A stretch of 64,000 nt of DNA from a candidate division WOR-3 bacterium (lineage in GTDB: Bacteria; Hydrothermota; Tepidihabitantia; Tepidihabitantales; CAIPLT01): the NCBI GenBank assembly GCA_039801505.1, contig JBDRUV010000001.1, positions 62,001 to 126,000 on the forward strand, written 5' to 3'. This document shows, in pieces, positions 1 to 64,000 of the stretch. A program made the translations under genes and the position numbers. Each line of letters starts with the position of its first letter. The stretch's first letter is position 1. The notes beneath the pieces are model-generated. The model was not told the origin of the DNA, searched no databases, and worked only from the letters and a program-made list of their open reading frames with translations.

Positions 1-2
1 TT

Positions 3-356
3 AAAGCCCGCAAGACACTAGTCGTGTTTCCCGAAGGTACCAGAAACTATCAGAGCGCTCTTTTGGGCTTTAATAAGGGCGGCGCTTTTTTAGCCATGAT
101 TGCCAATGTTCCGATTATTCCTACGGCAATTTTAGGAATCAAAGATATTTGGTGTGGCCGACTTTACAAACTGATCGACAACTTGCCCATAGCAACTACC
201 AGTCGGAAATCGCTGATTAGCGAAGTGATTATTAAATTTGGGAAACCGATATATCCAACCGATCAAAAAACCAATCACCGCCAAGCGATAACCGAACTTA
301 CCCTGGCAACTAAGAAGGCAATTGAAAATTTAATTTATGAACACGCCAAGAGTTAA
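3..356 (+). CDS. plsC: 1-acyl-sn-glycerol-3-phosphate acyltransferase, 3' part only
   Basis: The gene is cut by the left window edge; the reading frame is open from base 3. It carries the FPEGTR motif (motif III of the PlsC/LPLAT family, which binds the glycerol-phosphate) followed by a GFNKGGAFLA stretch and a VPIIPTAI strand typical of motif IV. The catalytic HX4D motif must lie upstream, outside the window. The product acylates lysophosphatidic acid to phosphatidic acid at the inner membrane in phospholipid synthesis. Its last 20 bases overlap ispH, and the order plsC-ispH-rpsA is a well-known bacterial operon, which supports the call. Family level is clear; the exact acyl donor cannot be told. 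Confidence 0.88.
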   Translation, partial: KARKTLVVFPEGTRNYQSALLGFNKGGAFLAMIANVPIIPTAILGIKDIWCGRLYKLIDNLPIATTSRKSLISEVIIKFGKPIYPTDQKTNHRQAITELTLATKKAIENLIYEHAKS

Positions 357-1308
357 AATTATTATACCGGAACCATACGGATTTTGTTCAGGAGTAAAAA
401 GAGCCCTAAGGCTAATCCAAAATGCCTTAAAGAAAACGAGCACTGTTCCAATAATTACCCTTGGGGAATTAATTCATAATCCCCAGGTGCTTTTAGAGCT
501 TAAAAAAGCAAACGTCGTAAGCGTTAAAAGTTTAAATGAACTCACAAAGTATGCTGGCGTCAAAAAAGCATTTGTTGTAATTCGTTCTCACGGCTGCGCT
601 CCAGAAATAAAAGAAGCAATAAGAAAGATGGGTTTTAAAATCATTGATGCCACATGCCCAACCGTTAATCGGGTTTCGAGGTATGCCCAACAATTGTATA
701 ACGAAGACTATTTTGTTGTTGTAATAGGTAATAAGGACCATCCGGAAGTAAAAGGTATCTTAGGCCATGTTCCTGATAAAACTCGGATTGCGGTTTACAA
801 CTCCCAAATTCCCCAGCAGCTTCGTAATAAGGCCAAAAAAATTGCTCTTTTGGCTCAAACCACAATTACTAAAGAAGAATTTCTTTCAGTCATAGCTCGG
901 TTTAATGTTTTAGATTTTGAAGAGGTTAGAATTGTTAACACTTTATGTAAGGAAGCCCAACTTCGTCAAAGCTCTTGCCAAAACTTAAAAAATTGTGTAG
1001 AATTAATAATCGTTATTGGCGGGCGAAATAGTGCTAATACTAAAAGTCTCTGTAAACTTGCGTCAGGTGCGAGGGCGAAAGTGATTCAGGTCACAAGAAG
1101 TCAAGAGTTACTAAAAAACCGGATAGTGCGAAAAATGTTTTCCAAACCGCGATCAGAAATTACGATCGGAATTATTAGCGGTGCTTCGACACCCAAGAAA
1201 GCAGTTACCCAGGTGGTTGCAACCCTAAAAAGTCTTGCGCAAAACGCCCGGCTGATAACTAAATTTTCGAAATCTCATTTTAAGGAGGTCTTAAATAATA
1301 ATGAGTGA
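337..1308 (+). CDS. ispH: 4-hydroxy-3-methylbut-2-enyl diphosphate reductase
   Basis: IspH (LytB) performs the last step of the MEP isoprenoid pathway, reducing HMBPP to IPP and DMAPP with a [4Fe-4S] cluster. At 323 residues it has normal length. The N-terminal GFCSGVKRA motif gives the first cluster cysteine (Cys17), DATCPTVNRV the second and NTLCKEAQLRQ the third; GELIHNP and RSHG carry conserved substrate-binding residues. The NTLC region departs somewhat from the usual NTICxAT pattern, and there are extra cysteines just after it (RQSSCQNLKNC). It overlaps plsC upstream by 20 bases and rpsA downstream by 8, so the three are probably translationally coupled. Confidence 0.95.
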   Translation: MNTPRVKIIIPEPYGFCSGVKRALRLIQNALKKTSTVPIITLGELIHNPQVLLELKKANVVSVKSLNELTKYAGVKKAFVVIRSHGCAPEIKEAIRKMGFKIIDATCPTVNRVSRYAQQLYNEDYFVVVIGNKDHPEVKGILGHVPDKTRIAVYNSQIPQQLRNKAKKIALLAQTTITKEEFLSVIARFNVLDFEEVRIVNTLCKEAQLRQSSCQNLKNCVELIIVIGGRNSANTKSLCKLASGARAKVIQVTRSQELLKNRIVRKMFSKPRSEITIGIISGASTPKKAVTQVVATLKSLAQNARLITKFSKSHFKEVLNNNE

Positions 1309-3070
1309 CATTAATCAAACCAATAATCTTAAATCCCAGAAAGGAGACGAGTATTTAGATTTATATAGTTATACTTTTCGTGAATTAAATCCCGGTGACA
1401 TTGTTAAAGGACGAATTGTTCGATGTCTTGCTAATGGGGTTATTGTAGATATTGGACTTAAGTCCGAGGCTTTCTTACCGCTCGATGAATTTTCCCCAGG
1501 CGAGGAGATCGTTGAAGGCCAAGAAATTTCAGTATTGGTTGAGGAGGTGGAAAACAAAGAAGGGATCCCGGTAATTTCGAAACGTAAAGCCGAAACCAAA
1601 ATCGCTTGGAAAATATTTGAGGAAAAGTTTGCCAACAAGGAAAGTATTCAGGCAAAGGTTATAAATAAAGTTAAAGGCGGTTTAACTGTGGAAATTCACG
1701 GTTTTCCAGCATTTCTTCCTGGCAGTCAAGTTGACTTAAAGCCCGTGATAAATTTTGATGAGCTTATCGGCAAAACATTAGAGGTCCGAATCTTAAACCT
1801 AAATCCTCAAAAACGGAACATTGTTGTTTCCCGCAGAGTAATTTTAGAAGAACGTCTACTGGAGGCTCGTAAACGAGTTTTTTCTCAGGTTAAACCCGGT
1901 GACATTGTTGAGGCCACAGTTACTGGTATTGCTGATTTTGGTGTTTTTGTAGAAATTGATGGTGTGCCAGCCTTACTGCATATTTCCGACTTGTCTTGGG
2001 ATAAGGTAGTTCACCCCCGAGAGTTAGTGCAAATTGGCCAACAGTTAAAAGTCAAAGTGTTGACGGTTGACTACGAAAACTATCGAATTACCGTAGGGCT
2101 AAAACAACTCACCCCTCATCCTTGGGAAGCGGTCGAAGCGAAATATCCAATCGGGTCTAAAGTTACGGGCAAGGTAACTTCAATTGTTGATTACGGTGCT
2201 TTCGTAGAGCTCGAGCCAAATATTGAAGGATTGATTCATATCTCCGAAATGTCCTGGGACCGTTCGGTACACCATCCCTCCCAAATATTGAAAGTGGGCG
2301 ATATTGTCTCCGCCGTAGTTTTAAATATTGATCGCGATAACCGAAAAATTTCTTTAGGACTTAAACAGACCCTACCCGATCCTTGGTCCATGATTGATGA
2401 GAAGTTTCAAATTGGCCAAAAAGTGGAAGGTCGAGTTGTAGGACTTAAAAACTTTGGGGCCTTTGTAGAAATTGAACCCGGTATTGTCGGTTTGGTTCGC
2501 AATCAAGATTTATCATGGACTAAAAAGGTTCGGCATCCCCGTGAAGTGTTAAAGCGTAACCAAAAAATTGAGGCAATTATATTAGATATCGACCGAGAAT
2601 TAAGACAACTGACCTTGGGCTATAAGCAGATCCAAGAAGATCCATTTTATACATTCAGTACGGAATATAAGGTGGGCGACAAAATTAAGGCTCGAATTGT
2701 TGATATAAATAGCGCGGGACTTATTGTAAGCCTACCCCATCAGCTCGAAGGATTTGTTCCAAAGTCGCAGTTGGTTCGGAGTTTAGATGAGAAAAACAAG
2801 AAAAAAGATCAAGAAGTTCAAGAAGAACCTCCGTATCAAATTGGTAGCGAAATAGAACTTCAGATTACTTTTATTGATTACGATAACCGAAAAATTGGGT
2901 TATCAGAAAAAGCGGTATATGCTAGTGAGCTTAAAAAAGAACGGAAAAAAGAAACTGTAGAAGAATTCGAACCCGAAGAAACCAAGCCTCGCTTTACCTT
3001 AGAAGACCATCTCGGAGGAGTCTCGATTTTAGATACAGAACCCAAGAAAAAGAAGAAAAATAAAAAATAA
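1301..3070 (+). CDS. rpsA: Ribosomal protein S1 with six S1 domains
   Basis: A 589-residue RNA-binding protein with six S1 (OB-fold) repeats beginning roughly at residues 31, 115, 204, 288, 373 and 460; repeats 3-5 have the best consensus (GVFVEIDGVPALLHISDLSW, GAFVELEPN and GAFVEIEPG). A lysine-rich tail (KKKKKNKK) follows. S1 helps the 30S subunit capture mRNA. The start ATG lies inside the end of ispH and is preceded by a strong Shine-Dalgarno TAAGGAGG, so this start is firm. The ispH-rpsA pairing is common and even fused in some Clostridia. With many leaderless-looking genes in this window, the S1-dependent route would serve only part of the mRNAs (inference). Confidence 0.95.
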   Translation: MSDINQTNNLKSQKGDEYLDLYSYTFRELNPGDIVKGRIVRCLANGVIVDIGLKSEAFLPLDEFSPGEEIVEGQEISVLVEEVENKEGIPVISKRKAETKIAWKIFEEKFANKESIQAKVINKVKGGLTVEIHGFPAFLPGSQVDLKPVINFDELIGKTLEVRILNLNPQKRNIVVSRRVILEERLLEARKRVFSQVKPGDIVEATVTGIADFGVFVEIDGVPALLHISDLSWDKVVHPRELVQIGQQLKVKVLTVDYENYRITVGLKQLTPHPWEAVEAKYPIGSKVTGKVTSIVDYGAFVELEPNIEGLIHISEMSWDRSVHHPSQILKVGDIVSAVVLNIDRDNRKISLGLKQTLPDPWSMIDEKFQIGQKVEGRVVGLKNFGAFVEIEPGIVGLVRNQDLSWTKKVRHPREVLKRNQKIEAIILDIDRELRQLTLGYKQIQEDPFYTFSTEYKVGDKIKARIVDINSAGLIVSLPHQLEGFVPKSQLVRSLDEKNKKKDQEVQEEPPYQIGSEIELQITFIDYDNRKIGLSEKAVYASELKKERKKETVEEFEPEETKPRFTLEDHLGGVSILDTEPKKKKKNKK

Positions 3071-3075
3071 AAGCT

Positions 3076-4224
3076 GTGGCAGACGTTAAAGTTTATACCA
3101 TCGGTTGCCGGTTAAATCAGGCTGAGGGCGAAATTTTAGGTGCAATTTTAGGCGAACAATTTGCAAGTAGCGAAAAAATTTTTGTAATTAACACTTGCGC
3201 CGTAACTAAAACAGCCGTGCGGAAATCGTTAAAAATCGTCCGGCGCATTAACCGTGTCAAAAGTCCTGAAGACAAGATAGTTATTACTGGATGCCTTACT
3301 GAAGCCTCGGAAATGGAGCGTATCAAGAATTTTGATTTGATCATTACTCAAAAAGAAAAGGCCAAGTTAATCACAGATTTTCAGCTGACGCCAAAAAACT
3401 TTATCGGTAAGCGGGCCCGACCATTAGTAAAAGTTGCTGACGGTTGTGTAAATTCTTGTACTTTTTGCTTGGCACGGGTGATTCGGGGTCCTTTGGTTTC
3501 ATTTAGTCCAGAGAAAATAATAAAAGAGATAGAAATTATTAGCAAGGCTGGGTGTAAAGAAGTGGTACTAACAGCATTAAATCTTGGTGCCTATGGGCTA
3601 GATTTAGGGATTTCGCTTACAAAATTACTAAGAACTATCCCAGATTTTGATATTAGACTTAGATTAAGTTCTATTGAACCCGATATGATTACCAGAGAAC
3701 TTTTGGAACTATTTACGACCAAACGACTATGCCGGCATTTACATATTCCAATTCAATCCGGAGACGACGACGTATTACAGGCGATGGGACGAAAATATCG
3801 TACGTCAGATATTAAACGAATCTTTGATATGATTATAAAATATTTACCAGATGCTAATATTGGTACAGATATTATAGTAGGATTTCCTAATGAAACAGAA
3901 GAAGCATTTTTGCGAACTGTAAAATTATTAAATGAACTTCCGATAAGTTATCTACACATATTTCCCTATTCGCCTCGCAAAGGGACATTCGCATACCAGC
4001 TATATGACCCAATTTCGCTGCAAGTCAAAAGAGAACGGATAACAATACTTAAAGAAGTAAGTATTAAAAAACGAATAGAATACCGTAAACGATTTTTAGG
4101 CAAGAAGCTTGAGGCAATTGTGGAATCTAAAAAACTCGCACTATCTGATAATTACCTTAAAATTACCCTCACTGGTAATGATTATAGAGTAGGAGATCTA
4201 ATAGAAGTTGTTTTAACAAATTGA
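3076..4224 (+). CDS. mtaB: MtaB-type tRNA methylthiotransferase (radical SAM)
   Basis: A 382-residue MiaB/MtaB family protein. The N-terminal UPF0004 domain opens with VYTIGCRLNQAEGE and has two further cysteines (NTCAVT, TGCLTE) for the auxiliary [4Fe-4S] cluster. The radical SAM motif is CVNSCTFC within VKVADGC. A short TRAM-like tail closes the protein. The GCRLNQ/GCKVNQ signature points to the MtaB branch, which converts ct6A/t6A37 to ms2t6A in tRNAs decoding ANN codons, rather than MiaB or RimO. It starts with GTG 5 bases after rpsA. The sister YqeV family cannot be excluded as a finer label. Confidence 0.85.
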   Translation: MADVKVYTIGCRLNQAEGEILGAILGEQFASSEKIFVINTCAVTKTAVRKSLKIVRRINRVKSPEDKIVITGCLTEASEMERIKNFDLIITQKEKAKLITDFQLTPKNFIGKRARPLVKVADGCVNSCTFCLARVIRGPLVSFSPEKIIKEIEIISKAGCKEVVLTALNLGAYGLDLGISLTKLLRTIPDFDIRLRLSSIEPDMITRELLELFTTKRLCRHLHIPIQSGDDDVLQAMGRKYRTSDIKRIFDMIIKYLPDANIGTDIIVGFPNETEEAFLRTVKLLNELPISYLHIFPYSPRKGTFAYQLYDPISLQVKRERITILKEVSIKKRIEYRKRFLGKKLEAIVESKKLALSDNYLKITLTGNDYRVGDLIEVVLTN

Positions 4225-4234
4225 AATTTATACT

Positions 4235-5230
4235 ATGAAACATCGAATTTTATTTTTAATTAGCATTATTCTTAGTACGACGGCCTTTGCTAAAGATGCC
4301 AAGATTGGCTATGTAAACCTTAAATATCTACTTGAAAACTACGAGACTGCTCAAAGTGCTCAACGTACCTTAGATTTAGAAGTCATGCGCTATAAGATTA
4401 TCGCCGATTCACTTAAAAGAAATTATGAAGCACTAGAAGCGGCATTAGCTTCCCAGAGGTTAATTTTATCAGAAGCGGCGATTCGAGCGAAAGAGATTGA
4501 AATTAATGAAGCTAAACGGCAATACGATGTATACGTTGAAGAAATTTGGGGGAAAGGCGGAAAATTTGAGCGTAAGAACAAGGAGTTAATTGCTCCGATT
4601 ATGCAGGAAATAAAAAATGTTTGCGCTGATATCGCAAAGAAAGAGGGGTTTGTGTTAATTATCGATATTAGCCAAACCCCTGTTCTTTATGCCCAGAGCG
4701 GGCTTGATCTTACAGAAAAAATTCTTTCAGAGCTTAAAGCCCGTGCTGGTGTAATAAGTTCTCAGGCAGCCCAGAGTAAAACCGCAACGGTCGATACTTC
4801 GCCGGCTGTAGTTCGAGAGATAAAAATAGCCGTATTACCATTCTTTAACGAAAACCGAGAAAGTCAGCAAGAAAATATAGGGGCACAAATTCAGCAGGCA
4901 ATAATTGATATAATAAAGACATTCCCCCAAACACAAATTATTGCGAAGGGCGAAATAAACAATGCACTGCTTTCTCGAAATATTACATCAACCTCGGAAA
5001 TTAATGATGCCGACGCCCTGTCGATCGGCTTGATGTTAAATGCTAAATATGTAGTATTTGGTAGTAATCGAAAAGAAGGGAATCTTATCCGGGTGACCAT
5101 TAAAGTCTTGGATCCTGAGAAAAATGAACAAATTACTGATATGGAACTTGAGATTACAAGAAAAGAACTATTAAAACAAGAATTAGGTGAGGCAGTTAAA
5201 CGATTTTTAAAGATTGTTGAAAAGAAATAA
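4235..5230 (+). CDS. Exported Skp/OmpH-like protein fused to a CsgG/LpoB/TolB-N-like domain
   Basis: The 331-residue protein begins with a signal peptide (residues 1-19, hydrophobic core LFLISIILSTTAFA, cleavage after AFA). Residues about 22-171 match the OmpH/Skp chaperone: AKIGYVNLKYLLENYETAQ, a long charged coiled-coil hairpin, then the GFVLIIDISQTPVLYAQSGLDLT end typical of Skp. After a Ser/Thr/Ala linker (about 172-193) a second domain starts with IKIAVLPFFNENR, the opening strand of the CsgG/LpoB/FlgO/TolB-N fold, and runs to the end. Skp carries unfolded outer-membrane proteins in the periplasm. The second domain is not a usual part of Skp. Adjacent fabZ fits the classic skp-lpxD-fabZ neighbourhood, with lpxD missing. 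The second-domain call rests on its opening motif and length. Confidence 0.75.
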   Translation: MKHRILFLISIILSTTAFAKDAKIGYVNLKYLLENYETAQSAQRTLDLEVMRYKIIADSLKRNYEALEAALASQRLILSEAAIRAKEIEINEAKRQYDVYVEEIWGKGGKFERKNKELIAPIMQEIKNVCADIAKKEGFVLIIDISQTPVLYAQSGLDLTEKILSELKARAGVISSQAAQSKTATVDTSPAVVREIKIAVLPFFNENRESQQENIGAQIQQAIIDIIKTFPQTQIIAKGEINNALLSRNITSTSEINDADALSIGLMLNAKYVVFGSNRKEGNLIRVTIKVLDPEKNEQITDMELEITRKELLKQELGEAVKRFLKIVEKK

Positions 5231-5236
5231 TGTAGA

Positions 5237-5737
5237 ATGAACTTGGATTCACTTAAAGAAATTTTTTCTAAATCGGTCTTAGAGATAACAGATATAAAAA
5301 AAATTTTACCGCATCGCTATCCGTTTCTAATGCTCGATCGAATTATTTCTCTAGAGGGAAATAAAATTATTGCGACCAAAAATGTCTCCGGCAACGAAGA
5401 ATATTTTTTAGGGCATTTTCCAGATTTTCCTTTAATGCCCGGTGTTTTGATGATTGAGGCCTTGGCCCAAGCTGGCGGAATTCTTTTACTTTATCGAGAA
5501 ACTTTGCAGGCCCAAGAAGAACTTAAAGGGTATCTGCCTTTATTTTTGGGGATCTCCAATGCTCGGTTTAAAAAAATGGTTCGTCCTGGGGATATATTAG
5601 AAATATCATGTGAGTGTTTGTCGATAAAAGCAAAAATCGCCAAAGTTAAAGGTGAAATTTATCTTTTGCGCATAACGCCTACTGATTATAGACGTGAATT
5701 AGCATGCAGTGCCGAGCTTTTAATTGGATATCAATAA
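5237..5737 (+). CDS. fabZ: 3-hydroxyacyl-ACP dehydratase FabZ
   Basis: A hot-dog-fold dehydratase of 166 residues. LPHRYPFLMLDRI is the FabZ signature and holds the catalytic histidine; GHFPDFPLMPGVLMIEALAQAGG holds the catalytic glutamate. It removes water from 3-hydroxyacyl-ACP in the fatty acid elongation cycle. It lies 6 bases after the Skp fusion gene, echoing the skp-lpxD-fabZ-lpxA cluster of Gram-negative bacteria although the Lpx genes are absent here. The N-terminus is about 15 residues longer than usual; a start at an internal codon cannot be ruled out. Confidence 0.93.
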   Translation: MNLDSLKEIFSKSVLEITDIKKILPHRYPFLMLDRIISLEGNKIIATKNVSGNEEYFLGHFPDFPLMPGVLMIEALAQAGGILLLYRETLQAQEELKGYLPLFLGISNARFKKMVRPGDILEISCECLSIKAKIAKVKGEIYLLRITPTDYRRELACSAELLIGYQ

Positions 5738-5815
5738 TTCCAAGGTAATTTAATAATGTTTAACAACACCTCATACCCCCAAAAGCATTAATACGTTTTT
5801 GACTACCAAGTTAAC

Positions 5816-5848
5816 TTTTCAAAGACAACATTGTGTTTTCTTTGAAAA
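5816..5848. terminator. Inverted repeat downstream of fabZ, possible transcription terminator
   Basis: A perfect 9-base inverted repeat, TTTTCAAAG at 5816-5824 and CTTTGAAAA at 5840-5848, with a 15-base spacer, in the fabZ-folC gap. The stem is A/T-rich and no long U-tract follows, so it may instead be an operator or a bidirectional signal. Confidence 0.35.
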
Positions 5849-5899
5849 TATCTGGTGTCAACATAGAATAACCGTATTTTTCAGGTAATGTAAGATTCA

Positions 5900-5921
5900 A
5901 TCATTAAATAATGATTATAAC
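5900..5921 (+). promoter_or_regulatory. 16-bp palindrome abutting a -10 box before folC
   Basis: Bases 5900-5915 form the perfect palindrome ATCATTA-AA-TAATGAT. It is followed directly by TATAAC (5916-5921), a -10-like hexamer 9 bases before the folC ATG. No good -35 box is seen at the right distance and no Shine-Dalgarno precedes the ATG. A palindrome in this place could be a repressor or activator site. Confidence 0.4.
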
Positions 5922-5930
5922 AGAGATACA

Positions 5931-7271
5931 ATGAACTATACAAAGCACCTCGATGAGTTTTTGTTATCACTGATTGATTATGAACGAAAGTCCTCAGCGT
6001 ATTATGATTTTAAACTTCTCAAATACAAGAAATTTTTAAGGGCGATTGGCAGTCCGAATAAACGACTCCCTAAACCTATAATTATTGCCGGCACTAAAGG
6101 TAAAGGCTCAACAGCCAACTTTATTGCTCAGGCGCTGGTTTCAGTCGGCTATAAGGTGGGACTTTACACCTCTCCGCATCTCTTATCTTACAGAGAACGG
6201 ATTAAGGTTAACAATCGCCCAATTTCAATTAGGGCATTTTATAGGATCGTAGAGCAACTAAAACCCCAGATAATTAAATACCATCTAACATTTTTTGAGG
6301 TTTTAACGACTATTGCATATTTATATTTTATTGAAAATGATGTTGACTTTTCAATTTTAGAGGTAGGACTTGGTGGCCGGTTAGATGCTACGAACACAAC
6401 AAGACCAATAGTTTCGGTTATTACAAAAATCGGATACGATCATCTTGAGGTTCTTGGTAAAACCTTAGCTGAGATCGCATTAGAGAAAGCTGGTATTATT
6501 AAGAAAAACAGTTTTGTAGTCTCGGCATCGCAGCGGCCAGTGGTATATAAAACCTTAAAGAGTTATTTACAATCAAAGAATATCCCAGCAAGTAAATTTT
6601 ACTACGTTCCCGACCATCTTTCAGCTTACAAGATAAAAATCTCAGCCACCGGCACAGAATTTATCCTATTCGATAATGACGATTCAAGTTCGTTTAAGTT
6701 AAAGATCAATCTTTTGGGCAAGCATCAAATAGAAAACCTTCTAACTGCATATGGCGTTTTAAAGTATTTAAAAGTTAATAATTTTATTCCCCCAAGAGAA
6801 TTCCTAAAGGCAATAAACTTCGGATTTCGCTCTGTGAAACTTAAGGGCCGAATAGAAATTTTAACCAGAAATCCGCCAATCATCATCGATGTTGCTCATA
6901 ATCCTGATTCGATAGCCGCGCTGAGGGCGGTGCTTAAAAAATTTTTTAAAAGAAAAGCCGTAGTAGTTTTTGCCGCATCACAAGGTAAGTTAGTGCGGCG
7001 CATGTTTATTATACTAAAAGATACCAGTAAACACTTAATCCTAACCGAATCACCTAATCCCCGAACAATTCCGATAATTGAGCTAAAAAAAATTGCTCGT
7101 AAACTTAAAATCAGCTGCCAAGCTTTTGAAGATTATCTAGAGGCATTTAAATATGCCGTATCTGTACAGAAAAAAGACCCACTGACTCCACTAGTAATTT
7201 GCGGATCGTTTTATTTGGCCGAAGCTGCCTATCGGTATTTGACAAAATTTATCGCAGCTGCTGGCAAGTAG
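5931..7271 (+). CDS. folC: Bifunctional folylpolyglutamate/dihydrofolate synthase
   Basis: A Mur-ligase family enzyme of 446 residues that adds glutamate to folates (and possibly to dihydropteroate). The ATP-binding loop is GTKGKGSTANFIAQAL; TSPHLLSYRERIKVN is the FolC folate-loop signature; LEVGLGGRLDATN and the HNPDS element (IIDVAHNPDSIAALR) near residue 325 mark the C-terminal domain. The start has a -10-like box 9 bases upstream and no Shine-Dalgarno site. The 3' end overlaps that of mutM on the opposite strand by 23 bases, a tail-to-tail overlap. Confidence 0.93.
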   Translation: MNYTKHLDEFLLSLIDYERKSSAYYDFKLLKYKKFLRAIGSPNKRLPKPIIIAGTKGKGSTANFIAQALVSVGYKVGLYTSPHLLSYRERIKVNNRPISIRAFYRIVEQLKPQIIKYHLTFFEVLTTIAYLYFIENDVDFSILEVGLGGRLDATNTTRPIVSVITKIGYDHLEVLGKTLAEIALEKAGIIKKNSFVVSASQRPVVYKTLKSYLQSKNIPASKFYYVPDHLSAYKIKISATGTEFILFDNDDSSSFKLKINLLGKHQIENLLTAYGVLKYLKVNNFIPPREFLKAINFGFRSVKLKGRIEILTRNPPIIIDVAHNPDSIAALRAVLKKFFKRKAVVVFAASQGKLVRRMFIILKDTSKHLILTESPNPRTIPIIELKKIARKLKISCQAFEDYLEAFKYAVSVQKKDPLTPLVICGSFYLAEAAYRYLTKFIAAAGK

Positions 7272-8085
7272 GACAAAACCGCGTGCGGCGATTGCCGAAT
7301 TTAAGAAATGAAATTATAGCGCCGCATTTAAGACATTTTTCGCCCTCTCGGTTATAAACATACGCTGATAGTTGATACCCTCCGGAACTGCCATCTGGAC
7401 GAAGGTAATCTCTTACCGAACTGCCTTTAGTTTTTAGAGCCCGGCGCAAGATTAATTTTAAAGCACGCGTTAGCTTTTTAATTTCAGATAAGGACAATTT
7501 ATTAGCTGGTGTCCAGGGGTGTATTCCGGCTAAAAACAGTGCTTCATCAGAATAAATATTGCCAACGCCAGCACAGATTGTTTGATCTAGAAGCAATGTC
7601 TTGATCTTTGCCCTGCGATTCTTAATTTTATTAAACAAATACTTATAATTAAAATCGTTTGAGGTGGGTTCCAATCCAAGGTTTTTTAAGCCAGAAAGCT
7701 CTTTGGGATATTTATTATTGTGGATTAAATAAACCTTACCCAATGCCCGAGGCTCAAAAAAACTTAAGGCGTCGCCATTGTTAAATGTAAGTCGCAGCCG
7801 TTCGGTCTTTTGGGGCTGGACTTTAGAATTTAAAAAATATCTAAGTTGACCAGAGAGTCTTAAGTGAAAGACCAAAATTTTATTCTTGCTTAACGATATT
7901 AAAATATATTTACCACGAGTAAAAATATCTTTAATTTTTTGGTTCAAAAGACTACGCACAAAATCTTTAGGTGTTGGATAACCGATACTATCCGGTCGAT
8001 AAATATCGATGTGCTGAATTTGTTTGTTTTTTATTAAAGGGCTTAGCTCTTGACAAATCGTTTGGACTTCAGGAAGTTCGGGCAT
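7249..8085 (-). CDS. mutM: Formamidopyrimidine-DNA glycosylase
   Basis: A 278-residue base-excision repair enzyme that removes 8-oxoguanine and formamidopyrimidines and nicks the site. The start MPELPEVQTI supplies the catalytic Pro2 and Glu3; a conserved Lys lies in the GRGKYIL-like strand (FTRGKYILI). The helix-two-turn-helix segment ICAGVGNIYSDEALFLAGIHP and the zinc finger CLKCG...CPTCQQ at the C-terminus are complete. It is the last gene of the set DUF89-hypC-mutM; the hypC stop codon directly abuts the mutM start. Confidence 0.96.
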   Translation of the reverse strand: MPELPEVQTICQELSPLIKNKQIQHIDIYRPDSIGYPTPKDFVRSLLNQKIKDIFTRGKYILISLSKNKILVFHLRLSGQLRYFLNSKVQPQKTERLRLTFNNGDALSFFEPRALGKVYLIHNNKYPKELSGLKNLGLEPTSNDFNYKYLFNKIKNRRAKIKTLLLDQTICAGVGNIYSDEALFLAGIHPWTPANKLSLSEIKKLTRALKLILRRALKTKGSSVRDYLRPDGSSGGYQLSAYVYNREGEKCLKCGAIISFLKFGNRRTRFCPTCQQLR

Positions 8086-8322
8086 TTAGGAATGCCGAGA
8101 ATTTTTATTAAGCCTACTGATGTCTTTAAAGATTTTCAGGGTTTCTTGGGCATATTTTTTATCAATTATTTTTAATGCAAATCCAGCATGGACAATAACA
8201 TAATCGCCGACTTTGACCTGTGGGCATAACAGAATGTTTATTTCTCGGCGAATACCCGAAACGTCAACCGTTGCCGTATCGCCTTTAATTTTTATGACCT
8301 TAGCTGGTATTGCTAGGCACAT
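8086..8322 (-). CDS. hypC: HypC/HybG/HupF hydrogenase assembly chaperone
   Basis: A 78-residue protein starting MCLAIPAKVIKI, the HypC signature; Cys2 binds the Fe(CN)2CO unit with HypD during NiFe-hydrogenase maturation. The central VDVSGIRREINILL and GDYVIVHAGFALKIID strands fit the small OB fold. A longer open frame exists upstream, but the MCLAIP start is fixed by the family because Cys2 must follow the cleaved Met. The gene sits 1 base after the DUF89 gene. No other hyp or hydrogenase genes are in the window, so partners must be encoded elsewhere. Confidence 0.93.
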   Translation of the reverse strand: MCLAIPAKVIKIKGDTATVDVSGIRREINILLCPQVKVGDYVIVHAGFALKIIDKKYAQETLKIFKDISRLNKNSRHS

Positions 8323-8323
8323 T

Positions 8324-9217
8324 TTACTCTTCACCTTTAATGGGCGAGTAGTAAAACACTTGCTCACCGACCTTAACATTTAAGTAGCTGGCAACCACCG
8401 GGCATTTAGCCATAAGAATAAAAAAACAGTCGCGGTCGACATTAATTAGTGATTCAAAATTTGCATGACCTTTGGCAATTACGATATCAGCATTTTCAAA
8501 GTTAGATAAAAATTCGTCGGTTACTGCCGAGAAATCAACTCCGAGATAGCGTTTATTGGTGTCTTTATTAAGTTCTAGTAATTGGCCCAGGGTATCTAAT
8601 TTGGCCCGGCGAGCGTCTTCAGCTACTGCATCATTGAGGATTGGATAGGCCTTTAGCACAATATTGATCTTTTTGTCTTTGAGGGATTCTAAAACCAGTT
8701 TATCTAAAAAAACCTCTCCGGCATTATCTAAAATATATAAAATTGTTTCGGCGGTTTTAAATTTCTCCTTAAAAATTTGGTAGTGATTTATCGTAAAAGG
8801 TTTTTCAAAAAGTTCGAGAAATTCTTTTCTTAAATCTTTTTGGGCGGCATCTAAATAAATATCGGCTGGCCCGACATCGATGATATTACCGCAAGCTGAG
8901 GCCTTAATCCCTGAAAAAATTGGATCAGAAAGTCGGCTAATTTTAGGTTTTAACTCATTATAAAGCCGTTCTCCCAGCTCATTTTCTTTGCGCCTCACTA
9001 AAACAAACGGGTCAATATTTCCAAGTTCTTGGTATACAGCTTCAAGCACTTCAGATGTAAACTTACTTGGAGGATGTTCTAGGGAGGTTTTAGCTGCAGT
9101 CTCTAAGGCAACTTTATATACGTGTTTTTTAGTTTCTTCACTAATATTAGGAACATGAGCTAAAATGCGCTTAACTTGCATAAGCACGCATGGTATGCAT
9201 TGGGACGAGGACTGCAT
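8324..9217 (-). CDS. DUF89 / ARMT1-like damage-control phosphatase family protein
   Basis: A 297-residue protein of the DUF89 family (COG1578 type). The N-terminus has a CIPC motif (QSSSQCIPCVLMQVKRIL) typical of the prokaryotic subfamily; KASACGNIIDVG, YILDNAGEVFLDKLVLESL and the DIVIAKGHANFESL segment carry the conserved Asp/Asn metal-site residues. Members are metal-dependent phosphatases thought to hydrolyse damaged sugar phosphates or phospho-metabolites. Tight linkage to hypC (1 base) suggests co-expression, possibly related to metal-centre or hydrogenase maturation, but that is inference. No clear Shine-Dalgarno precedes the ATG. Confidence 0.82.
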   Translation of the reverse strand: MQSSSQCIPCVLMQVKRILAHVPNISEETKKHVYKVALETAAKTSLEHPPSKFTSEVLEAVYQELGNIDPFVLVRRKENELGERLYNELKPKISRLSDPIFSGIKASACGNIIDVGPADIYLDAAQKDLRKEFLELFEKPFTINHYQIFKEKFKTAETILYILDNAGEVFLDKLVLESLKDKKINIVLKAYPILNDAVAEDARRAKLDTLGQLLELNKDTNKRYLGVDFSAVTDEFLSNFENADIVIAKGHANFESLINVDRDCFFILMAKCPVVASYLNVKVGEQVFYYSPIKGEE

Positions 9218-9246
9218 AAATTTTTATATGTTGACCTGGCGATGAT

Positions 9247-10413
9247 CTATGCCTGAGGCTTAGTTTGTTCTTCTGTTGAACTTGTTTCAGCGGCGTGTGG
9301 TTTAGCTGCTTCCGTTACCTTAAATTGGTCTTCTTTTTCGGCCAAAAGATTTCGATCGTCTTTCTTTTTGTAAATTACCAAGAACGAAGTAGTTAGTCCG
9401 GTGTAGAAAATTGTAAGCGGATATGAGAGCACAAAAAGAATTATCACATAATAACTTAAAAGGACAATTACAGAACTTATCGCCATCGCCCAATTGCTGG
9501 CCCTAAAAGCAAATGGCGAGAAAAGAATCTCACTACCAACGAGTGTCAAAAACTTATCATAAATTAATGAAAGCCATTCTGGACACCAACAAGGGATTAC
9601 CACTTTAAACCCGTAGCTAGCATTGGTTACAAGTTCTAGAATCTTATCACCCATGAAGATCCTCAAAATATTTGTGCCGATTACTACCGAGGCTCGACTA
9701 AAAAGTCCTAAAATTATAAATCCCACTTTTGAGAGAAAAGCGACAATTAAGGTATACCAAATGGTCCGGGCCGTTTGGTGGTTGACCATGGAAAAGACCT
9801 CAAATAGAGTATCAAAGGTATCGGTTTTAGCAGTGCCAATGATGGCTGGGGCATAAAGCAGGGCAAAGTATAAGATTACAACCAGATAAGCAATAAAAAG
9901 CGAGGCAAAAAAGGCGACCACGGTAAAGATGCTCATAAAAAGTTCCCCAAAATAAGGGATTCGGCCAATTGCTGAAAGAATAAGACCGCAAGCCACTACG
10001 GTTGCGATGAAAATTATTACCAGAACCCAGGACATAAAAATAGTATTAATATTTTTGAACGCAAACTTAAAAGCTTCGCTAATTTGGAAGAAATCATCGC
10101 CGCGCAGCTGCTCAAAAGTTACCTTCACCACAGCGGTTGCGGTAATAAGCAGGGAAGCTAAAAAAAACGCCACTCCAATACTGTATAAAATCCAGCCATA
10201 CCATGTAAGTGCTTCGGGAATCGGCAGTACCCGATAAGCATCCCAGATTTGGACAAAGCTCCAGCCCGAGGCTAAAAATCCTAAATAAGTAAAAATATTA
10301 TAACCCAGACCACCAACAAACAGCCCCAGCCCCATCATCAGGAGCTTTTTAGCGGAAAAGCCTAGCTTTAAGGCTCGAAATAAGTCTTTATAGTTAAAAT
10401 GAAGTTCGGTCAT
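9247..10413 (-). CDS. Polytopic membrane protein of unknown function
   Basis: A 388-residue protein with about six or seven hydrophobic segments (around residues 22-46, 72-95, 125-150, 160-190, 215-245 and 305-345), starting in a charged N-terminal stretch and ending in a hydrophilic Glu/Ala/Thr-rich tail (residues ~355-388). I do not recognise the family. The alternation of membrane spans resembles glycerophosphodiester phosphodiesterase-associated or DUF4013-like proteins, but this is only a visual likeness. The start ATG has a strong AAGGAGG 4 bases upstream. It is followed after 29 bases by the DUF89 gene, and preceded after 9 bases by a small membrane protein. Confidence 0.7.
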   Translation of the reverse strand: MTELHFNYKDLFRALKLGFSAKKLLMMGLGLFVGGLGYNIFTYLGFLASGWSFVQIWDAYRVLPIPEALTWYGWILYSIGVAFFLASLLITATAVVKVTFEQLRGDDFFQISEAFKFAFKNINTIFMSWVLVIIFIATVVACGLILSAIGRIPYFGELFMSIFTVVAFFASLFIAYLVVILYFALLYAPAIIGTAKTDTFDTLFEVFSMVNHQTARTIWYTLIVAFLSKVGFIILGLFSRASVVIGTNILRIFMGDKILELVTNASYGFKVVIPCWCPEWLSLIYDKFLTLVGSEILFSPFAFRASNWAMAISSVIVLLSYYVIILFVLSYPLTIFYTGLTTSFLVIYKKKDDRNLLAEKEDQFKVTEAAKPHAAETSSTEEQTKPQA

Positions 10414-10422
10414 AACGCCTCC

Positions 10423-10569
10423 TTAATAAGTTAAAAATTTCTTCATAGCATAAATTATAAAAAAAAGCACGAAGGCTAAACTTAAAATAGTAATAAAACG
10501 CCACGGCGGATTAAAAATCTTTTTGCGTTTAATCAGCTTAAAATCGTTTCGCCTTTGTAGATCGACCAT
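10423..10569 (-). CDS. Small single-span membrane protein (48 residues), probably leaderless
   Basis: The frame opens at a TTG further upstream, but that TTG is part of a -35 box, so the first usable start is the ATG at 10569, giving 48 residues: a basic N-terminus (LQRRNDFKLIKRKK), one hydrophobic span (residues ~24-41, FITILSLAFVLFFIIYAM) and a short tail. It is 9 bases upstream of the polytopic membrane protein gene and probably heads that operon. No Shine-Dalgarno is present; the -10 box ends 10 bases before the ATG. Function unknown. Confidence 0.55.
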   Translation of the reverse strand: MVDLQRRNDFKLIKRKKIFNPPWRFITILSLAFVLFFIIYAMKKFLTY

Positions 10570-10579
10570 CTTATAAAAG

Positions 10580-10608
10580 AGCATATTAGAAAAAATAATA
10601 GTTGTCAA
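10580..10608 (-). promoter_or_regulatory. Promoter for the membrane-protein/DUF89/hypC/mutM set
   Basis: On the minus strand TTGACA (10608-10603), a 17-base spacer and TATGCT (10585-10580). The -10 box ends 10 bases before the ATG at 10569, so the mRNA leader would be only about 3-4 nt. Confidence 0.65.
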
Positions 10609-11040
10609 GAGTAAAAAAGACAGAAGCGTTTTAATTAAATAAACAAATCATAAAGAACAAGCTAAAAATTAGGAGGCCGGTTGTAATAATTTTTTATTTT
10701 TTAACTTGTATTCCTGATATATAACAGCAGGTGATCTTGCGGCTACATTAATAAGTAGTTTAGATGTTAATTTTTTATAGGCCCAATAATTAAGAACGGC
10801 CATACGTCATTATATTTCCTAAATAGATAGAACGTTTAAAACCACCCGTATCATAAGTCCGGGGACCGCCCGGGGACGGTCATGGGACAAATTTTATGAA
10901 TGTAGCTCTTGCCAAACAAAAATTTGGTGGTAAAGTTTGTAATGATGCGTTGTAGTCAAGAGAGTCGGAGAAAGCCTTGACTTGAGGGAAAAGGGGGTTC
11001 ATTTTGCAATAATTAGAAAAGAAGGAAGCACGTGACAGAC
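10609..11040. other. Gene-poor stretch with no intact gene
   Basis: No convincing coding region is seen on either strand. A short open stretch from the ATG at 10896 (MNVALAKQKFGGKVCNDAL, then a TAG at 10953) reads like the start of a broken gene that I cannot identify. A G/C-rich patch around 10857-10886 has repeated GGGGAC units and resembles the dispersed element at 44754-44778 over a short core. The rest is A/T-rich and may hold upstream signals for the minus-strand operon. Confidence 0.5.
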
Positions 11041-11355
11041 ATGCCAACAAAGTATCTACGAGGAACAGAGACTTTTGAGGCAGGTTTGGACCGGATTTTG
11101 GATTATACGGATCGGGGATTTGTAGTTTTGTCAGCCAATCAAGGGTGGGATGACGAAAAAATTGAGAATGAGGCGTTCTAGGAATTGAAAGGAGAGATGA
11201 AGAAAATTGGGGCCAAGTTTTTCAAACTAGATGGGGTATGGCACGACGAAACTTTAGGGAAAGAGTATCGGGAGAAATCGTTATTTGTGCCTTATCCAGG
11301 TGAGGATTGGGGGACGAAGGAGGAGTTTTTGGATAAGATGTTGAAAGTAGCTTAA
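11041..11355 (+). pseudogene. Decayed small gene, in-frame TAG at codon 47
   Basis: From the ATG at 11041 the frame reads 46 residues (MPTKYLRGTETFEAGLDRIL...), a TAG at 11179-11181, then a further 57 sensible residues with the motif GAKFFKLDGVWHDETLGKEYREKSLFVPYPG, to a TAA at 11353-11355. The codon use and the hydrophilic/aromatic pattern carry straight on across the TAG, which indicates a nonsense mutation rather than two genes. The layout, a short protein with an x-S-L/F-L/F-V-P strand after a G-V-W/R-Y element, recalls small phage- or plasmid-type accessory proteins, but I cannot name a family with confidence. Suppressed TAG is possible but nothing else supports it. Confidence 0.5.
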
Positions 11356-11631
11356 ACTCATAATCAGGAAGCGATTATAAGGGTGGGCAGCGTAGATGTT
11401 ATATGGCGGTGTTCTTGTTTGGGTTACTATTAAGTTAGGGTGCGATTTCCTTGACAATAAGAGGCCGCGGCAGCTGATATTATTTCTCCGATAAAGATAT
11501 CGCCATTGTTTATAATTCAACGGAGAAAGATGTGGTTGATGCCAGCAGTTGATCTGGAGACGGGTTTTGAAGAAGTATAATGTGGCCAAGACCAGATAAA
11601 CTAGTGAGCAGTGTGTGAACCGCGCTGGCTA
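11356..11631. other. Non-coding or decayed sequence upstream of recA
   Basis: No intact gene. The plus-strand frame of the preceding pseudogene can be followed a little further (HNQEAIIRVGSVDVIWRC) and then breaks into stops, so more of the decayed gene may lie here. No RNA gene or clear repeat is visible. Confidence 0.4.
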
Positions 11632-11659
11632 TTGACATTCTGATATTTGTTTTTATACT
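11632..11659 (+). promoter_or_regulatory. recA promoter
   Basis: TTGACA (11632-11637), 16-base spacer, TATACT (11654-11659). The -10 box is 33 bases before the recA ATG and the leader contains AAAGGAG, so this is a conventional leader. No obvious palindromic LexA-type site is seen between the promoter and the gene. Confidence 0.75.
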
Positions 11660-11692
11660 AATTTTATAAAACTTAACCAAAGGAGTTAAATA

Positions 11693-12727
11693 ATGGCTGA
11701 CGAGGAGAAAATCAAGGCATTAAAGCAAGCGATTTCGCAGGTTGAAAAACAGTTCGGGAAGGGTGCCATTATGCGTTTAGGCGACTCCTCGGTTGAAGTT
11801 CAAACCGAGGTGATTCCCACCGGCTCCATTGGACTAGATTATGCCTTAGGGGTTGGAGGTCTACCGCGGGGGCGGGTAATTGAGATCTTTGGACCTGAGG
11901 CTTCGGGCAAAACCACCCTTACCTTACAAATAATTGCCCAAGTGCAGAAGCTTGGGGGCACAGCCGTATTTATTGATGCTGAGCACGCCTTAGATGTGCG
12001 CTATGCCCAGGCCTTAGGGGTCGATTTAGACAATCTATTTGTGGCCCAGCCCGATAGCGGTGAGCAGGCCCTAGAGATTGCTGAAACCTTGACCCGTTCT
12101 GGGGCTTTGGATGTATTTGTAATTGATTCCGTGGCGGCACTAGTGCCGCGGGCCGAGATTGAAGGCGAAATGGGTGATGCCTTTGTCGGTGTGCAGGCCC
12201 GGTTAATGTCTCAAGCTCTACGCAAGCTTTCGGCCGTGATCAGTAAATCAAAAACTTGTGCTGTGTTTACTAATCAGATTCGCCAAAAGATCGGTGTGAT
12301 GTTTGGTAATCCCGAGACCACCCCAGGTGGTTTGGCTTTGAAGTTTTATGCCAGTATTCGGTTAGATATTCGCCGAATTGGTCAGATTAAGCGCGGTGAA
12401 GAGATTGTTGGTAGTCGAACCAAAGTAAAAGTCGTGAAAAATAAATTAGCCCCACCATTTAAAGAAGCCGAGTTTGATATCATCTATGGTAAGGGAATTT
12501 CTCGGGCTGGCGAACTGGTTGATTTAGGACTACAGTTTAATGTCCTAGAACGGGCCGGAGCCTGGTACCAATTTGAGGGTGAAAAGATTGGTCAGGGGCG
12601 CGAAAATGCCATTCAGTTTTTAGAAGCTAATCCGGAGTTTGCCCAAAAAATTGAGAAAAAGTTAATTGCGGTATTATATGCCAAACCTGATGAAATTAAA
12701 ACTGAGACCAAACAGAAGAAATCCTAA
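11693..12727 (+). CDS. recA: Recombinase RecA
   Basis: A 344-residue RecA, the DNA-strand-exchange ATPase of homologous recombination. Walker A is [10 protein letters not shown] (about residues 66-75); the conserved [16 protein letters not shown], the [20 protein letters not shown] segment and the [21 protein letters not shown] loop are intact. The C-terminus is short and lysine-rich rather than strongly acidic. The ATG has AAAGGAG 8 bases upstream. It leads the recA-recX-alaS operon; recX starts inside its 3' end. Confidence 0.98.
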
Positions 12728-13289
12728 TAAGCTGTCGTTATATTTAGATGGCCGGTATTTTACCAGTCTGTCTCGAGATCTGGTATTAAAATTAGGCATC
12801 ACAACCGATGAGGAACTAACCGAAGAGCAGGTTGATCTTTTGGGACTAAGGGCTAATGAAGAAAAGGCCCGCAGTTATGCCTTACGACTACTTTCTTATC
12901 GCCCCCGGAGTAAAAACGAGCTACTTGAACGGTTAACGAAAAAAGGCTATCCCCAGGAAATTATCCGTAAGGTTGTAGAAAATTTAGCTAAAGAAAATTT
13001 AATCTCAGATTACGAGTATGCGAAAAGCATTGTTCGGCACTATCTCAATTTTCGACTCAAAGGACGCCATAAAATTATCTATGAGCTTAAAAAGCGAGGG
13101 ATTTCAGAAGAGATTATAAATCAGGTCCTAAAAGAGATTAACCCGGAAGAAGAGCTTCGGGCGTTAAAAACATTATTAGCCAAAAAACTCATGAGTAAAA
13201 CCCAAGAGCCATCAAAACTTAAGGCGCGGCTAATGCGTAGTGGTTTTAGTTTATCCCTAATTAATAAAGTTTTACACGAGACCAGATGA
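12690..13289 (+). CDS. recX: Regulatory protein RecX
   Basis: A protein of about 199 residues that binds RecA filaments and tunes their activity. It has the [11 protein letters not shown] beginning, then RecX three-helix repeats: [78 protein letters not shown] and a final repeat ending [12 protein letters not shown]. The frame is open from 12666, and ATGs at 12666, 12678 and 12690 are possible; 12690 gives the family-like N-terminus. The start lies within the end of recA. It overlaps alaS by 4 bases (ATGA). Confidence 0.9.
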
Positions 13290-15940
13290 ATCATCGGGAT
13301 ATTAGACAAACCTTTTTAGATTTTTATGCTGAACGTGGCCATAAAATTGTGGCCTCATCCTCATTGATTCCCAAAGACGACCCAACCCTTTTATTTACCA
13401 GCGCTGGGATGGTTCAGTTTAAGCCGTATTATGCCGGCACGGTCCCGGTACCGTATCGTCGAGCCACATCGATACAGAAGTGTCTACGAGCCACGGACTT
13501 AGAGGCGGTTGGTAAATCAATTAAATACTGCACTTTTTTTGAAATGCTCGGTAACTTTTCGTTTGGTGATTATTTTAAGAAAGAGGCGATTCCTTGGGCC
13601 TGGGAATATCTTACCGAAGTAGTTAAATTACCTAAAGAGAGGTTATATGTCTCAGTATACGAAGAGGATGCTGAGGCTTATGAAATATGGCGTAAAGATG
13701 TTGGTCTTGCGCCTGAGCGCATCTTTCGGCTCGGAGCTGATAACAATTTCTGGGGACCAGCTGGACTGGTTGGGGCCTGCGGGCCTTGTTCGGAAATCTA
13801 TTACGATTTAGGCGAAGAGTTTGGTTGTAAAAAGCCTAATTGTGGGCCGGGTTGCGATTGCGAGCGCTATTTAGAACTTTATAATATTGTGTTTCCGCAG
13901 TATGATAAGCAGCTGGATGGTCGACTCTTGCCCTTAAAAAATCGTGGTATTGATACCGGAATGGGTCTTGAGCGTCTGGCCATGGTCTCACAAGGTAAAC
14001 GTTCCATATTTGAGACCGATCTTTTTGCGCCACTCTTGCGGCGGCTGACCAAAATTTTAGACCGGCCGTTAACCTTAGAAACCAAGGTGGCGTTTTACGC
14101 AGCTGTAGATCATGCGCGCGCCCTGACTTTTGCTATTGGTGATGGGGCCTTACCGTCAAATGAGGGTCGGGGTTATGTGCTGCGCAGCATTTTGCGCCGG
14201 GCCTTGCTTTTTGCTTATAAAATTGGCATTACCGAACCATTTCTCTATCGGTTAGCTGGCGAGGTTATTACGGAGATGCGGCAGTGGTATCCAGAATATA
14301 AAGAGAAACAAGAGACAATAGCCCTGGTGATAAAAACCGAAGAAGAGCGCTTCTTAAAAACCTTAGCTAGTGGCCTTGAGCGCTTTAACGAATTAATCGA
14401 GCACTATCGGGACACAAAAATTATTCCCGGAATCGAGGCTTTTCGACTGCACGATACTTTTGGATTTCATATTGAGCTTTCCCAAGAGTTAGCTAAAGAA
14501 GCCGATTATCAGATCGATGTGTTAGGTTTTGAGGCCGAGATGGCCAAGCAGAAAGAGCGTTCCAAGAAAGTTATCATCGATACGAATCAAGCTTTTACGG
14601 AAACCGAAGAAGAAGCCTTGGCTCGAGCCGCCTTAGAGTTTTACGGCTACGATTTCACTGAGTTAGAGACTAATCTACTGTTAGTGCGTAAACTTTCGGA
14701 TAACGAATACGAAGTTCTCCTGGAGCGCACGCCGTTTTACGCCCAAGGCGGTGGGCAGGTCGGGGATACCGGCAGGATTGTTGGTGAAGGTTTTGAATTA
14801 GAGATTACGGATAGCTATTATAAAGCCCAGCGGCGCTTTTCTAAGGGTCGGCTGGTGCGGGGCGAACTTAAAGAAGGAGTCTATCTTTCTGAACCGATCT
14901 TAGTAAAGGCAATTGTGGATCTAGAGCGGCGAAGAGAAATCGAACGCGCCCATACGGCAACCCATCTTTTGCACAGTGCTTTACGGCAGGTTTTAGGAGA
15001 ATTTACCAAGCAAGAAGGTTCGTTAGTAGAACCTGGCCGGTTGCGTTTTGATTTTCGGGCTCCAGCGCCGCTTACTACAGATCAACTAAATAAGCTTGAA
15101 GAACTAGTAAATCGCAAGGTGCTGGAAGACCTCAAAGTTGAGCATCTCCGGAACTTGCCCATAGCCGAGGCCCAAAAGCTTGGGGCTTTAGCCTTTTTTG
15201 GTGAGACTTATGGCGAGCGGGTCAATGTCATCAAGATAGGAAATTTTTCTTGCGAGTTTTGTGGTGGTACACATCTACGCCGCACCGGCGAGATTGGCTT
15301 ATTTAAGATCGTAGCTGAAGAAGCCGTCGCGGCTGGAATTCGGCGTATTACCGCCTATGTTGGGCTTAAGGCTTATTTAGAAACCAAACGCGAACGGGCA
15401 TTATTGGATGAGGCACTTTTGGTGCTGAAAGTACCTGAAGAACGCTTAGCCAAGCGGCTTAGTGAGCTATTGGCCGAAAAAACTGAATTAGAAAGGCGTC
15501 TGACTGAGTTATGGCATAAGCAGCTCAAAGCCGAAGCCCAGAAACTTCTTAGCCAGTCAGAACGCTACTTAGGACTTAATCTTATTGTAGCCCAGTTTAC
15601 CGATTACGAGGTAAACGATTTACGCATTATCGCTGATGAGTTGCGCCGGGCGATTCCCCAAAGGCTCTGCGCAATCCTAATAACTGAGCACAGCTCGGGA
15701 GTTCGATTTGTAGTCGGTGTGTCGTCTGATCTAAAAAATCTATTACCAGCTAAAGACCTGGCTCAAAAGCTTGGCGAGGCCATAGGCGGGTTTGGCGGCG
15801 GACGCGAGCATTTAGCTGAAGGGGGTGCTAAGAGTAAACCAACTGGGGATTTCAGCTCGAGGGCTAAAGAAATTATCGCAAGGTATCAGGGTAAAATTTT
15901 ACCCGACGAGAATTTGAGCCCAACCGAGCCTAATGACTAA
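13286..15940 (+). CDS. alaS: Alanyl-tRNA synthetase
   Basis: An 884-residue class II synthetase of usual length. The catalytic domain starts at residue 1 (DIRQTFLDFYAERGH, then LLFTSAGMVQFKPYYAG), followed by the editing domain with HTATHLL and the metal motif CEFCGGTHLRRTGEIG, a coiled coil and the C-Ala domain ending in GFGGGREHLAEGGA. An additional cysteine cluster (CKKPNCGPGCDCE, residues ~185-197) in the catalytic domain could bind a metal and occurs in some AlaRS. It charges tRNA-Ala and edits Ser/Gly. It overlaps recX by 4 bases. Confidence 0.97.
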   Translation: MNHRDIRQTFLDFYAERGHKIVASSSLIPKDDPTLLFTSAGMVQFKPYYAGTVPVPYRRATSIQKCLRATDLEAVGKSIKYCTFFEMLGNFSFGDYFKKEAIPWAWEYLTEVVKLPKERLYVSVYEEDAEAYEIWRKDVGLAPERIFRLGADNNFWGPAGLVGACGPCSEIYYDLGEEFGCKKPNCGPGCDCERYLELYNIVFPQYDKQLDGRLLPLKNRGIDTGMGLERLAMVSQGKRSIFETDLFAPLLRRLTKILDRPLTLETKVAFYAAVDHARALTFAIGDGALPSNEGRGYVLRSILRRALLFAYKIGITEPFLYRLAGEVITEMRQWYPEYKEKQETIALVIKTEEERFLKTLASGLERFNELIEHYRDTKIIPGIEAFRLHDTFGFHIELSQELAKEADYQIDVLGFEAEMAKQKERSKKVIIDTNQAFTETEEEALARAALEFYGYDFTELETNLLLVRKLSDNEYEVLLERTPFYAQGGGQVGDTGRIVGEGFELEITDSYYKAQRRFSKGRLVRGELKEGVYLSEPILVKAIVDLERRREIERAHTATHLLHSALRQVLGEFTKQEGSLVEPGRLRFDFRAPAPLTTDQLNKLEELVNRKVLEDLKVEHLRNLPIAEAQKLGALAFFGETYGERVNVIKIGNFSCEFCGGTHLRRTGEIGLFKIVAEEAVAAGIRRITAYVGLKAYLETKRERALLDEALLVLKVPEERLAKRLSELLAEKTELERRLTELWHKQLKAEAQKLLSQSERYLGLNLIVAQFTDYEVNDLRIIADELRRAIPQRLCAILITEHSSGVRFVVGVSSDLKNLLPAKDLAQKLGEAIGGFGGGREHLAEGGAKSKPTGDFSSRAKEIIARYQGKILPDENLSPTEPND

Positions 15941-15970
15941 GGATGCCCGAAGCCTTAAATATTGAAGGGT

Positions 15971-16939
15971 ATGTTGAGCAAATGGCGACAGTTATTTTTT
16001 GTTTTATTGATTATTGGGGCAAGCCTTGAGACCCGGGCCAATAATTTATTTCTAATTCGGCGGCATAATAAATACGGCTATATTGATCGTAAAGGCCAAG
16101 TAGTAATTAATCCGATCTACGATTATGCGCGAGAGTTTTCTGAAGGCTTAGCAGCGGTCGCGCTTAAAGGGCTCTGGGGCTATATTGATACTTTAGGTCG
16201 GTATCAAATTCCCTTGCAATACGATTGGGCTGAAAGTTTTAGTTGGGGTCGTGCCGAGGTCCGGCTGAACAATAAGAGATATTATATTAATAGAAAAGGC
16301 GAAGTAGTATTTGAACTAAAATATCCCTATGCCGATGAATTTTCCGAAGGTCGATTGCGGGTTTCGAATGGGGAAAAATATGGCTTTCTTGACCCAGCCG
16401 GACGGCTTATTGGCAAGTTAGGCTACGACTGGGCTGATAACTTTTCCCAAGGCTTAGCCGTGGTATGTAAAGACAAGAAATACGGCTTTATTAATATCAA
16501 AGGCGAGTATTATATAAGACCGCAATTTAGCTGGGCTGGGCGCTTTCAGGACAACCGGGCTCCAATTAAACTGGACTCGCAATATGGCTATATCAATCTT
16601 CGGCAGGAGATTATTATTCCGCCACGTTTTGACGACGCCTGGGAGTTCTCGGAAGGTTTGGCTGTAGTGCGCGTCAATAACTACTTTGGGGCCATTGACA
16701 GCTTAGGCAAGTTTGTAATTTTACCCAAATATCAGGGACTGGCGAGCTTTAGTGAGGGGCTTATAGCATTTACCCTAGACAGCCTATATGGCTATTTGGA
16801 TACCTCAGGTCGGGTGGTAATCCCGGCAAAGTTTAGTTATGCTGGGCCATTTCGGGGCGGCTTGGCATTAGTAAAGATTAAAGACCAATGGGCGTATATC
16901 AATAAAGCTGGTAAGATTATTTGGAGCGAACGCAAATAA
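15971..16939 (+). CDS. Exported WG (KWG) repeat protein
   Basis: After a signal-type hydrophobic segment (residues ~8-24, LFFVLLIIGASLETRA) the whole protein consists of about nine WG repeats of roughly 30 residues, with the pattern Y-G-Y/F-I-(D/N)-x-x-G-x-x-V-I-x-P-x-(Y/F)-(D/S)-x-A-x-x-F-S-(E/Q)-G-L-A-V/A-V. Such repeats (bacterial KWG leptospira-type family) form beta-rich extracellular domains of uncertain function. The ATG at 15971 has GAAGGG directly upstream; a TTG at 15962 would add three residues. It stands 30 bases after alaS and 35 before nadA. Confidence 0.8.
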   Translation: MLSKWRQLFFVLLIIGASLETRANNLFLIRRHNKYGYIDRKGQVVINPIYDYAREFSEGLAAVALKGLWGYIDTLGRYQIPLQYDWAESFSWGRAEVRLNNKRYYINRKGEVVFELKYPYADEFSEGRLRVSNGEKYGFLDPAGRLIGKLGYDWADNFSQGLAVVCKDKKYGFINIKGEYYIRPQFSWAGRFQDNRAPIKLDSQYGYINLRQEIIIPPRFDDAWEFSEGLAVVRVNNYFGAIDSLGKFVILPKYQGLASFSEGLIAFTLDSLYGYLDTSGRVVIPAKFSYAGPFRGGLALVKIKDQWAYINKAGKIIWSERK

Positions 16940-16940
16940 C

Positions 16941-16969
16941 TTGCTATTTTAGAGATTTTTGGTTATAAT
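16941..16969 (+). promoter_or_regulatory. nadA promoter, start codon at the expected transcription start
   Basis: TTGCTA (16941-16946), 17-base spacer and a perfect TATAAT (16964-16969). Only 5 bases separate the -10 box from the nadA ATG and there is no Shine-Dalgarno, so the transcript should be leaderless. Confidence 0.8.
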
Positions 16970-16974
16970 ATTTA

Positions 16975-17892
16975 ATGGCAAACAACGCGGGCCTAACCGA
17001 AAAGATTCTGAAACTAAAAAAGAGCCTTAAGGCTGTAATTTTAGTCCATAACTATCAAAACCCAGAACTATATGCCGTAGCTGACTTTGTTGGCGATTCC
17101 TTAGATTTAGCCCAGAATGCCCAAAAAACCCAAGCCCCGATTATTATCTTTTGTGGTGTGCGCTTTATGGCTGAGACGGCCAAGATCTTAAATCCGCAGG
17201 CACGGGTGTTTTTAGTGGCCAAGGATGCTGGTTGTCCGTTAGCGGACACGATATCGGCTCCGGCGTTGCGACAAGCTAAAGAACAATACCAGCCGGACCT
17301 GGTTGTAGCTTATGTAAACACTACTGCTGAAGTCAAAGCCGAAGCTCACCTGTGCGTCACTTCGGCTAATGCCGTTAAGGTGATAAGCAAATTACCGGAG
17401 CATTACAAAATCTTATTTGTGCCCGACAAGCATTTGGCCCAATATGTAAAAATTAAGACCGGCCGTAAAATCATTGAATGGCCCGGCTACTGTTATGTGC
17501 ATGCCGAGTATTTTCAAGCATCTCATGTCTACAGGGCCCGCATCCAGTATCCGGACGCCAAGATTATTGTCCATCCCGAATGTACACCTGAGGTGGTAGC
17601 CGCGGCCGATTTTGTGGCTTCAACCTCCGGCATGGTAAAATTGGCCCAACTCTTTCCTCAGGTCGTCTTAGGCACCGAAGCCGGTATGTGCACCCGAATT
17701 AAGTTCTCCTTACCGCACATCGGCTGTTATCCCTTAGCTGCCCAAGCCATCTGTCAGGATATGAAAAAAACGACCCTTGAGAGATTAGCTTGGGTCCTAG
17801 AGAGTCTTCCTTTAGACCACGAGATTATTGTGCCTGAAGAGGTCCGCACTCGAGCCGAAAAGACCCTAACTAAGATGCTTGAGTACTCGTAG
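16975..17892 (+). CDS. nadA: Quinolinate synthase
   Basis: A 305-residue NadA that condenses iminoaspartate with dihydroxyacetone phosphate to quinolinate in NAD synthesis. The three [4Fe-4S] cysteines are present: IIFCGVRFMAETA, VHPECTPEVV and GTEAGMCTRI. The HNYQNPE and GDSLDLA elements near the N-terminus and the TSANAVKV segment match the family. nadB and nadC are not in the window. The 3' end meets the minus-strand PIN/TRAM gene with a 1-base gap. Confidence 0.96.
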   Translation: MANNAGLTEKILKLKKSLKAVILVHNYQNPELYAVADFVGDSLDLAQNAQKTQAPIIIFCGVRFMAETAKILNPQARVFLVAKDAGCPLADTISAPALRQAKEQYQPDLVVAYVNTTAEVKAEAHLCVTSANAVKVISKLPEHYKILFVPDKHLAQYVKIKTGRKIIEWPGYCYVHAEYFQASHVYRARIQYPDAKIIVHPECTPEVVAAADFVASTSGMVKLAQLFPQVVLGTEAGMCTRIKFSLPHIGCYPLAAQAICQDMKKTTLERLAWVLESLPLDHEIIVPEEVRTRAEKTLTKMLEYS

Positions 17893-17893
17893 T

Positions 17894-18472
17894 CTAGACT
17901 TCCCGATACTTCGGCCGGGCAAAAATTAGTTTACCAACATTGGTTTCAATACCGGCCGTAACAATTACCTCAAGCTCTTTACCCAGATAGCGCGCGCCAT
18001 CACTGATCACAACCTTTATACCACCGTCGACATAGCCAATGCCTTCAGTCTCTTCTTTACCCCGCTTTGAGACCACAACCCGAAGCTCAGTACCCGGTAA
18101 ATAATCCGGCTCTAAGTCTTTATATAGCTCGTTTAAGTCCAAAATATTGAGCCCAGTAAGCTCGTCCTTTATGGGCAATAACTCCTGCGCCATCGTTGTA
18201 ATAAAATACCGATGCTTACCTTTAAGAAGCTTTAATAAATCTTTGTGGTCTAAAGGCTTATCTATTACTTTCAATTTACCTTTTAAGAGTTGTTGGAGAC
18301 TTTGGAGGTGTCGTAAGCGGCGTTCGTGGGTGAGTTCGTTATTGGTTTGGGCTTGGGTATCGGGGATAATTACGAGTTTACCGTTGAGGACTTTTTTGGC
18401 GAAGAGTTTTAGCACTCGGGGGTCGGCTAAGCTTTTTTGGGTTATAATGTAGGTTGGTTCTTTAAGCCACAT
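17894..18472 (-). CDS. PIN-TRAM protein (YacL-like) with a degraded PIN active site
   Basis: A 192-residue protein. The C-terminal third (LPGTELRVVVSKRGKEETEGIGYVDGG...VIVTAGIETNVGKLIFARP) is a clear TRAM domain like that of YacL. The N-terminal ~115 residues have the PIN layout, but positions that carry the catalytic Asp/Glu in PIN nucleases are replaced: the first strand reads IITQKSLADPRV where YacL-type proteins have ILDTS, and the TND-type motif is TTM. The N-terminal membrane spans of YacL are missing. It lies downstream of radA in the same direction, 81 bases away. It may be an RNA-binding regulator rather than a nuclease. The start ATG lacks a Shine-Dalgarno. Confidence 0.7.
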   Translation of the reverse strand: MWLKEPTYIITQKSLADPRVLKLFAKKVLNGKLVIIPDTQAQTNNELTHERRLRHLQSLQQLLKGKLKVIDKPLDHKDLLKLLKGKHRYFITTMAQELLPIKDELTGLNILDLNELYKDLEPDYLPGTELRVVVSKRGKEETEGIGYVDGGIKVVISDGARYLGKELEVIVTAGIETNVGKLIFARPKYREV

Positions 18473-18553
18473 ATTCTATAAATCTAATGCTTTTAAGGTT
18501 TCTTAAAGATCCGGTTTTCTTTTCGGTTCGATATTCTAACATATTCAGATCTT

Positions 18554-19915
18554 TTATAAAAGTTCTAATACTTCTAAGGCTTCTTTTAGGTTTTCGACGC
18601 CGATCAATTTAATGCCGGATTCGGTGCGGTTTAGCTCGGCGAGATGGCTTTTAGGTACGATCAGTTCTTGGATGCCAAAGCGTTGGGCTTCCCGGGCTCG
18701 GAGGTTAACTCGGAGGACTCGTCGGATTTCCCCGCATAAGGCGACTTCACCTAAGATGGCGCGGTTTCGGGCGATTGGCTTTTTATAGTACGAGGAGACA
18801 ACAGCCGCGATGATGCCTAAATCAGCTGCCGGGTCATCGAGGTGTAGGCCGTAGGCGGTTTTCACAAAGATATCTCGGCTGCCGATGTTTATTTCGAGGT
18901 GGTGTTCTAAGATGCTTAAGAGCATGGCTAAGCGTTTGGGATCAAAGCCGGTGCAGATGCGTTGCGGATAATTAAAATAGCTGGTTGCCGATAGGGCTTC
19001 AAGTTCAATTAATAGGGCGCGTTCACCTTCTAAGGTCGGAATCAGCACCCGGCCCGGTTGTGTTTCGCCGTGCTCTGAGAGTACGAAGAGTTTAGAGTAA
19101 TCCTCCGGCACCAAGCCTTGATCGGTCATCTGAAAGACAGCCAGATCTGAGGTTGGGCCATAGCGATTCTTGACCACGCGCAACAGCCGATATAGTCCGG
19201 AGCGTTCGCCTTCAAAGTATACGACCAAATCGACTAAATGTTCTAAGGTCTTAGGACCGGCCAGGGTGCCAAACTTAGTAATATGGCCAATTAGGATGCC
19301 GGTAATATTTTGGGCTTTAAGCCGGGAGATTAACTCTTGGGCACAGCTGCGCACCTGGCTCATGCTACCCGGGCTGGCTAAGAGGTTGGGATGGTATATG
19401 GTTTGAATCGAGTCTACAATTACGATTCCGGGTTTCTGGTGTTCGATTTGCTGGATGATGGCTTGGAGATTGGTTTCGGCATACAGATAGATATTAGGGT
19501 TGGTAATACTCAGGCGTTGGGCTCGGAGGGCTAAGGCTTCGTTGGTTTCTTCACCGGAGATATATAGTCGGGGTTTATCGGCCGGACCGGTCAGGTTGGC
19601 TAAAAGTTGTAAGGCTAAGGTTGATTTACCGATGCCCGGTTCCCCACCCAAGAGTAGCACCGAGCCTTGGACCAAGCCACCGCCTAAGATGCGGTCTAAG
19701 TCGCCGAGTCCGGTCTGGTAGCGGTTAAGCGGATGCTGTCTGATAGCCGTTAAGGGTTCTGGTTGGCTCTGGGGCATCAGGGTCGATTGGGGTTCTGGGT
19801 TTAGCACTTCCTGATGAAAGCTATTCCAAGCTCCGCACGCCGGACAGCGTCCTAGCCAGCCTAAGCTTTGCTGGCCACATACGGCGCATACATAGATCGA
19901 TTTCGGTTTGGGCAT
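18554..19915 (-). CDS. radA: DNA repair protein RadA (Sms)
   Basis: A 453-residue RadA, a DnaB-like branch-migration helicase in recombination. The N-terminal zinc finger is CAVC...CPAC (Cys10, 13, 24, 27). Walker A is GGEPGIGKSTL; Walker B IVIVDSIQTIY. The usual KNRFG motif reads KNRYG here, a conservative change. The C-terminal Lon-like domain (VGLHLDDPAADLG-type stretch: AYGLHLDDPAADLGIIAAVV) is complete. It follows dnaB by 6 bases, an uncommon but sensible pairing of two hexameric helicases. Confidence 0.96.
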   Translation of the reverse strand: MPKPKSIYVCAVCGQQSLGWLGRCPACGAWNSFHQEVLNPEPQSTLMPQSQPEPLTAIRQHPLNRYQTGLGDLDRILGGGLVQGSVLLLGGEPGIGKSTLALQLLANLTGPADKPRLYISGEETNEALALRAQRLSITNPNIYLYAETNLQAIIQQIEHQKPGIVIVDSIQTIYHPNLLASPGSMSQVRSCAQELISRLKAQNITGILIGHITKFGTLAGPKTLEHLVDLVVYFEGERSGLYRLLRVVKNRYGPTSDLAVFQMTDQGLVPEDYSKLFVLSEHGETQPGRVLIPTLEGERALLIELEALSATSYFNYPQRICTGFDPKRLAMLLSILEHHLEINIGSRDIFVKTAYGLHLDDPAADLGIIAAVVSSYYKKPIARNRAILGEVALCGEIRRVLRVNLRAREAQRFGIQELIVPKSHLAELNRTESGIKLIGVENLKEALEVLELL

Positions 19916-19921
19916 AATTTA

Positions 19922-21298
19922 TTAGAGCTCCGGGTTAGCTTCCATTTCCGGGATCATCGTTTCATCCAGCACCGTAAAGCGCATCCATTCTTTGCGATAG
20001 CCGACGCGTATCGTGCCTTGAGGTCCGTTGCGTTGTTTGGCAATGATAATCTCGGCCCAGCCTTGATATTCCGGGCGGGCTTGAAACTCCTCATAGATTT
20101 CTGGTCGATAAAGCAAGAGCACCAGATCAGCATCCTGTTCAATAGCTCCGGATTCGCGCAGGTCAGCCAGTTGTGGTCGTTTATCTTGGCGGCGTTCCGG
20201 TAGTCGGGAGAGTTGCGAGATCGCCACGACCGGGACATTGAGTTCTTTGGCTAAGCCTTTTAGGGCTCGGGAGATTTCGGTAATCTCTTGTTGCCGGCTT
20301 TTTTGGTGGCTCCGGTATTGGGGTTCGATCAGTTGTAGGTAGTCAATAAAGATGATACCTAAATCACCCATCTCGGCCGCTAATCGTCGGGCTTTGGCTT
20401 TAATTTCTAAAACCTTCATGGCTGCTGAGTCGTCGATATAGATCGGCAAATTTTGGAGTCGTTCCACGGCTGAGGTCAGTCTAATCCATTCTTCTTGTTC
20501 TAAGCCGCCCCGGCGGAGTTTTTGAAAGGATAGTTGGGCTTCAGCACAAAGGATTCGTTCGATTAAGGTTTCCTGGGTCATCTCTAAGGAGAAGATTGCC
20601 ACCGGGCGACGCATCCAATCAGCAGCATAGGTTGCGATATTTAAAGCCAGGGCAGTTTTACCGGATGACGGTCGGCCAGCGATAATAATCAGATCCCCGG
20701 CTTGAAAGCCTGAGGTGAGCTGGTCTAATTTGGCAAAGCCGGTTTGGATGCCGGTGACGGCACCGCGTTCTTGGGTAAGGCTTTGTTCTAAGCGTCGGAC
20801 GGTTTCCGTGAGCACGGTTTGGAGTGGGGTAAGGTCTTTGCGCAAGCCTTTGGCTTTGATATCGAAGATTTTTTGTTCCGCGCTATCAAGTAGTTCATCA
20901 GCCGGGTGTTCGGCGTCGTAGCACGATTTTACGATATCAGTAGCGGCTTCGATGAGTTTGCGCAGGGTAGCTTTTTCTAAGACGACCTGGCAGTATTCTT
21001 CGATATTAGCCGTGGTTGGGGTGACCGATTGTAAGTAGCTTAAGTATTCGGCGCCGCCGATGTCGGTGATTTTATTTTCGCTGGCTAATTTATTATGCAC
21101 CGTGACGACATCCGGGGTAGCGGAGTGGTTATAGAGTTCAATGATGGCATTAAAGATAATGCGGTGCTTTTGGAAGTAAAAGGAATCCGCGGTCAGGTAT
21201 TGTAAAGCCACGGCAATGGCTCGGCTATCTAAGAGCATAGCACCGAGCACAGCTTGTTCAGCGAGTTCGTGATGCGGTGGGGTTTTTTCTAAGGTCAT
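19922..21298 (-). CDS. dnaB: Replicative DNA helicase DnaB
   Basis: A 458-residue DnaB. The N-terminal domain begins PPHHELAEQAVLGAMLLDSRAI; the linker is followed by the RecA-like domain with Walker A (AGRPSSGKTALALNIA) and Walker B (GIIFIDYLQLIE), and the RESGAIEQDADLVLLLYRPE sensor region. It unwinds DNA at the replication fork. It overlaps coaBC by 4 bases upstream and precedes radA by 6 bases. Confidence 0.97.
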   Translation of the reverse strand: MTLEKTPPHHELAEQAVLGAMLLDSRAIAVALQYLTADSFYFQKHRIIFNAIIELYNHSATPDVVTVHNKLASENKITDIGGAEYLSYLQSVTPTTANIEEYCQVVLEKATLRKLIEAATDIVKSCYDAEHPADELLDSAEQKIFDIKAKGLRKDLTPLQTVLTETVRRLEQSLTQERGAVTGIQTGFAKLDQLTSGFQAGDLIIIAGRPSSGKTALALNIATYAADWMRRPVAIFSLEMTQETLIERILCAEAQLSFQKLRRGGLEQEEWIRLTSAVERLQNLPIYIDDSAAMKVLEIKAKARRLAAEMGDLGIIFIDYLQLIEPQYRSHQKSRQQEITEISRALKGLAKELNVPVVAISQLSRLPERRQDKRPQLADLRESGAIEQDADLVLLLYRPEIYEEFQARPEYQGWAEIIIAKQRNGPQGTIRVGYRKEWMRFTVLDETMIPEMEANPEL

Positions 21299-22476
21299 AG
21301 TTGCGGCTGGTCCATTAATTTTTGGGCTACGAGTCGGACGAGCAGTTCGGCAAATTGCGACTTAGGCATTTTAGGAATTGGGATCTTTTTCAGCTCTCGA
21401 TCGATTATCATTCCTTCAATATCCGAAGAGCCAATAGTCTCGGGGTAGTTTTGGACAATAAGATCTAACTTTTTATCTTTCAGTTTTTTTATGGCATTAC
21501 TAATCACCCGACTACTATCAACCGCAAAACCGATCAGTAAGGTTTTAGGAAACTTTTGCCGTAGCAACTTTAAGATATCGGGGGTCTTTTTAAGTGGCAC
21601 AGTCAGTTCGGCCGATTTTATTTTTTGCGAGGCTTTTTTTAATACCGCATAATCACAAACCGCACAAGCCATGATTAATGCCGCGGCTGTGGGCATTTCA
21701 GCTAAGAGTGCTCTGGTCAATTCTTGATTGGTTCGAACTTTTATCACCTTAATGTTCGAGCCGATCGGTTCTTGAGGTAATTCGCCACCAATAATCAGCA
21801 CCGGGTTTGAAAAAACTCGACTTGCGGCTTCGGCTAATGCCACACCAATTTTTCCGGTTGCTCGATTAGTTATCACCCGAATTGGATCAATCGCTTCTTC
21901 AGTTCGGCCTGCCGTGATTACCAGCTTTTTTCTTAAAGTCCCGACTGGAGTTAGAATTTGTCTGATGCGCCGCATAATTTCTGCAACCTCCGGAAATCGA
22001 CCCTGTCCAATTTGACCGCAAGCAAGTTCTCCGGTATCCGGCTCAATAAAATAAACCCCTTGGGACTTTAGATAATTCACATTACGCTGGGTAATCGACG
22101 AATGCCACATAGCTTGATTCATTGCCGGCACAAATATTTTTTTAGCCGAGCTGGAAAGAATTATAGCTGAGACCAGATCATCGGCAATGCCGGCATAGGT
22201 TTTGGCAATAATATTAGCCGTGGCCGGAGCCACAATTAGCGCTTCGGTGTTCGCGTTTAGCTCAATATGAACCGGAAAGGCTCGATGTTTTGGAAAGAGC
22301 TCGGTAAATACCGGATTACCGCTTAAAGTCTCAAAAGAAAGCGGCGCAACAAATTTTTGAGCCGCTTCCGTCATCACCACCCAAACATCATTGCCGTCAT
22401 TTTTCAAAGCACGCAGCAATTCTAACGACTTGTATGCCGCAATACTACCGGTAACAGCCAGAATAAGCTTCCGCAT
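21295..22476 (-). CDS. coaBC: Bifunctional phosphopantothenoylcysteine decarboxylase/synthetase
   Basis: A 393-residue fused CoaC-CoaB (Dfp) for coenzyme A synthesis. The flavoprotein CoaC half opens LILAVTGSIAAYKSLELLR and has the PAMNQAMW and ACGQIGQGR motifs. The CoaB half starts about residue 183 with ITAGRTEEAIDPIRVITNRATGKIG, continues with a KIK.AE element (KIKSAELTVPLKKTPDIL) and ends normally. The gene shares one base with the upstream rpoZ stop (TAATG) and overlaps dnaB. Confidence 0.96.
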   Translation of the reverse strand: MRKLILAVTGSIAAYKSLELLRALKNDGNDVWVVMTEAAQKFVAPLSFETLSGNPVFTELFPKHRAFPVHIELNANTEALIVAPATANIIAKTYAGIADDLVSAIILSSSAKKIFVPAMNQAMWHSSITQRNVNYLKSQGVYFIEPDTGELACGQIGQGRFPEVAEIMRRIRQILTPVGTLRKKLVITAGRTEEAIDPIRVITNRATGKIGVALAEAASRVFSNPVLIIGGELPQEPIGSNIKVIKVRTNQELTRALLAEMPTAAALIMACAVCDYAVLKKASQKIKSAELTVPLKKTPDILKLLRQKFPKTLLIGFAVDSSRVISNAIKKLKDKKLDLIVQNYPETIGSSDIEGMIIDRELKKIPIPKMPKSQFAELLVRLVAQKLMDQPQL

Positions 22477-22757
22477 TAGGACCGATACTTCTTAAGCACT
22501 TCTTTTATTGCCGCAATATAAATGTTTTCTGTATAGTCTAAGGAAAGATCTAATTGCTCTGTAGAAGTCACCGTCGGTTCTGTTTCCTCAGGGCTACTAT
22601 CGCTAATGCCTTCTAGGTCAAATATGTTGTCTTTAATTTTACTCCGTTTTGGGTTAAGTTTGGCGATTAAGTTTCTGGCATTTTGGGCTGCCAGGTTAAT
22701 GGCAAGGTAGCGGTTATGGAGTTTTGTTAAAAGGTCTTCAGGGTCGATATATTTCAT
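22476..22757 (-). CDS. rpoZ: RNA polymerase omega subunit
   Basis: A 93-residue protein. The segment DPEDLLTKLHNRYLAINLAAQNARNL matches the omega fold, in which an NRxxxxxxAAxRAR helix contacts the beta' subunit. The central part is acidic and linker-like; the end holds a second helix (IYIAAIKEVLKKY). The sequence is divergent, but its position between gmk and coaBC is the classic one for rpoZ. Confidence 0.82.
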   Translation of the reverse strand: MKYIDPEDLLTKLHNRYLAINLAAQNARNLIAKLNPKRSKIKDNIFDLEGISDSSPEETEPTVTSTEQLDLSLDYTENIYIAAIKEVLKKYRS

Positions 22758-23410
22758 ACTTTCCCACCTCCGATGATTCTTTGTTCTTCATGTTTGATTA
22801 ATTGAATTAAATTTTGCACACTGGCTCCAAGTTCTTTATTGATCAAAACATAATCTACCCGCGGCTTAGGCCGGCTTAACTCCTGCTTGAGCCAGCCCAG
22901 TTCTGCGCTCAAGGCGTAAAGCCGCACCGCCGGGTTTTCATCTCGAGCTTCGCGGCGTGCCAAGTAGCGCTTGTGTAATTCCTTAATCGAAGGCGGTAAA
23001 ATAAAGATGCCCACGGCTTGTGCCCGGTAATAGGCTTTCAGGTGGATAAGGCCGCGGATATCTAAATCCATAATGACGCTTTGGCCCTTTTGTAATTTGC
23101 CTTCAAGCTCGTGCCGCAAAAGCCCGTAATAACTATTATAAATCCGCGTCGTCTCTATAAACTCGCCTCGGGCTTTTTTGGCTAAAAACTCCTCTAAGCT
23201 TAAGAAATAATAGTCCTGACCATCGCGCTCACCAGGTCGGGGTGCTCGGGTTGTCGCAGAAATCGCATAGCTTAAATTGCCTCGGGTCTTTACGGCTAAT
23301 CGGCACAAACTGGTCTTACCAACCCCGGATGGCCCAACTAATACAAATAGCTTTGGCCAATACCGAAGCCGCTGCAGCTCTTTTAAAATCCGACTCGCCT
23401 CAGCTAACAT
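22754..23410 (-). CDS. gmk: Guanylate kinase
   Basis: A 218-residue P-loop kinase converting GMP to GDP. The P-loop is LVGPSGVGKTSL; AISATTRAPRPGERDGQDYYFLS binds GMP; VIMDLDIRGLIHLK and the lid arginines (KRYLARREA) follow. The N-terminus is about 15 residues longer than E. coli Gmk. The ATG lies within the end of yicC and its stop overlaps rpoZ, so the cluster is translationally coupled. Confidence 0.95.
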   Translation of the reverse strand: MLAEASRILKELQRLRYWPKLFVLVGPSGVGKTSLCRLAVKTRGNLSYAISATTRAPRPGERDGQDYYFLSLEEFLAKKARGEFIETTRIYNSYYGLLRHELEGKLQKGQSVIMDLDIRGLIHLKAYYRAQAVGIFILPPSIKELHKRYLARREARDENPAVRLYALSAELGWLKQELSRPKPRVDYVLINKELGASVQNLIQLIKHEEQRIIGGGKV

Positions 23411-24254
23411 TTCGCACCTCTTCTTTTAAGACATCAATCTGTTCTTTGAGTTTAATGCCCCAGAGCACCACCGGACCGCGTCGAAACTTCGCTATTAGGG
23501 TATCGGCTTCGCGCAGCATCTCGGTTAAAATAAAATCTAACTTGCGCCCAACACTGGACTTTTTATTGTGCTTGATAATCCGTAAAAAATTATTGGTGTG
23601 AATCCGGAGCCGAGATAACTCTTCAGTAATCGGTCGTAAGGTGCCATTGCCTTCCGGCTTGGTATTATTGGCCGGTTGGCTTTTGGCAAATACCCGCTGG
23701 GTATAACTTTCGATATTATGGATCGTGCGTAAGATCTCCATAAGCCGCCGGCAAAATTCTTTATATAGCTCTTGGCCCTCAGCTTGCCGCATCTGGTTCA
23801 GCGCCGCCAATGCCGTATCCACTAATTCCAGCACTTTTTGGCGCAAGCGTTTTTTATCCAAGGGCAACTTCTCGGATTGTCGCAGCCAAACCTCAGGTAG
23901 ACTTAAAAGCATGTTTAGGTCCACGGTCCCGGGAATCGCAAACTTTTCTTGCACCCGGCGCAGCTCAGCTAAGATCTTGCTAACTGCCGCTTCGTTAATC
24001 TGCACCTGGGGATAACTGGCAGTACGGCTTACCAGCTCTAAGCCCAGCGTCACAGCTAAGACGCCGCGATCAACTTTTTGACGAATCCGCCGGCGTAGTT
24101 GCGGTTCTAAATAGCTAAGCTCCGGCGGCAACTTCAGGGTAAGCTCTAAATAGCGATGATTACTGCTCCGCACCTCACAAGTTAGCCGATAAGTGTGCGC
24201 CGCAGATTGCACAAAACATTCTGCAGAACCAAATCCGGTCATACTATAAAGCAT
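23400..24254 (-). CDS. yicC: YicC-family endoribonuclease
   Basis: A 284-residue protein starting MLYSMTGFGSAE, the YicC signature (MTGFG), with the SSNHRYLELTLKLPPEL stretch and the C-terminal DUF1732 region (LDFILTEMLREADTL...IKLKEQIDVLKEEVRNV). YicC family members are endoribonucleases linked to small-RNA turnover and stationary phase. The adjacency to gmk is widely conserved, supporting the call. It follows dtd by 1 base and overlaps gmk by 11 bases. Confidence 0.92.
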   Translation of the reverse strand: MLYSMTGFGSAECFVQSAAHTYRLTCEVRSSNHRYLELTLKLPPELSYLEPQLRRRIRQKVDRGVLAVTLGLELVSRTASYPQVQINEAAVSKILAELRRVQEKFAIPGTVDLNMLLSLPEVWLRQSEKLPLDKKRLRQKVLELVDTALAALNQMRQAEGQELYKEFCRRLMEILRTIHNIESYTQRVFAKSQPANNTKPEGNGTLRPITEELSRLRIHTNNFLRIIKHNKKSSVGRKLDFILTEMLREADTLIAKFRRGPVVLWGIKLKEQIDVLKEEVRNVS

Positions 24255-24255
24255 A

Positions 24256-24708
24256 CTAATTTCCCAAAATAATCGTCACCGGGCCATCATTAATTAACCG
24301 CACTAGCATTTTGGCGCCAAACTGACCGGTAGCCACCACGACATTATAAGCCTGTAACGAGCTTGCCAGCGCCTGGTATAACTTTTCAGCCTCGCTTTTA
24401 GTTAAGGCTTCGGTAAACGATGGCCGATGTCCACCGGCCAGCTCGGCATACAGGGTAAATTCTGAGACTAAGAGCACCTGGCCGCCAATATCCTGTAGAG
24501 ACAGATTCATCTTACCGGCTTGATCTTCAAAGATCCGTAATTTTACAATGCGCTCGGCAAAGCGTTGGATTGGTGCCGGCTCATCTAATAACCTCTGGTC
24601 AGCTCGGCTAAAGGCTACAAAGACCAGTAAGCCCGGACCAATCTTGCTAATCGATTGGTTAGCAACCATGACCTCGGCTTCCTTCACGCGCTGAATTACG
24701 GCCCGCAT
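24256..24708 (-). CDS. dtd: D-aminoacyl-tRNA deacylase
   Basis: A 150-residue Dtd that hydrolyses D-amino acids and Gly from mischarged tRNA. MRAVIQRVKEAEVMV, the SEFTLYAE motif (in VLLVSEFTLYAELAGGHRPSF) and the cross-subunit NDGPVT motif near the end are all present. The start follows the PfpI lipoprotein stop by 3 bases. Confidence 0.95.
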   Translation of the reverse strand: MRAVIQRVKEAEVMVANQSISKIGPGLLVFVAFSRADQRLLDEPAPIQRFAERIVKLRIFEDQAGKMNLSLQDIGGQVLLVSEFTLYAELAGGHRPSFTEALTKSEAEKLYQALASSLQAYNVVVATGQFGAKMLVRLINDGPVTIILGN

Positions 24709-24711
24709 CGG

Positions 24712-25383
24712 CTATTTTACGGTTTGCAAATAATAGGCGATCGTCTGGGCAAACTTATTTGCGGCCTCAGGACCGTTGGCCGTGATAATATTTTCTGAAA
24801 GCACACAATCGGTTTTGTGATATCTAACTTTAGCCTTGGTAAACTCCTGAAGTGTAAAACTATTTTCATACACGGTGGCGGCTCGGTTTTCTAATACCCC
24901 GGCCCGAGCCAAACTCACCGGTGCCAAACAGATTGCAGCAACAAATTTCGGCTTATGGCGCGCAAAATATTGAATCAAGGCGCGCAGCGTTAAATCATCC
25001 CAATAAATTGCGGCACCGGTACCGCCAATTAAGATTAATCCGGCATAGGCTAAACTATCAATCTCCTCAATGGTGAGCTGCGGCCTAACCGCAAGGCCTA
25101 ACATCCCGGTGGCTAAAACCGTATCCCGACTAGCCACTTTGAGCTTATAACCCAGTCCGGTGAGAAACTCATATGTTGTCTGGAACTCCTCATCACGAAA
25201 CGCCCGCGGTGCGATTACCATGACCAAGCTCGGGGCTAAGCTCTCAGGCAGGACTTGAAACTTAAACTTTTTTAGCGCCCCATCCAGAGCCTTACCACAT
25301 AGCACCCCTTGGGCGCCAGAATTACCACGCTGACAACTACAAATTGTAAGTATCACAATTAGACCAATTTTGGCGATGTTCAT
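24712..25383 (-). CDS. Predicted lipoprotein with a DJ-1/PfpI domain
   Basis: A 223-residue protein. The frame can be opened 25 codons earlier, but a strong promoter overlaps that part, so the ATG at 25383 is chosen; it yields a short signal sequence (NIAKIGLIVILTICSC) with a lipobox-like ICSC. From about residue 45 it is a DJ-1/PfpI domain: LVMVIAPRAFRDEEF, LILIGGTGAAIYWDD and the nucleophile elbow AAICLAP (Cys), with Leu where many members have His. Exported DJ-1/PfpI lipoproteins are unusual; substrate unknown. It heads the dtd-yicC-gmk-rpoZ-coaBC-dnaB-radA chain. Confidence 0.78.
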   Translation of the reverse strand: MNIAKIGLIVILTICSCQRGNSGAQGVLCGKALDGALKKFKFQVLPESLAPSLVMVIAPRAFRDEEFQTTYEFLTGLGYKLKVASRDTVLATGMLGLAVRPQLTIEEIDSLAYAGLILIGGTGAAIYWDDLTLRALIQYFARHKPKFVAAICLAPVSLARAGVLENRAATVYENSFTLQEFTKAKVRYHKTDCVLSENIITANGPEAANKFAQTIAYYLQTVK

Positions 25384-25414
25384 GTAAAACCTCACACTGG
25401 ATTTATAAATAGTT

Positions 25415-25443
25415 ATTTTACCACAAAAAATTCCCCCTGTCAA
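25415..25443 (-). promoter_or_regulatory. Promoter of the PfpI lipoprotein-dtd-gmk-dnaB cluster
   Basis: On the minus strand TTGACA (25443-25438), 17-base spacer, TAAAAT (25420-25415). The -10 ends 31 bases before the chosen ATG. Confidence 0.75.
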
Positions 25444-25482
25444 GCCATAAATGCACAAAATATTTTTAAGGCATTATACAAC

Positions 25483-25511
25483 TTGACACATCGGACTAAT
25501 TTTTCTTTATT
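25483..25511 (+). promoter_or_regulatory. Promoter-like sequence before the broken outer-membrane-protein gene
   Basis: TTGACA (25483-25488), 17-base spacer, TTTATT (25506-25511), 27 bases before the pseudogene ATG. The -35 is perfect, the -10 is weak. Confidence 0.5.
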
Positions 25512-25538
25512 GTTTTAGGACAATAACAGGGGCGCGAT

Positions 25539-25872
25539 ATGCGAAGAGCAGTCTTAGTGATCTTTTATTAAGTTTTAAGCTCTTGGCGATTATGCCGTAT
25601 TCTTTGCGTCTGCGTGGTCTCGATCCTGAGCTTGTGCGCATTGTCGATGATGAATACTCAGATCTTTTCTTTGAATTATTACTGAGGAGCCTCAAAATGC
25701 CCTTGATTCCTACTATGCGCAATACGAATCAAAATTAACTTGGCACAGTTTAACCCAATATTATTTTGGGGCTTCGTTTAAGCTCAGCGAGCAGTTTTTG
25801 TTAGATTTTCTAAATTTCTCAGAGCTTACGAAACTTAATACTTGGACAGTTGGGATTAGTATTAAATTCTAA
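25539..25872 (+). pseudogene. Remnant of an exported outer-membrane beta-barrel protein gene
   Basis: The ATG at 25539 starts a signal-peptide-like stretch (MRRAVLVIF) that meets a stop; shifting frame by one base restores LLSFKLLAIMPYSLRLRGLDPELVRIVDDEYSDLFFELLL, a typical exported N-terminus, up to a stop at 25738. A third frame then gives DSYYAQYESKLTWHSLTQYYFGASFKLSEQF...WTVGISIKF, alternating strands ending in a C-terminal Phe as in outer-membrane barrels, with a stop at 25870-25872. So the gene has a frameshift near its start, another later and a large internal deletion. I infer a short leftover of a full-length barrel protein. Confidence 0.6.
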
Positions 25873-25877
25873 CACTC

Positions 25878-25906
25878 TTGACGAAGCGCGAAATTTTTAT
25901 TAATAT
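25878..25906 (+). promoter_or_regulatory. tRNA-Val promoter
   Basis: TTGACG (25878-25883), 17-base spacer, TAATAT (25901-25906), 7 bases before the tRNA. Confidence 0.7.
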
Positions 25907-25913
25907 TTAAGTT

Positions 25914-25987
25914 GGGCGATTAGCTCAGCTGGTTAGAGCGCTTGCCTCACATGCAAGAGGTCACCTGTTCGAATCAGGTATCGCCCA
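25914..25987 (+). tRNA. tRNA-Val, anticodon CAC
   Basis: A full cloverleaf of 74 nt: acceptor GGGCGAT/ATCGCCC, D arm GCTC...GAGC, anticodon stem CTTGC/GCAAG with loop CTCACAT (anticodon CAC, reading GUG), T arm ACCTG-TTCGAAT-CAGGT and discriminator A. CCA is not encoded. Confidence 0.96.
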
Positions 25988-26072
25988 CTTTATTGCTTTT
26001 CAATAGTAAAAGCTCCCAACCCTAATAGGTTAGCAGGCGGGGGGTCTAAGGAGGTTTACAAAGAAGGCGTGA

Positions 26073-27614
26073 TTAGTACAGGGGTAGTTTTAAGGTATAG
26101 ATTTTATTTTGGGTGGCTAAATGTAAAAAATAGATCCCGGCTTTCTTTTGAGCCTTATTGATTGTGCACCGTATTTTGCCATCCGGTCCGGGAGCGCTTA
26201 CGAGGTTTTCGATCATTTGACCGGCTAAATTATAAAGCCGAATAGTAACCTTATCAGAGGCCTTTAGATTTAAAGCCAGGGTAAGACAATTTTTAGTGTT
26301 ATAGATTAAAAGCTCAGGGGCTTTTTGGGATTTCTCATTTTCTTCAATACTTAATGGTAAGCCCGAAAAGGCATATAGATGATTAGCTTGCCCCTGTTGG
26401 TCTTGAAGTCCAACCAGCACATCGGCTATCTGATCCCCGTTGAGATCGCCGGCACAAGCTACATCGTATACTCGGTCAAGAAACTGATATTGCCAAATGA
26501 TACTGCCGTTTGCTCCGTCAAGCACAGCAACTCGTCTACCGTTTAGCGAGCCCACCACTACTTCTTGCTTTAAATCTCCAGATAGATCTGGCAAAGTATC
26601 GATATTCCAGCAATCAGCACCAACCTCAGTTGACCAGAGCACAGTGCCGGTAGCACCAGAGACTATGGACACTTGTGATGACCAAGAGCCGACTACGATA
26701 TCATCAAAACCATCACCATTGATATCCCGAATTCGCCGCAGTTCATAGATGACCCGACCTGAGCCTAAATTGTTTTGCCAAATGAGCGTGCCGTTAGAAC
26801 CTTCAAGACAGTACAGAGTATAAGCCCAACCACCTCCAACTACATCAGGTATACCGTTGCCATTAATATCGCCGATCGATAACACATATTCTACTGAATT
26901 GCCGGTGAGAAACGACCAAACCACGGTACCATTCGCTCCGTCCAGACAGTAGATCCGATTATCTAAACTATTGCCACCCGCAGCCACTAAAACTTCTAAA
27001 ACCCCATCGCCGGTGATATCCCAATGTGGCGTTACACACATTGCCGCATCATTAGGCCGAAATACCCAAAGAGATGTGCCTGTATGGCCACTAAAACATT
27101 GCACAAAACCACGATATTCCGGACTTACCCCACCGGTGGCTACTAAAACCTCCGGATAGCCGTCGTTATCGATGTCAACCGTTGGGGCCACGGAATATAC
27201 CCAACCACCGGTTGGATAATAGCAATAGCTCCAAATGGTCTGCGAGGTTAGGCCGTTAATCGCAAAAATTGTCCGACCCGGAAACACGCCACCCGGGGTA
27301 CCCATAATAATATCTGGAATACTATCGCCGGAAATATCATTGATCAGCCGCAAACTGCGCGTACCCCAGACGCCTTGACAATCGCTGCGGGTCCAGATAA
27401 CTTCGCCATTTATTCCGGACCTTAAATACAGCCTAATCGGCGGTGCCGGATATGCGCCATAATAGGCTGCAGCGATCACATCCGGATGGCCGTCACTATT
27501 ATAGTCATAACCGGGTATTGCACAATATATACCACCCGGCCCTGGTGCTGCCCAGAGAATTTGACCCTGGGCCTGGGCAATTAACATAATCAATGCCATT
27601 AAATTACTTACCAC
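26073..27614 (-). CDS. Exported FG-GAP/VCBS-type beta-propeller protein with C-terminal sorting-like domain
   Basis: A 513-residue protein starting at GTG with GAGGGG 7 bases upstream. A short signal peptide (NLMALIMLIAQAQG) is followed by about seven repeats with Asp-rich calcium-type loops, D-x-(D/N)-x-D-G-x-x-D (YDYNSDGHPDVIAA, VDIDNDGYPEVLVA, DINGNGIPDVVGG, DINGDGFDDIVVG, DLNGDQIADVLVG), alternating with GANGTIVW blades. This is an FG-GAP/PQQ-like propeller. Residues ~435-513 form a type-9-like C-terminal domain (VTIRLYNLAGQMIENL...KAGIYFLHLATQNKIYTLKLPL). It is probably surface-exposed or secreted. Confidence 0.8.
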   Translation of the reverse strand: MVSNLMALIMLIAQAQGQILWAAPGPGGIYCAIPGYDYNSDGHPDVIAAAYYGAYPAPPIRLYLRSGINGEVIWTRSDCQGVWGTRSLRLINDISGDSIPDIIMGTPGGVFPGRTIFAINGLTSQTIWSYCYYPTGGWVYSVAPTVDIDNDGYPEVLVATGGVSPEYRGFVQCFSGHTGTSLWVFRPNDAAMCVTPHWDITGDGVLEVLVAAGGNSLDNRIYCLDGANGTVVWSFLTGNSVEYVLSIGDINGNGIPDVVGGGWAYTLYCLEGSNGTLIWQNNLGSGRVIYELRRIRDINGDGFDDIVVGSWSSQVSIVSGATGTVLWSTEVGADCWNIDTLPDLSGDLKQEVVVGSLNGRRVAVLDGANGSIIWQYQFLDRVYDVACAGDLNGDQIADVLVGLQDQQGQANHLYAFSGLPLSIEENEKSQKAPELLIYNTKNCLTLALNLKASDKVTIRLYNLAGQMIENLVSAPGPDGKIRCTINKAQKKAGIYFLHLATQNKIYTLKLPLY

Positions 27615-27658
27615 TTAAAAACCCCTCGGGAACAGATATTTATTAGGTGATCTTTTCT

Positions 27659-28516
27659 TTATCGTAAAAGGATCGCCTTAGCTCTTTTTACCTGGCCGTT
27701 AGTGCTTTCTAGGACAACAAAATAGATGCCGGGCGGTAAAATTTCACCCTGCTCATTACGACCATCCCAGACTGAATACCACTGACCCTTAGTTTTCTCA
27801 TTCGGAGACAGTACCCGAACAACTTTTCCTGTGGCATCATAGACTTTTATTGTATGAGCCGCGTCGTTGGGTATATTATAACTTACACTAGTATGATAAA
27901 AGAACGGATTAGGCGATATCTCGATCGGACTATTAATAATCGACGGGAAACCTTCTTCCACAGCCCCAGTTATGCGGTTAAAATACATACTATCGACCAC
28001 AAATGTTCCGCCCGCTGGGGAGCCGGTTCGGCCATAGGCTCGGACGATAAAATCTGCGTATACTGCTTCACTGGGTGCCGTATCATTGGGGCCAGCTCGT
28101 AAAATGATCTGCCAACTTGGTAGAAAAGTATCAGTATAGGTTGTGGCCCAGGAGCTAATAAAGCTCTGGTCTGCACGGCGCCAAGTGATTGTTAAACCGC
28201 AATTCGCACTATCTGAGGTGCGCCAAACCCGTACCGCAGCCGTATACCGGCCGGTACCCGGAAGGGTTACTCTTTGCAGAATTCCTTTATTATTACCGGT
28301 GCCCGCTTGAAAACGTTGAAACTTTGCGGCATAGCTACCATGATACACCTGGGTACTTTCTTTATAAACTTTCGTATAAGTAGTATCTTCAACTGTCCAA
28401 TTAGCTGGAGTACGGGGATTGGTCCAGCTCTCAAGGCTAGGATTTAACAGCAGATTAGCAAAAGCCAAAGATGACAAAAGAGTTAAACCTACTAAAATAT
28501 AACCTTTTTGATGCAT
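27659..28516 (-). CDS. Exported protein with carbohydrate-binding-like module and FlgD-like C-terminal domain
   Basis: A 285-residue protein with a signal peptide (residues ~1-20, GYILVGLTLLSSLAFA), then a beta-sandwich segment starting NLLLNPSLESWTNPRTPANW, typical of carbohydrate-binding-type modules, to about residue 185. The end (ISPNPFFYHTSVSYNI...IKVYDATGKVVRVL...WDGRNEQGEILPPGIYFVVLES) is the FlgD-like Ig/type-9 sorting-like domain seen in many candidate-phylum secreted proteins. AAAGGAGA lies before the ATG. No catalytic domain is seen, so it is likely an adhesive or scaffold protein. Confidence 0.75.
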   Translation of the reverse strand: MHQKGYILVGLTLLSSLAFANLLLNPSLESWTNPRTPANWTVEDTTYTKVYKESTQVYHGSYAAKFQRFQAGTGNNKGILQRVTLPGTGRYTAAVRVWRTSDSANCGLTITWRRADQSFISSWATTYTDTFLPSWQIILRAGPNDTAPSEAVYADFIVRAYGRTGSPAGGTFVVDSMYFNRITGAVEEGFPSIINSPIEISPNPFFYHTSVSYNIPNDAAHTIKVYDATGKVVRVLSPNEKTKGQWYSVWDGRNEQGEILPPGIYFVVLESTNGQVKRAKAILLR

Positions 28517-28530
28517 GATTTTCTCCTTTT

Positions 28531-28854
28531 TTATTCTTGGTTTTGGTATTCAATTTTGGTAATTTCGATTTCAGTAAGTGGTTGTTTATGACCTTTTAGC
28601 CGGCGATAATTTTCCCGCCGGATAAACTTAAACACGTTAACCTTTGGGGCTCGCTTATGCGTAATTACTCTGGCTAGAACCCGAGCTCCTTTAATTACCG
28701 GATTACCGACATAGGTTTGACCATTGGTTTTAAGAAATAACACCTCATCAAAGGCTACTTCAGAATTTACTTCGGCGGCCAATTTCGGGACCGTTAGCCG
28801 CACTTGAGGTTTGGCCAGATACTGAAAGCCTTTAATTCTGACGATTGCAAACAT
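28531..28854 (-). CDS. rplU: Ribosomal protein bL21
   Basis: A 107-residue protein: FAIVRIKGFQYLAKPQVRLTVPKL (normally ...GGKQYRV...), VLFLKTNGQTYVGNPVIKGARVLARVITHKRAPKVNVFKFIRRENYRRLKGHKQPLTEIEI. The KVxVFKxKRRKxYRRxxGHRQ signature is present with small changes. It binds 23S rRNA. Directly after secG (0 bases between stop and start) and, unusually, not followed by rpmA (bL27). Confidence 0.93.
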   Translation of the reverse strand: MFAIVRIKGFQYLAKPQVRLTVPKLAAEVNSEVAFDEVLFLKTNGQTYVGNPVIKGARVLARVITHKRAPKVNVFKFIRRENYRRLKGHKQPLTEIEITKIEYQNQE

Positions 28855-29163
28855 TTATTGAGTTCCTCCTTCCGGTTGTGGAGTTTCTTCCGGCATCTGG
28901 GTTTCCGTTTGGACCGGAGCTCGAGGTCGCATGCCCGCCCGTCGAGCTGAGAGTAACACTAATGAGATCGATGTAATCATAAATAAGGCGGCTAAAGCCG
29001 AGGTGATCTTAGCCATTAGTGGCGCCGCGCCCCCGCCGCCAAAAATCGACTCGCTGCCGCCTAAAATCGAGGTCATGCCGCCCTTTTGCGGTTGCTGAAA
29101 CAGCACAACCACCACTAAAATCACACATACTAACACGTGTAAGAAAATCACTAACCCGTACAT
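28855..29163 (-). CDS. secG: Preprotein translocase subunit SecG
   Basis: A 102-residue protein with two membrane spans (residues ~2-22, IFLHVLVCVILVVVVLFQ, and ~50-70) and the SecG signature QQPQKGG...FGGGGAAPLMAKIT between them. It helps SecYE with protein export. The last ~30 residues are Pro/Glu/Thr-rich and cytoplasmic or extended. It follows tpiA by 42 bases. Confidence 0.93.
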   Translation of the reverse strand: MYGLVIFLHVLVCVILVVVVLFQQPQKGGMTSILGGSESIFGGGGAAPLMAKITSALAALFMITSISLVLLSARRAGMRPRAPVQTETQMPEETPQPEGGTQ

Positions 29164-29205
29164 TTTGTAAGTATTATAATAAAAATTATCTTTAAAGTCA
29201 ATAGT

Positions 29206-29958
29206 TTATTTTTTTTCGCAATAGATAAGGGCAAGAAAACTTTCTGGCTCTAGACTAGCATTACCTACCAAAACGCCATCAATCTCCTCACCAGCCAAAA
29301 GCTCGCCAATATTTTTCGGGCTCACACTACCACCATAGATGATTCGCGAGTTTATACTCAGTCCCGGGCCATATCGAGCAACCAGATATTTTCTAATAAA
29401 CTTGTGCACCTCATCGGCCTCTACAGGGCTAGCCGATTTTCCTGTTCCGATCGCCCAGACCGGCTCGTAGGCAATTACTAACTCGGATATTATCTTAATT
29501 TCTTTAAGACAATTATCCAATTGCTTTTCTATGATCTCAAATGTCTGACCGGCCTCGCGTTCTTTTAAAAGCTCACCGACACACAGAATCGGCCGTAGTC
29601 CTAAACTTAAAGCCGTTTTGAGTTTCTTATTGATTATCTCGTCTGTTTCGCCGAAGTAGCTGCGGCGTTCCGAATGGCCCAGAATCACATATTCACAGCC
29701 TAGTTCTTTTAAGAACCGGCCGGAGATTTCACCGGTATAGGCACCGCTAAGTTCCCAATGCATGTTTTGGGCCCCGAGTTTAATCGGCACATTTACAAGA
29801 ACTTCTTTAAGTACAGATAGCGAGGTAAAGGGAGCACAGATTACAACTTCATTTTTGGGCTCACTAGTTAACAGCGGTTTTAATTTCTCTACAAACTCCT
29901 TACTCTCTTGAGGAGTTTTATTCATCTTCCAATTAGCGGCAATCAAGGTTCGGCGCAT
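29206..29958 (-). CDS. tpiA: Triosephosphate isomerase
   Basis: A 250-residue TIM barrel. AANWKMNKTP carries the catalytic Asn/Lys, VILGHSERR the His and IAYEPVWAIGTGKSAS the catalytic Glu; IIYGGSVSPKN binds phosphate. It interconverts DHAP and G3P. The start is 1 base after the pgk stop. Confidence 0.97.
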   Translation of the reverse strand: MRRTLIAANWKMNKTPQESKEFVEKLKPLLTSEPKNEVVICAPFTSLSVLKEVLVNVPIKLGAQNMHWELSGAYTGEISGRFLKELGCEYVILGHSERRSYFGETDEIINKKLKTALSLGLRPILCVGELLKEREAGQTFEIIEKQLDNCLKEIKIISELVIAYEPVWAIGTGKSASPVEADEVHKFIRKYLVARYGPGLSINSRIIYGGSVSPKNIGELLAGEEIDGVLVGNASLEPESFLALIYCEKK

Positions 29959-29959
29959 C

Positions 29960-31150
29960 TTAGGATTTATCGTTAAGAATTTCGATACCAGGCAAGGACT
30001 TGCCTTCTAAAAATTCTAAGGTTGCCCCACCACCGGTAGAGATAAAACTTACCCTGTTTTTTAGTCCCAGCTTTTGTAAACAGGCTACCGTATCCCCACC
30101 ACCGATCACACTGGTTGCGCCATTCGCGGTAGCCTGAGCAATTGCCTGGCCAATTTCTTCGCTTGCCCTAAGAAATTTTGAGATCTCAAAGATGCCTACC
30201 GGTCCAGCCCAGACAACCGTTTGGGCTTGTTTAATGACTTCACAATATCGTGCAGTTGTCTCTTCGCCTAACGAGACCCCAATCCAATCTGGTAAGATCT
30301 CATGCGCTTGGACATTTTTAGTCCGGGCATCTTCGGCAACCTTATCGGCAATCAGAAGATCGGTCGGCAGATGTAGCTTTGGAGAACCTAAGGCAATGAG
30401 TGCTTGAGTCTCGTCAGCCATTTCCGGATCATAGATCGATCTACCAATTTCATAGCCTAAACCTTTATAGAAGTTAAAAATAAGCCCACCGCCTAAAAGA
30501 AGGTTGTCAACCTTTTTTAGTAAATTTTTAATTACTCCGAGTTTATCTTTGATTTTGGCTCCACCAACAATTGCCACATAAGGCCGGGCAGGCTCGGCGA
30601 GAAGATAACTAAGATAGTTAATCTCTTTTTCCATAAGCAATCCAGCAACGGCGTATTGACTAAATTTAGCTACACCGTACGTTGAGGCATGGGCTCGATG
30701 TGCGGTGGCAAAGGCGTCGTTTATATAGATATCGCCTAACGAAGCCAAATAACGGGCAAAGTTCTCATCATTTTTTTCTTCCTCAGGATAGAACCGGAGA
30801 TTTTCTAATAAAAACACCGAACCTGCTTGGGCCTTAATAAGGGTTGATTTAAGCGATGGATTATATACGTCTTCAACAAAAACCACCTCCCGAGAAAGAA
30901 GTTCTGATAGTCTTTGAGCCACTGGCCGGAGGGAAAGTTCAGTTAGGCGTTTGCCCTTTGGCTTGCCTAAATGAGACATTAAAATTGGCACTCCCTGATT
31001 GTTGATAATATATTCAATCGTGGGTAGGGTCGCAGCAATTCTTGTATCGTCAGCGATCTTACCATCGGGCGTTAATGGGACATTATAATCGACTCGTACC
31101 AGAAGCCGTTTGCCCTTAATGTCGATATCTCGAATTGTTAGCTTGTTCAT
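29960..31150 (-). CDS. pgk: Phosphoglycerate kinase
   Basis: A 396-residue glycolytic kinase. RVDYNVPLTPDGKIADDTRI is the PGK signature; SHLGKPKG, ENLRFYPEEEKND and VGGAKIKDKLGV follow, and GGGDTVACLQKLGL is the nucleotide-binding end. It makes ATP from 1,3-bisphosphoglycerate. Operon order gap-pgk-tpiA. Confidence 0.97.
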   Translation of the reverse strand: MNKLTIRDIDIKGKRLLVRVDYNVPLTPDGKIADDTRIAATLPTIEYIINNQGVPILMSHLGKPKGKRLTELSLRPVAQRLSELLSREVVFVEDVYNPSLKSTLIKAQAGSVFLLENLRFYPEEEKNDENFARYLASLGDIYINDAFATAHRAHASTYGVAKFSQYAVAGLLMEKEINYLSYLLAEPARPYVAIVGGAKIKDKLGVIKNLLKKVDNLLLGGGLIFNFYKGLGYEIGRSIYDPEMADETQALIALGSPKLHLPTDLLIADKVAEDARTKNVQAHEILPDWIGVSLGEETTARYCEVIKQAQTVVWAGPVGIFEISKFLRASEEIGQAIAQATANGATSVIGGGDTVACLQKLGLKNRVSFISTGGGATLEFLEGKSLPGIEILNDKS

Positions 31151-31156
31151 AATTTT

Positions 31157-32167
31157 CTATTGCCGTTTGAACATAAATTCAATTAAATCTACAACCCGAG
31201 CTGCATAGCCCCATTCGTTGTCGTACCAAGCAAAGACTTTTACCAAATTATTATCAATAACCTGAGTTAAGGTCGAGTCGAAGATTGCCGAATAAGTACT
31301 ACCAGTAAAATCAACCGAAACTAAAGGTTCGGTTAAATATTTCATGTATTTCTTAAGTGGTCCAGTACTGGCCTTCTTAAACGCTTGATTAACCTCGTCG
31401 CGGTTAGTATCTTTATAGACCTCGCAGCTCAGATCGACTAATGAGACATCCGGAGTAGGCACACGAATTGCACAGCCGTCGATTTTACCTTTTAACTCCG
31501 GAAAGATTACTCCGATAAGTTTTGCCGCCCCAGTGGTGGTGGGAATCATTGATAAGGCACAGGCTCGTGCTCGCCGCAGGTCTTTATGTGGCGCATCTAA
31601 GATTCTTTGGTCCTGCGTATAGGCGTGAATTGTTGTCATATAGCCATGTTTAATTTGGAAATTTTCATGAAGCACCTTGGCTACCGGCACGACGCAGTTA
31701 GTTGTGCATGAGGCACAAGATACCACGTGGTCGGTTTTGGGATCGTAGATTTCTTCGTTAACCCCCATCACAATCGACTTTACCGGACCCTCACCTTTAG
31801 GTGGTGCGGTGATAATTACCTTTTTAGCCCCGGCCTCCAGATGTAATTTGGCCTTTTCGTAGGCGGTAAATTTCCCTGAAGCCTCGCAAACGATATCTAT
31901 ATCAAGTTGTTTCCAGGGTAAATTTTTAGGATCGGGTTCTGAAAAAACTTTTATCTCTTCACCGTTGATTAGAAACGAATTTTCTAAGGCCTCAATATTT
32001 TCACTCATTGCTCGGTGCACTGAATCGTACTTTAGTAGGTGGGCTAAAGTCTTGGCGTCGGTTATGTCGTTGACGGCAACAAATTCAATGTTTTTGCTTT
32101 TAAAACCGATACGTAATATTAATCGGCCAATGCGGCCAAAGCCGTTAATTGCAACTCTTACTGGCAT
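31157..32167 (-). CDS. gap: Glyceraldehyde-3-phosphate dehydrogenase, type I
   Basis: A 336-residue enzyme. RVAINGFGRIGRLILR binds NAD; SCASCTTNCVVPVAKV carries the catalytic Cys (the usual leading SNAS is SCAS here); TTIHAYTQDQRI holds the catalytic His; the end has WYDNEWGYAARVVDL. It first oxidises and phosphorylates G3P. The leader has AAGGAGG 6 bases before the ATG and a canonical promoter further up. Confidence 0.97.
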   Translation of the reverse strand: MPVRVAINGFGRIGRLILRIGFKSKNIEFVAVNDITDAKTLAHLLKYDSVHRAMSENIEALENSFLINGEEIKVFSEPDPKNLPWKQLDIDIVCEASGKFTAYEKAKLHLEAGAKKVIITAPPKGEGPVKSIVMGVNEEIYDPKTDHVVSCASCTTNCVVPVAKVLHENFQIKHGYMTTIHAYTQDQRILDAPHKDLRRARACALSMIPTTTGAAKLIGVIFPELKGKIDGCAIRVPTPDVSLVDLSCEVYKDTNRDEVNQAFKKASTGPLKKYMKYLTEPLVSVDFTGSTYSAIFDSTLTQVIDNNLVKVFAWYDNEWGYAARVVDLIEFMFKRQ

Positions 32168-32201
32168 TAAGTCCTCCTTAAATTTTAATTAATAATTAAA
32201 T

Positions 32202-32230
32202 AGTATACCCTTTCTTTCTTAAAAAGTCAA
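32202..32230 (-). promoter_or_regulatory. gap-pgk-tpiA-secG-rplU promoter
   Basis: On the minus strand TTGACT (32230-32225), 17-base spacer, TATACT (32207-32202). The A/T-rich leader (about 34 bases to the ATG) includes a strong Shine-Dalgarno. Confidence 0.75.
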
Positions 32231-32258
32231 CTGTTTTTAAGGTTGGGAAAATCTAACT

Positions 32259-33008
32259 TTAACCCATAAGCATGCCGCCGTCCAATCGGATCACCTGACC
32301 AGTTATGTAGCTAGCTTCTTCAGATGCCAAATAAAGGCAAAGGTAGGCGACTTCCTCAGGCAAGCCTTCCCGGCCTAAGGGTATCTGTTTTAGATATTGG
32401 GCCTTGATCTCTTCGGGTAGTTTATCAGTCATTGGGGTTTTAATAAAACCCGGGGCAATGGCATTCACCGTAATTTTTCGGCTGGCCACTTCTCGGGCTA
32501 CTGCCTTAGTAAAACCGATAATACCAGCTTTAGCTGCGGCATAATTAGCTTGACCAATATTGCCCATCTCGCCAATTACCGAAGCAATATTGATTATCCG
32601 GCCGAAGTCGGCTTTCAATAGGTATTTTAATGCACACCGGGTAAAATTAAAAGTGCCTTTAAGATTAATTCGAATTACATCGTCAAAGTCCTTTTCATTC
32701 ATGCGCAAAAGCAGCATATCACGAGTGATTCCGGCATTATTTATTAAGACTTCGATACCGTCAAAATCCGAGACAATTTTTTCGACCGTTTGTGCGACCT
32801 CTTTGTAATCACCAACATCAACCTTATAAGCCACTGCTTTAGAACCAATAGCCTCAATCTCTTTGGCCGTAATTCGGGCTGCTTCTTCGTTGATATCGCA
32901 GACCGCAATTAGTGCTCCAGCATCGGCAAAGACCTTGGCAATCGCCTTGCCAATCCCGGAGCCGGCCCCGGTGACAATTACCTTGCGATTCTTCACGCTA
33001 AATAACAT
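32259..33008 (-). CDS. fabG: 3-oxoacyl-ACP reductase FabG
   Basis: A 249-residue short-chain dehydrogenase. GAGSGIGKAIAK binds NADP(H); NNAGIT is the NNAG motif; the catalytic triad is in NIASVIGEMGNIGQANYAAAKAG (Ser, Tyr, Lys). The ending SYITGQVIRLDGGMLMG is typical of FabG. It reduces 3-oxoacyl-ACP in fatty acid synthesis. It follows the bactofilin gene by 1 base and has GGAGG before the ATG. Confidence 0.92.
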   Translation of the reverse strand: MLFSVKNRKVIVTGAGSGIGKAIAKVFADAGALIAVCDINEEAARITAKEIEAIGSKAVAYKVDVGDYKEVAQTVEKIVSDFDGIEVLINNAGITRDMLLLRMNEKDFDDVIRINLKGTFNFTRCALKYLLKADFGRIINIASVIGEMGNIGQANYAAAKAGIIGFTKAVAREVASRKITVNAIAPGFIKTPMTDKLPEEIKAQYLKQIPLGREGLPEEVAYLCLYLASEEASYITGQVIRLDGGMLMG

Positions 33009-33009
33009 T

Positions 33010-33369
33010 TTAACCTCCTTCGGTGGTTATCATATGACAGCGGCCTTCAAAAAAACAATTTTTATTAATCACCAGACTAGCACAAGTTATATCGCCTAAG
33101 ATATAGGCACCACTTTGGAGCTCAATGCTCATTTGGGCAGAAATATTACCTTCAACTCGGCCAGCAATCACAGCATTCTTACAATCAATATTGCCTTTGA
33201 TATGGGCCTTAGGCCCAATAATTAACATATCAGCCACGGTAATCTGTCCTTCAACTTGACAGTCGATTCGGGCTGAGCCATTTACCGTGATATCACCTTT
33301 AATATTTGTGGTCTCACCTAAAATGGCAACGATCTTTTCTTGGGTCTCGTTTGCTTTTTTTGTAAGCAT
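33010..33369 (-). CDS. Bactofilin family cytoskeletal protein
   Basis: A 119-residue protein, almost entirely a right-handed beta-helix: repeating GDITVNGSARIDCQVEGQITVADMLIIGPKAHIKGNIDCKNAVI-type turns with Gly/Ile/Val spacing, as in bactofilins (DUF583). These form membrane-associated filaments and position cell-wall or secretion machinery. The small size fits. It leads a two-gene unit with fabG and has a short leader with no clear Shine-Dalgarno. Confidence 0.87.
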   Translation of the reverse strand: MLTKKANETQEKIVAILGETTNIKGDITVNGSARIDCQVEGQITVADMLIIGPKAHIKGNIDCKNAVIAGRVEGNISAQMSIELQSGAYILGDITCASLVINKNCFFEGRCHMITTEGG

Positions 33370-33385
33370 ATTGAAAGTTTAGAAA

Positions 33386-33413
33386 AGTATAAACTAAAAA
33401 CTAAAATTGTCAA
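33386..33413 (-). promoter_or_regulatory. Bactofilin-fabG promoter
   Basis: On the minus strand TTGACA (33413-33408), 16-base spacer, TATACT (33391-33386); 16 bases lie between the -10 box and the ATG. Confidence 0.72.
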
Positions 33414-33446
33414 GTATATATGATTCTAAAAACATAAAACAAAAAC

Positions 33447-33474
33447 TTGACAATTTAAGATTTTTTTTTAAAAT
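33447..33474 (+). promoter_or_regulatory. SBBP-repeat protein promoter
   Basis: TTGACA (33447-33452), 16-base spacer, TAAAAT (33469-33474). It lies 33 bases from, and divergent to, the bactofilin promoter. A long leader with AAAGGAGGG precedes the gene. Confidence 0.6.
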
Positions 33475-33579
33475 TATAACAGGCCCTGATACACAAATAT
33501 GATTGTAAGTACTCAACGAACAAAATATTGCTTAAAAGTCTTCTGTATATCTGTATAAAGGAAATGAAAGGAGGGCACC

Positions 33580-36500
33580 ATGGAAAGGAAGAAAGTGTGT
33601 ATTTTAATACTTACAATTGTTTTACTCGCAAGCAGCCTGTTAGCTAGTGGCTTACATCGCCTCTGGAGAGATAGGCCATATGAAATGTTCATATTACAAG
33701 GTCCTCCTGATGCAATTATTGACCCCGAATACTTTAACAAAGAATCACGCGATATGTACGTTTTACCTCCAGATAAAAAAAACTTATCGATTACGCCTCC
33801 AGTACCTACCGGTAGTATTAATACGGCGTGGGTAAGACGATATAACGGACCTGGCAGTCAAATGGATAAGGCCACAGCTATAGCAATAGACAATTCTGGC
33901 AATCTTTATGTTACAGGATCGAGTGAATCTGACTATCTCACAGTGAAATATAACTCTATTAGCGGCGATCCAGAATGGATTGCAAAATATAGTGGTCCTT
34001 GGCCCACTGATCCTGATGTACCCATGGCAATGGTTCTTGATGCATCTGGTGATATTTATGTTACTGGTAGAAGTTGGGATGTTGGAACTAAGGATGATTA
34101 TGCAACGATTAAGTATAACTCTTTAGGGCAAGAACAGTGGGCTGTAAGATATAATGGGCCGGGGAACGGTAAGGATGTAGCCGTAGCAATTGCTGTTGAT
34201 GCTTCTGGTAATGTTTATGTGACTGGTTATAGTGAAGGTGGTCCGGGTACTGGGCTAGATTATGTGACGATTAAGTATAACTCTTTAGGGCAAGAACAGT
34301 GGGTTTCGCGATACAACGGAGGTAATGGGCAAGATGTAGCGGTAGGGATTGCTGTTGATGCTTCTGGTAATGTTTATGTGACTGGTTATAGTGAGGGTCT
34401 GGGTACTGGGCCAGATTATCTAACGATTAAGTATAACTCTTTAGGGCAAGAACAGTGGGTTGTAAGATATAATGGGCCGGGGAATGGAAGTGATGAGGCA
34501 GTAGCAATTGCTGTGGATAATTCGGGTAATGTTTATGTTACTGGTAGAAGTTGGGATGTTGGAACTGAGGATGATTATGCAACGATTAAGTATAACTCTT
34601 TAGGGCAAGAACAGTGGGTAAAAAGATATGCAGGAAGACCGATTAGTGGAGACTTTGCTGTAGCGATTTCAGTAGACCGTTTTGGTAATGTCTATATAAC
34701 TGGAGAAAGTGAGGGATCCGGTACTTCTTATAAAGATTGTGCGACAGTTAAGTATAATTCTTTAGGGCAAGAACAATGGGTAAGAAGATATCATCATTCT
34801 GGCGGCGACGGAGGGAATGCAATTGTTACAGATACCTTAGGTAATATTTATGTGGCCGGGCATAGCTGGGGCGGTATTACTACTACAAAAGAGGATTATC
34901 TAACGATTAAGTATAACTCTTTAGGGCAAGAACAGTGGGTAAAAAGATATAATGGATTAGGTAATGGTGAAGATGTAGCGGTAGGGATTGCTGTTGATGC
35001 TTCTGGTAATGTTTATGTGACTGGTTATAGTGAAGGTCTGGGTACTGGGCTAGATTATGTGACGATTAAGTATAACTCTTTAGGGCAAGAACAGTGGGTT
35101 TCGCGATACAACGGAGAAAGTAATGGTGAGGATGTAGCGGTAGGGATTGCTGTTGATGCTTCTGGTAATGTTTATGTGACTGGTTATAGCGAGGATCTGG
35201 GTACTGGTAAAGATTATGTGACGATTAAGTATAACTCACTAGGCGTTCAACAGTGGATTAGGAGATATGGGGGTAATGGTGAGGATGTAGCGGTAGGGAT
35301 TGCTGTTGATGCTTCTGGTAATGTTTATGTGACTGGTTATAGCGAGGATCTGGGTACTGGTAAGGACTACGCGACCATTAAGTATGATTCTTCGGGAGTG
35401 GAACAGTGGGTTATACGATACAATGGTGCAGGTAATAGTGACGATATTCCGGTAGGAATTGCGGTCGATAAATTTGGTAATGTGTATGTAACTGGACACA
35501 GTAATGCTTGGGGTACGGATCGTGACTATGTGACAATCAAATATAATTCTTCAGGCGAGGAAGAGTGGAGTAGAAGATATGATGGCCCAGCACATTATTG
35601 GGATCAGCCATTATCAATCACTGTGGATAACGACGGTAATGTTTATGTTGCGGGGATAGTTGCTGATTCTATTACTTTTTTGGATTGTATGACAATCAAA
35701 TATAATTCTTCAGGCGAGGAAGAGTGGAATAGAAAATATGATGGCCCAGGACATTATATAGATGGCGCATTGGCAATTGCAGTTGATAATGCTGGTAATG
35801 TGTATATTACTGGTGTGAGTTGGGGTAATGATTTTGATTATTTAACAATTAAATATAGTAGAGATGGTAATATTGCCGGTATTTGGAGGCAGTTGAAAAG
35901 TATACCACTTGGCCCTACGGGTAAGAGCCGCGTAAAAGCAGGTGGAGTATTAACATCCGATACTATTTCAAAAATATATGCGTTTAAAGGGGGTAATACC
36001 CAAGAATTTTATGTGTATGATATTGCAGGTGATAGCTGGATCAGCCAGTGTACAATTCCTCAAGGGATAAATAAAAAACGAGTTAAATCCGGAGCTTCGT
36101 TATGCTACGATGGCATTAATAAACTATATGCGCTAAAAGGTGGCAATACCCAAGAGTTCTGGGCGTATGATATTGAAAATAATTCCTGGACCCGCTTGAA
36201 AGATGTGCCATTAGGTGGTAATAATAAGAAAATTAAGGGTGGGTCAGGGCTTGTGTTTGCCACAAAAGGCGACTCGAGTTTTGTTTTCTGCTTAAAAGGA
36301 AGCAACACCGGAGAATTTTACGCCTATTATGTGCATGGTGATACCTGGCTTAAAAGAAAAGACGCACCTTTAGGAACTTCGGGTAAAGGATTTGATAAAG
36401 GCTCTTGCATTGCCCATAACGGTGGTGATACTATCTATGCATTGAAAAATAAGTATAATGAATTCTATGCCTATTCGATTACTACTGACAGTTGGATAAC

Positions 36501-37134
36501 AAAACCCCAAATGCCAATGAACAGTATTTATGGAAGCAATAAAAAGGTCAAAAATGGTGCATCAATGGTTTACCATCCCTGCGGCATTATCTATGCATTT
36601 AAAGGTGGTAATACCCAAGAGTTCTGGGCTTATAATGTGGGTACGAATGAGTGGACAGTAAAAGAGACGATACCAAAGGGGCCAACTGGAAAGAAGAAAG
36701 TTGGTGCTGGTGGTGCTTTGTGTTATGCGACGGGATATATTTTTGCTCTGAAAGGAAATAATACTTTAGAATTTTGGCAATACACCCCAGTCGTGGAATT
36801 AAATGATAAAGATATTGGTGGCACGATGGCGCAACCAACGGCATTTGCATATGCTTACATGCTTTATCAGAATTCTCCAAATCCATTCAAATTCCATACC
36901 GCGATTACTTATTCAATACCCACTGAAACAAAAGTTTCTTTAATGATTTATGATGCATCAGGACGATTAGTTAAGACATTGGTTAATGAATTTAAGCGTG
37001 CTGGAATTTATACGGTCATTTGGGATGGAACTGATGAGCAAGAGAGAAAAGTTGGACAAGGTCTCTATTTCTATGTGCTAAAGACTGCTGATAATACAAT
37101 TACAATACAGAGAAAGATGCTATTTCTAAAATAA
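33580..37134 (+). CDS. Large exported SBBP/kelch-like repeat protein with C-terminal sorting-like domain
   Basis: An 1184-residue protein. Residues 1-24 are a signal peptide (VCILILTIVLLASSLLASG). From about 85 to 765 there are 13 beta-propeller repeats of 51-54 residues of the SBBP type (GNVYVTGYSEG...DYVTIKYNSLGQEQWVSRYNG). About 765-1085 holds six kelch-like repeats (KIYAFKGGNTQEFYVYDIAGDSW pattern). The last ~90 residues (YQNSPNPFKFHTAITYSIP...WDGTDEQERKVGQGLYFYVL) are a FlgD-like/type-9-like sorting domain. It is probably a cell-surface or secreted propeller protein; ligand unknown. The start has AAAGGAGGG 7 bases upstream. Many blades are nearly identical at DNA level. Confidence 0.85.
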   Translation: MERKKVCILILTIVLLASSLLASGLHRLWRDRPYEMFILQGPPDAIIDPEYFNKESRDMYVLPPDKKNLSITPPVPTGSINTAWVRRYNGPGSQMDKATAIAIDNSGNLYVTGSSESDYLTVKYNSISGDPEWIAKYSGPWPTDPDVPMAMVLDASGDIYVTGRSWDVGTKDDYATIKYNSLGQEQWAVRYNGPGNGKDVAVAIAVDASGNVYVTGYSEGGPGTGLDYVTIKYNSLGQEQWVSRYNGGNGQDVAVGIAVDASGNVYVTGYSEGLGTGPDYLTIKYNSLGQEQWVVRYNGPGNGSDEAVAIAVDNSGNVYVTGRSWDVGTEDDYATIKYNSLGQEQWVKRYAGRPISGDFAVAISVDRFGNVYITGESEGSGTSYKDCATVKYNSLGQEQWVRRYHHSGGDGGNAIVTDTLGNIYVAGHSWGGITTTKEDYLTIKYNSLGQEQWVKRYNGLGNGEDVAVGIAVDASGNVYVTGYSEGLGTGLDYVTIKYNSLGQEQWVSRYNGESNGEDVAVGIAVDASGNVYVTGYSEDLGTGKDYVTIKYNSLGVQQWIRRYGGNGEDVAVGIAVDASGNVYVTGYSEDLGTGKDYATIKYDSSGVEQWVIRYNGAGNSDDIPVGIAVDKFGNVYVTGHSNAWGTDRDYVTIKYNSSGEEEWSRRYDGPAHYWDQPLSITVDNDGNVYVAGIVADSITFLDCMTIKYNSSGEEEWNRKYDGPGHYIDGALAIAVDNAGNVYITGVSWGNDFDYLTIKYSRDGNIAGIWRQLKSIPLGPTGKSRVKAGGVLTSDTISKIYAFKGGNTQEFYVYDIAGDSWISQCTIPQGINKKRVKSGASLCYDGINKLYALKGGNTQEFWAYDIENNSWTRLKDVPLGGNNKKIKGGSGLVFATKGDSSFVFCLKGSNTGEFYAYYVHGDTWLKRKDAPLGTSGKGFDKGSCIAHNGGDTIYALKNKYNEFYAYSITTDSWITKPQMPMNSIYGSNKKVKNGASMVYHPCGIIYAFKGGNTQEFWAYNVGTNEWTVKETIPKGPTGKKKVGAGGALCYATGYIFALKGNNTLEFWQYTPVVELNDKDIGGTMAQPTAFAYAYMLYQNSPNPFKFHTAITYSIPTETKVSLMIYDASGRLVKTLVNEFKRAGIYTVIWDGTDEQERKVGQGLYFYVLKTADNTITIQRKMLFLK
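34111..35410 (+). repeat. Tandem near-identical repeats of 153-162 bp inside the SBBP gene
   Basis: The block beginning AAGTATAACTCTTTAGGGCA recurs at 34111, 34273, 34429, 34588, 34750, 34909, 35068 and (diverging) 35227 and 35380, with spacings that are all multiples of three. The segment GTTGATGCTTCTGGTAATGT also recurs in most units. Identity is high over long stretches at codon level, which points to recent duplication or gene conversion among propeller blades. Confidence 0.85.
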
Positions 37135-37460
37135 GCGGTTTTGCTCTAAAAAACTAATAAAAAGTTACCCTTATCGTCCGATTATTGGTTAGCTGGTAAA
37201 AGAAGCCGGTACACTGTCTAGGGGCTGTCTCTGTACCGTTCGGGATACGGCCCTGAGAATAATCTGACAAGAAGTTTTTAAATTTTTTAGTGGTCTAATT
37301 ATCCGAGTGATAGATTTTTATCTTTAAGAAAATATAACCTTAGATACCTGAGATTAATTGAGACTTAGTATTTCCGACCCCTACGCGTGCTTTTGGGATC
37401 TATATAAATCTTAAGGTTAATCAAATTCTTAGGAATATATCAAGAGCGAGAACAAATTTA
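37135..37460. other. Intergenic stretch without a gene, with an inverted repeat
   Basis: No coding region is seen on either strand. CGGTACA (37207-37213) and TGTACCG (37232-37238) form a 7-bp stem around an 18-base loop, followed by a smaller CCGT/ACGG stem (37236-37239/37247-37250). It could end transcription of the SBBP gene, but no U-tract follows. Otherwise A/T-rich with nothing recognised. Confidence 0.45.
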
Positions 37461-37488
37461 TTGACAAATTTAAAATATTCTTTATGAT
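37461..37488 (+). promoter_or_regulatory. purN promoter, start codon at the expected transcription start
   Basis: TTGACA (37461-37466), 16-base spacer, TATGAT (37483-37488). Six bases separate the -10 box from the ATG at 37495 and there is no Shine-Dalgarno, which predicts a leaderless mRNA. Confidence 0.8.
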
Positions 37489-37494
37489 AAATTG

Positions 37495-38112
37495 ATGAAA
37501 AAACTAAAACTGGGAGTTTTAGTCTCAGGACGGGGCAGTAATCTTCAAGCAATTATCGATGCCATTGAGCGCAATGAACTCCCAGCCCAAATTGCCGTGG
37601 TCATCAGTAATCGACCTGATGCCTATGCGTTAGAACGGGCCAAAAAGCATAATATTCCGGCCATAGTCATTGACCACAAGTGCTTTGCATCGCGAGAAGA
37701 GTTTGAGGCCCGATTAATTGAAGAACTAAACCGTTATGGCGTGGATTTAGTCTGCTTGGCTGGTTTTATGCGGATTCTGTCACCATATTTTGTAAATCAC
37801 TATAAAAATCGTATTTTAAACATTCATCCGGCATTACTGCCGGTAGCCAAAGGGCTTTATGGTGAGCAGGTCCATAAAGCAGTTTTAGAGTCCGGAGCCA
37901 AATTCTCCGGCTGCACCGTGCATTTTGTGACCGAAGATGTTGATGGGGGCCCAATTATTATTCAACGAGTTGTGCCTGTAAAAGATGACGATACAATCGA
38001 AACTTTGGCTGAGCGTGTATTAGCCGAAGAGCATCGAGCCTATCCGGAAGCGATCAGGCTTTTTGCCGAAGGAAGATTAGAAATTGTTGGTCGGAGGGTA
38101 AAAATAAAATGA
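37495..38112 (+). CDS. purN: Phosphoribosylglycinamide formyltransferase
   Basis: A 205-residue GAR transformylase of purine synthesis. LVSGRGSNLQAIIDAI binds phosphate, HPALLPVAKG holds the catalytic His with the preceding Asn (LNIHPALLP), and VTEDVDGGPIIIQ the catalytic Asp. The frame can start at a TTG one codon earlier, but the ATG at 37495 sits at the expected transcription start, so I choose it. No other purine genes are nearby. It overlaps the next gene by 4 bases (ATGA). Confidence 0.94.
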   Translation: MKKLKLGVLVSGRGSNLQAIIDAIERNELPAQIAVVISNRPDAYALERAKKHNIPAIVIDHKCFASREEFEARLIEELNRYGVDLVCLAGFMRILSPYFVNHYKNRILNIHPALLPVAKGLYGEQVHKAVLESGAKFSGCTVHFVTEDVDGGPIIIQRVVPVKDDDTIETLAERVLAEEHRAYPEAIRLFAEGRLEIVGRRVKIK

Positions 38113-39161
38113 CCGAAGATAAGAAAGCCAAAATTGGTATTGTTGGTTGTGGAATTCAAACCCAACTGGTATATCTGCCAGAACTTAAGAAAAATAAAAG
38201 AGCCGAAGTCGTTGCCTTATGTGATATTGACCAAAGAAAATTACAGAACCTCGTTTCGCGCTATAATATTCCCCGACACTATGAAGATTTTCAAGAGTTT
38301 ATTTGTGATGACGAGCTTAATGCTGTAATTATTGCCACGCCGAATTATCTGCATTATCCGATGGTAATTGCGGCCTTAGAGTACGATAAAGATGTGTTAG
38401 TAGAAACCCCGATGGCCACTAATGCCCAAGAGGCCTACGAGATGGTTCGATTGGCTAAAAAGAGGCGGAAAATCTTATTGCCAGCAATTTATCAAAAACT
38501 ACGCGGTGATGTGCAGCTGATAAAGAGTTTTATCGACAACGGCGAGTTGGGTAAAATTTATTACAGTAAAGCCGGTTGGCTTAGGGGCCGAGCGGAATGG
38601 GCCATGAAAAGTTGGTATGCAGAAAAGATGCGAGCTGGTGGTGGTGCGTTTCTTTCTTTAGGTAGTCAAATTTTAGATATTGCCCTATATCTTTCAGAAC
38701 CGGAACGGCCAGTTTCTATAGTTGGTGTTACCCATTACCGATTAGAATTGCGCGAGACCCCGAAGCGGACCCAAAAAGAGCCAGTTGAGGATGCTGCCTT
38801 TGCCATGCTCCGTTTTCCTGGAGACCAAATTTTTACTGTCGAGGTAAGTTATAGTGTTCTGCAAGAGAAAGATTTCTCCTATTATAATGCCTTTGGCACT
38901 AAAGGTGCGGCACTCCTAAATCCCGTATTCATTAACCGGGAGATGCATGGTCGTTTAGTAAATGTCACACCCAAAAGTATCCTTAACCAGAAAGATTATA
39001 TTCGGGCAGCTTATCGGCTGTTAGTCGATGTTTTTGTCGACGGCATTACTCTGGGTGTTGAGATGCCGATAAAACCGGAAGATGGATTAATAGTTAACCA
39101 AATTATCGATGCCTTCTATAAGTCCGCGAACCTTAAAAAAGAGGTCACGATTAAGCTATAA
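38109..39161 (+). CDS. Gfo/Idh/MocA-family oxidoreductase
   Basis: A 350-residue NAD(P)-dependent dehydrogenase-like protein. The Rossmann motif is GIVGCGIQTQLVYLPELKK; AVIIATPNYLHYPMVIAAL is typical. In the usual EKP motif (Lys in the active site) this protein has VETPMATN, so the catalytic Lys is Thr. The C-terminal domain has the AGGGAFLSLGSQILDIALYL stretch, where family members often have a GGGxxxDxGxHxxD motif, here with Ser/Gln in place of the usual Asp/His. Activity may be altered. Substrate unknown. It overlaps purN and lnt. Confidence 0.8.
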   Translation: MTEDKKAKIGIVGCGIQTQLVYLPELKKNKRAEVVALCDIDQRKLQNLVSRYNIPRHYEDFQEFICDDELNAVIIATPNYLHYPMVIAALEYDKDVLVETPMATNAQEAYEMVRLAKKRRKILLPAIYQKLRGDVQLIKSFIDNGELGKIYYSKAGWLRGRAEWAMKSWYAEKMRAGGGAFLSLGSQILDIALYLSEPERPVSIVGVTHYRLELRETPKRTQKEPVEDAAFAMLRFPGDQIFTVEVSYSVLQEKDFSYYNAFGTKGAALLNPVFINREMHGRLVNVTPKSILNQKDYIRAAYRLLVDVFVDGITLGVEMPIKPEDGLIVNQIIDAFYKSANLKKEVTIKL

Positions 39162-40725
39162 GTACGTCTATTATCCGGAAGAGGAAGAACGGTATGCTAG
39201 GTGGTTAGTGGTTTTGTTGCTTATCGTTTTTGGTTTTCTTTTGAGTTTAAGCTTTGCCCCCTATAGTGCTCGGTTTTTTGCTTATATTAGTTTTCTGCCA
39301 CTATTTTTTGTGATTGGGTTTGAGACTTCCTATCGGCGAGTTTTTTTATACGGATTTTTATTTGGTCTGGTCTTCTTCTTCTTTCATTTATGGTGGCTTT
39401 ATTTTCTTATCGTGCCCGTAGCCAAGCTTACCAAGATTTTATTGTATTTAGGAATCACCATGCTTTTGGCCTATTTAGCCCTGTATGTTGCCGTCTTTTC
39501 CTGGATTACAAAATTTTTAGGGCTCATTTGGGCACCTTTTATTTGGGCCGTATTAGAGTTTTTGCGCACCAAGTCCGAAATCGGATTTCCCTGGGGACTT
39601 TTAGGCGCCTCCCAAACACCCTATGTCCCGATTATCCAGATGGCAGCAATTTTGGGCGTATATGGGCTTTCCAGCTGGGTTATTCTTGTGAATCTGCTGT
39701 TTTACTATCTGATAATCACAAAAAAACGGCTTTTTTTATTGATTAGTTTAATCTTACTCTTTCTTGTGCCACTCGGTTATGGTTTTTTCCGCATAAAGAA
39801 AAATAATTATCTTTTTCAGGTTGCCCTGGTGCAACCGAATGTTCATCCTAACGAGAAAGGGGGTTGGGCATCAAGAAAAAGGCTAACTGAGGAACTAATA
39901 TTTCTTACCGAAAAAGCCGCTCAAGAACGACCGAAATTGATTGTTCTCCCCGAGACTGCGACCTTAACCGATATTACTAAAGACTCTGCACTTGCTTTTA
40001 AGTTTCAAAATATTGCCAACCAATCTGGTGCCTATATTTTTACCGGCACGCCAATTTTTGTACCTTATTGTGAAGTGTATTATAACGGCGCGGTACTTTT
40101 TGAGCCTAAGATCAGCTATTCAGATAGCCAATATTGCCCTACGCCACCAGTATTTAGCCCGATTTACCGAAAAATTCATCTTGTGCCTTTTTCGGAACGA
40201 ATTCCGTATATTGATAAGATCCCGGTTTTGAAGCATTTAGAAACTCAGGATATGGGCAGTTGTAGTCCAGGTAACGAATATACTATTTTTGAGCTTAAAG
40301 ACAGTTTAACTCCTAATAGTAGATTTGCAACGCTAATATGCTTTGAAGCAATCTTTCCGGACCTTACAAGGAACTTTGTGTGTCGGGGTGCACAATTTCT
40401 AGTTAATATCACCAACGATGGTTGGTTTGGCAATACCCCGGGTCCTTATCAGCATTGCGAGTTAGGAATTTTGCGCAGTGTGGAAAACGGTGTGGCCCTA
40501 CTCAGATGCGCCAATAATGGTATCTCATTAATCGCCGATCCCTATGGTCGAGTGCTTAAGAAGACCTCACTTTTTACAATGAAGATTCTTTTAGGCAAAG
40601 TTCCAGCACCGCTTCTCAATACAATATATCGCCAGTATGGCGATAGATTTATTTTAGTCAGTGACTTGCTTTTGCTTATCAGCCTAAGCGTAAATATAAT
40701 AAAACGGCTTAGAAAAAACCTTTAG
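39109..40725 (+). CDS. lnt: Apolipoprotein N-acyltransferase
   Basis: A 538-residue membrane enzyme that N-acylates lipoproteins. An N-terminal block of about six to eight spans (residues ~30-230) is followed by a nitrilase-like domain. The catalytic residues are visible: Glu in VLPETATLTD, Lys in YRKIHLVPFSERIPY and Cys in ATLICFEAIFPDL. NITNDGWFGNTPGPYQH is the Lnt signature. The frame starts within the Gfo/Idh gene (53-base overlap), so the true start could be one of the later codons near residue 15. Its presence supports an outer membrane. Confidence 0.92.
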   Translation: MPSISPRTLKKRSRLSYKYVYYPEEEERYARWLVVLLLIVFGFLLSLSFAPYSARFFAYISFLPLFFVIGFETSYRRVFLYGFLFGLVFFFFHLWWLYFLIVPVAKLTKILLYLGITMLLAYLALYVAVFSWITKFLGLIWAPFIWAVLEFLRTKSEIGFPWGLLGASQTPYVPIIQMAAILGVYGLSSWVILVNLLFYYLIITKKRLFLLISLILLFLVPLGYGFFRIKKNNYLFQVALVQPNVHPNEKGGWASRKRLTEELIFLTEKAAQERPKLIVLPETATLTDITKDSALAFKFQNIANQSGAYIFTGTPIFVPYCEVYYNGAVLFEPKISYSDSQYCPTPPVFSPIYRKIHLVPFSERIPYIDKIPVLKHLETQDMGSCSPGNEYTIFELKDSLTPNSRFATLICFEAIFPDLTRNFVCRGAQFLVNITNDGWFGNTPGPYQHCELGILRSVENGVALLRCANNGISLIADPYGRVLKKTSLFTMKILLGKVPAPLLNTIYRQYGDRFILVSDLLLLISLSVNIIKRLRKNL

Positions 40726-40728
40726 TCC

Positions 40729-40757
40729 TTGACTTATTTATAATTAAATTTTATACT
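40729..40757 (+). promoter_or_regulatory. accD promoter
   Basis: TTGACT (40729-40734), 17-base spacer, TATACT (40752-40757). It starts 4 bases after the lnt stop. The ATG at 40767 is 9 bases after the -10 box; there is no Shine-Dalgarno. Confidence 0.78.
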
Positions 40758-40766
40758 TTGGAAAGT

Positions 40767-41636
40767 ATGAAAGAAAATACCCGGGCGTCTAAGATGGAGA
40801 TACCTAAAGGACTGTGGCTACGCTGCGATGGTTGTGGCGAGATTTTATATCGGAAATCCTTAGAACAGAACCTATTTGTCTGTACACGCTGCGGTTATCA
40901 TTTTCGCATTAGTGCTACCAAATATATTGAGCTTATTTTAGATGAAAACAGCTTTAAAGAATGCGACAAAAATTTTATCGCCGGTAATCCTTTAAATTTC
41001 CCAAATTACAAAGAAAAGCTCGAGGAGGCTCAGAAAAAGACTGGCTACAAGGAAGCCTTTTTGTATGGTCAGGGTCGAATCAATAACATTCAAGTAATCT
41101 TTGGGGCAATGGACTTTAACTTTATGGGCGGTAGTATGGGATCAGTGGTTGGCGAAAAGGTTGCCCGGGCTATTCGAAAAGCTTATACCGAACGGCACCC
41201 GCTAATAATCGTTGCTACCTCGGGTGGAGCTCGAATGCAAGAGGGAATTTTCTCGCTAATGCAATTAGCCAAAACTGCAGCTGAACTGGCACTGCTGGCT
41301 TCAGCCAGGGTTCCCTATATAGTGGTTGTTACTAATCCTACCATGGCCGGAGTTATGGCCTCGTATGCCTCCTTAGGGGATATAATTATTGCCGAGCCAA
41401 AAGCTCTATTAGGTTTCGCTGGGGCTCGGGTTATTGAAGGCACCATAGGGGAAAAGCTACCTGAGGGTTTTCAAACTGCGGAATTTTTACTAGCCCACGG
41501 GTTTGTCGATCTGGTGGTGCCGCGTAGGCAGCTTCGCCCAACAATCAGTAAAATTTTAGAAATTATTTGGGAAAATAGTAAATCTGAACCCCCTAAGGAA
41601 GAAAAATCAAACTACACAATCGAAGAACAGACATGA
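40767..41636 (+). CDS. accD: Acetyl-CoA carboxylase carboxyltransferase subunit beta
   Basis: A 289-residue protein. The N-terminal zinc ribbon is CDGC...CTRC (LWLRCDGCGEILYRK...FVCTRCGYHFRI). The crotonase-like core has MDFNFMGGSMGSVVGEKVARAI, SGGARMQEGIFSLMQLAKTA and NPTMAGVMASYASLGDI. It transfers carboxyl from biotin to acetyl-CoA, giving malonyl-CoA. accA is not in the window. A TTG at 40758 in frame is discarded because it abuts the -10 box. Confidence 0.95.
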   Translation: MKENTRASKMEIPKGLWLRCDGCGEILYRKSLEQNLFVCTRCGYHFRISATKYIELILDENSFKECDKNFIAGNPLNFPNYKEKLEEAQKKTGYKEAFLYGQGRINNIQVIFGAMDFNFMGGSMGSVVGEKVARAIRKAYTERHPLIIVATSGGARMQEGIFSLMQLAKTAAELALLASARVPYIVVVTNPTMAGVMASYASLGDIIIAEPKALLGFAGARVIEGTIGEKLPEGFQTAEFLLAHGFVDLVVPRRQLRPTISKILEIIWENSKSEPPKEEKSNYTIEEQT

Positions 41637-42727
41637 GTCGCGTTTACTTAGAAAATGTTACGAAGATTTTTGACAAAAAAATAGCTGCCGTAAAAGAGCT
41701 GACGCTTGAGGTCAGCGACGGCAGTTTTTTTGTATTAGTCGGACCATCCGGCTGCGGTAAATCAACAGTTTTGCGGATTATTGCTGGATTAGAAGAAGTC
41801 ACAAGTGGTAAAGTTTATATCGGTGAACGCGTAGTTAACGAGATTCCACCTAAAGACCGAGATGTTGCAATGGTGTTTCAGAATTATGCGCTATATCCGC
41901 ATATGACCGCGTTTGATAATATGGCTTTTGGACTAAAATTACGAGGCGTGCCAAAGGATGAGATTCAGCGTCGGGTACTAGAGGCTGCGCGTATCTTAAA
42001 TATTGAACATCTACTTTCTCGCAAACCTAAGGAACTATCTGGGGGCGAACGCCAAAGGGTTGCTGTGGGCCGAGCGATTGTCCGTAAACCTCGGGTGTTT
42101 TTATTCGATGAGCCTCTATCCAATATTGATGCCAAATTGCGAGTTCAGATGCGTGCTGAACTGTCCGCACTTCATGAACGGCTTAAAACTACCACCTTAT
42201 ATGTTACCCATGACCAGACCGAAGCGATGACCTTAGGTGAGCGGATCGGCGTAATGAAGGACGGAAAACTTCTGCAAGTTGATACCGCAATGAAACTATA
42301 TCGTGAACCGAAAAATAAATTTGTGGCCAGTTTTATTGGTAGTCCGGCAATCAATTTTCTTGACGGCTATTTAAAACCCGAACCTGAGTTATGTTTTGTG
42401 GGTGAAGGGGTTACCATTCCAATACCGGCTCAATATAAAGAAAGACTTAAAAATTATATAAATAAAGAAATTACTCTGGGAATTCGTCCCGAAGATGTGG
42501 TTTTAGTGACCCAACCCGACGAAGTCGGTTTTTATTTCCCAGCCAAGCTTACAGTGCTTGAGCCAATGGGTAACGAAACGATTGCTTATTTAACTCTAAA
42601 TACCGGTAAACGAATTGTGGCACGGCTTCATAGTTATTTTTGGGGCGAGCGGGGTAAGTTCTATAATTTTACTTTTACCCTTGACAAACTACATTTTTTC
42701 GATAAAAATACTGAAGAACGAATTTAA
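41633..42727 (+). CDS. ABC transporter ATP-binding protein of the MalK/UgpC type
   Basis: A 364-residue ATPase. Walker A is GPSGCGKSTVLR, the signature LSGGERQRVAVGRAIVRKP, Walker B VFLFDEPLSNIDAKL; the D-loop and switch His (YVTHDQTEAM) are present. The C-terminal part (from ~245) has the TOBE-type region (ITLGIRPEDV) as in MalK/UgpC. Such ATPases power uptake of sugars or glycerol-3-phosphate. The ATG overlaps the accD stop (ATGA). No permease or binding protein is nearby, so it may serve several permeases in trans. Confidence 0.88.
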   Translation: MSRVYLENVTKIFDKKIAAVKELTLEVSDGSFFVLVGPSGCGKSTVLRIIAGLEEVTSGKVYIGERVVNEIPPKDRDVAMVFQNYALYPHMTAFDNMAFGLKLRGVPKDEIQRRVLEAARILNIEHLLSRKPKELSGGERQRVAVGRAIVRKPRVFLFDEPLSNIDAKLRVQMRAELSALHERLKTTTLYVTHDQTEAMTLGERIGVMKDGKLLQVDTAMKLYREPKNKFVASFIGSPAINFLDGYLKPEPELCFVGEGVTIPIPAQYKERLKNYINKEITLGIRPEDVVLVTQPDEVGFYFPAKLTVLEPMGNETIAYLTLNTGKRIVARLHSYFWGERGKFYNFTFTLDKLHFFDKNTEERI

Positions 42728-42742
42728 ACTAAAAGGAGAAAA

Positions 42743-43273
42743 ATGAAAATGGGACACTTTTGCAATGCGTTATTTTGGGGCACAGTTATAATTATTGTTG
42801 GATTGCTAATAATACTTAATGCCGCATTAGGTATAAAACTGCCGATCTTTCGAATTCTTTTAGGGGTCTTATTTTTATATCTTGGGATAAAAATTATTGT
42901 TGGCATCTCAGGCCGTCGGACATATTGTCAGCGGGTTAAAATATATAAAGAGGTTACTAAAGATACCAAGGAATATAGTATTGTATTTTCTAACCAAAAG
43001 CTGGATTTTTCTCAGCTTAAGCCTCAGGCTGGAAGAACCGATATTGAGGTTAATGTGGCATTCGGCGGAGCCGAGATAAAGATCGACCCAGCACAACCAG
43101 TAAAAATTAAAGCCAGTGTTGCTTTTGGTGCCGCTAATTTCCCTGATGGGACCACCACCGGATTTGGAGAATATACCTATATGACCCCAAGTTATCAGGA
43201 AGGCACAACTTTAGACTATCTCTATATTAAGCTCAATACCGCCTTTGGAAACGCCACAATAACTACCGAGTAA
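42743..43273 (+). CDS. LiaF-like membrane protein
   Basis: A 176-residue protein with two N-terminal hydrophobic spans (residues ~11-27 and ~36-55) and a C-terminal domain of repeated strands (VNVAFGGAEIKIDPAQPVKIKASVAFGAANFPDG, LNTAFGNATI). The GGA/FGxA pattern with a pair of spans resembles the LiaF/DUF2154 'cell wall-active antibiotics response' family, whose members sense envelope stress. There is no LiaRS partner nearby. AAAGGAG precedes the ATG. It ends 1 base before the convergent glnA stop. Confidence 0.6.
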   Translation: MKMGHFCNALFWGTVIIIVGLLIILNAALGIKLPIFRILLGVLFLYLGIKIIVGISGRRTYCQRVKIYKEVTKDTKEYSIVFSNQKLDFSQLKPQAGRTDIEVNVAFGGAEIKIDPAQPVKIKASVAFGAANFPDGTTTGFGEYTYMTPSYQEGTTLDYLYIKLNTAFGNATITTE

Positions 43274-43274
43274 C

Positions 43275-44561
43275 CTACAACTCAAAACAGTAAAGGTACT
43301 CTAAGGGATGGGGTGTAGTTTCGATTTCCGTAATCTCTTTGGTCTTAAACTCAATCCAGAACTCAATAAGTTCTTTAGGGAAAATACCGTCTGCGGTTAA
43401 AAATTCCCGGTCAGCTTCCAGACTGGCAAGGCTATCCGCAAGCGAGCTTGGCACATAACTTGGGCTTAGTTGGCCATTCCGGCGGATACCGTCAAGGCCG
43501 GCTAAAATAATGGCTGCGAGGGCCAAATAAGGATTCGCCGTGGCATCGCCAACCCGATATTCTATAGGCATGCGGGCTTGGGCATAACCAGGAATTCTGA
43601 TGGCTGAGGTTCGGTCGCTTATGCCGATTTTGGCATCCTCTGGAGTTTCAAAGCCACCAGTAAGTCGTTTATAAGAGTTAGTGGTCGGATTGGCAAATGC
43701 TGAGATTGCCGGAATATGAGCCAAAATGCCTGCGACATACTTTTCGCCTAAAGGTGATAGGGTGTTTCCTTTTCCCTTAAATACCGACTGACCAGCTTTT
43801 TCGATTAGATGGTGCACATGCATGCCGGAGCCGGCTCGATTCTTAAATGGTTTGGGCATAAAAGTAACAGATTTGTTCTGACGATGAAAGTAATTGCGAA
43901 TCAGGTACTTCGCCAGGGTGATATGATCGGCGGTCTGTAAGGCCGGGGCAAAAGTGGTCTCAATCTCCATCTGGCCAAGTTCCCCACCTTCGTGATGGTG
44001 ATATTTCACACCAATGCCGCAAGATTTGAGCAGCTCAGAAAGTTTGGTGCGGTCTTCGGCATAAAGATCAGTTGGTGCTGTAGCGTGATAGGCACCGAAA
44101 AGCCGCGATTCTTTTTCTTGTGAGGTGAATTGATAAAAACAACCGGTCTCCTGATAAGATAGCTCAAATTTATCGAACACATAAAACTCGAGCTCAGCCA
44201 AAAAAAGCACCTTATCAACTTTAAGCTCCTCTTGTAACTTTTGGGTAGCTTTCTCTAAAATATATCGTGGGTCCCGTTCATAGCGGGTTTTGCGATCGTT
44301 ATAATAAATATCGGCAAAAAATGATATTGTCGGGACCGGAAAGAACGGATCAATAAAACCGGTTTGCGTTTTTCGTAACAGTAAAACCATATCGCTTTTC
44401 TGGGTTTTTTTAAACCCCCGTAAAGAAGAAGAATCAAAACCGATACCCACGGTTTTGGCCAGCGTTAGATGTTCAGCCGGAAAAGTTACATGACGCAGTT
44501 TACCCAATAGGTCCACATACTTTAAGTCTACATACTGATAAGCCATTGGTTGCTTGGCCAT
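43275..44561 (-). CDS. glnA: Glutamine synthetase
   Basis: A 428-residue type I-like glutamine synthetase. VDLLGKLRHVTFPA and GIGFDSSSLRGF are N-terminal family blocks; AELEFYVFD holds metal ligands; KYHHHEGGELGQMEIE, VTFMPKPFKNRAGSGMHVHHL (MPKPxxGxxGSGMHxH) and PTTNSYKRLTGGFETPE (ATP-binding NPTxNSYKR) are complete. The C-terminus lacks the adenylylation-loop Tyr as far as can be judged. It makes glutamine from glutamate and ammonia. Confidence 0.94.
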   Translation of the reverse strand: MAKQPMAYQYVDLKYVDLLGKLRHVTFPAEHLTLAKTVGIGFDSSSLRGFKKTQKSDMVLLLRKTQTGFIDPFFPVPTISFFADIYYNDRKTRYERDPRYILEKATQKLQEELKVDKVLFLAELEFYVFDKFELSYQETGCFYQFTSQEKESRLFGAYHATAPTDLYAEDRTKLSELLKSCGIGVKYHHHEGGELGQMEIETTFAPALQTADHITLAKYLIRNYFHRQNKSVTFMPKPFKNRAGSGMHVHHLIEKAGQSVFKGKGNTLSPLGEKYVAGILAHIPAISAFANPTTNSYKRLTGGFETPEDAKIGISDRTSAIRIPGYAQARMPIEYRVGDATANPYLALAAIILAGLDGIRRNGQLSPSYVPSSLADSLASLEADREFLTADGIFPKELIEFWIEFKTKEITEIETTPHPLEYLYCFEL

Positions 44562-44570
44562 AGAAGAGAA

Positions 44571-44598
44571 TTATTACTGATAAATTTACTAAAGTCAA
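44571..44598 (-). promoter_or_regulatory. glnA promoter
   Basis: On the minus strand TTGACT (44598-44593), 16-base spacer, TAATAA (44576-44571), a weak -10. Nine bases separate it from the ATG and no Shine-Dalgarno is seen. Confidence 0.5.
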
Positions 44599-44753
44599 GG
44601 ACTTGCCATTGCTTATTGCGAAAAGATGGTTTAGAAATTCTTAAACTGAAACCGAATCTCGAGGATCTTTAAAATTTTTCTCCATATCGGGCGTTTCAGG
44701 CATCTATTATTATATAAACTACTTAACAAAAGAGTAATCTTCATATAGGAGGG

Positions 44754-44778
44754 ACAGTGCCTATACGGTCCCCGACAC
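44754..44778 (+). repeat. 25-bp dispersed repeat, copy A
   Basis: The 25 bases starting ACAGTGCCTATACGGTCCCC and ending GACAC match the reverse complement of 56376-56400 at 22 of 25 positions without gaps. It lies between the glnA and eamA genes in otherwise A/T-rich DNA. Confidence 0.7.
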
Positions 44779-44827
44779 AGCTATAAAGAGCGACACTGGA
44801 TTTTTGACCGATAAGATTGGATGGCAA

Positions 44828-45691
44828 TTATACTTTTGAATCTGAGACAGCAATATAGATGCCTAAGCAGATAATTAAGCCGCCCAGAATTTCGGCCCGG
44901 CTTGGTGGCTCCTGTAAGATCAGCCAAGATAAGATAGTGCTGCCGATTGGTTCACCTAAAATCAGCATTGCGACCACCGGTGTTGCCAGATAGCGCAAAG
45001 CCCAGTTAAAACTGGTATGGCCGATTAACTGTGGTCCAAGTCCTAATAGGATAATAAATAAATAAGTCCGGAAGGATAGACCTAAAAAACTTTTACCCAT
45101 CAAGAGCATAATGATAAAGAGAACTACGGCCGCGGTCGTATACATTACATAAATATAAGATAGCAAAGAAAGTTGGGGACGGACCTTACGGCCGATCATC
45201 AAGTAACATGCGGTGCAGAAGGCGGCCATTAAGGCTAAAACATTGCCATAACTTTTAGACAACGAACTCAAACTAGCGCCTGAGATTAATAGCACTCCGA
45301 CGATGCCTAAGATAATTCCGATAAGGACCTTCGGGGAGATTCGTTCAGAAAGAACTAAGGGCGAAAGTAGGGCCACAAAGATTGGATCTGTAGTTACTAA
45401 CACTACCGAGCTGGGCACCGAGGTGTGGCCTAAAGACTCAATCCATAAAAGAAAATGCCAAGCTAAAAAGATACCTGCTACGATTACTAACCACCATTGG
45501 GTCTTTTTTAGTTCCTGAAGTCGACTTGAGAAGTTTTTAAAAAATATCGGCTGTAATACTATTGAAGCCACAAGCATCCGACCGGCGGCCAGCACAATAC
45601 TTGGGGCAGCAGCTAAGCGGATAATAATTGCTGCAAAAGACAAGGTAAAGACTCCAAAACTAACCAGAGCAATAATTTTTAACCGGGACAT
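44828..45691 (-). CDS. EamA/DMT-superfamily transporter
   Basis: A 287-residue protein with about ten hydrophobic spans arranged as two EamA repeats. The first contains LAWHFLLWIESLGHTSVPSSVVLVTTDPIFVALLSPLVLSER and the second GHTSFNWALRYLATPVVAMLILGEPIGSTILSWLILQEPPSRAEILGG, both hallmark DMT helices. These proteins export metabolites or drugs; the substrate here is unknown. It follows pdxA by 18 bases and is the last gene of the operon. Confidence 0.9.
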   Translation of the reverse strand: MSRLKIIALVSFGVFTLSFAAIIIRLAAAPSIVLAAGRMLVASIVLQPIFFKNFSSRLQELKKTQWWLVIVAGIFLAWHFLLWIESLGHTSVPSSVVLVTTDPIFVALLSPLVLSERISPKVLIGIILGIVGVLLISGASLSSLSKSYGNVLALMAAFCTACYLMIGRKVRPQLSLLSYIYVMYTTAAVVLFIIMLLMGKSFLGLSFRTYLFIILLGLGPQLIGHTSFNWALRYLATPVVAMLILGEPIGSTILSWLILQEPPSRAEILGGLIICLGIYIAVSDSKV

Positions 45692-45709
45692 TAGATTTGA
45701 TCTTAAAGC

Positions 45710-46651
45710 TTATGAGATTAAGCGTTTAGCTAAATTGATGGCCATTAGCATACAGTCAATCTGAGCCACGCCCAAACCAGCGATATCAAAGGCTACCCCA
45801 TGGAGCGGTGCGGTGCGGATAAATGGCAAACCTACGGTTAGATTGACGCCAACACCTTTAGCTAGTAATTTACTAGCCAGAAGAGCTTGGTCGTGATACA
45901 TTGCCACATAACCGTCGTATTGGTGTTTACTAAAACTAAAAGCACTATCCGCAGGTATTGGACCTTCAACCCGAATTTTTTGCCTGCGGGCTTTTTTTAT
46001 CGCTTGTAGAATTTGAGCTTCTTCACCGCGACTGAACTCAAAGCCATGGGGATTAAAGGCTAAAATCCCAATGCGCGGATAAGGGAGCTTTTCTTGAGTC
46101 TTTAAAAAATTATTTAATAGTAGAATCTTTTGATAAATATTTTCTACGGTTAGATACTGAGAAACATCCCTCAGGGGCAAATGGATTGTAGCCAAAATAA
46201 TCTTTAACGGTCTAGTCCAAATAAGCATTCCGTAATCTTTTACCCCGAACTCGGTGGCAAAATACTCAGTTTGTCCAGCAAACGGGAAACCAGCCAGTTG
46301 TAAGGCTTGCTTACAGACCGGAGCAGTAATGAGGCCTGAGATCTGTTTAGTTTTTAATAAATAAGTTGCAAAGTTAAGCTCAAGTATACTGGCGATCCCA
46401 CATTCTTTTTGAACCCGGCCATAACGAAAAATAAAATCCTCAAAGGCATCAGCAATTATAAGCTCATCGAAATTAAATTTTATTTTCCTAGGGATAAATT
46501 TTTTATATTCTCTTGTTAATAATGCGCGATTACCGATTATTATAAAATTTTTAACTACCCGGATACTAGAGCGTTGGGCTAAGGCCACAAGACTTTTTAG
46601 GGTGATTTCTGGTCCAATCCCTGAGGGATCACCAATAGTAATGCCAAGCAT
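45710..46651 (-). CDS. pdxA: 4-hydroxythreonine-4-phosphate dehydrogenase
   Basis: A 313-residue PdxA of pyridoxal phosphate synthesis. TIGDPSGIGPEITLKSL starts the protein; LITAPVCKQALQLAGF, ATIHLPLRDVSQYL (metal His), LAFNPHGFEFSRGEEAQI (metal His) and VAMYHDQALLASKLLAKGVGVNLTVGLPFIRTAPLHGVAFDIAG (metal His) are present. The usual GHTE motif reads GQTE here, so the substrate-facing His is replaced by Gln. It sits in an operon with an ABC exporter and EamA, not with other pdx genes. Confidence 0.9.
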   Translation of the reverse strand: MLGITIGDPSGIGPEITLKSLVALAQRSSIRVVKNFIIIGNRALLTREYKKFIPRKIKFNFDELIIADAFEDFIFRYGRVQKECGIASILELNFATYLLKTKQISGLITAPVCKQALQLAGFPFAGQTEYFATEFGVKDYGMLIWTRPLKIILATIHLPLRDVSQYLTVENIYQKILLLNNFLKTQEKLPYPRIGILAFNPHGFEFSRGEEAQILQAIKKARRQKIRVEGPIPADSAFSFSKHQYDGYVAMYHDQALLASKLLAKGVGVNLTVGLPFIRTAPLHGVAFDIAGLGVAQIDCMLMAINLAKRLIS

Positions 46652-46663
46652 TTTATTGGCTAA

Positions 46664-47521
46664 TTAATAGTGGGCAATTGTGCCGCTGCGTCTAGTCCGG
46701 CGGTCAATAATTTCGAAGATTAAGATGCCGACCCCAACCCAAAATATCCCTAAGATGATGAGTCTAAAAAAAGAAGTCCACAAGGAAAAGCCGAGGCGCT
46801 CACCAATAAGAAAGTGACGCACGGTCATCACCCCATAAGTTGTTGGGAGAAACATTGCCGCCTTTTGCATAAAAACTGGTAGTACCGAGAGCGGATACGC
46901 AATCGGTGTGATAATCATCATAATGCCCGAAAGGGCTTCCGAGACCAACCAACCTTGCTTAAGAATTAGGGTCAAACTAGCAATCATTAGTCCAAACCCA
47001 TAAAGGGCAATCAGCATTAAGCCAATTACTACAAGTGAGGGCAAGATTCCCTGCGGATGGATCGTGAGCTTAAAAATTAAGTTAATTACAATGATCTGAA
47101 GAAAGATCATTAGCCCTTGATGCAATGTCGAGTGTAGGGCCATGCCCAAGGCAAAAACCCACCGTGGCACCGGTGCCGCAAAGACTGCTTCTAAAGTGCC
47201 CCAATATTGTTCTTTTCTTAAGGCAAAACCCATGGCCCACAAAGCCATATTCAAGAAGCCTACAAAGATATAGCCTAAGGTTACAAAAGTGATTAAGTCA
47301 TTCGTACCTACCAGTTTATTGAGATTATCCGAAGTTCGACCGCCAACTAAGGCAACACCATATAAAAGATACGGCAAGGCGTAGACCAAAGGATCGATGA
47401 GTCCCCGGATAAAATCTGGTTTATAGGTAAGTTCAACCTGCCACTCTTTTAAGTTTTCAAGCCAAATCACTCGAAGATAATGTTTAGTTTTGCGCCATAA
47501 GTTTCTTACGGATCTATTCAT
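46664..47521 (-). CDS. ABC-2 type transporter permease
   Basis: About 285 residues. Six hydrophobic spans in the ABC-2 arrangement, with the QYWGTLEAVFAAPVPRW motif (the exporter EYWGTLE...PS/TP element) and the YPLSVLP segment after span 4 or 5. The ATG at 47521 has AGGA 5 bases upstream and stands 4 bases after the previous stop; a TTG start at 47551 would overlap the preceding gene. Together with the next two genes it forms an ATPase plus two-permease exporter. Confidence 0.85.
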   Translation of the reverse strand: MNRSVRNLWRKTKHYLRVIWLENLKEWQVELTYKPDFIRGLIDPLVYALPYLLYGVALVGGRTSDNLNKLVGTNDLITFVTLGYIFVGFLNMALWAMGFALRKEQYWGTLEAVFAAPVPRWVFALGMALHSTLHQGLMIFLQIIVINLIFKLTIHPQGILPSLVVIGLMLIALYGFGLMIASLTLILKQGWLVSEALSGIMMIITPIAYPLSVLPVFMQKAAMFLPTTYGVMTVRHFLIGERLGFSLWTSFFRLIILGIFWVGVGILIFEIIDRRTRRSGTIAHY

Positions 47522-47525
47522 AGTC

Positions 47526-48353
47526 CTAATATTGCGATAAAGTTCCAGCAATTTTGGTGCGTCGCTCCGACGCTCTAAAAATTAGATAGCCGCTAACGAT
47601 AAGGATCACATCCATTATCAAAAGCACAAGAATTATCTTCTGAAGATCTACTAAACTTTTATTTAATAAAATAATAGTCCGGATTGCCACCAAGGCATAA
47701 GTTAGTGGAATCAAAGCCGAGAGGGTTTTGGTGATTGGACTAACCTCAACCGGATAACGAATCGGCGAGAAAAGATAAAAGATCCATTCAATTGTATGAA
47801 CCCAACCATGGGCTTCTTTAATCAATAAGGTTAGTCCCGCAAAAGCGATGGCAAAACCGTAAAACCCGATGACTAATAATAGCACGATAATAAGCACGGG
47901 AAGAATTTTAGTTACCGTTAAATTAAGACCTAAAAACAGTGTTGCTAGTAGTGCCTGAAGTCCGACATTAACTGAGGCATAAAGAAACTCAGCTAAGGTT
48001 TTACCTAACAGCACAAGAATTGGACTTGACGGTGATGCGATAATATATTCCAAGGTTCCCCAATAAGTTTCTTCTCGTAAGGCGTTACCTACACCCCAAA
48101 GCCCGGAAAAAATATAAGTGGAGACCATAGCCCCAATTAACACGAATGGTAAGTAATTGGGTGAACCAGTAAGATTGCGAAAGGCTTCGCTTTGCATACC
48201 ACCAACTAAGGCTTTACCCTGAAAGATAAACGGCAAAAGCCACATCAAGGGCGCGATTACCCAGAATACTAAAAGAATCGGATAAGCTAACCAAATTTTT
48301 ACACTTTTTTTAAACTCACCAACAACAATTTGATACTGCTGTTTAAAACTCAT
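47526..48353 (-). CDS. ABC-2 type transporter permease
   Basis: A 275-residue paralogue of the neighbouring permease: an N-terminal span (residues ~20-45), an ALREETYWGTLEYIIASPSSPILVLLGKTLAEFL stretch (same YWGTLE motif) and six spans in total. The two permeases share the pattern GFYGFAIAFAGLTLLIKEAHGW / YGFGLMIASLTLILKQGWLV, so they arose by duplication and probably form a heterodimeric pore with the ATPase next door. Transported substrate unknown; glycolipid, polysaccharide or drug are all possible. Confidence 0.85.
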   Translation of the reverse strand: MSFKQQYQIVVGEFKKSVKIWLAYPILLVFWVIAPLMWLLPFIFQGKALVGGMQSEAFRNLTGSPNYLPFVLIGAMVSTYIFSGLWGVGNALREETYWGTLEYIIASPSSPILVLLGKTLAEFLYASVNVGLQALLATLFLGLNLTVTKILPVLIIVLLLVIGFYGFAIAFAGLTLLIKEAHGWVHTIEWIFYLFSPIRYPVEVSPITKTLSALIPLTYALVAIRTIILLNKSLVDLQKIILVLLIMDVILIVSGYLIFRASERRTKIAGTLSQY

Positions 48354-48357
48354 GGTC

Positions 48358-49371
48358 TTATTCTAAATCTGAGTTTTCTTTAGCACTTTCAGTTAACCTT
48401 CGGCCAGTGATATAAATAAACACATCCTCTAAGGTCGGTTCGTTGACATCGATGGCTAAGATTTTAGCAAACTTTTGGACCTCGATAATTACTTCAGAAA
48501 GCACTTGTTCGGCTCGGGGTAGGATTATCTTAATATTACAAGTATTATTTTGAATTGTAATGTTTACTTTCTCTACGGTCGGTAATTTAGCTAGTCTGTC
48601 TTCTAATTCTTTGGGATCAATAATTAAGCTGGTTTTAATTTCTAAAACCTCGCTATGTGGCAGGTCGCGTTTATATTCATCGGGGGTCTTGCAATCCACA
48701 ATTCGACCTTGATTGATAAAGGCGATCCGGTTACAAAGTTCATCGGCTTCTTCCATATAATGCGTGGTTAAAAGAATTGTCTTTTTTTCTTCTTGGTTTA
48801 AGACCTTTTTGATAAAGTCCCGAAGGAACCGGGCAAATTGAGGATCAAGCCCTAAAGTCGGCTCATCTAATAGCAAGACTTTAGGGTCATGAATTAAAGC
48901 CCGGGCTAGAGAGACTTTCTGCTTCATGCCTGAGGAATACTTTTCAACCCGTTCGTTTTGGACCTCTTTTAGGCCCAAAAGTTCCATTAAGTATTCAATG
49001 CGCTTTTTGGTTTCCTGTTTATCTAATCCATATAAGGCAGCAAAAAATTCCAAGTTTTCTTTAGCCGAAAGCTTCCAGTATAGGGTTCGTTCGCCACTAG
49101 TCAGTAGCCCAATTTGGCGCCGGCAAAACAAGGGATATTTTAACACATCCTTGCCCATAATTTTTATCGTGCCGTCATCAGGAATCAAGAGAGTAGCAAT
49201 ACATCGCACCAGCGTAGTCTTCCCAGCCCCATTAGGTCCCAAGAGTCCAAAAATTTCACCCTCCTGGATTTCAAACGATGCTCGGTCTACCGCTACGATC
49301 TCGCGTTTTTTTAGCCCAGAGCCTCGTTTAAATTTTTTAGTCACATTATTAACTTCAATTGCGTATGACAT
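48358..49371 (-). CDS. ABC exporter ATP-binding protein
   Basis: A 337-residue ATPase. Walker A GPNGAGKTTLVR, signature YSSGMKQKVSLARALIHDP, Walker B VLLLDEPTLGLDPQ; H-loop TTHYMEEADELC. The C-terminal ~100 residues (HSEVLEIKTSLIIDPKELEDRL...ILAIDVNEPTLEDVFIYITGRRL) match the regulatory tail of DrrA/NodI-type exporters. It works with the two downstream permeases (4 bases spacing). Confidence 0.9.
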   Translation of the reverse strand: MSYAIEVNNVTKKFKRGSGLKKREIVAVDRASFEIQEGEIFGLLGPNGAGKTTLVRCIATLLIPDDGTIKIMGKDVLKYPLFCRRQIGLLTSGERTLYWKLSAKENLEFFAALYGLDKQETKKRIEYLMELLGLKEVQNERVEKYSSGMKQKVSLARALIHDPKVLLLDEPTLGLDPQFARFLRDFIKKVLNQEEKKTILLTTHYMEEADELCNRIAFINQGRIVDCKTPDEYKRDLPHSEVLEIKTSLIIDPKELEDRLAKLPTVEKVNITIQNNTCNIKIILPRAEQVLSEVIIEVQKFAKILAIDVNEPTLEDVFIYITGRRLTESAKENSDLE

Positions 49372-49372
49372 T

Positions 49373-50476
49373 TTACGTTCCTAAGGCCTTATTAATTAAG
49401 CTTTCCATGGCTTGGGCGGCATTATCCCAGCTAAAGCGTTGCGCCCAAGTAATGGCATTTGATCCTAACTGGCGATTAAGTGTCTCGTTATCTAATAATA
49501 GCTCAAGCTTTTCGGTAAGTTCGCAAATGTTCCCGTATTCATAAAGATAGCCGCTAACCCCCTCGCAAACGGCATCAGTGAGTCCAGGACTGCGCGCCGC
49601 AATTACCGGTGTGCCGCAAGCGTTGGCTTCGATCACGATCATGCCCCAGCCTTCTTTTATTGAATTTTCCACCAGCACGGTAGCTTTTTGATAATAACGA
49701 AGTTTTTCCTCTTCACTAACATATCCAGTAAAATTTACCAGACGTTGAACGCCTAAATTCATGGTGAGTTTCTTAAGTCTTGTTTCATCATCACCGGTGC
49801 CAACAATTACTACTTGGAAGTCATCTCGTTTTTTTGAGAGTTCTTTAGTGGCATACAGTAAATGTTCGATTGATTTATAGCGTTTGAGTCGACCAACATG
49901 CAAAATAAGCTTTTCGGTTTTCAGACTCAGATCTGGTTTGTATCGGGTTAAGTCAATGCCCGGGGGAATTACAGATATTTTTTCAGCGCGAATGCCCATT
50001 TTTATTAAGTCCTGTTTTGAACTCTCAGAAAGGGCGCCAAAATAATTATTTTTATAACATAAAGGGATTAAGCTTTCTGTCAGATACACATAGCTAGCTA
50101 AGGGAAAGGGAACTTCCTTAAAGATACTTCCCCGAAAAAGATGCATCATTAAGGCCAGCACCGGTTTTTTAGTAAGCCAGGGACTATAGAAAGGAATTTT
50201 ATTTAAGTCGTCGATTACTAAATCAAAATTCTCTGCTTCTAAAATATGGGGAAGCTCGCGATACACCGCAAAATTAAAGGTGTTCGGAGTGCCAATTCTT
50301 ATGATCTTAATCCCATCAATCGTTTCCTCGTCCTGGGCTCCCGGGTATTTAGTGGCTAGTTGGCATACCGCGTAACCCCGAGCGACAAGCCGCTTAAAGA
50401 TCTCTTGCAGATAGATTTCAGCACCACCAGCAAGGGGATTTTTGATACAGCGCCAGTTAATGATTAAAATTCGCAT
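49373..50476 (-). CDS. Family 4-type glycosyltransferase
   Basis: A 367-residue GT-B glycosyltransferase. N-terminal RCIKNPLAGGAEIYLQEIFKRLVARGYAV is the acceptor-domain start typical of GT4; LILHVGRLKRYKSIEHLLYATKEL and VIVGTGDDETRLKKL form the donor domain, and KEGWGMIVIEANACGTPVIAA the EX7E nucleotide-sugar motif. It stands 1 base upstream of the ABC ATPase, so the exporter may move a glycan or glycolipid made by it (inference). Confidence 0.88.
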   Translation of the reverse strand: MRILIINWRCIKNPLAGGAEIYLQEIFKRLVARGYAVCQLATKYPGAQDEETIDGIKIIRIGTPNTFNFAVYRELPHILEAENFDLVIDDLNKIPFYSPWLTKKPVLALMMHLFRGSIFKEVPFPLASYVYLTESLIPLCYKNNYFGALSESSKQDLIKMGIRAEKISVIPPGIDLTRYKPDLSLKTEKLILHVGRLKRYKSIEHLLYATKELSKKRDDFQVVIVGTGDDETRLKKLTMNLGVQRLVNFTGYVSEEEKLRYYQKATVLVENSIKEGWGMIVIEANACGTPVIAARSPGLTDAVCEGVSGYLYEYGNICELTEKLELLLDNETLNRQLGSNAITWAQRFSWDNAAQAMESLINKALGT

Positions 50477-50536
50477 TTATATATCTTACGAAAAAAATCA
50501 AGGCTCGTCAATTGTCGGGAGTTGTTTAAAGTAATC

Positions 50537-50564
50537 TTGATAATTTCTATAAATTCTATATAAT
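50537..50564 (+). promoter_or_regulatory. Promoter of the restriction/DUF262/HEPN/methyltransferase island
   Basis: TTGATA (50537-50542), 16-base spacer, perfect TATAAT (50559-50564). Six bases separate the -10 box from the ATG at 50571, with no Shine-Dalgarno: a predicted leaderless transcript. Confidence 0.78.
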
Positions 50565-50570
50565 TCAATT

Positions 50571-51413
50571 ATGACAACATTTAAAATTGGATCTGCGACC
50601 GCAAAAGGCGGTTTTGCAAATGAAAAAGAAATTTGTAAAAAATTTAATAATTGGCAAAAAGATACGGAAGCACGAATATGGTTAAAAATTATGGGATATG
50701 AAATTAACCTTATAGACTCAGTTGAAGCAATTTTGATACCTACTCGTATGAAAAAAGAAGATGCTGAAAAATTAGGATTAAAAGAGAATTTTGAAGAATT
50801 AATGAAGTTTAAAAAGGCAGATGTGCAAATAAGAGTAATGATTACGATTGGTAAACTTATAAAACCAGAAAACCTCTCGCTAAAAAAGGCCAACTCAGAT
50901 GCGGACTATAATCAGGTAGATAAAAGACGAGTGGATTCTTATAAAGAAATTTGGAACTTTGACGATGAAACCGCATTTGGCTTAAAATTGTTTACTGGAG
51001 AAATCAATCCGTATTCTTTTCCTAAAATTATAAAAAATAAAAAATTAAGAGACCAGAGAAGACTATTTCTTGATGAATTACCTGAAAACTTGCGAAATAA
51101 AATAATAAATTTTTTCGAAAAGAATAGGATTCTTGTGGTTTCAGATATTTTAAAAGGTAGGGGAGGATTATCTGCTAATTGGATGCTTGTCACAAGATAT
51201 AATAAAGATGCTGATACTACTACATGGACATTGAAAGATATCAATTCTGTTATGAATTTCTTTGGTTCGGGAGATATAAAGATTTCTCCAAAAGGTAGTC
51301 TGTATATAGGCAAAATTACCATGCAGAGAAAAGGAGGTACGCCTGATCCAACAAAACTTCAATTTAAGATAAAGCCATGTGAATTGTTTAAAATGGAGGA
51401 TAGCAATGGGTAA
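50571..51413 (+). CDS. Type II restriction endonuclease-like protein
   Basis: A 280-residue protein. Features that resemble type II REases of the PD-(D/E)xK fold: a Glu-rich first helix (KGGFANEKEICKKFNNW, residues 12-28), then KADVQIRVMI (Asp84) and a strand ending LSLKKANSDADYNQVDKRRV (Lys105), which fits Asp...xxK active sites followed by the FNQ-D-KR helix; a middle SDILKGRGGLSANWMLVTRY region (about 202-221) and an IGKITMQRKGG...LQFKIKP end, which I recall from restriction-enzyme families. The usual acidic residue before Lys is Ser here. Its gene is A/T-rich, opens the island and its stop overlaps DUF262 by 8 bases. The specificity cannot be told. Confidence 0.62.
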   Translation: MTTFKIGSATAKGGFANEKEICKKFNNWQKDTEARIWLKIMGYEINLIDSVEAILIPTRMKKEDAEKLGLKENFEELMKFKKADVQIRVMITIGKLIKPENLSLKKANSDADYNQVDKRRVDSYKEIWNFDDETAFGLKLFTGEINPYSFPKIIKNKKLRDQRRLFLDELPENLRNKIINFFEKNRILVVSDILKGRGGLSANWMLVTRYNKDADTTTWTLKDINSVMNFFGSGDIKISPKGSLYIGKITMQRKGGTPDPTKLQFKIKPCELFKMEDSNG

Positions 51414-52464
51414 ATTTTTTTCTAGTAAAATGTATATAATAAATGACTTTAGGCAATGGCGTGAAAGAAAAGAATTAGAATTATCACCTAAGTTCCAAAG
51501 AAGAAACGTCTGGTCAGACAAAGCTAAATCATATTTAATTGACACTATTTTAAAGGGTTTCCCCATACCACCAATATTTATAAGGGAAAAAATAGAGTTA
51601 TCCACACATAAAACTACTAGAGAAGTAATTGACGGACAGCAGCGATTGTCAGCTATACTGGATTACTTAGAAGACGGTTTTAAAGTATTAAAAACCCATA
51701 ATGAAAACTACGGAGGAATATATTTTAGTGACTTGCCTGAAGAAGTTCAAAGCGAATTTTTGAGATATGAAATACTAACCAATGTTATTTCCGCTGAAGA
51801 AGACAAGGTGGTTTTAGAAATATTTGCGCGACTAAATACTTATACTGTTCCGCTTAATAAAACAGAAATCCTAAATGCAAAATACTTTGGAATTTTTAAA
51901 CAAATGGTTCACAGTTTAGCCTGGGAGTATAATACTTTTTGGACAAAATCAAAAATTCTTTCAGAAAACAAAATAGCAAGAATGGAGGATGTGGCACTTA
52001 CTTCCGAGTTAGTGATTGCTAGTTTAGATGGGATAAAAGATAAAAAAGAAGTAGAAAAATACTATAAACAATATGACGATAAGTTTGAACTCAAAGAAGA
52101 AATTAAAGAAAAATTTAAAAAGTGCATGGACATAATAGGATACATATATGGCGACCAGCTTCCAAATTCGTTTTTTAACAGGATTCCCCCTTTCTATTCT
52201 TTGTATTGTGTATTATACGATTTCCTATTTGGTTTAAATGGATCAAATAATCAAATAAGAATAAACGATATGCACTATGTGAGAATAAAAAATGCATTGG
52301 AGAATCTTGAGTCGCATTTAGAAGAAACCGAAGGAAAAACGGAAGAAGAATTTTCTAAGATTAAAGAATTCGTAAACGATTGTACTCGGCATACTACAAC
52401 AGAATCTGTAAGGAAAAAACGGCACAATTTTTTACTTAATTTTATTGGTAGGTATTTACAATGA
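51406..52464 (+). CDS. DUF262 (GmrSD-type N-terminal) protein
   Basis: A 352-residue protein from the ATG at 51406, chosen because it has GGAGG 6 bases upstream; an earlier in-frame ATG at 51379 lies inside the preceding gene without one. LSPKFQRRNVWSDKAKSYLIDTILKGFPIPPIF and EVIDGQQRLSAIL (DGQQR, residues 76-80) are the DUF262 signature, and ARLNTYTVPLNKTEILNAKYFG the distal block. DUF262 is a ParB/sulfiredoxin-like NTP-using module common in defence proteins such as GmrSD. No fused DUF1524 HNH domain is present, so the effector must be separate, plausibly the HEPN protein next door. Confidence 0.82.
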   Translation: MGKFFSSKMYIINDFRQWRERKELELSPKFQRRNVWSDKAKSYLIDTILKGFPIPPIFIREKIELSTHKTTREVIDGQQRLSAILDYLEDGFKVLKTHNENYGGIYFSDLPEEVQSEFLRYEILTNVISAEEDKVVLEIFARLNTYTVPLNKTEILNAKYFGIFKQMVHSLAWEYNTFWTKSKILSENKIARMEDVALTSELVIASLDGIKDKKEVEKYYKQYDDKFELKEEIKEKFKKCMDIIGYIYGDQLPNSFFNRIPPFYSLYCVLYDFLFGLNGSNNQIRINDMHYVRIKNALENLESHLEETEGKTEEEFSKIKEFVNDCTRHTTTESVRKKRHNFLLNFIGRYLQ

Positions 52465-52468
52465 ACTT

Positions 52469-53080
52469 ATGCGGTCGAAACTTGATGAATGTAAAACACG
52501 GCTAAAAGAAGAAATGGAAAACAGTTTAAGTATATTAAGATGGGTAAATGATAATAAACCAGATCATCGTATTGTCAACTCCATATATGAAATTTCTTTT
52601 TTAAAAATGTATTTGACGTGGGAATGGTTTTTAGAAAGGACTTTTATTTTTTATCTTATGGGTGAAAAAACTGATAGGGGGTATTGTCCAAGGTCTTACT
52701 TTAACCCCCGGGATGAACACCATGCTTATGCGATCATAAAGGGAAATGCTCGGTATCCTAATTGGTTGGATTTAGATTTCATAAGAGACAAAGCGGAATT
52801 ATTTTTTGAAAACGGTTCGCCATTTAAAGAAAGTTTATGCGACAAAGACAATATACGTATCGCATTATCTCAAATGAGGAAGATTCGAAACAACATAGTG
52901 CATATTTCACCAAGAGCAAAAGAGGAGTACGAAAGTCTAATTAGAAATGAATTCGGCATATTACAAAATTTGTCACCCGGCGAATTTCTTGGTAAAATAA
53001 AAGATGAAGAAAATAAAGTATCCTATATAACTTACTATAAAAACATTTTGGAAACCGCAAGCGATGAAATTGTCAAGTAG
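52469..53080 (+). CDS. HEPN-domain protein (MAE_28990/MAE_18760-like), candidate RNase
   Basis: About 203 residues, all helical. The HEPN active-site motif is RNNIVH (Arg140, Asn141, His145) in RKIRNNIVHISPRAKEEYESL, giving RX4H. A long helix pair with FLKMYLTWEWFLERTFIFYLMG and a DEHHAYAIIKGNARYPNWLDLDFIRDKAELFF middle region match my memory of the MAE_28990/MAE_18760 HEPN family, often placed beside DUF262. HEPN proteins of this type are metal-independent RNases. The start is uncertain: TTG at 52445 overlaps DUF262, while ATG at 52469 lies 4 bases after its stop. Confidence 0.72.
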   Translation: MRSKLDECKTRLKEEMENSLSILRWVNDNKPDHRIVNSIYEISFLKMYLTWEWFLERTFIFYLMGEKTDRGYCPRSYFNPRDEHHAYAIIKGNARYPNWLDLDFIRDKAELFFENGSPFKESLCDKDNIRIALSQMRKIRNNIVHISPRAKEEYESLIRNEFGILQNLSPGEFLGKIKDEENKVSYITYYKNILETASDEIVK

Positions 53081-53097
53081 GATTAGATAAACAAACA

Positions 53098-54987
53098 ATG
53101 TGGATATTGGCAAAATTAAAATTTGACTTAAGAGAGCCGGATGAAATTTATTTTGCACAGAAAGAAATAGAGGCTTTGTTAGAAACAAAAACGGAGTTTA
53201 TAAGGACATTGGCTTTTCTCTTCAAAAAAAAACCATTTAATTTACTTAATGAGGAAATAGTCCACTTAATAACCAGACTAGTTTATCTAGGAGAAGGACA
53301 AGGATTTCTCGCAAAAATTCCAATTAAAAATGTAGTAAACATTGCAAAGAGAGTTACATTCTTTAGGGAAATTTATATAATTCTTGAATCCAGGAACCCA
53401 AAAGATACACTTTGGAGGATCGGCATTAAAATTGCTCCAGAGCCATTAAACATCAATTCTCCTAAAATAGATCCTAATTGCTGGACTCAGGTTTTTTTAC
53501 AAGAATTAAATAACACTAATAATAAATTGATAACTGTCCGTCTCTTGCCATTTCAGACACTATTTGAATACGCTACGGAGGTAAAAAAACTGCCCTCTTG
53601 CGTTTTCCGAGCCAAAAAAAACGAAAACTGGAAAGACTATTTTACTATTAAAGAATTCGGAATTGAAAAGGGATTAAATGATTTGATAAAACATCTTAAA
53701 GAAGGGAATTACCGCTCGCCTCATTTTGGACTAGGTAAGAATCATATCGGTGATTTTGTTGATTGGGCTTCAACAGATCTGAGAAAACCGTTTCTACATT
53801 ATCTTCATAAATATAAAGGAAAAGGAGATCCAAGAATATCGAGGGCCCTTATAAATCTTCTAAAAGTCAAAGAAGGAAATACTATTCTTGATCCATTCGT
53901 TGGTTCCGGTGCATTTATTGCCGATGCTCCAACAATGGGGTTAAACGCTATTGGGATTGAAATATTAAACATCGGCAAAATAATTGCTGAAACAAAATGC
54001 AATCTTGGGATAGACATTAGTCAGTTGAAAGAAGCAATAATTAAATTATTTGAGCAAATTGATAAGGAACGCTCTGAAAAAGGCATAAATCCTAAATTAA
54101 CGGAATTAAGAGAAAAAATACGCAAAAACACATCTGATAGCGCTACGTACAAGAAAATAGAACCATATCTTAATCAAATATTATTATTAAAAGAAAAAAT
54201 AGAGACTATAGAAGAAAATAAAGTTAAACGGTTTCTCTTGGTTCTCTTAAGCCAACAAATACTTGAATACTCGGAAAGAGTTAAATTGGGCAGTATAATT
54301 GATTCGTTTAAATCGTATGTAGAAGACAGATACATGGTGTTATACGCTACACAAAAAATGGCTAAAATGCTAGGTGTAGATTTTACAACAACAAACGTGA
54401 AAATTATTAAAGGTGATTCAACGGATATGTCTATGATTAAAAGTGAAAGTATCGATGGGATACTTACTTCGCCTCCCTATTTCGACGCACTGGATTATAT
54501 AGGTAATAATAAAATCTCAATACTGATATTAGGTTTGGATGAAGATTTAAAATGGGGATCAACTAAAAACTTCTACGAAGCAAAGTATAGAGATAAAAAC
54601 AAACCTGCCAAAATACCGCTATTCGAAGGCGATAAATATTCTTCTATCTCCTTGCCAGAGTCAAGCTTGAAACTTATAGAACTTCTTAAAAAATCCCAAA
54701 GAATGCATAAAGCTGAAGTCGTTCAAAATTATCTTAAAATGATGAAACTTTCGTTTGAAGAATGTTATAGGGTCCTTAAAAAAAATAAATATTATTTAAT
54801 GGTTATTAGTAAGTACCACCGTTGGATAATACAAGGAAAAGAAGAAATTGTCGAAACATCACCGATATTGGCCGATTTGGGTAAATCTGTCGGATTTAAT
54901 TTGGTCGATGTGATCGAACATGGTCTATCAAAAGCGGATAAAGGTAAAATAGGGGTTGAAGATATACTTGTTTTTCAAAAACAATGA
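53098..54987 (+). CDS. DNA methyltransferase (amino-methyl type, DPFVGSG/TSPPY)
   Basis: A 629-residue protein. An N-terminal ~240-residue region with no obvious motif is followed by ISRALINLLKVKEGNTILDPFVGSGAFIADAPTMGLNAIGIEI: DPFVGSG (Asp265-Gly271) binds AdoMet together with the preceding strand. TSPPY (Thr457-Tyr461) is motif IV of N6-adenine/N4-cytosine methyltransferases. Between them lie ~185 helical residues, so the order is I then IV. RVLKKNKYYLMVISK forms a later strand. It is the natural partner of the restriction protein four genes upstream. A tRNA methyltransferase of the Trm11-like fold is the alternative, as the DPF region is similar, but TSPPY favours DNA. No Shine-Dalgarno is seen. 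Confidence 0.78.
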   Translation: MWILAKLKFDLREPDEIYFAQKEIEALLETKTEFIRTLAFLFKKKPFNLLNEEIVHLITRLVYLGEGQGFLAKIPIKNVVNIAKRVTFFREIYIILESRNPKDTLWRIGIKIAPEPLNINSPKIDPNCWTQVFLQELNNTNNKLITVRLLPFQTLFEYATEVKKLPSCVFRAKKNENWKDYFTIKEFGIEKGLNDLIKHLKEGNYRSPHFGLGKNHIGDFVDWASTDLRKPFLHYLHKYKGKGDPRISRALINLLKVKEGNTILDPFVGSGAFIADAPTMGLNAIGIEILNIGKIIAETKCNLGIDISQLKEAIIKLFEQIDKERSEKGINPKLTELREKIRKNTSDSATYKKIEPYLNQILLLKEKIETIEENKVKRFLLVLLSQQILEYSERVKLGSIIDSFKSYVEDRYMVLYATQKMAKMLGVDFTTTNVKIIKGDSTDMSMIKSESIDGILTSPPYFDALDYIGNNKISILILGLDEDLKWGSTKNFYEAKYRDKNKPAKIPLFEGDKYSSISLPESSLKLIELLKKSQRMHKAEVVQNYLKMMKLSFEECYRVLKKNKYYLMVISKYHRWIIQGKEEIVETSPILADLGKSVGFNLVDVIEHGLSKADKGKIGVEDILVFQKQ

Positions 54988-55034
54988 CTTTCGTTGGCAA
55001 TAACATCTGCTTTAAAGGTTTTCTAATCTCACAT

Positions 55035-56273
55035 TTAATTACTGTTATTAAACAAAGATTTTTGGCGATGGGTGAGAAAACAGCCAACCTTTTTCCGAAT
55101 ATATCTTCGGGGGTTTTTTAAGAGCAAGGCGCCCGGTTCAATTACCGGCTTCTCGTATTTTTGGTTTAATTTTTTAGCCACCAAGAAAACCGTGGCTATC
55201 TTCGATTTGGTATTAAATAGTTCTAACTGTCCGGTATTACCAGTTAGGCTACTAGCCCGCACCCCTAATAGTCGGACCTCTTGGCCCTTAAAGTTTTTTA
55301 GATAAAGCTCGTAGGCTAACCGACTAATTTCGGCTGGGGTTGCAACTGGGTTTTTCAGCGTCGTCTGGACTGTGGTGGTCTTAAAATCCTTAAATCGCAC
55401 GGTTAATTGGATGGTGCGGGCCTTAAGGCCCTCGGATAAAAGCCGTTCGGCAACCTTGCTACTAAGCCAGTCCAGATACCATTTTATTAACTCAGGGTCT
55501 GAGGTATCATAGGTTAAAGTATAGGAATGACCCACCGAGAGCACCTCTTCGGCAGCTTTGGGATCTACTACCGAGAAGTCCATTCCCCAGGCTCGGTTAT
55601 GTAGTTCTTTACCATATACGCCAAGCTCATCTATTAATTTATACTTGGGATATTTAGCCAAATCGCCGATCGTGGTAATTCCTAAGTTATTCAGTCTAAC
55701 TCCGAGCCGGGAGCCAACCCCAAAAAGCTTCTGGACGGACAAGGGCCATATGAGTTCTGGAACATCTTCGTAGTTAATTACCGTAAGGCCGTCCGGCTTA
55801 TGAAATTCTGCAGCCATCTTAGCCAGTAGTTTATTCGGTCCGATGCCTACTGAGCAGGTAAGGTCGAGCTCGTTTTTTATGTCCGATTTGATCTTTTGGG
55901 CGATCTCGCGGGGTGGGCCAAAGAGCTTTTGCACCTGGCTAATATCTAAAAAGGCCTCGTCAATTGAATAAGGTTCAACTAAATCAGTATAGCGCTGATA
56001 GATTCTAAGTAGCTTAAAAGAACAGTCTAAATATTTATCGTGATCGCCAACCACCACTTGAGCATCCGGACATAACTTTAAGGCTTGATACAGCGGCATA
56101 CCGGACTTTATACCGAACTTTTTTGCTTCATAGGAGCTGGCCGTGACGACAGTTCTTTTGGTCGGTCCACCAACAACTAAGGTTGGTTTGCCTTTGAGCT
56201 CGGGTCGGTCGCGTTGCTCAATTTGGGCAAAGAAGGCGTCCATATCTACCAGGAGAATTGTCCGATGTTGCAT
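55035..56273 (-). CDS. dinB: DNA polymerase IV
   Basis: A 412-residue Y-family polymerase. TILLVDMDAFFAQIEQ holds the first metal Asp, and YSIDEAFLDISQ the Asp-Glu pair; ELDLTCSVGIGPNKLLAKMAAEFHKP and LFGVGSRLGVRLNNLGITTIGDL are the palm and helix-hairpin-helix blocks. The C-terminal little finger is complete. It bypasses lesions. It faces the methyltransferase tail to tail, 47 bases apart, and has AGGAG 7 bases before the ATG. Confidence 0.95.
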   Translation of the reverse strand: MQHRTILLVDMDAFFAQIEQRDRPELKGKPTLVVGGPTKRTVVTASSYEAKKFGIKSGMPLYQALKLCPDAQVVVGDHDKYLDCSFKLLRIYQRYTDLVEPYSIDEAFLDISQVQKLFGPPREIAQKIKSDIKNELDLTCSVGIGPNKLLAKMAAEFHKPDGLTVINYEDVPELIWPLSVQKLFGVGSRLGVRLNNLGITTIGDLAKYPKYKLIDELGVYGKELHNRAWGMDFSVVDPKAAEEVLSVGHSYTLTYDTSDPELIKWYLDWLSSKVAERLLSEGLKARTIQLTVRFKDFKTTTVQTTLKNPVATPAEISRLAYELYLKNFKGQEVRLLGVRASSLTGNTGQLELFNTKSKIATVFLVAKKLNQKYEKPVIEPGALLLKNPRRYIRKKVGCFLTHRQKSLFNNSN

Positions 56274-56293
56274 TATTGCGCTCCTTTTACTAA

Positions 56294-56323
56294 ATTATGC
56301 GGAATGAACTATTAATATGTCAA
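56294..56323 (-). promoter_or_regulatory. dinB promoter
   Basis: On the minus strand TTGACA (56323-56318), 18-base spacer, CATAAT (56299-56294), 20 bases before the ATG. AGGAG is in the leader. Confidence 0.6.
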
Positions 56324-56375
56324 GAAGTTATTAGGCGTTTTCTGGCTAATGTTGCCACATTAATATAACTCCTCG

Positions 56376-56400
56376 GTGTCGGGAACCGTGGAGGCACTGT
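56376..56400 (-). repeat. 25-bp dispersed repeat, copy B
   Basis: Its reverse complement begins ACAGTGCCTCCACGGTTCCC and ends GACAC, 22/25 identical to 44754-44778. It lies in the gap between dinB and the 114-residue ORF. Confidence 0.7.
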
Positions 56401-56421
56401 GTACCCCTAAGCGTTGGGTAT

Positions 56422-56766
56422 TTACTGGGTTTGGAGAAAAGTGTGCACAAGATTTAAGATTTCCTTAAGTAGCTCTGGTCTAAGGCCAAAATTTTGCCAT
56501 CTTTCAGTAGCCTTATGGAGTTTTTGCTCGACATTTTCTTTTCTCCGAAGGATTTTAAAGATGTGGCGGGCATAGTTATGGTACGCAAGATAATGAATTG
56601 TTGGCACCTCATATGTAGCTAAAGCTTTTCTCACTTGACTAGTAAGAGTTGTTTGCAATTGATATTCTGAGTATAAGAGCTTCCGATAGAAATCCTGGGC
56701 CTTATGGTTATAACTGGGCTGTTTTAAGAGCCATTTTTCGGTCATATATTTAGCCTTATCTTGCAT
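56422..56766 (-). CDS. Hypothetical helical protein, 114 residues
   Basis: A basic, mostly helical protein with no signal or membrane segment and no recognised motif; KILRRKENVEQKLHKATERWQNFGLRPELLKEILNLV shows the charge pattern. The ATG has AGGTGAT 4 bases upstream, which supports translation. It stands alone between dinB and tRNA-Sec. I do not know the family. Confidence 0.55.
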   Translation of the reverse strand: MQDKAKYMTEKWLLKQPSYNHKAQDFYRKLLYSEYQLQTTLTSQVRKALATYEVPTIHYLAYHNYARHIFKILRRKENVEQKLHKATERWQNFGLRPELLKEILNLVHTFLQTQ

Positions 56767-56846
56767 ATTATCACCTGCCTTTCTTTGTAGCTTAAGTCTT
56801 CAATATATAAGATGCCCAAAATGGGGACAATGGGGAAAAAATTATC

Positions 56847-56875
56847 TTGACTTTTTATGGAATTTAGTTTAGTTT
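56847..56875 (+). promoter_or_regulatory. tRNA-Sec promoter
   Basis: TTGACT (56847-56852), 17-base spacer, TAGTTT (56870-56875), 9 bases before the tRNA. The -10 is weak. Confidence 0.55.
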
Positions 56876-56884
56876 AAGTTATGC

Positions 56885-56978
56885 GGAGGCGGATGGGTGC
56901 TGGTGTGCCTACTGGACTTCAAATCCAGGTGCTCTTCGAAAGGGGAGCGGTAGGTTCGATTCCTACACGCCTCCGCCA
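56885..56978 (+). tRNA. selC: tRNA-Sec, anticodon TCA
   Basis: A 94-nt tRNA with the hallmarks of bacterial selenocysteine tRNA: anticodon loop CTTCAAA (anticodon TCA at 56919-56921) on a CTGGA/TCCAG stem, extended acceptor GGAGGCGG pairing with ACGCCTCC (seven pairs and a terminal G-A), a long variable arm (GTGCTCTTCGAAAGGGGAGC), a T arm GTAGG-TTCGATT-CCTAC and an encoded GCCA end. It closely follows the E. coli selC pattern. SelA and SelB genes lie 1-4 kb away, converging. Confidence 0.96.
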
Positions 56979-57007
56979 AAAGAGTTAACGCAAGAATTAA
57001 CTTTTTT
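56979..57007 (+). terminator. Rho-independent terminator of tRNA-Sec
   Basis: AAAGAGTTAA at 56979-56988 pairs with TTAACTTTTT at 56997-57006 (stem AGTTAA/TTAACT extended by a G-U and A-T pairs), followed directly by a T-run to 57007. Confidence 0.75.
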
Positions 57008-57167
57008 GAGCTTTATCTGTTTCCAACCCCCCACTCTGTTTTGATTTTGTCGACAGTTAACGGATTATAGGATTCAAGAGCCACCCCTAATCTGCGTAAA
57101 TTGAACTTTGGGCCTTGGAGCAATTTTACATATAATAAATATAATAACGAATTTACTGGCAGATAAA

Positions 57168-57959
57168 TTATACCTTGTGAGGATGGAGACCAAAACCTTT
57201 TGCGACAAAAACCTTATAATTAAGTGGAACGGAATATGCATTTTGTTCACGTTGGTAGTAGTCCTCGATCGCACGCAGATGATCTGCGGTCGGGACATAA
57301 TTAACACTGTTTTTACAATCATAAACAAATCCAAATTGTTTCCCGGCAGTCGATTCAGGATACCAAACTACACCATCTGGATATGTGCCTTCTTTTTTAT
57401 GCCCCATTTGTTCACCCTCTAAACCCAAGGCTCTAAACAATTCAAACACCCTGTCTTCAAATTCATCGTTACTTAATTGAGCGTCTTTTAAATCCAAAAA
57501 TCTTTGTCCAATCCAATCAGTCCAAACAGAGATTCTAATTTCAGTTTCAAATAAATTTAACCAGTCCTGAGGAGGTTGTTCGCCAAGTTCGTCTAAAATC
57601 CGCAAAATTGTATCGGGATCAACTGCACAAAATAAGTTCCCAATGGGAAGTCGTCTGTTTAATTCCACACTGGAAGTTCTGGATCTTTGTAAATACCTAA
57701 AAGCAAAAAAGGGTCGCCCATTCGATTCATCATATCTCATACCGGTTATCATTAAATAATCAAATGCGTAACTCTTATACTCGCGGTAGTACCTGCCGAT
57801 TCCGGGTAGCGGGCAATTTTCCGCTAACTCATGCCAGTTATCAAGTTGATTGTAGTTCATCCCACGATATGGAGTTTCTGCCTCATTCTTTTCCCAATAA
57901 GGGACGTTTGGGGCGTCTTTCCATCTAAAATTTGTGGTTAAAACCAGGCATTGTTTCAT
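57168..57959 (-). CDS. Putative PD-(D/E)xK nuclease with FokI-like cleavage domain
   Basis: A 263-residue protein. Its C-terminal ~100 residues contain FELFRALGLEGEQMGHKKEGTYPDGVVWYP (Pro194-Asp195-Gly196) and FGFVYDCKNSVNYVPTADHLRAIEDYY (Asp214-Cys-Lys216). The layout EXXXFELF...LG...PDG...YG/FG-x-x-x-D-x-K followed by a helix with L/H/A/D residues matches the FokI cleavage domain (Asp450, Asp467, Lys469). The first ~150 residues are unlike the FokI DNA-recognition domain and unknown to me. It is 14 bases after selB with AAGGAGG before the ATG, so it is probably co-transcribed with selA-selB. It may be a lone restriction or defence nuclease. Confidence 0.68.
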   Translation of the reverse strand: MKQCLVLTTNFRWKDAPNVPYWEKNEAETPYRGMNYNQLDNWHELAENCPLPGIGRYYREYKSYAFDYLMITGMRYDESNGRPFFAFRYLQRSRTSSVELNRRLPIGNLFCAVDPDTILRILDELGEQPPQDWLNLFETEIRISVWTDWIGQRFLDLKDAQLSNDEFEDRVFELFRALGLEGEQMGHKKEGTYPDGVVWYPESTAGKQFGFVYDCKNSVNYVPTADHLRAIEDYYQREQNAYSVPLNYKVFVAKGFGLHPHKV

Positions 57960-57973
57960 ATATACCTCCTTAA

Positions 57974-59893
57974 TTAAGCTTTATTTGTTTTATATTTTGA
58001 GGACAACACTCTCGTGTCACCATGTCTTTTAGTAATACCCTTACTATCAAAATAAACAAGAATTGGTAGGGCACTGCGTCGGCTAATGCCTAATAGACTT
58101 TTAAATTCAGTTACTCTGATTTCTTGATTTTTTTGCAAAAACTCAATTAATTTCTCCTGGGCCATTTGAAGGTATGTCCGATGAAGCATTAGTCCTTCAC
58201 CTAAACTTATAACCTCGCCTAAATCTAATAAATATTTTAGGGCCGGCCTTATTTGTTCAGATGAGCTATTAAGCCTTTGGGTTAGTTCTTTTTCGGTTAC
58301 TGGTTCGAACTTCTGGGCTAAAAAGAGCGTTCGTAAATTATCGACAATGGCTTGAGTTTTATGATCAAGAGCTGGCTGAAAATTAACTAATTTTATAAGA
58401 TTATTTGGAGTAATCTGCACGAGCCCAGCCAAAGAAAGTTTACTGGTACAAAAATCGATAAGTGTTTTATCAAAATCAGCACCTAATTTTGTGGAGAGCT
58501 CTAGGTTACTAATACCTAAGCGGCTAGGATTTGCCTGATGATAATTTTTTAACTCGCTTGTGATTTGTTCTTGTAGCTTTATAAAATTTGTCGAGTGATA
58601 ATAAAGTTCCCGTCGCTCATCAAGACACAAAACCTTTTTTTCATTCTGCAACTGAGCTAAGGCACTTTTAACTTCCTCAAGCGATAAGCCAGTTTCAAAC
58701 GCCAACTCTTGAGGCCTAAGTGGGGCCTTAAAACTCCTTAATAATTTTTCATGAATAAGGGTAGTATTTTCGGCTTTTTCTAATGAGATAAGATGTGCTA
58801 GTAACTCCTCGTCTGGACTTTTAATCTTACCCGCCTTAGGATCAAGAATTGTCCCGCCGCCGATGGTGGTGGCTGGTGAATAAGTCCGCACCACAAAACG
58901 GTCTCCGATGCTGGCAACGGCCGGGGTTTCGAAACGAAACTGTACCAAGGCTTTATCTTGAGGCATAAGCATTTTGCGATCCAGCAAGACAACTCGGCCT
59001 AAAAGCTCTTTGGTGCCAAGATGGATCCTCAAGCGCTCAAAATTCTTTAGTGCTCGGCGTAAAGAACTCAAAAGATATAGCATGGCATTCATAAACAGTG
59101 AAGGTTTAAGAAATCCCGGAGCCGCTAACACATCACCACGGGAGACTTCTTCTTTTTCTACTCCAGAAAGATTAATTGCGGCCCGAAAACCAGTGCCAAC
59201 TACTTGGGTCGGTTTATTATGGACCTCGATATTTCGCACCTTGACCAGCTTTTGCTGGGGCAGAAGTTCTAATTCATCACCGATTTGTGTCTTTCCAGAA
59301 AGCACGGTTCCACAAACTACCGTGCCAAAACCCTTGATTGTAAATACTCGGTCAATGGGCATCCGAAATACTCCGTGGTCGACTTTAGTTGGTAGCTCTT
59401 GGATTTTTTGGTCTAATTGTACTCTTAGATTATCAATACCTTCACCGGTAACATTAGAAACTAATACGACCGGGGCGTCTTCTAAAAATGAGCCCTGCAC
59501 AAATGTTTTAATTTCTTCTTTTAGACTAATAATCCGATCTTCACTTACCAAGTCAATTTTGGTAATTACGATAATCCCCGACTTTATCCCCAAAAGATTT
59601 AAGATCTCAAAATGCTCACGGGTTTGGGGCATTATTCCGTCATCAGCCGCAATTACAAATAAGACCAGATCAATTGTCGAGGCCCCAGCCACCATATGCC
59701 GAACAAATTTCTCGTGACCCGGAACATCAATTATTGTGGCTTCATCACCATAAAAGACAAATCCCAAATCGGTGGTCATACCTCGTTCTTTTTCTTCCTT
59801 CAATCGGTCAGGATCAATACCGGTCAAAGCTTTAATTAAAGCACTTTTCCCATGGTCGATATGGCCGGCGGTCCCAATAACAATGTGGCGCAT
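57974..59893 (-). CDS. selB: Selenocysteine-specific elongation factor SelB
   Basis: A 639-residue translation GTPase. G1 is [56 protein letters not shown] is G3, ITKIDLV the G4 box. Domains 2 and 3 follow ([17 protein letters not shown]...), and from about residue 360 to the end the C-terminal winged-helix region that binds SECIS RNA (e.g. [28 protein letters not shown]). It delivers Sec-tRNA to UGA codons. It starts 6 bases after the selA stop. Confidence 0.97.
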
Positions 59894-59899
59894 ACTGGC

Positions 59900-61306
59900 T
59901 TAGGAGCCTAAAATATCTTTAAAGGCTTGAAAGATTATCTTTTCTTCACCATCAAAAATTGTGCGGAAGTCTAGTAGTACCCAATCATCTTTTAGTCGAC
60001 CAAAGATTGGCACACGATAGCGTCGTAATCTCCGGGCTAAATCAGTTGAAGACATCTGGCGAGTTCTTATGGCTAAGACATAGGTTGGTAACTCTTCGGT
60101 GCTTAAGGAGCCTCCGCCAATTTCACTTACGTCGGCTCGGACTTCTAATTCCAGATCGTTCCCGAACGCGTTTTTTAATAACCGATAAAGCTTGTGGGCT
60201 TGTCTTTTTATTTTACTTGTTGGTTTTAACATAAGGCCAATGACACCGTGCTCTTTTATGATCGTCTCCTCGGGTTTAAGAAAAATGCTTAGGGTAGCTT
60301 CGCATAAAGCATTAGTAAATTTATCGCAGCGCAGAGCCCGAGCCAAAGGATGTTTTTTTATCTTGTCAATTAATTTTTTTTTGCCAATGATAAAGCCGCA
60401 TTGGGGTCCGCCAATTAATTTATCGCCACTAAAACATACTAAATCCGCACCGCATTTGATACTATCTTGCACTAATGGTTCTTTGGGTAGTCCGTATTTT
60501 GAAAAATCAAGAAGCGCGCCACTACCTAAATCATCAACCACAGGAATCTGATATTTTCTTCCTAAATTAACCAACTCTTCTAATGGTACTTCCTTCGTAA
60601 AGCCCAATATTCGATAATTGGATTGATGGACCCGCATAATAACCGCCGTGTTTTCGGTTATCGCTTCTTCATAATCTTTTAAGTGCGTACGATTAGTTGT
60701 GCCCACTTCTTTTAGAATTGCGCCAGAGACCTTCATAATTTCCGGCAGACGAAACGAACCGCCAATTTCAATTAGCTGTCCGCGTGACACAATAACTTCT
60801 TTACCCTGGGCTAATGCGGTAAGAATTAGCAAGGTTGCTGCTGCATTGTTATTAACAATAATTCCAGCTTCGCAGTCGGTAATAATTTGGAGCAATTTGC
60901 TTATTTTTTTATAACGGTCATCACGCCGGCCCTCGTCGTCGATCTGTAACCGCGAATACCGATAAGCAATATTATAAGCAACCTGCGCTAAATTGTGACT
61001 CAGTGGGGCCCGGCCTAAACCGGTATGGAGAATTATTCCCAGCGCATTAATTGCATAGCGAAAATACGGTTCAATTAATGATTTAATTTCTTGAATAATA
61101 GTTTTTTTTAAATAAGCTTGAAGATTAGTTCCAATATCGGATGGTAATTGGTTTTCATAAGCAGCCCTCCGAAACTCATCAAGTTTTTTTCGAATAATTT
61201 TTACTGTATATTGCGGAGCAATTTCGGAGATAAAATTCTTAATCTCGGGATCGCACAAAATTTTATCTACAGCCGGGATGTGTTTTAGAAGCTCTTGATT
61301 GTTCAT
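59900..61306 (-). CDS. selA: L-seryl-tRNA(Sec) selenium transferase
   Basis: A 468-residue PLP enzyme that turns seryl- into selenocysteyl-tRNA(Sec). The [16 protein letters not shown] block, [41 protein letters not shown] and the PLP-lysine [17 protein letters not shown] are SelA hallmarks. It leads the selA-selB-nuclease operon. The -10 box ends 9 bases before the ATG and no Shine-Dalgarno precedes it. selD is not in the window. Confidence 0.97.
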
Positions 61307-61315
61307 ACTCAGGTT

Positions 61316-61344
61316 AGTATAAAACTTCTAGGTCCGAATGTCAA
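61316..61344 (-). promoter_or_regulatory. selA-selB-nuclease promoter
   Basis: On the minus strand TTGACA (61344-61339), 17-base spacer, TATACT (61321-61316). Nine bases to the ATG, no Shine-Dalgarno. Confidence 0.78.
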
Positions 61345-61377
61345 TTGGCTTAGAAAAAACTTAGAAGCGCTCGGCTA

Positions 61378-63198
61378 TTACGGTGATTTAAGCAGGGTTA
61401 GAGCTCGTTGCGCCTCAGTATGTAATGGATCAAGCTCGATTGTCTTTTCAAATGCCTTGATGGCTAAATTGTTTTTACCCAAGGTCAGATACACGGCCCC
61501 TAAAAGATAATAAGTTTCCGCATCATAAGGTGCTAGTTCTGCTGCGGTTTCTAAATTTATCGCGGCTTCGGAAAAATTACGCATTGCGATATTATAACGT
61601 GCCCACGCCAACTGTTCATAATACTTAAGCGCCGGGTTTTCATTTGCTAAATAGGTAATATACTGAACTTCGTTGTAAGCATCCCGGGCACGATTTAGAC
61701 TTATATAGCACTGGAGCAAACTGTAATGGACAAGAATATTTTTAGGCGCGACCTCTAAAGCTTTCTGGTAAGACCGAATTGCTTCAGGAAACTTCTTTAC
61801 TGATTGATAGATATTACCCTGTTGAATATACCCCTGCACTCGAAATTCAGTTTGATTTAATAACTTGATTTGAGTGGCCCCATATAAAATTCCGGTTAAA
61901 ACCAATAAAAAGATAATCTTTTTAAAATTTCGCGTTCGAAACAGCCTTATAAATTCTACCGCGAAAATCGCTGCAAATATTATTAAGAAAGGTATAATTC
62001 CGGCTCGAAGTCGAGACAGCACATAAAACATCAAAGACGAGACAAGATAAATAAAGAGCATAAAGAAAAGTAGCAAAAATTTCTTGCGTTCTTTAAGCAA
62101 GAATAACATAGCTACTAAACCAGTGCTCAAAATCATACCATAATTAATAAATGCGGCCTTAAGTACCAATGAATTGTCGCGGGTTTCGTAAAAATAATAG
62201 TTGTTAGGTATTTCGTAATTATTAAGAAACAACAAAAACTTTCGAAGAAGAAGCCTTAAGTAGGCTTTGGGATTTTTTTTGATAAAAGCTAGACCTTTAC
62301 GAAACCAATATCTTGAAACTTCGGACGGCGTAAGCACTTTGTCGTCAACATGTTCTGCAAGATATTTAAATTTGGTGATAGAAATATCGGTTACGTGCTG
62401 AAATTCTTTTAAGCTCCGCCAAGTACCATCGGTTTCTGGATTATTACCATAGTAAAAATTTATCCCACTGTGAGTTGTAAACGGTACAAACTCTTTTGTT
62501 GCCAAATAGTTGTGTATTGGCACTGAACTGAAAACTGATATTGCACACAGAGAAAACAAAAAATATTTTGCAATTGGTTTGTTTTTGATATAGATTATAA
62601 AGTAGAACACTAAAAGCAAAAGTAGCATAATAAATTCCGGCCGGATAATTATTAAAACGCCACAGGTAAGTCCAGTTAAAACTAGGAGAATTAATGTATA
62701 GTTTTCGGCAAGTTTTATTAATAAATAAGTTAAAAGTAAGCTAAAGAAAATGTTTACTTCAACGTATAAAATAGCTCCAGTATAGAACAAAATAATTCCA
62801 CAGAAGAGGTAAATAAGAGCTGCAACAGCACCGGTTATTTGATTGACCAATTTTCTCGCAATTAAAAACACCAAAACTACACTAATCGCAGCTAAGACCG
62901 CCTGAACAATTTGGACAGCCAAGCTACTAACACCAAAAAATTTATAAATTATTGCTAAAAAATAAGCATAAAATGGACCAAGAAAAAAAGGTTCGCGGCT
63001 AAACCAATTACCGTTTAAAATTTTTAACGCCCACTCGTGATAGTAAAAAGAGTCTACGGAATAACGGGTAATCATTGAATAAGCATGATTGCGCATCGTA
63101 AAAATAAAAAGAAACCTAGTCAGTAGAGATGCGAGAAAAATTAATATGATTGAACGATAGGGAATATCCCTTGGCTGTTTTACTTTTCGATACCTCAT
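61378..63198 (-). CDS. Membrane glycosyltransferase (PMT/ArnT-type) with C-terminal TPRs
   Basis: A 606-residue protein. Residues ~15-430 have about ten to eleven hydrophobic spans; YSVDSFYYHEWALKILNGNWFSREPFFLGPFYAYFLAIIYKFFG is the first periplasmic loop of GT39/ArnT/PMT-type GT-C enzymes, with the Asp and Glu typical of the active site. Residues ~445-606 carry about four TPRs (VQGYIQQGNIYQSVKKFPEAIRSYQKALEVAPKNI, AETYYLLGAVYLTLGKNNLAIKAFEKTIELDP). Such enzymes transfer sugars from lipid carriers to proteins or lipids; the TPRs may hold a partner. Monocistronic. Its promoter is 7 bases before the ATG. Confidence 0.82.
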   Translation of the reverse strand: MRYRKVKQPRDIPYRSIILIFLASLLTRFLFIFTMRNHAYSMITRYSVDSFYYHEWALKILNGNWFSREPFFLGPFYAYFLAIIYKFFGVSSLAVQIVQAVLAAISVVLVFLIARKLVNQITGAVAALIYLFCGIILFYTGAILYVEVNIFFSLLLTYLLIKLAENYTLILLVLTGLTCGVLIIIRPEFIMLLLLLVFYFIIYIKNKPIAKYFLFSLCAISVFSSVPIHNYLATKEFVPFTTHSGINFYYGNNPETDGTWRSLKEFQHVTDISITKFKYLAEHVDDKVLTPSEVSRYWFRKGLAFIKKNPKAYLRLLLRKFLLFLNNYEIPNNYYFYETRDNSLVLKAAFINYGMILSTGLVAMLFLLKERKKFLLLFFMLFIYLVSSLMFYVLSRLRAGIIPFLIIFAAIFAVEFIRLFRTRNFKKIIFLLVLTGILYGATQIKLLNQTEFRVQGYIQQGNIYQSVKKFPEAIRSYQKALEVAPKNILVHYSLLQCYISLNRARDAYNEVQYITYLANENPALKYYEQLAWARYNIAMRNFSEAAINLETAAELAPYDAETYYLLGAVYLTLGKNNLAIKAFEKTIELDPLHTEAQRALTLLKSP

Positions 63199-63205
63199 AA
63201 CAGAA

Positions 63206-63233
63206 AGTCTATAAAGAGTAAATAAATAGTCAA
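63206..63233 (-). promoter_or_regulatory. Promoter of the TPR glycosyltransferase
   Basis: On the minus strand TTGACT (63233-63228), 16-base spacer, TAGACT (63211-63206), 7 bases before the ATG; no Shine-Dalgarno. Divergent to the promoter at 63249. Confidence 0.55.
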
Positions 63234-63248
63234 GATAAGGTTAGCTAA

Positions 63249-63276
63249 TTGACAAAGCGTATAATTTATTTATAAT
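63249..63276 (+). promoter_or_regulatory. Promoter of the 61-residue protein gene
   Basis: TTGACA (63249-63254), 16-base spacer, perfect TATAAT (63271-63276), 6 bases before the ATG, no Shine-Dalgarno. Confidence 0.78.
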
Positions 63277-63282
63277 TGAAGT

Positions 63283-63468
63283 ATGGCTAAAGAAAAAACT
63301 TGGATGTTTCGAGTGGCCAAGATAAATCTATTAAAATCAATCGTCCGTAGACCGAAGGGCTTGCTTCGAACATCTAGGGTTCATAAAGATAAAACGATAT
63401 ATTCTCGGGCTCAGGCGAAGCAGGAATTTCATAAGATTAAACATAACTATCCAGATGACGAGGCTTGA
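63283..63468 (+). CDS. Small basic protein, 61 residues, unknown function
   Basis: Strongly basic (e.g. VAKINLLKSIVRRPKGLLRTSRVHKDK), no membrane span, predicted helices with a coil in the middle, ending in PDDEA. Its start sits where transcription should begin. The last 14 bases overlap the HD-domain gene. A nucleic-acid-binding role is possible but not shown. Confidence 0.6.
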   Translation: MAKEKTWMFRVAKINLLKSIVRRPKGLLRTSRVHKDKTIYSRAQAKQEFHKIKHNYPDDEA

Positions 63469-64000
63469 AGCGATAGAGTTAATTAACAAAAGAGTTACCA
63501 ATAAAAATTTAATAAAACATATGCTTGCTTGTGAGGCATGCATGAGAAAACTTGCCCAACGTTTTGGTGCTGACGAGGAACGCTGGGGGCTTATTGGGCT
63601 ACTTCATGATTTAGATTATGATGAGACAGTAACTAAACCAGAGGAACACACATTGATTACTTGTGAGATCCTTAAAAACCAGGGGTTTTCAGATGTAGAA
63701 CTTAGTGCCATCCGTGCTCATGCTGGTCATGCGGAGCGGAAAACCCTACTAGCTAGTGCTCTATATGCAGTTGACCCCTTAACTGGCTTAATCGTTGCGG
63801 CAACACTAATGCATCCCTCAAGAAAACTTAAGAACGTAGATAGTAATTTTGTGCTCCGGCGATATAAAGAAAAGAACTTTGCAAAAGGGGCCAATCGGGA
63901 ACAGATTGCTCATTGTCAAGAACTTGGGCTTTCATTAGAAGAGTTTATTGAAATCTGTCTGAAAGCGATGCAGGAAATTTCTGGAGATTTGGGGCTCTAG
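63455..64000 (+). CDS. HD-domain phosphohydrolase
   Basis: A 181-residue protein whose TAG stop is the last codon of the window, so it is complete. HMLACE (His22), LLHDLDYDE (His51-Asp52) and AVDPLTGLI (Asp107) follow the HD/HDIG pattern for metal-dependent hydrolysis, with a further His-rich stretch IRAHAGHAERKT. Members act on nucleotides or phosphate esters; substrate unknown. The start overlaps the 61-residue gene by 14 bases, suggesting coupling. Confidence 0.85.
   Translation: MTRLEAIELINKRVTNKNLIKHMLACEACMRKLAQRFGADEERWGLIGLLHDLDYDETVTKPEEHTLITCEILKNQGFSDVELSAIRAHAGHAERKTLLASALYAVDPLTGLIVAATLMHPSRKLKNVDSNFVLRRYKEKNFAKGANREQIAHCQELGLSLEEFIEICLKAMQEISGDLGL

What the first reader, a model, noticed from the sequence alone, without database searches (positions are those of the whole stretch)
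57168..57959. FokI-like cleavage domain protein placed in the selA-selB operon
The C-terminal part has PDG (Asp195) and DCK (Asp214, Lys216) in the FokI cleavage-domain arrangement, on an N-terminal half that is not the FokI recognition domain. It follows selB by 14 bases with a good Shine-Dalgarno. No methyltransferase is next to it. A dimerising nuclease linked to the Sec machinery is unexpected, and the unfamiliar N-terminal half may be a new target-recognition module.
Basis: partly seen in the sequence, partly recalled or inferred. Interest (0 to 1): 0.65.

Follow-up and report, generated by a model that had tools for sequence, protein, structure and literature searches.

The report
Broken FokI-like nuclease gene beside selB
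A stray restriction-enzyme-like DNA-cutting gene has been inserted next to the selenocysteine genes of one bacterium and its reading frame is now broken, so it looks like a picked-up defence gene and not a part of the selenocysteine machinery.

Summary
The ORF is real (57168-57959, minus, 263 aa, 14 bases after selB, good Shine-Dalgarno). The FokI-like reading of its C-terminal half holds at family level. A profile of four homologues matches FokI's cleavage domain (E 8e-7, score 47 against at most 21 for decoys), with Asp195/Asp214/Lys216 on FokI Asp450/Asp467/Lys469. (1) The ORF is a truncated gene. The last ~50 residues, an ungapped 50-residue match to the Thermococcus barophilus plasmid homologue and the last element of the FokI fold, lie in another frame at 57013-57177. 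The gene is frameshifted, or the assembly is wrong there. (2) It is not part of a sel operon. In a congener the same order (dinB, 114-aa ORF, selC, selB, selA) is intact without it, and no other selB locus examined has it; homologues sit elsewhere. An R.HinP1I-like restriction block 2.2 kb away is also absent from the congener. Two WOR-3 homologues carry Asn in place of Asp214. The N-terminal half matches nothing, including EVE. Most likely: a horizontally acquired solitary restriction-type nuclease, now probably inactive. Both AlphaFold models were too poor (pLDDT 39 and 42) to settle the fold.

The parts
57168..57959 (-).
57013..57177 (-). Displaced C-terminal end of the same gene in another reading frame (54 codons and stop; PVNSLLYLLY...TEWGVG), equivalent to the last helix/strand element of the FokI cleavage domain
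   Evidence: E 7.1e-5; score 128 against at most 53 in shuffles
57540..57959 (-). N-terminal domain shared by all four family members, no match to any known family
57960..57973 (-). 14-base gap to selB with Shine-Dalgarno AGGAGGT
57974..59893 (-). selB, selenocysteine-specific elongation factor (syntenic neighbour, not functionally tied)
56885..56978 (+). selC, tRNA-SeC (anticodon tca), convergent neighbour; selB-selC adjacency is ancestral

Best explanation
The locus is a horizontally acquired, solitary restriction-type endonuclease gene that landed in the short gap between selB and selC of one WOR-3 bacterium. It belongs to a small uncharacterised family (here, two other WOR-3 genomes, one Thermococcus barophilus plasmid). 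Each member is one polypeptide: a ~140-residue N-terminal domain, presumed to choose the DNA target, followed by a FokI-like PD-(D/E)XK domain that would cut near it. No methyltransferase travels with it, so an intact member most likely attacks foreign DNA either through a DNA feature the host lacks (for example a modification) or through a target protected by an unlinked methyltransferase. The window copy has a frameshift just before the last structural element of the nuclease and is most likely inactive. Shown: family, FokI relationship at profile level, frameshift in the sequence as given, insertion relative to the congener. Inferred: DNA cleavage, defence role, target recognition by the N-terminal half, loss of activity.
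For: FokI relationship: profile match with decoy and shuffle controls, Pfam FokI_cleav_dom as best hit of the Thermococcus member (6.8e-4, sub-threshold), aligned catalytic residues and C-terminal element; FokI chains were ranks 1, 3 and 5 of a Foldseek search, non-significant (E 0.07 to 0.26) and from a low-confidence model. Insertion: congener G001 has glycosyltransferase, dinB, 114-aa ORF, selC, selB, selA in the same order without the nuclease; no other examined selB locus has it; only 2 of 60 relatives hold a clear homologue, both with selB on other contigs. Mobility: closest relative (40% identity over the whole ORF) is on archaeal plasmid pTBMP1. Frameshift.
Against: The AlphaFold models are poor (pLDDT 39 and 42), so the fold rests on sequence profiles and motif order. 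Two homologues have Asn in place of the second catalytic Asp, so the family need not be uniformly a nuclease. The frameshift could be an assembly error, in which case the gene is intact. Only four members were found, so conclusions on the N-terminal half are thin. G001 lacking the gene could in principle be a loss, though all other examined relatives lack it there too.
Confidence: 0.72

Rival explanations
1. The gene is intact and the frameshift is an assembly or sequencing error; the product is a full-length working solitary nuclease co-transcribed with selB.
For: The displaced 54 codons are stop-free and still strongly conserved, the rest of the ORF is open, and the Shine-Dalgarno is good, so any break is recent. 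The source is a draft assembly in 57 contigs.
Against: The junction lies in mixed sequence without a long homopolymer, where short-read assemblies rarely slip; a recent real mutation looks the same.
Confidence: 0.3
2. The nuclease is functionally tied to selenocysteine: for example it acts on selenium-related nucleic acid or depends on SelB.
For: It lies 14 bases after selB with its own Shine-Dalgarno and may be co-transcribed.
Against: Absent from the congener's otherwise identical locus and from all other selB loci examined. Homologues in G021 and G026 are not near selB and the Thermococcus one is on a plasmid without annotated sel genes in the 19 kb examined. No in-frame UGA: the ORF ends in TAA.
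Confidence: 0.03
3. A modification-dependent (type IV-like) nuclease whose N-terminal half is an EVE/PUA-like modified-base reader, as in EVE-HNH or SRA-type enzymes.
For: No adjacent methyltransferase in the window or the WOR-3 homologues; fusions of PUA-superfamily sensors with nuclease domains are an established design (PMC7897488, abstract); the order of strands and helices recalled EVE domains (from memory, a lead only); YTH chains appear low in a Foldseek list (ranks 42 and 49, E 2.2 to 2.3).
Against: The profile comparison with two EVE proteins gives 12.3, below unrelated decoys (up to 21.7); no Pfam or PDB hit for the domain. The model is low-confidence.
Confidence: 0.2
4. The C-terminal domain is some other PD-(D/E)XK lineage (Mrr-like or resolvase-like) and not FokI-related.
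For: The Thermococcus member also hits Mrr_cat (0.012) and a RusA-like phrog (1.6e-4) weakly; Foldseek of the L010 nuclease-domain model lists EndoMS and Hjc, non-significantly.
Against: FokI is the best Pfam hit and the profile alignment runs through to the C-terminal element typical of FokI.
Confidence: 0.2

Closest known systems
FokI restriction endonuclease, cleavage domain (PF09254; PDB 1FOK, 2FOK)
   Same: Order and spacing of PDG...D-x-K, following helix, final strand/helix element; profile E 8e-7
   Different: No FokI recognition domains, no cognate methyltransferase beside it, below Pfam's curated cut-off, interface pair Asp483/Arg487 not conserved
Thermococcus barophilus MP plasmid pTBMP1 protein WP_013747413.1 (hypothetical protein)
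   Same: 40% identity over residues 1-262, and the displaced C-terminal 50 residues match as well: true family member
   Different: Intact 309-aa gene on a plasmid near a nucleotidyltransferase and, about 4 kb downstream, a type IIG-like methylase
G033 protein with FokI cleavage and D3 domains (L004:1219-2070)
   Same: FokI-type cleavage domain, in a genome of the same class as the window's
   Different: Genuine FokI relative over the Pfam cut-off (3e-21), with the D3 domain and a methyltransferase-like fragment nearby; the window protein has neither
EVE-HNH / SRA-type modification-dependent endonucleases (for example VcaM4I, PMC7897488)
   Same: General design: solitary nuclease with a separate DNA-reading domain and no methyltransferase
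   Different: Nuclease domain is PD-(D/E)XK, not HNH; N-terminal half shows no EVE similarity

Membership tests
FokI-type cleavage domain | PD-(D/E)XK catalytic triad in FokI arrangement | tested here: met
   Asp195/Asp214/Lys216 align with Asp450/Asp467/Lys469; but Asn replaces Asp214 in both WOR-3 homologues
FokI-type cleavage domain | Sequence-profile similarity across the domain | tested here: met
   hhalign 47.4, E 8e-7, controls at most 21; Pfam 6.8e-4, sub-threshold, for one member only
FokI-type cleavage domain | Same three-dimensional fold | tested here: inconclusive
   Models at pLDDT 39 and 42; FokI tops the Foldseek list of the window model without significance, but not that of the L010 domain model
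FokI-type cleavage domain | Complete domain in this gene | tested here: not met
   Last ~50 residues lie in another frame
FokI-type cleavage domain | Dimerisation needed for cleavage | not testable with these tools
   FokI's Asp483/Arg487 pair is not conserved in the alignment
Type IIS restriction-modification system | Recognition domain of FokI type (D1-D3) | tested here: not met
   No Pfam match in the N-terminal half at E up to 1 for the window protein or 0.1 for the homologues
Type IIS restriction-modification system | Cognate methyltransferase beside the nuclease | tested here: not met
   Neighbours are selB and selC; the nearest methyltransferase (53098-54987) belongs to a separate R.HinP1I-like block
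selA-selB operon component | Conserved linkage to selB in related genomes | tested here: not met
   Absent in congener G001 and the other selB loci examined
EVE-type modification-dependent endonuclease | N-terminal EVE/PUA-like domain | tested here: not met
   hhalign 12.3, below decoys; no Pfam hit

The most novel reading that the evidence does not exclude
A previously undescribed, rare and horizontally spread family of solitary restriction nucleases in which a new N-terminal DNA-reading domain, possibly a modification sensor, directs a FokI-type cleavage domain without a methyltransferase, with some members turned into catalytically altered (Asn) forms.
Probability: 0.35. Interest if true: 0.5.

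Novelty: new variant of a known kind. Interest (0 to 1): 0.3.

Why it matters
It removes a surprising claim (a nuclease tied to selenocysteine) and replaces it with a testable one: a small family with a FokI-like cutter on an unknown targeting domain, with an intact member on a hyperthermophile plasmid. FokI-type domains on new targeting modules are of practical use, and a thermostable one would be handy. The window copy itself is probably a dead remnant.

Tried and rejected
EVE/PUA-like N-terminal domain: profile comparison with PH1033 and MJECL36 gave no support. Programmed frameshifting: no canonical slippery heptamer seen by eye at the junction, so a mutation or assembly error is preferred. 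Integration into selC by a tRNA-directed element: no repeat of the tRNA 3' end anywhere else in the window. Structure prediction of the window protein and of the L010 nuclease domain: both too poor to use; Foldseek on them non-significant. More homologues: genome contigs, viral contigs, phage and plasmid searches gave only the two WOR-3 loci and the Thermococcus plasmid; the archaeal side could not be searched by genome because a plasmid locus is not accepted as a centre. FokI-family search in relatives found only the G033 locus.

Full report
Observation. The ORF at 57168-57959 on the minus strand encodes 263 aa, starts with ATG 14 bases after the selB stop and has an AGGAGGT Shine-Dalgarno. 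It contains PDG at Asp195 and YDCK at Asp214/Lys216. By itself it matches no family in Pfam, NCBIfam, PADLOC or PHROGs and no PDB sequence.

Relatives. A full-length homologue (309 aa, 40% identity over residues 1-262, E 2e-52) is on plasmid pTBMP1 of Thermococcus barophilus. Two further members are in G021 and G026, genomes of the same order; L009 and L010, found independently, carry the same proteins and are labelled candidate division WOR-3, so the window is taken to be from that group. No other member turned up in the phage, plasmid, viral or genome scans. The family is therefore rare in what could be searched.

The C-terminal domain. The Thermococcus member hits Pfam FokI_cleav_dom at 6.8e-4 (19.6 bits, cut-off 25) and Mrr_cat at 0.012. 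The alignment puts Asp195/Asp214/Lys216 on FokI Asp450/Asp467/Lys469 and carries through to the last FokI element (LSVEELLIGG... aligned with IPVNSLLYLLY... and LTFDALLLLLV...). Both WOR-3 homologues read YNCK, with Asn in place of the second acidic residue. Structure prediction did not help: pLDDT 39 for the window protein and 42 for the L010 nuclease domain. FokI chains were ranks 1, 3 and 5 of the Foldseek list for the window model, but at E 0.07 to 0.26, and the list for the domain model is led by EndoMS, also without significance.

The break. The window ORF stops before that last element. Downstream, in a different frame, 57013-57177 encodes 54 codons, of which 50 align without gaps to the tail of the Thermococcus protein (score 128; best of 2000 shuffles 53); the family profile finds the same stretch (E 7.1e-5). 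So the gene is cut by a frameshift near 57177, either a mutation or an assembly error. The displaced stretch is free of stops and still conserved, so a true break is recent. Intact copies exist in the relatives.

The neighbourhood. selB was found in 47 of 61 genomes. In congener G001 (selB 75% identical) the order glycosyltransferase, dinB, 114-aa ORF, tRNA-SeC, selB, selA is the same, but selB and tRNA-SeC are separated only by a short spacer and no nuclease is there. Other genomes also show selB directly next to tRNA-SeC, for example G003, G028, G033, G035, G041 and G060. None of the 29 loci of other genomes examined has the nuclease after selB, though two of them end at or soon after the selB stop. 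In G021 and G026 the homologue is on a different contig from selB. The gene is therefore best read as a single insertion in the window's genome with no conserved tie to selenocysteine. The same comparison shows that the block 50571-54987 (R.HinP1I-like enzyme, GmrSD_N/DUF262 protein, unknown ORF, amino-methyltransferase) is also absent from G001 and has GC about 0.31 against about 0.42 around it.

The N-terminal half. It is shared by all four members and matches nothing in the libraries. An EVE/PUA-like reader was considered because solitary nucleases with such readers are known (PMC7897488); profile comparison with two EVE proteins gave no support.

How it most likely works (inferred). In an intact member the N-terminal domain would recognise a DNA feature and the FokI-like domain would cut nearby, perhaps after pairing of two molecules; FokI's known interface pair is not conserved, so pairing is open. 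The lack of a partner methyltransferase favours a modification-dependent or otherwise self-sparing enzyme, or an orphan surviving on an unlinked methyltransferase; several amino-methyltransferase hits exist in the genome. The window copy is most likely inactive.

Noticed in passing
window 50571-54987 (+): R.HinP1I-like restriction enzyme (Pfam 1.9e-53), GmrSD_N/DUF262 protein (PADLOC NsnA 1.5e-41), unknown 211-aa ORF and an N4/N6-type amino-methyltransferase: a low-GC insertion between the glycosyltransferase and dinB, absent from the congener. HinP1I's own partner is, from memory, a cytosine-C5 methyltransferase, so an amino-methyltransferase partner would be unusual.
   Followed up: partly
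window 56422-56766 (-): 114-aa ORF without a family match, conserved between selC and dinB in the congener (49% identity).
   Followed up: partly
L004:1219-2822 (G033): A genuine FokI relative (FokI_cleav_dom 3e-21 plus D3 domain) with a methyltransferase-like fragment nearby in a genome of the same class; possibly split into two ORFs (1219-2070 and 2067-2822).
   Followed up: partly
L009:8001-8720 and L010:2413-3405 (WOR-3): Homologues of the nuclease in which the second catalytic Asp is Asn (YNCK), suggesting catalytically altered members.
   Followed up: partly
L008 (pTBMP1) 8818-18702: The plasmid homologue lies beside a small ORF/nucleotidyltransferase pair and upstream of an Orc1/Cdc6-like ATPase and a type IIG-like methylase.
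   Followed up: no
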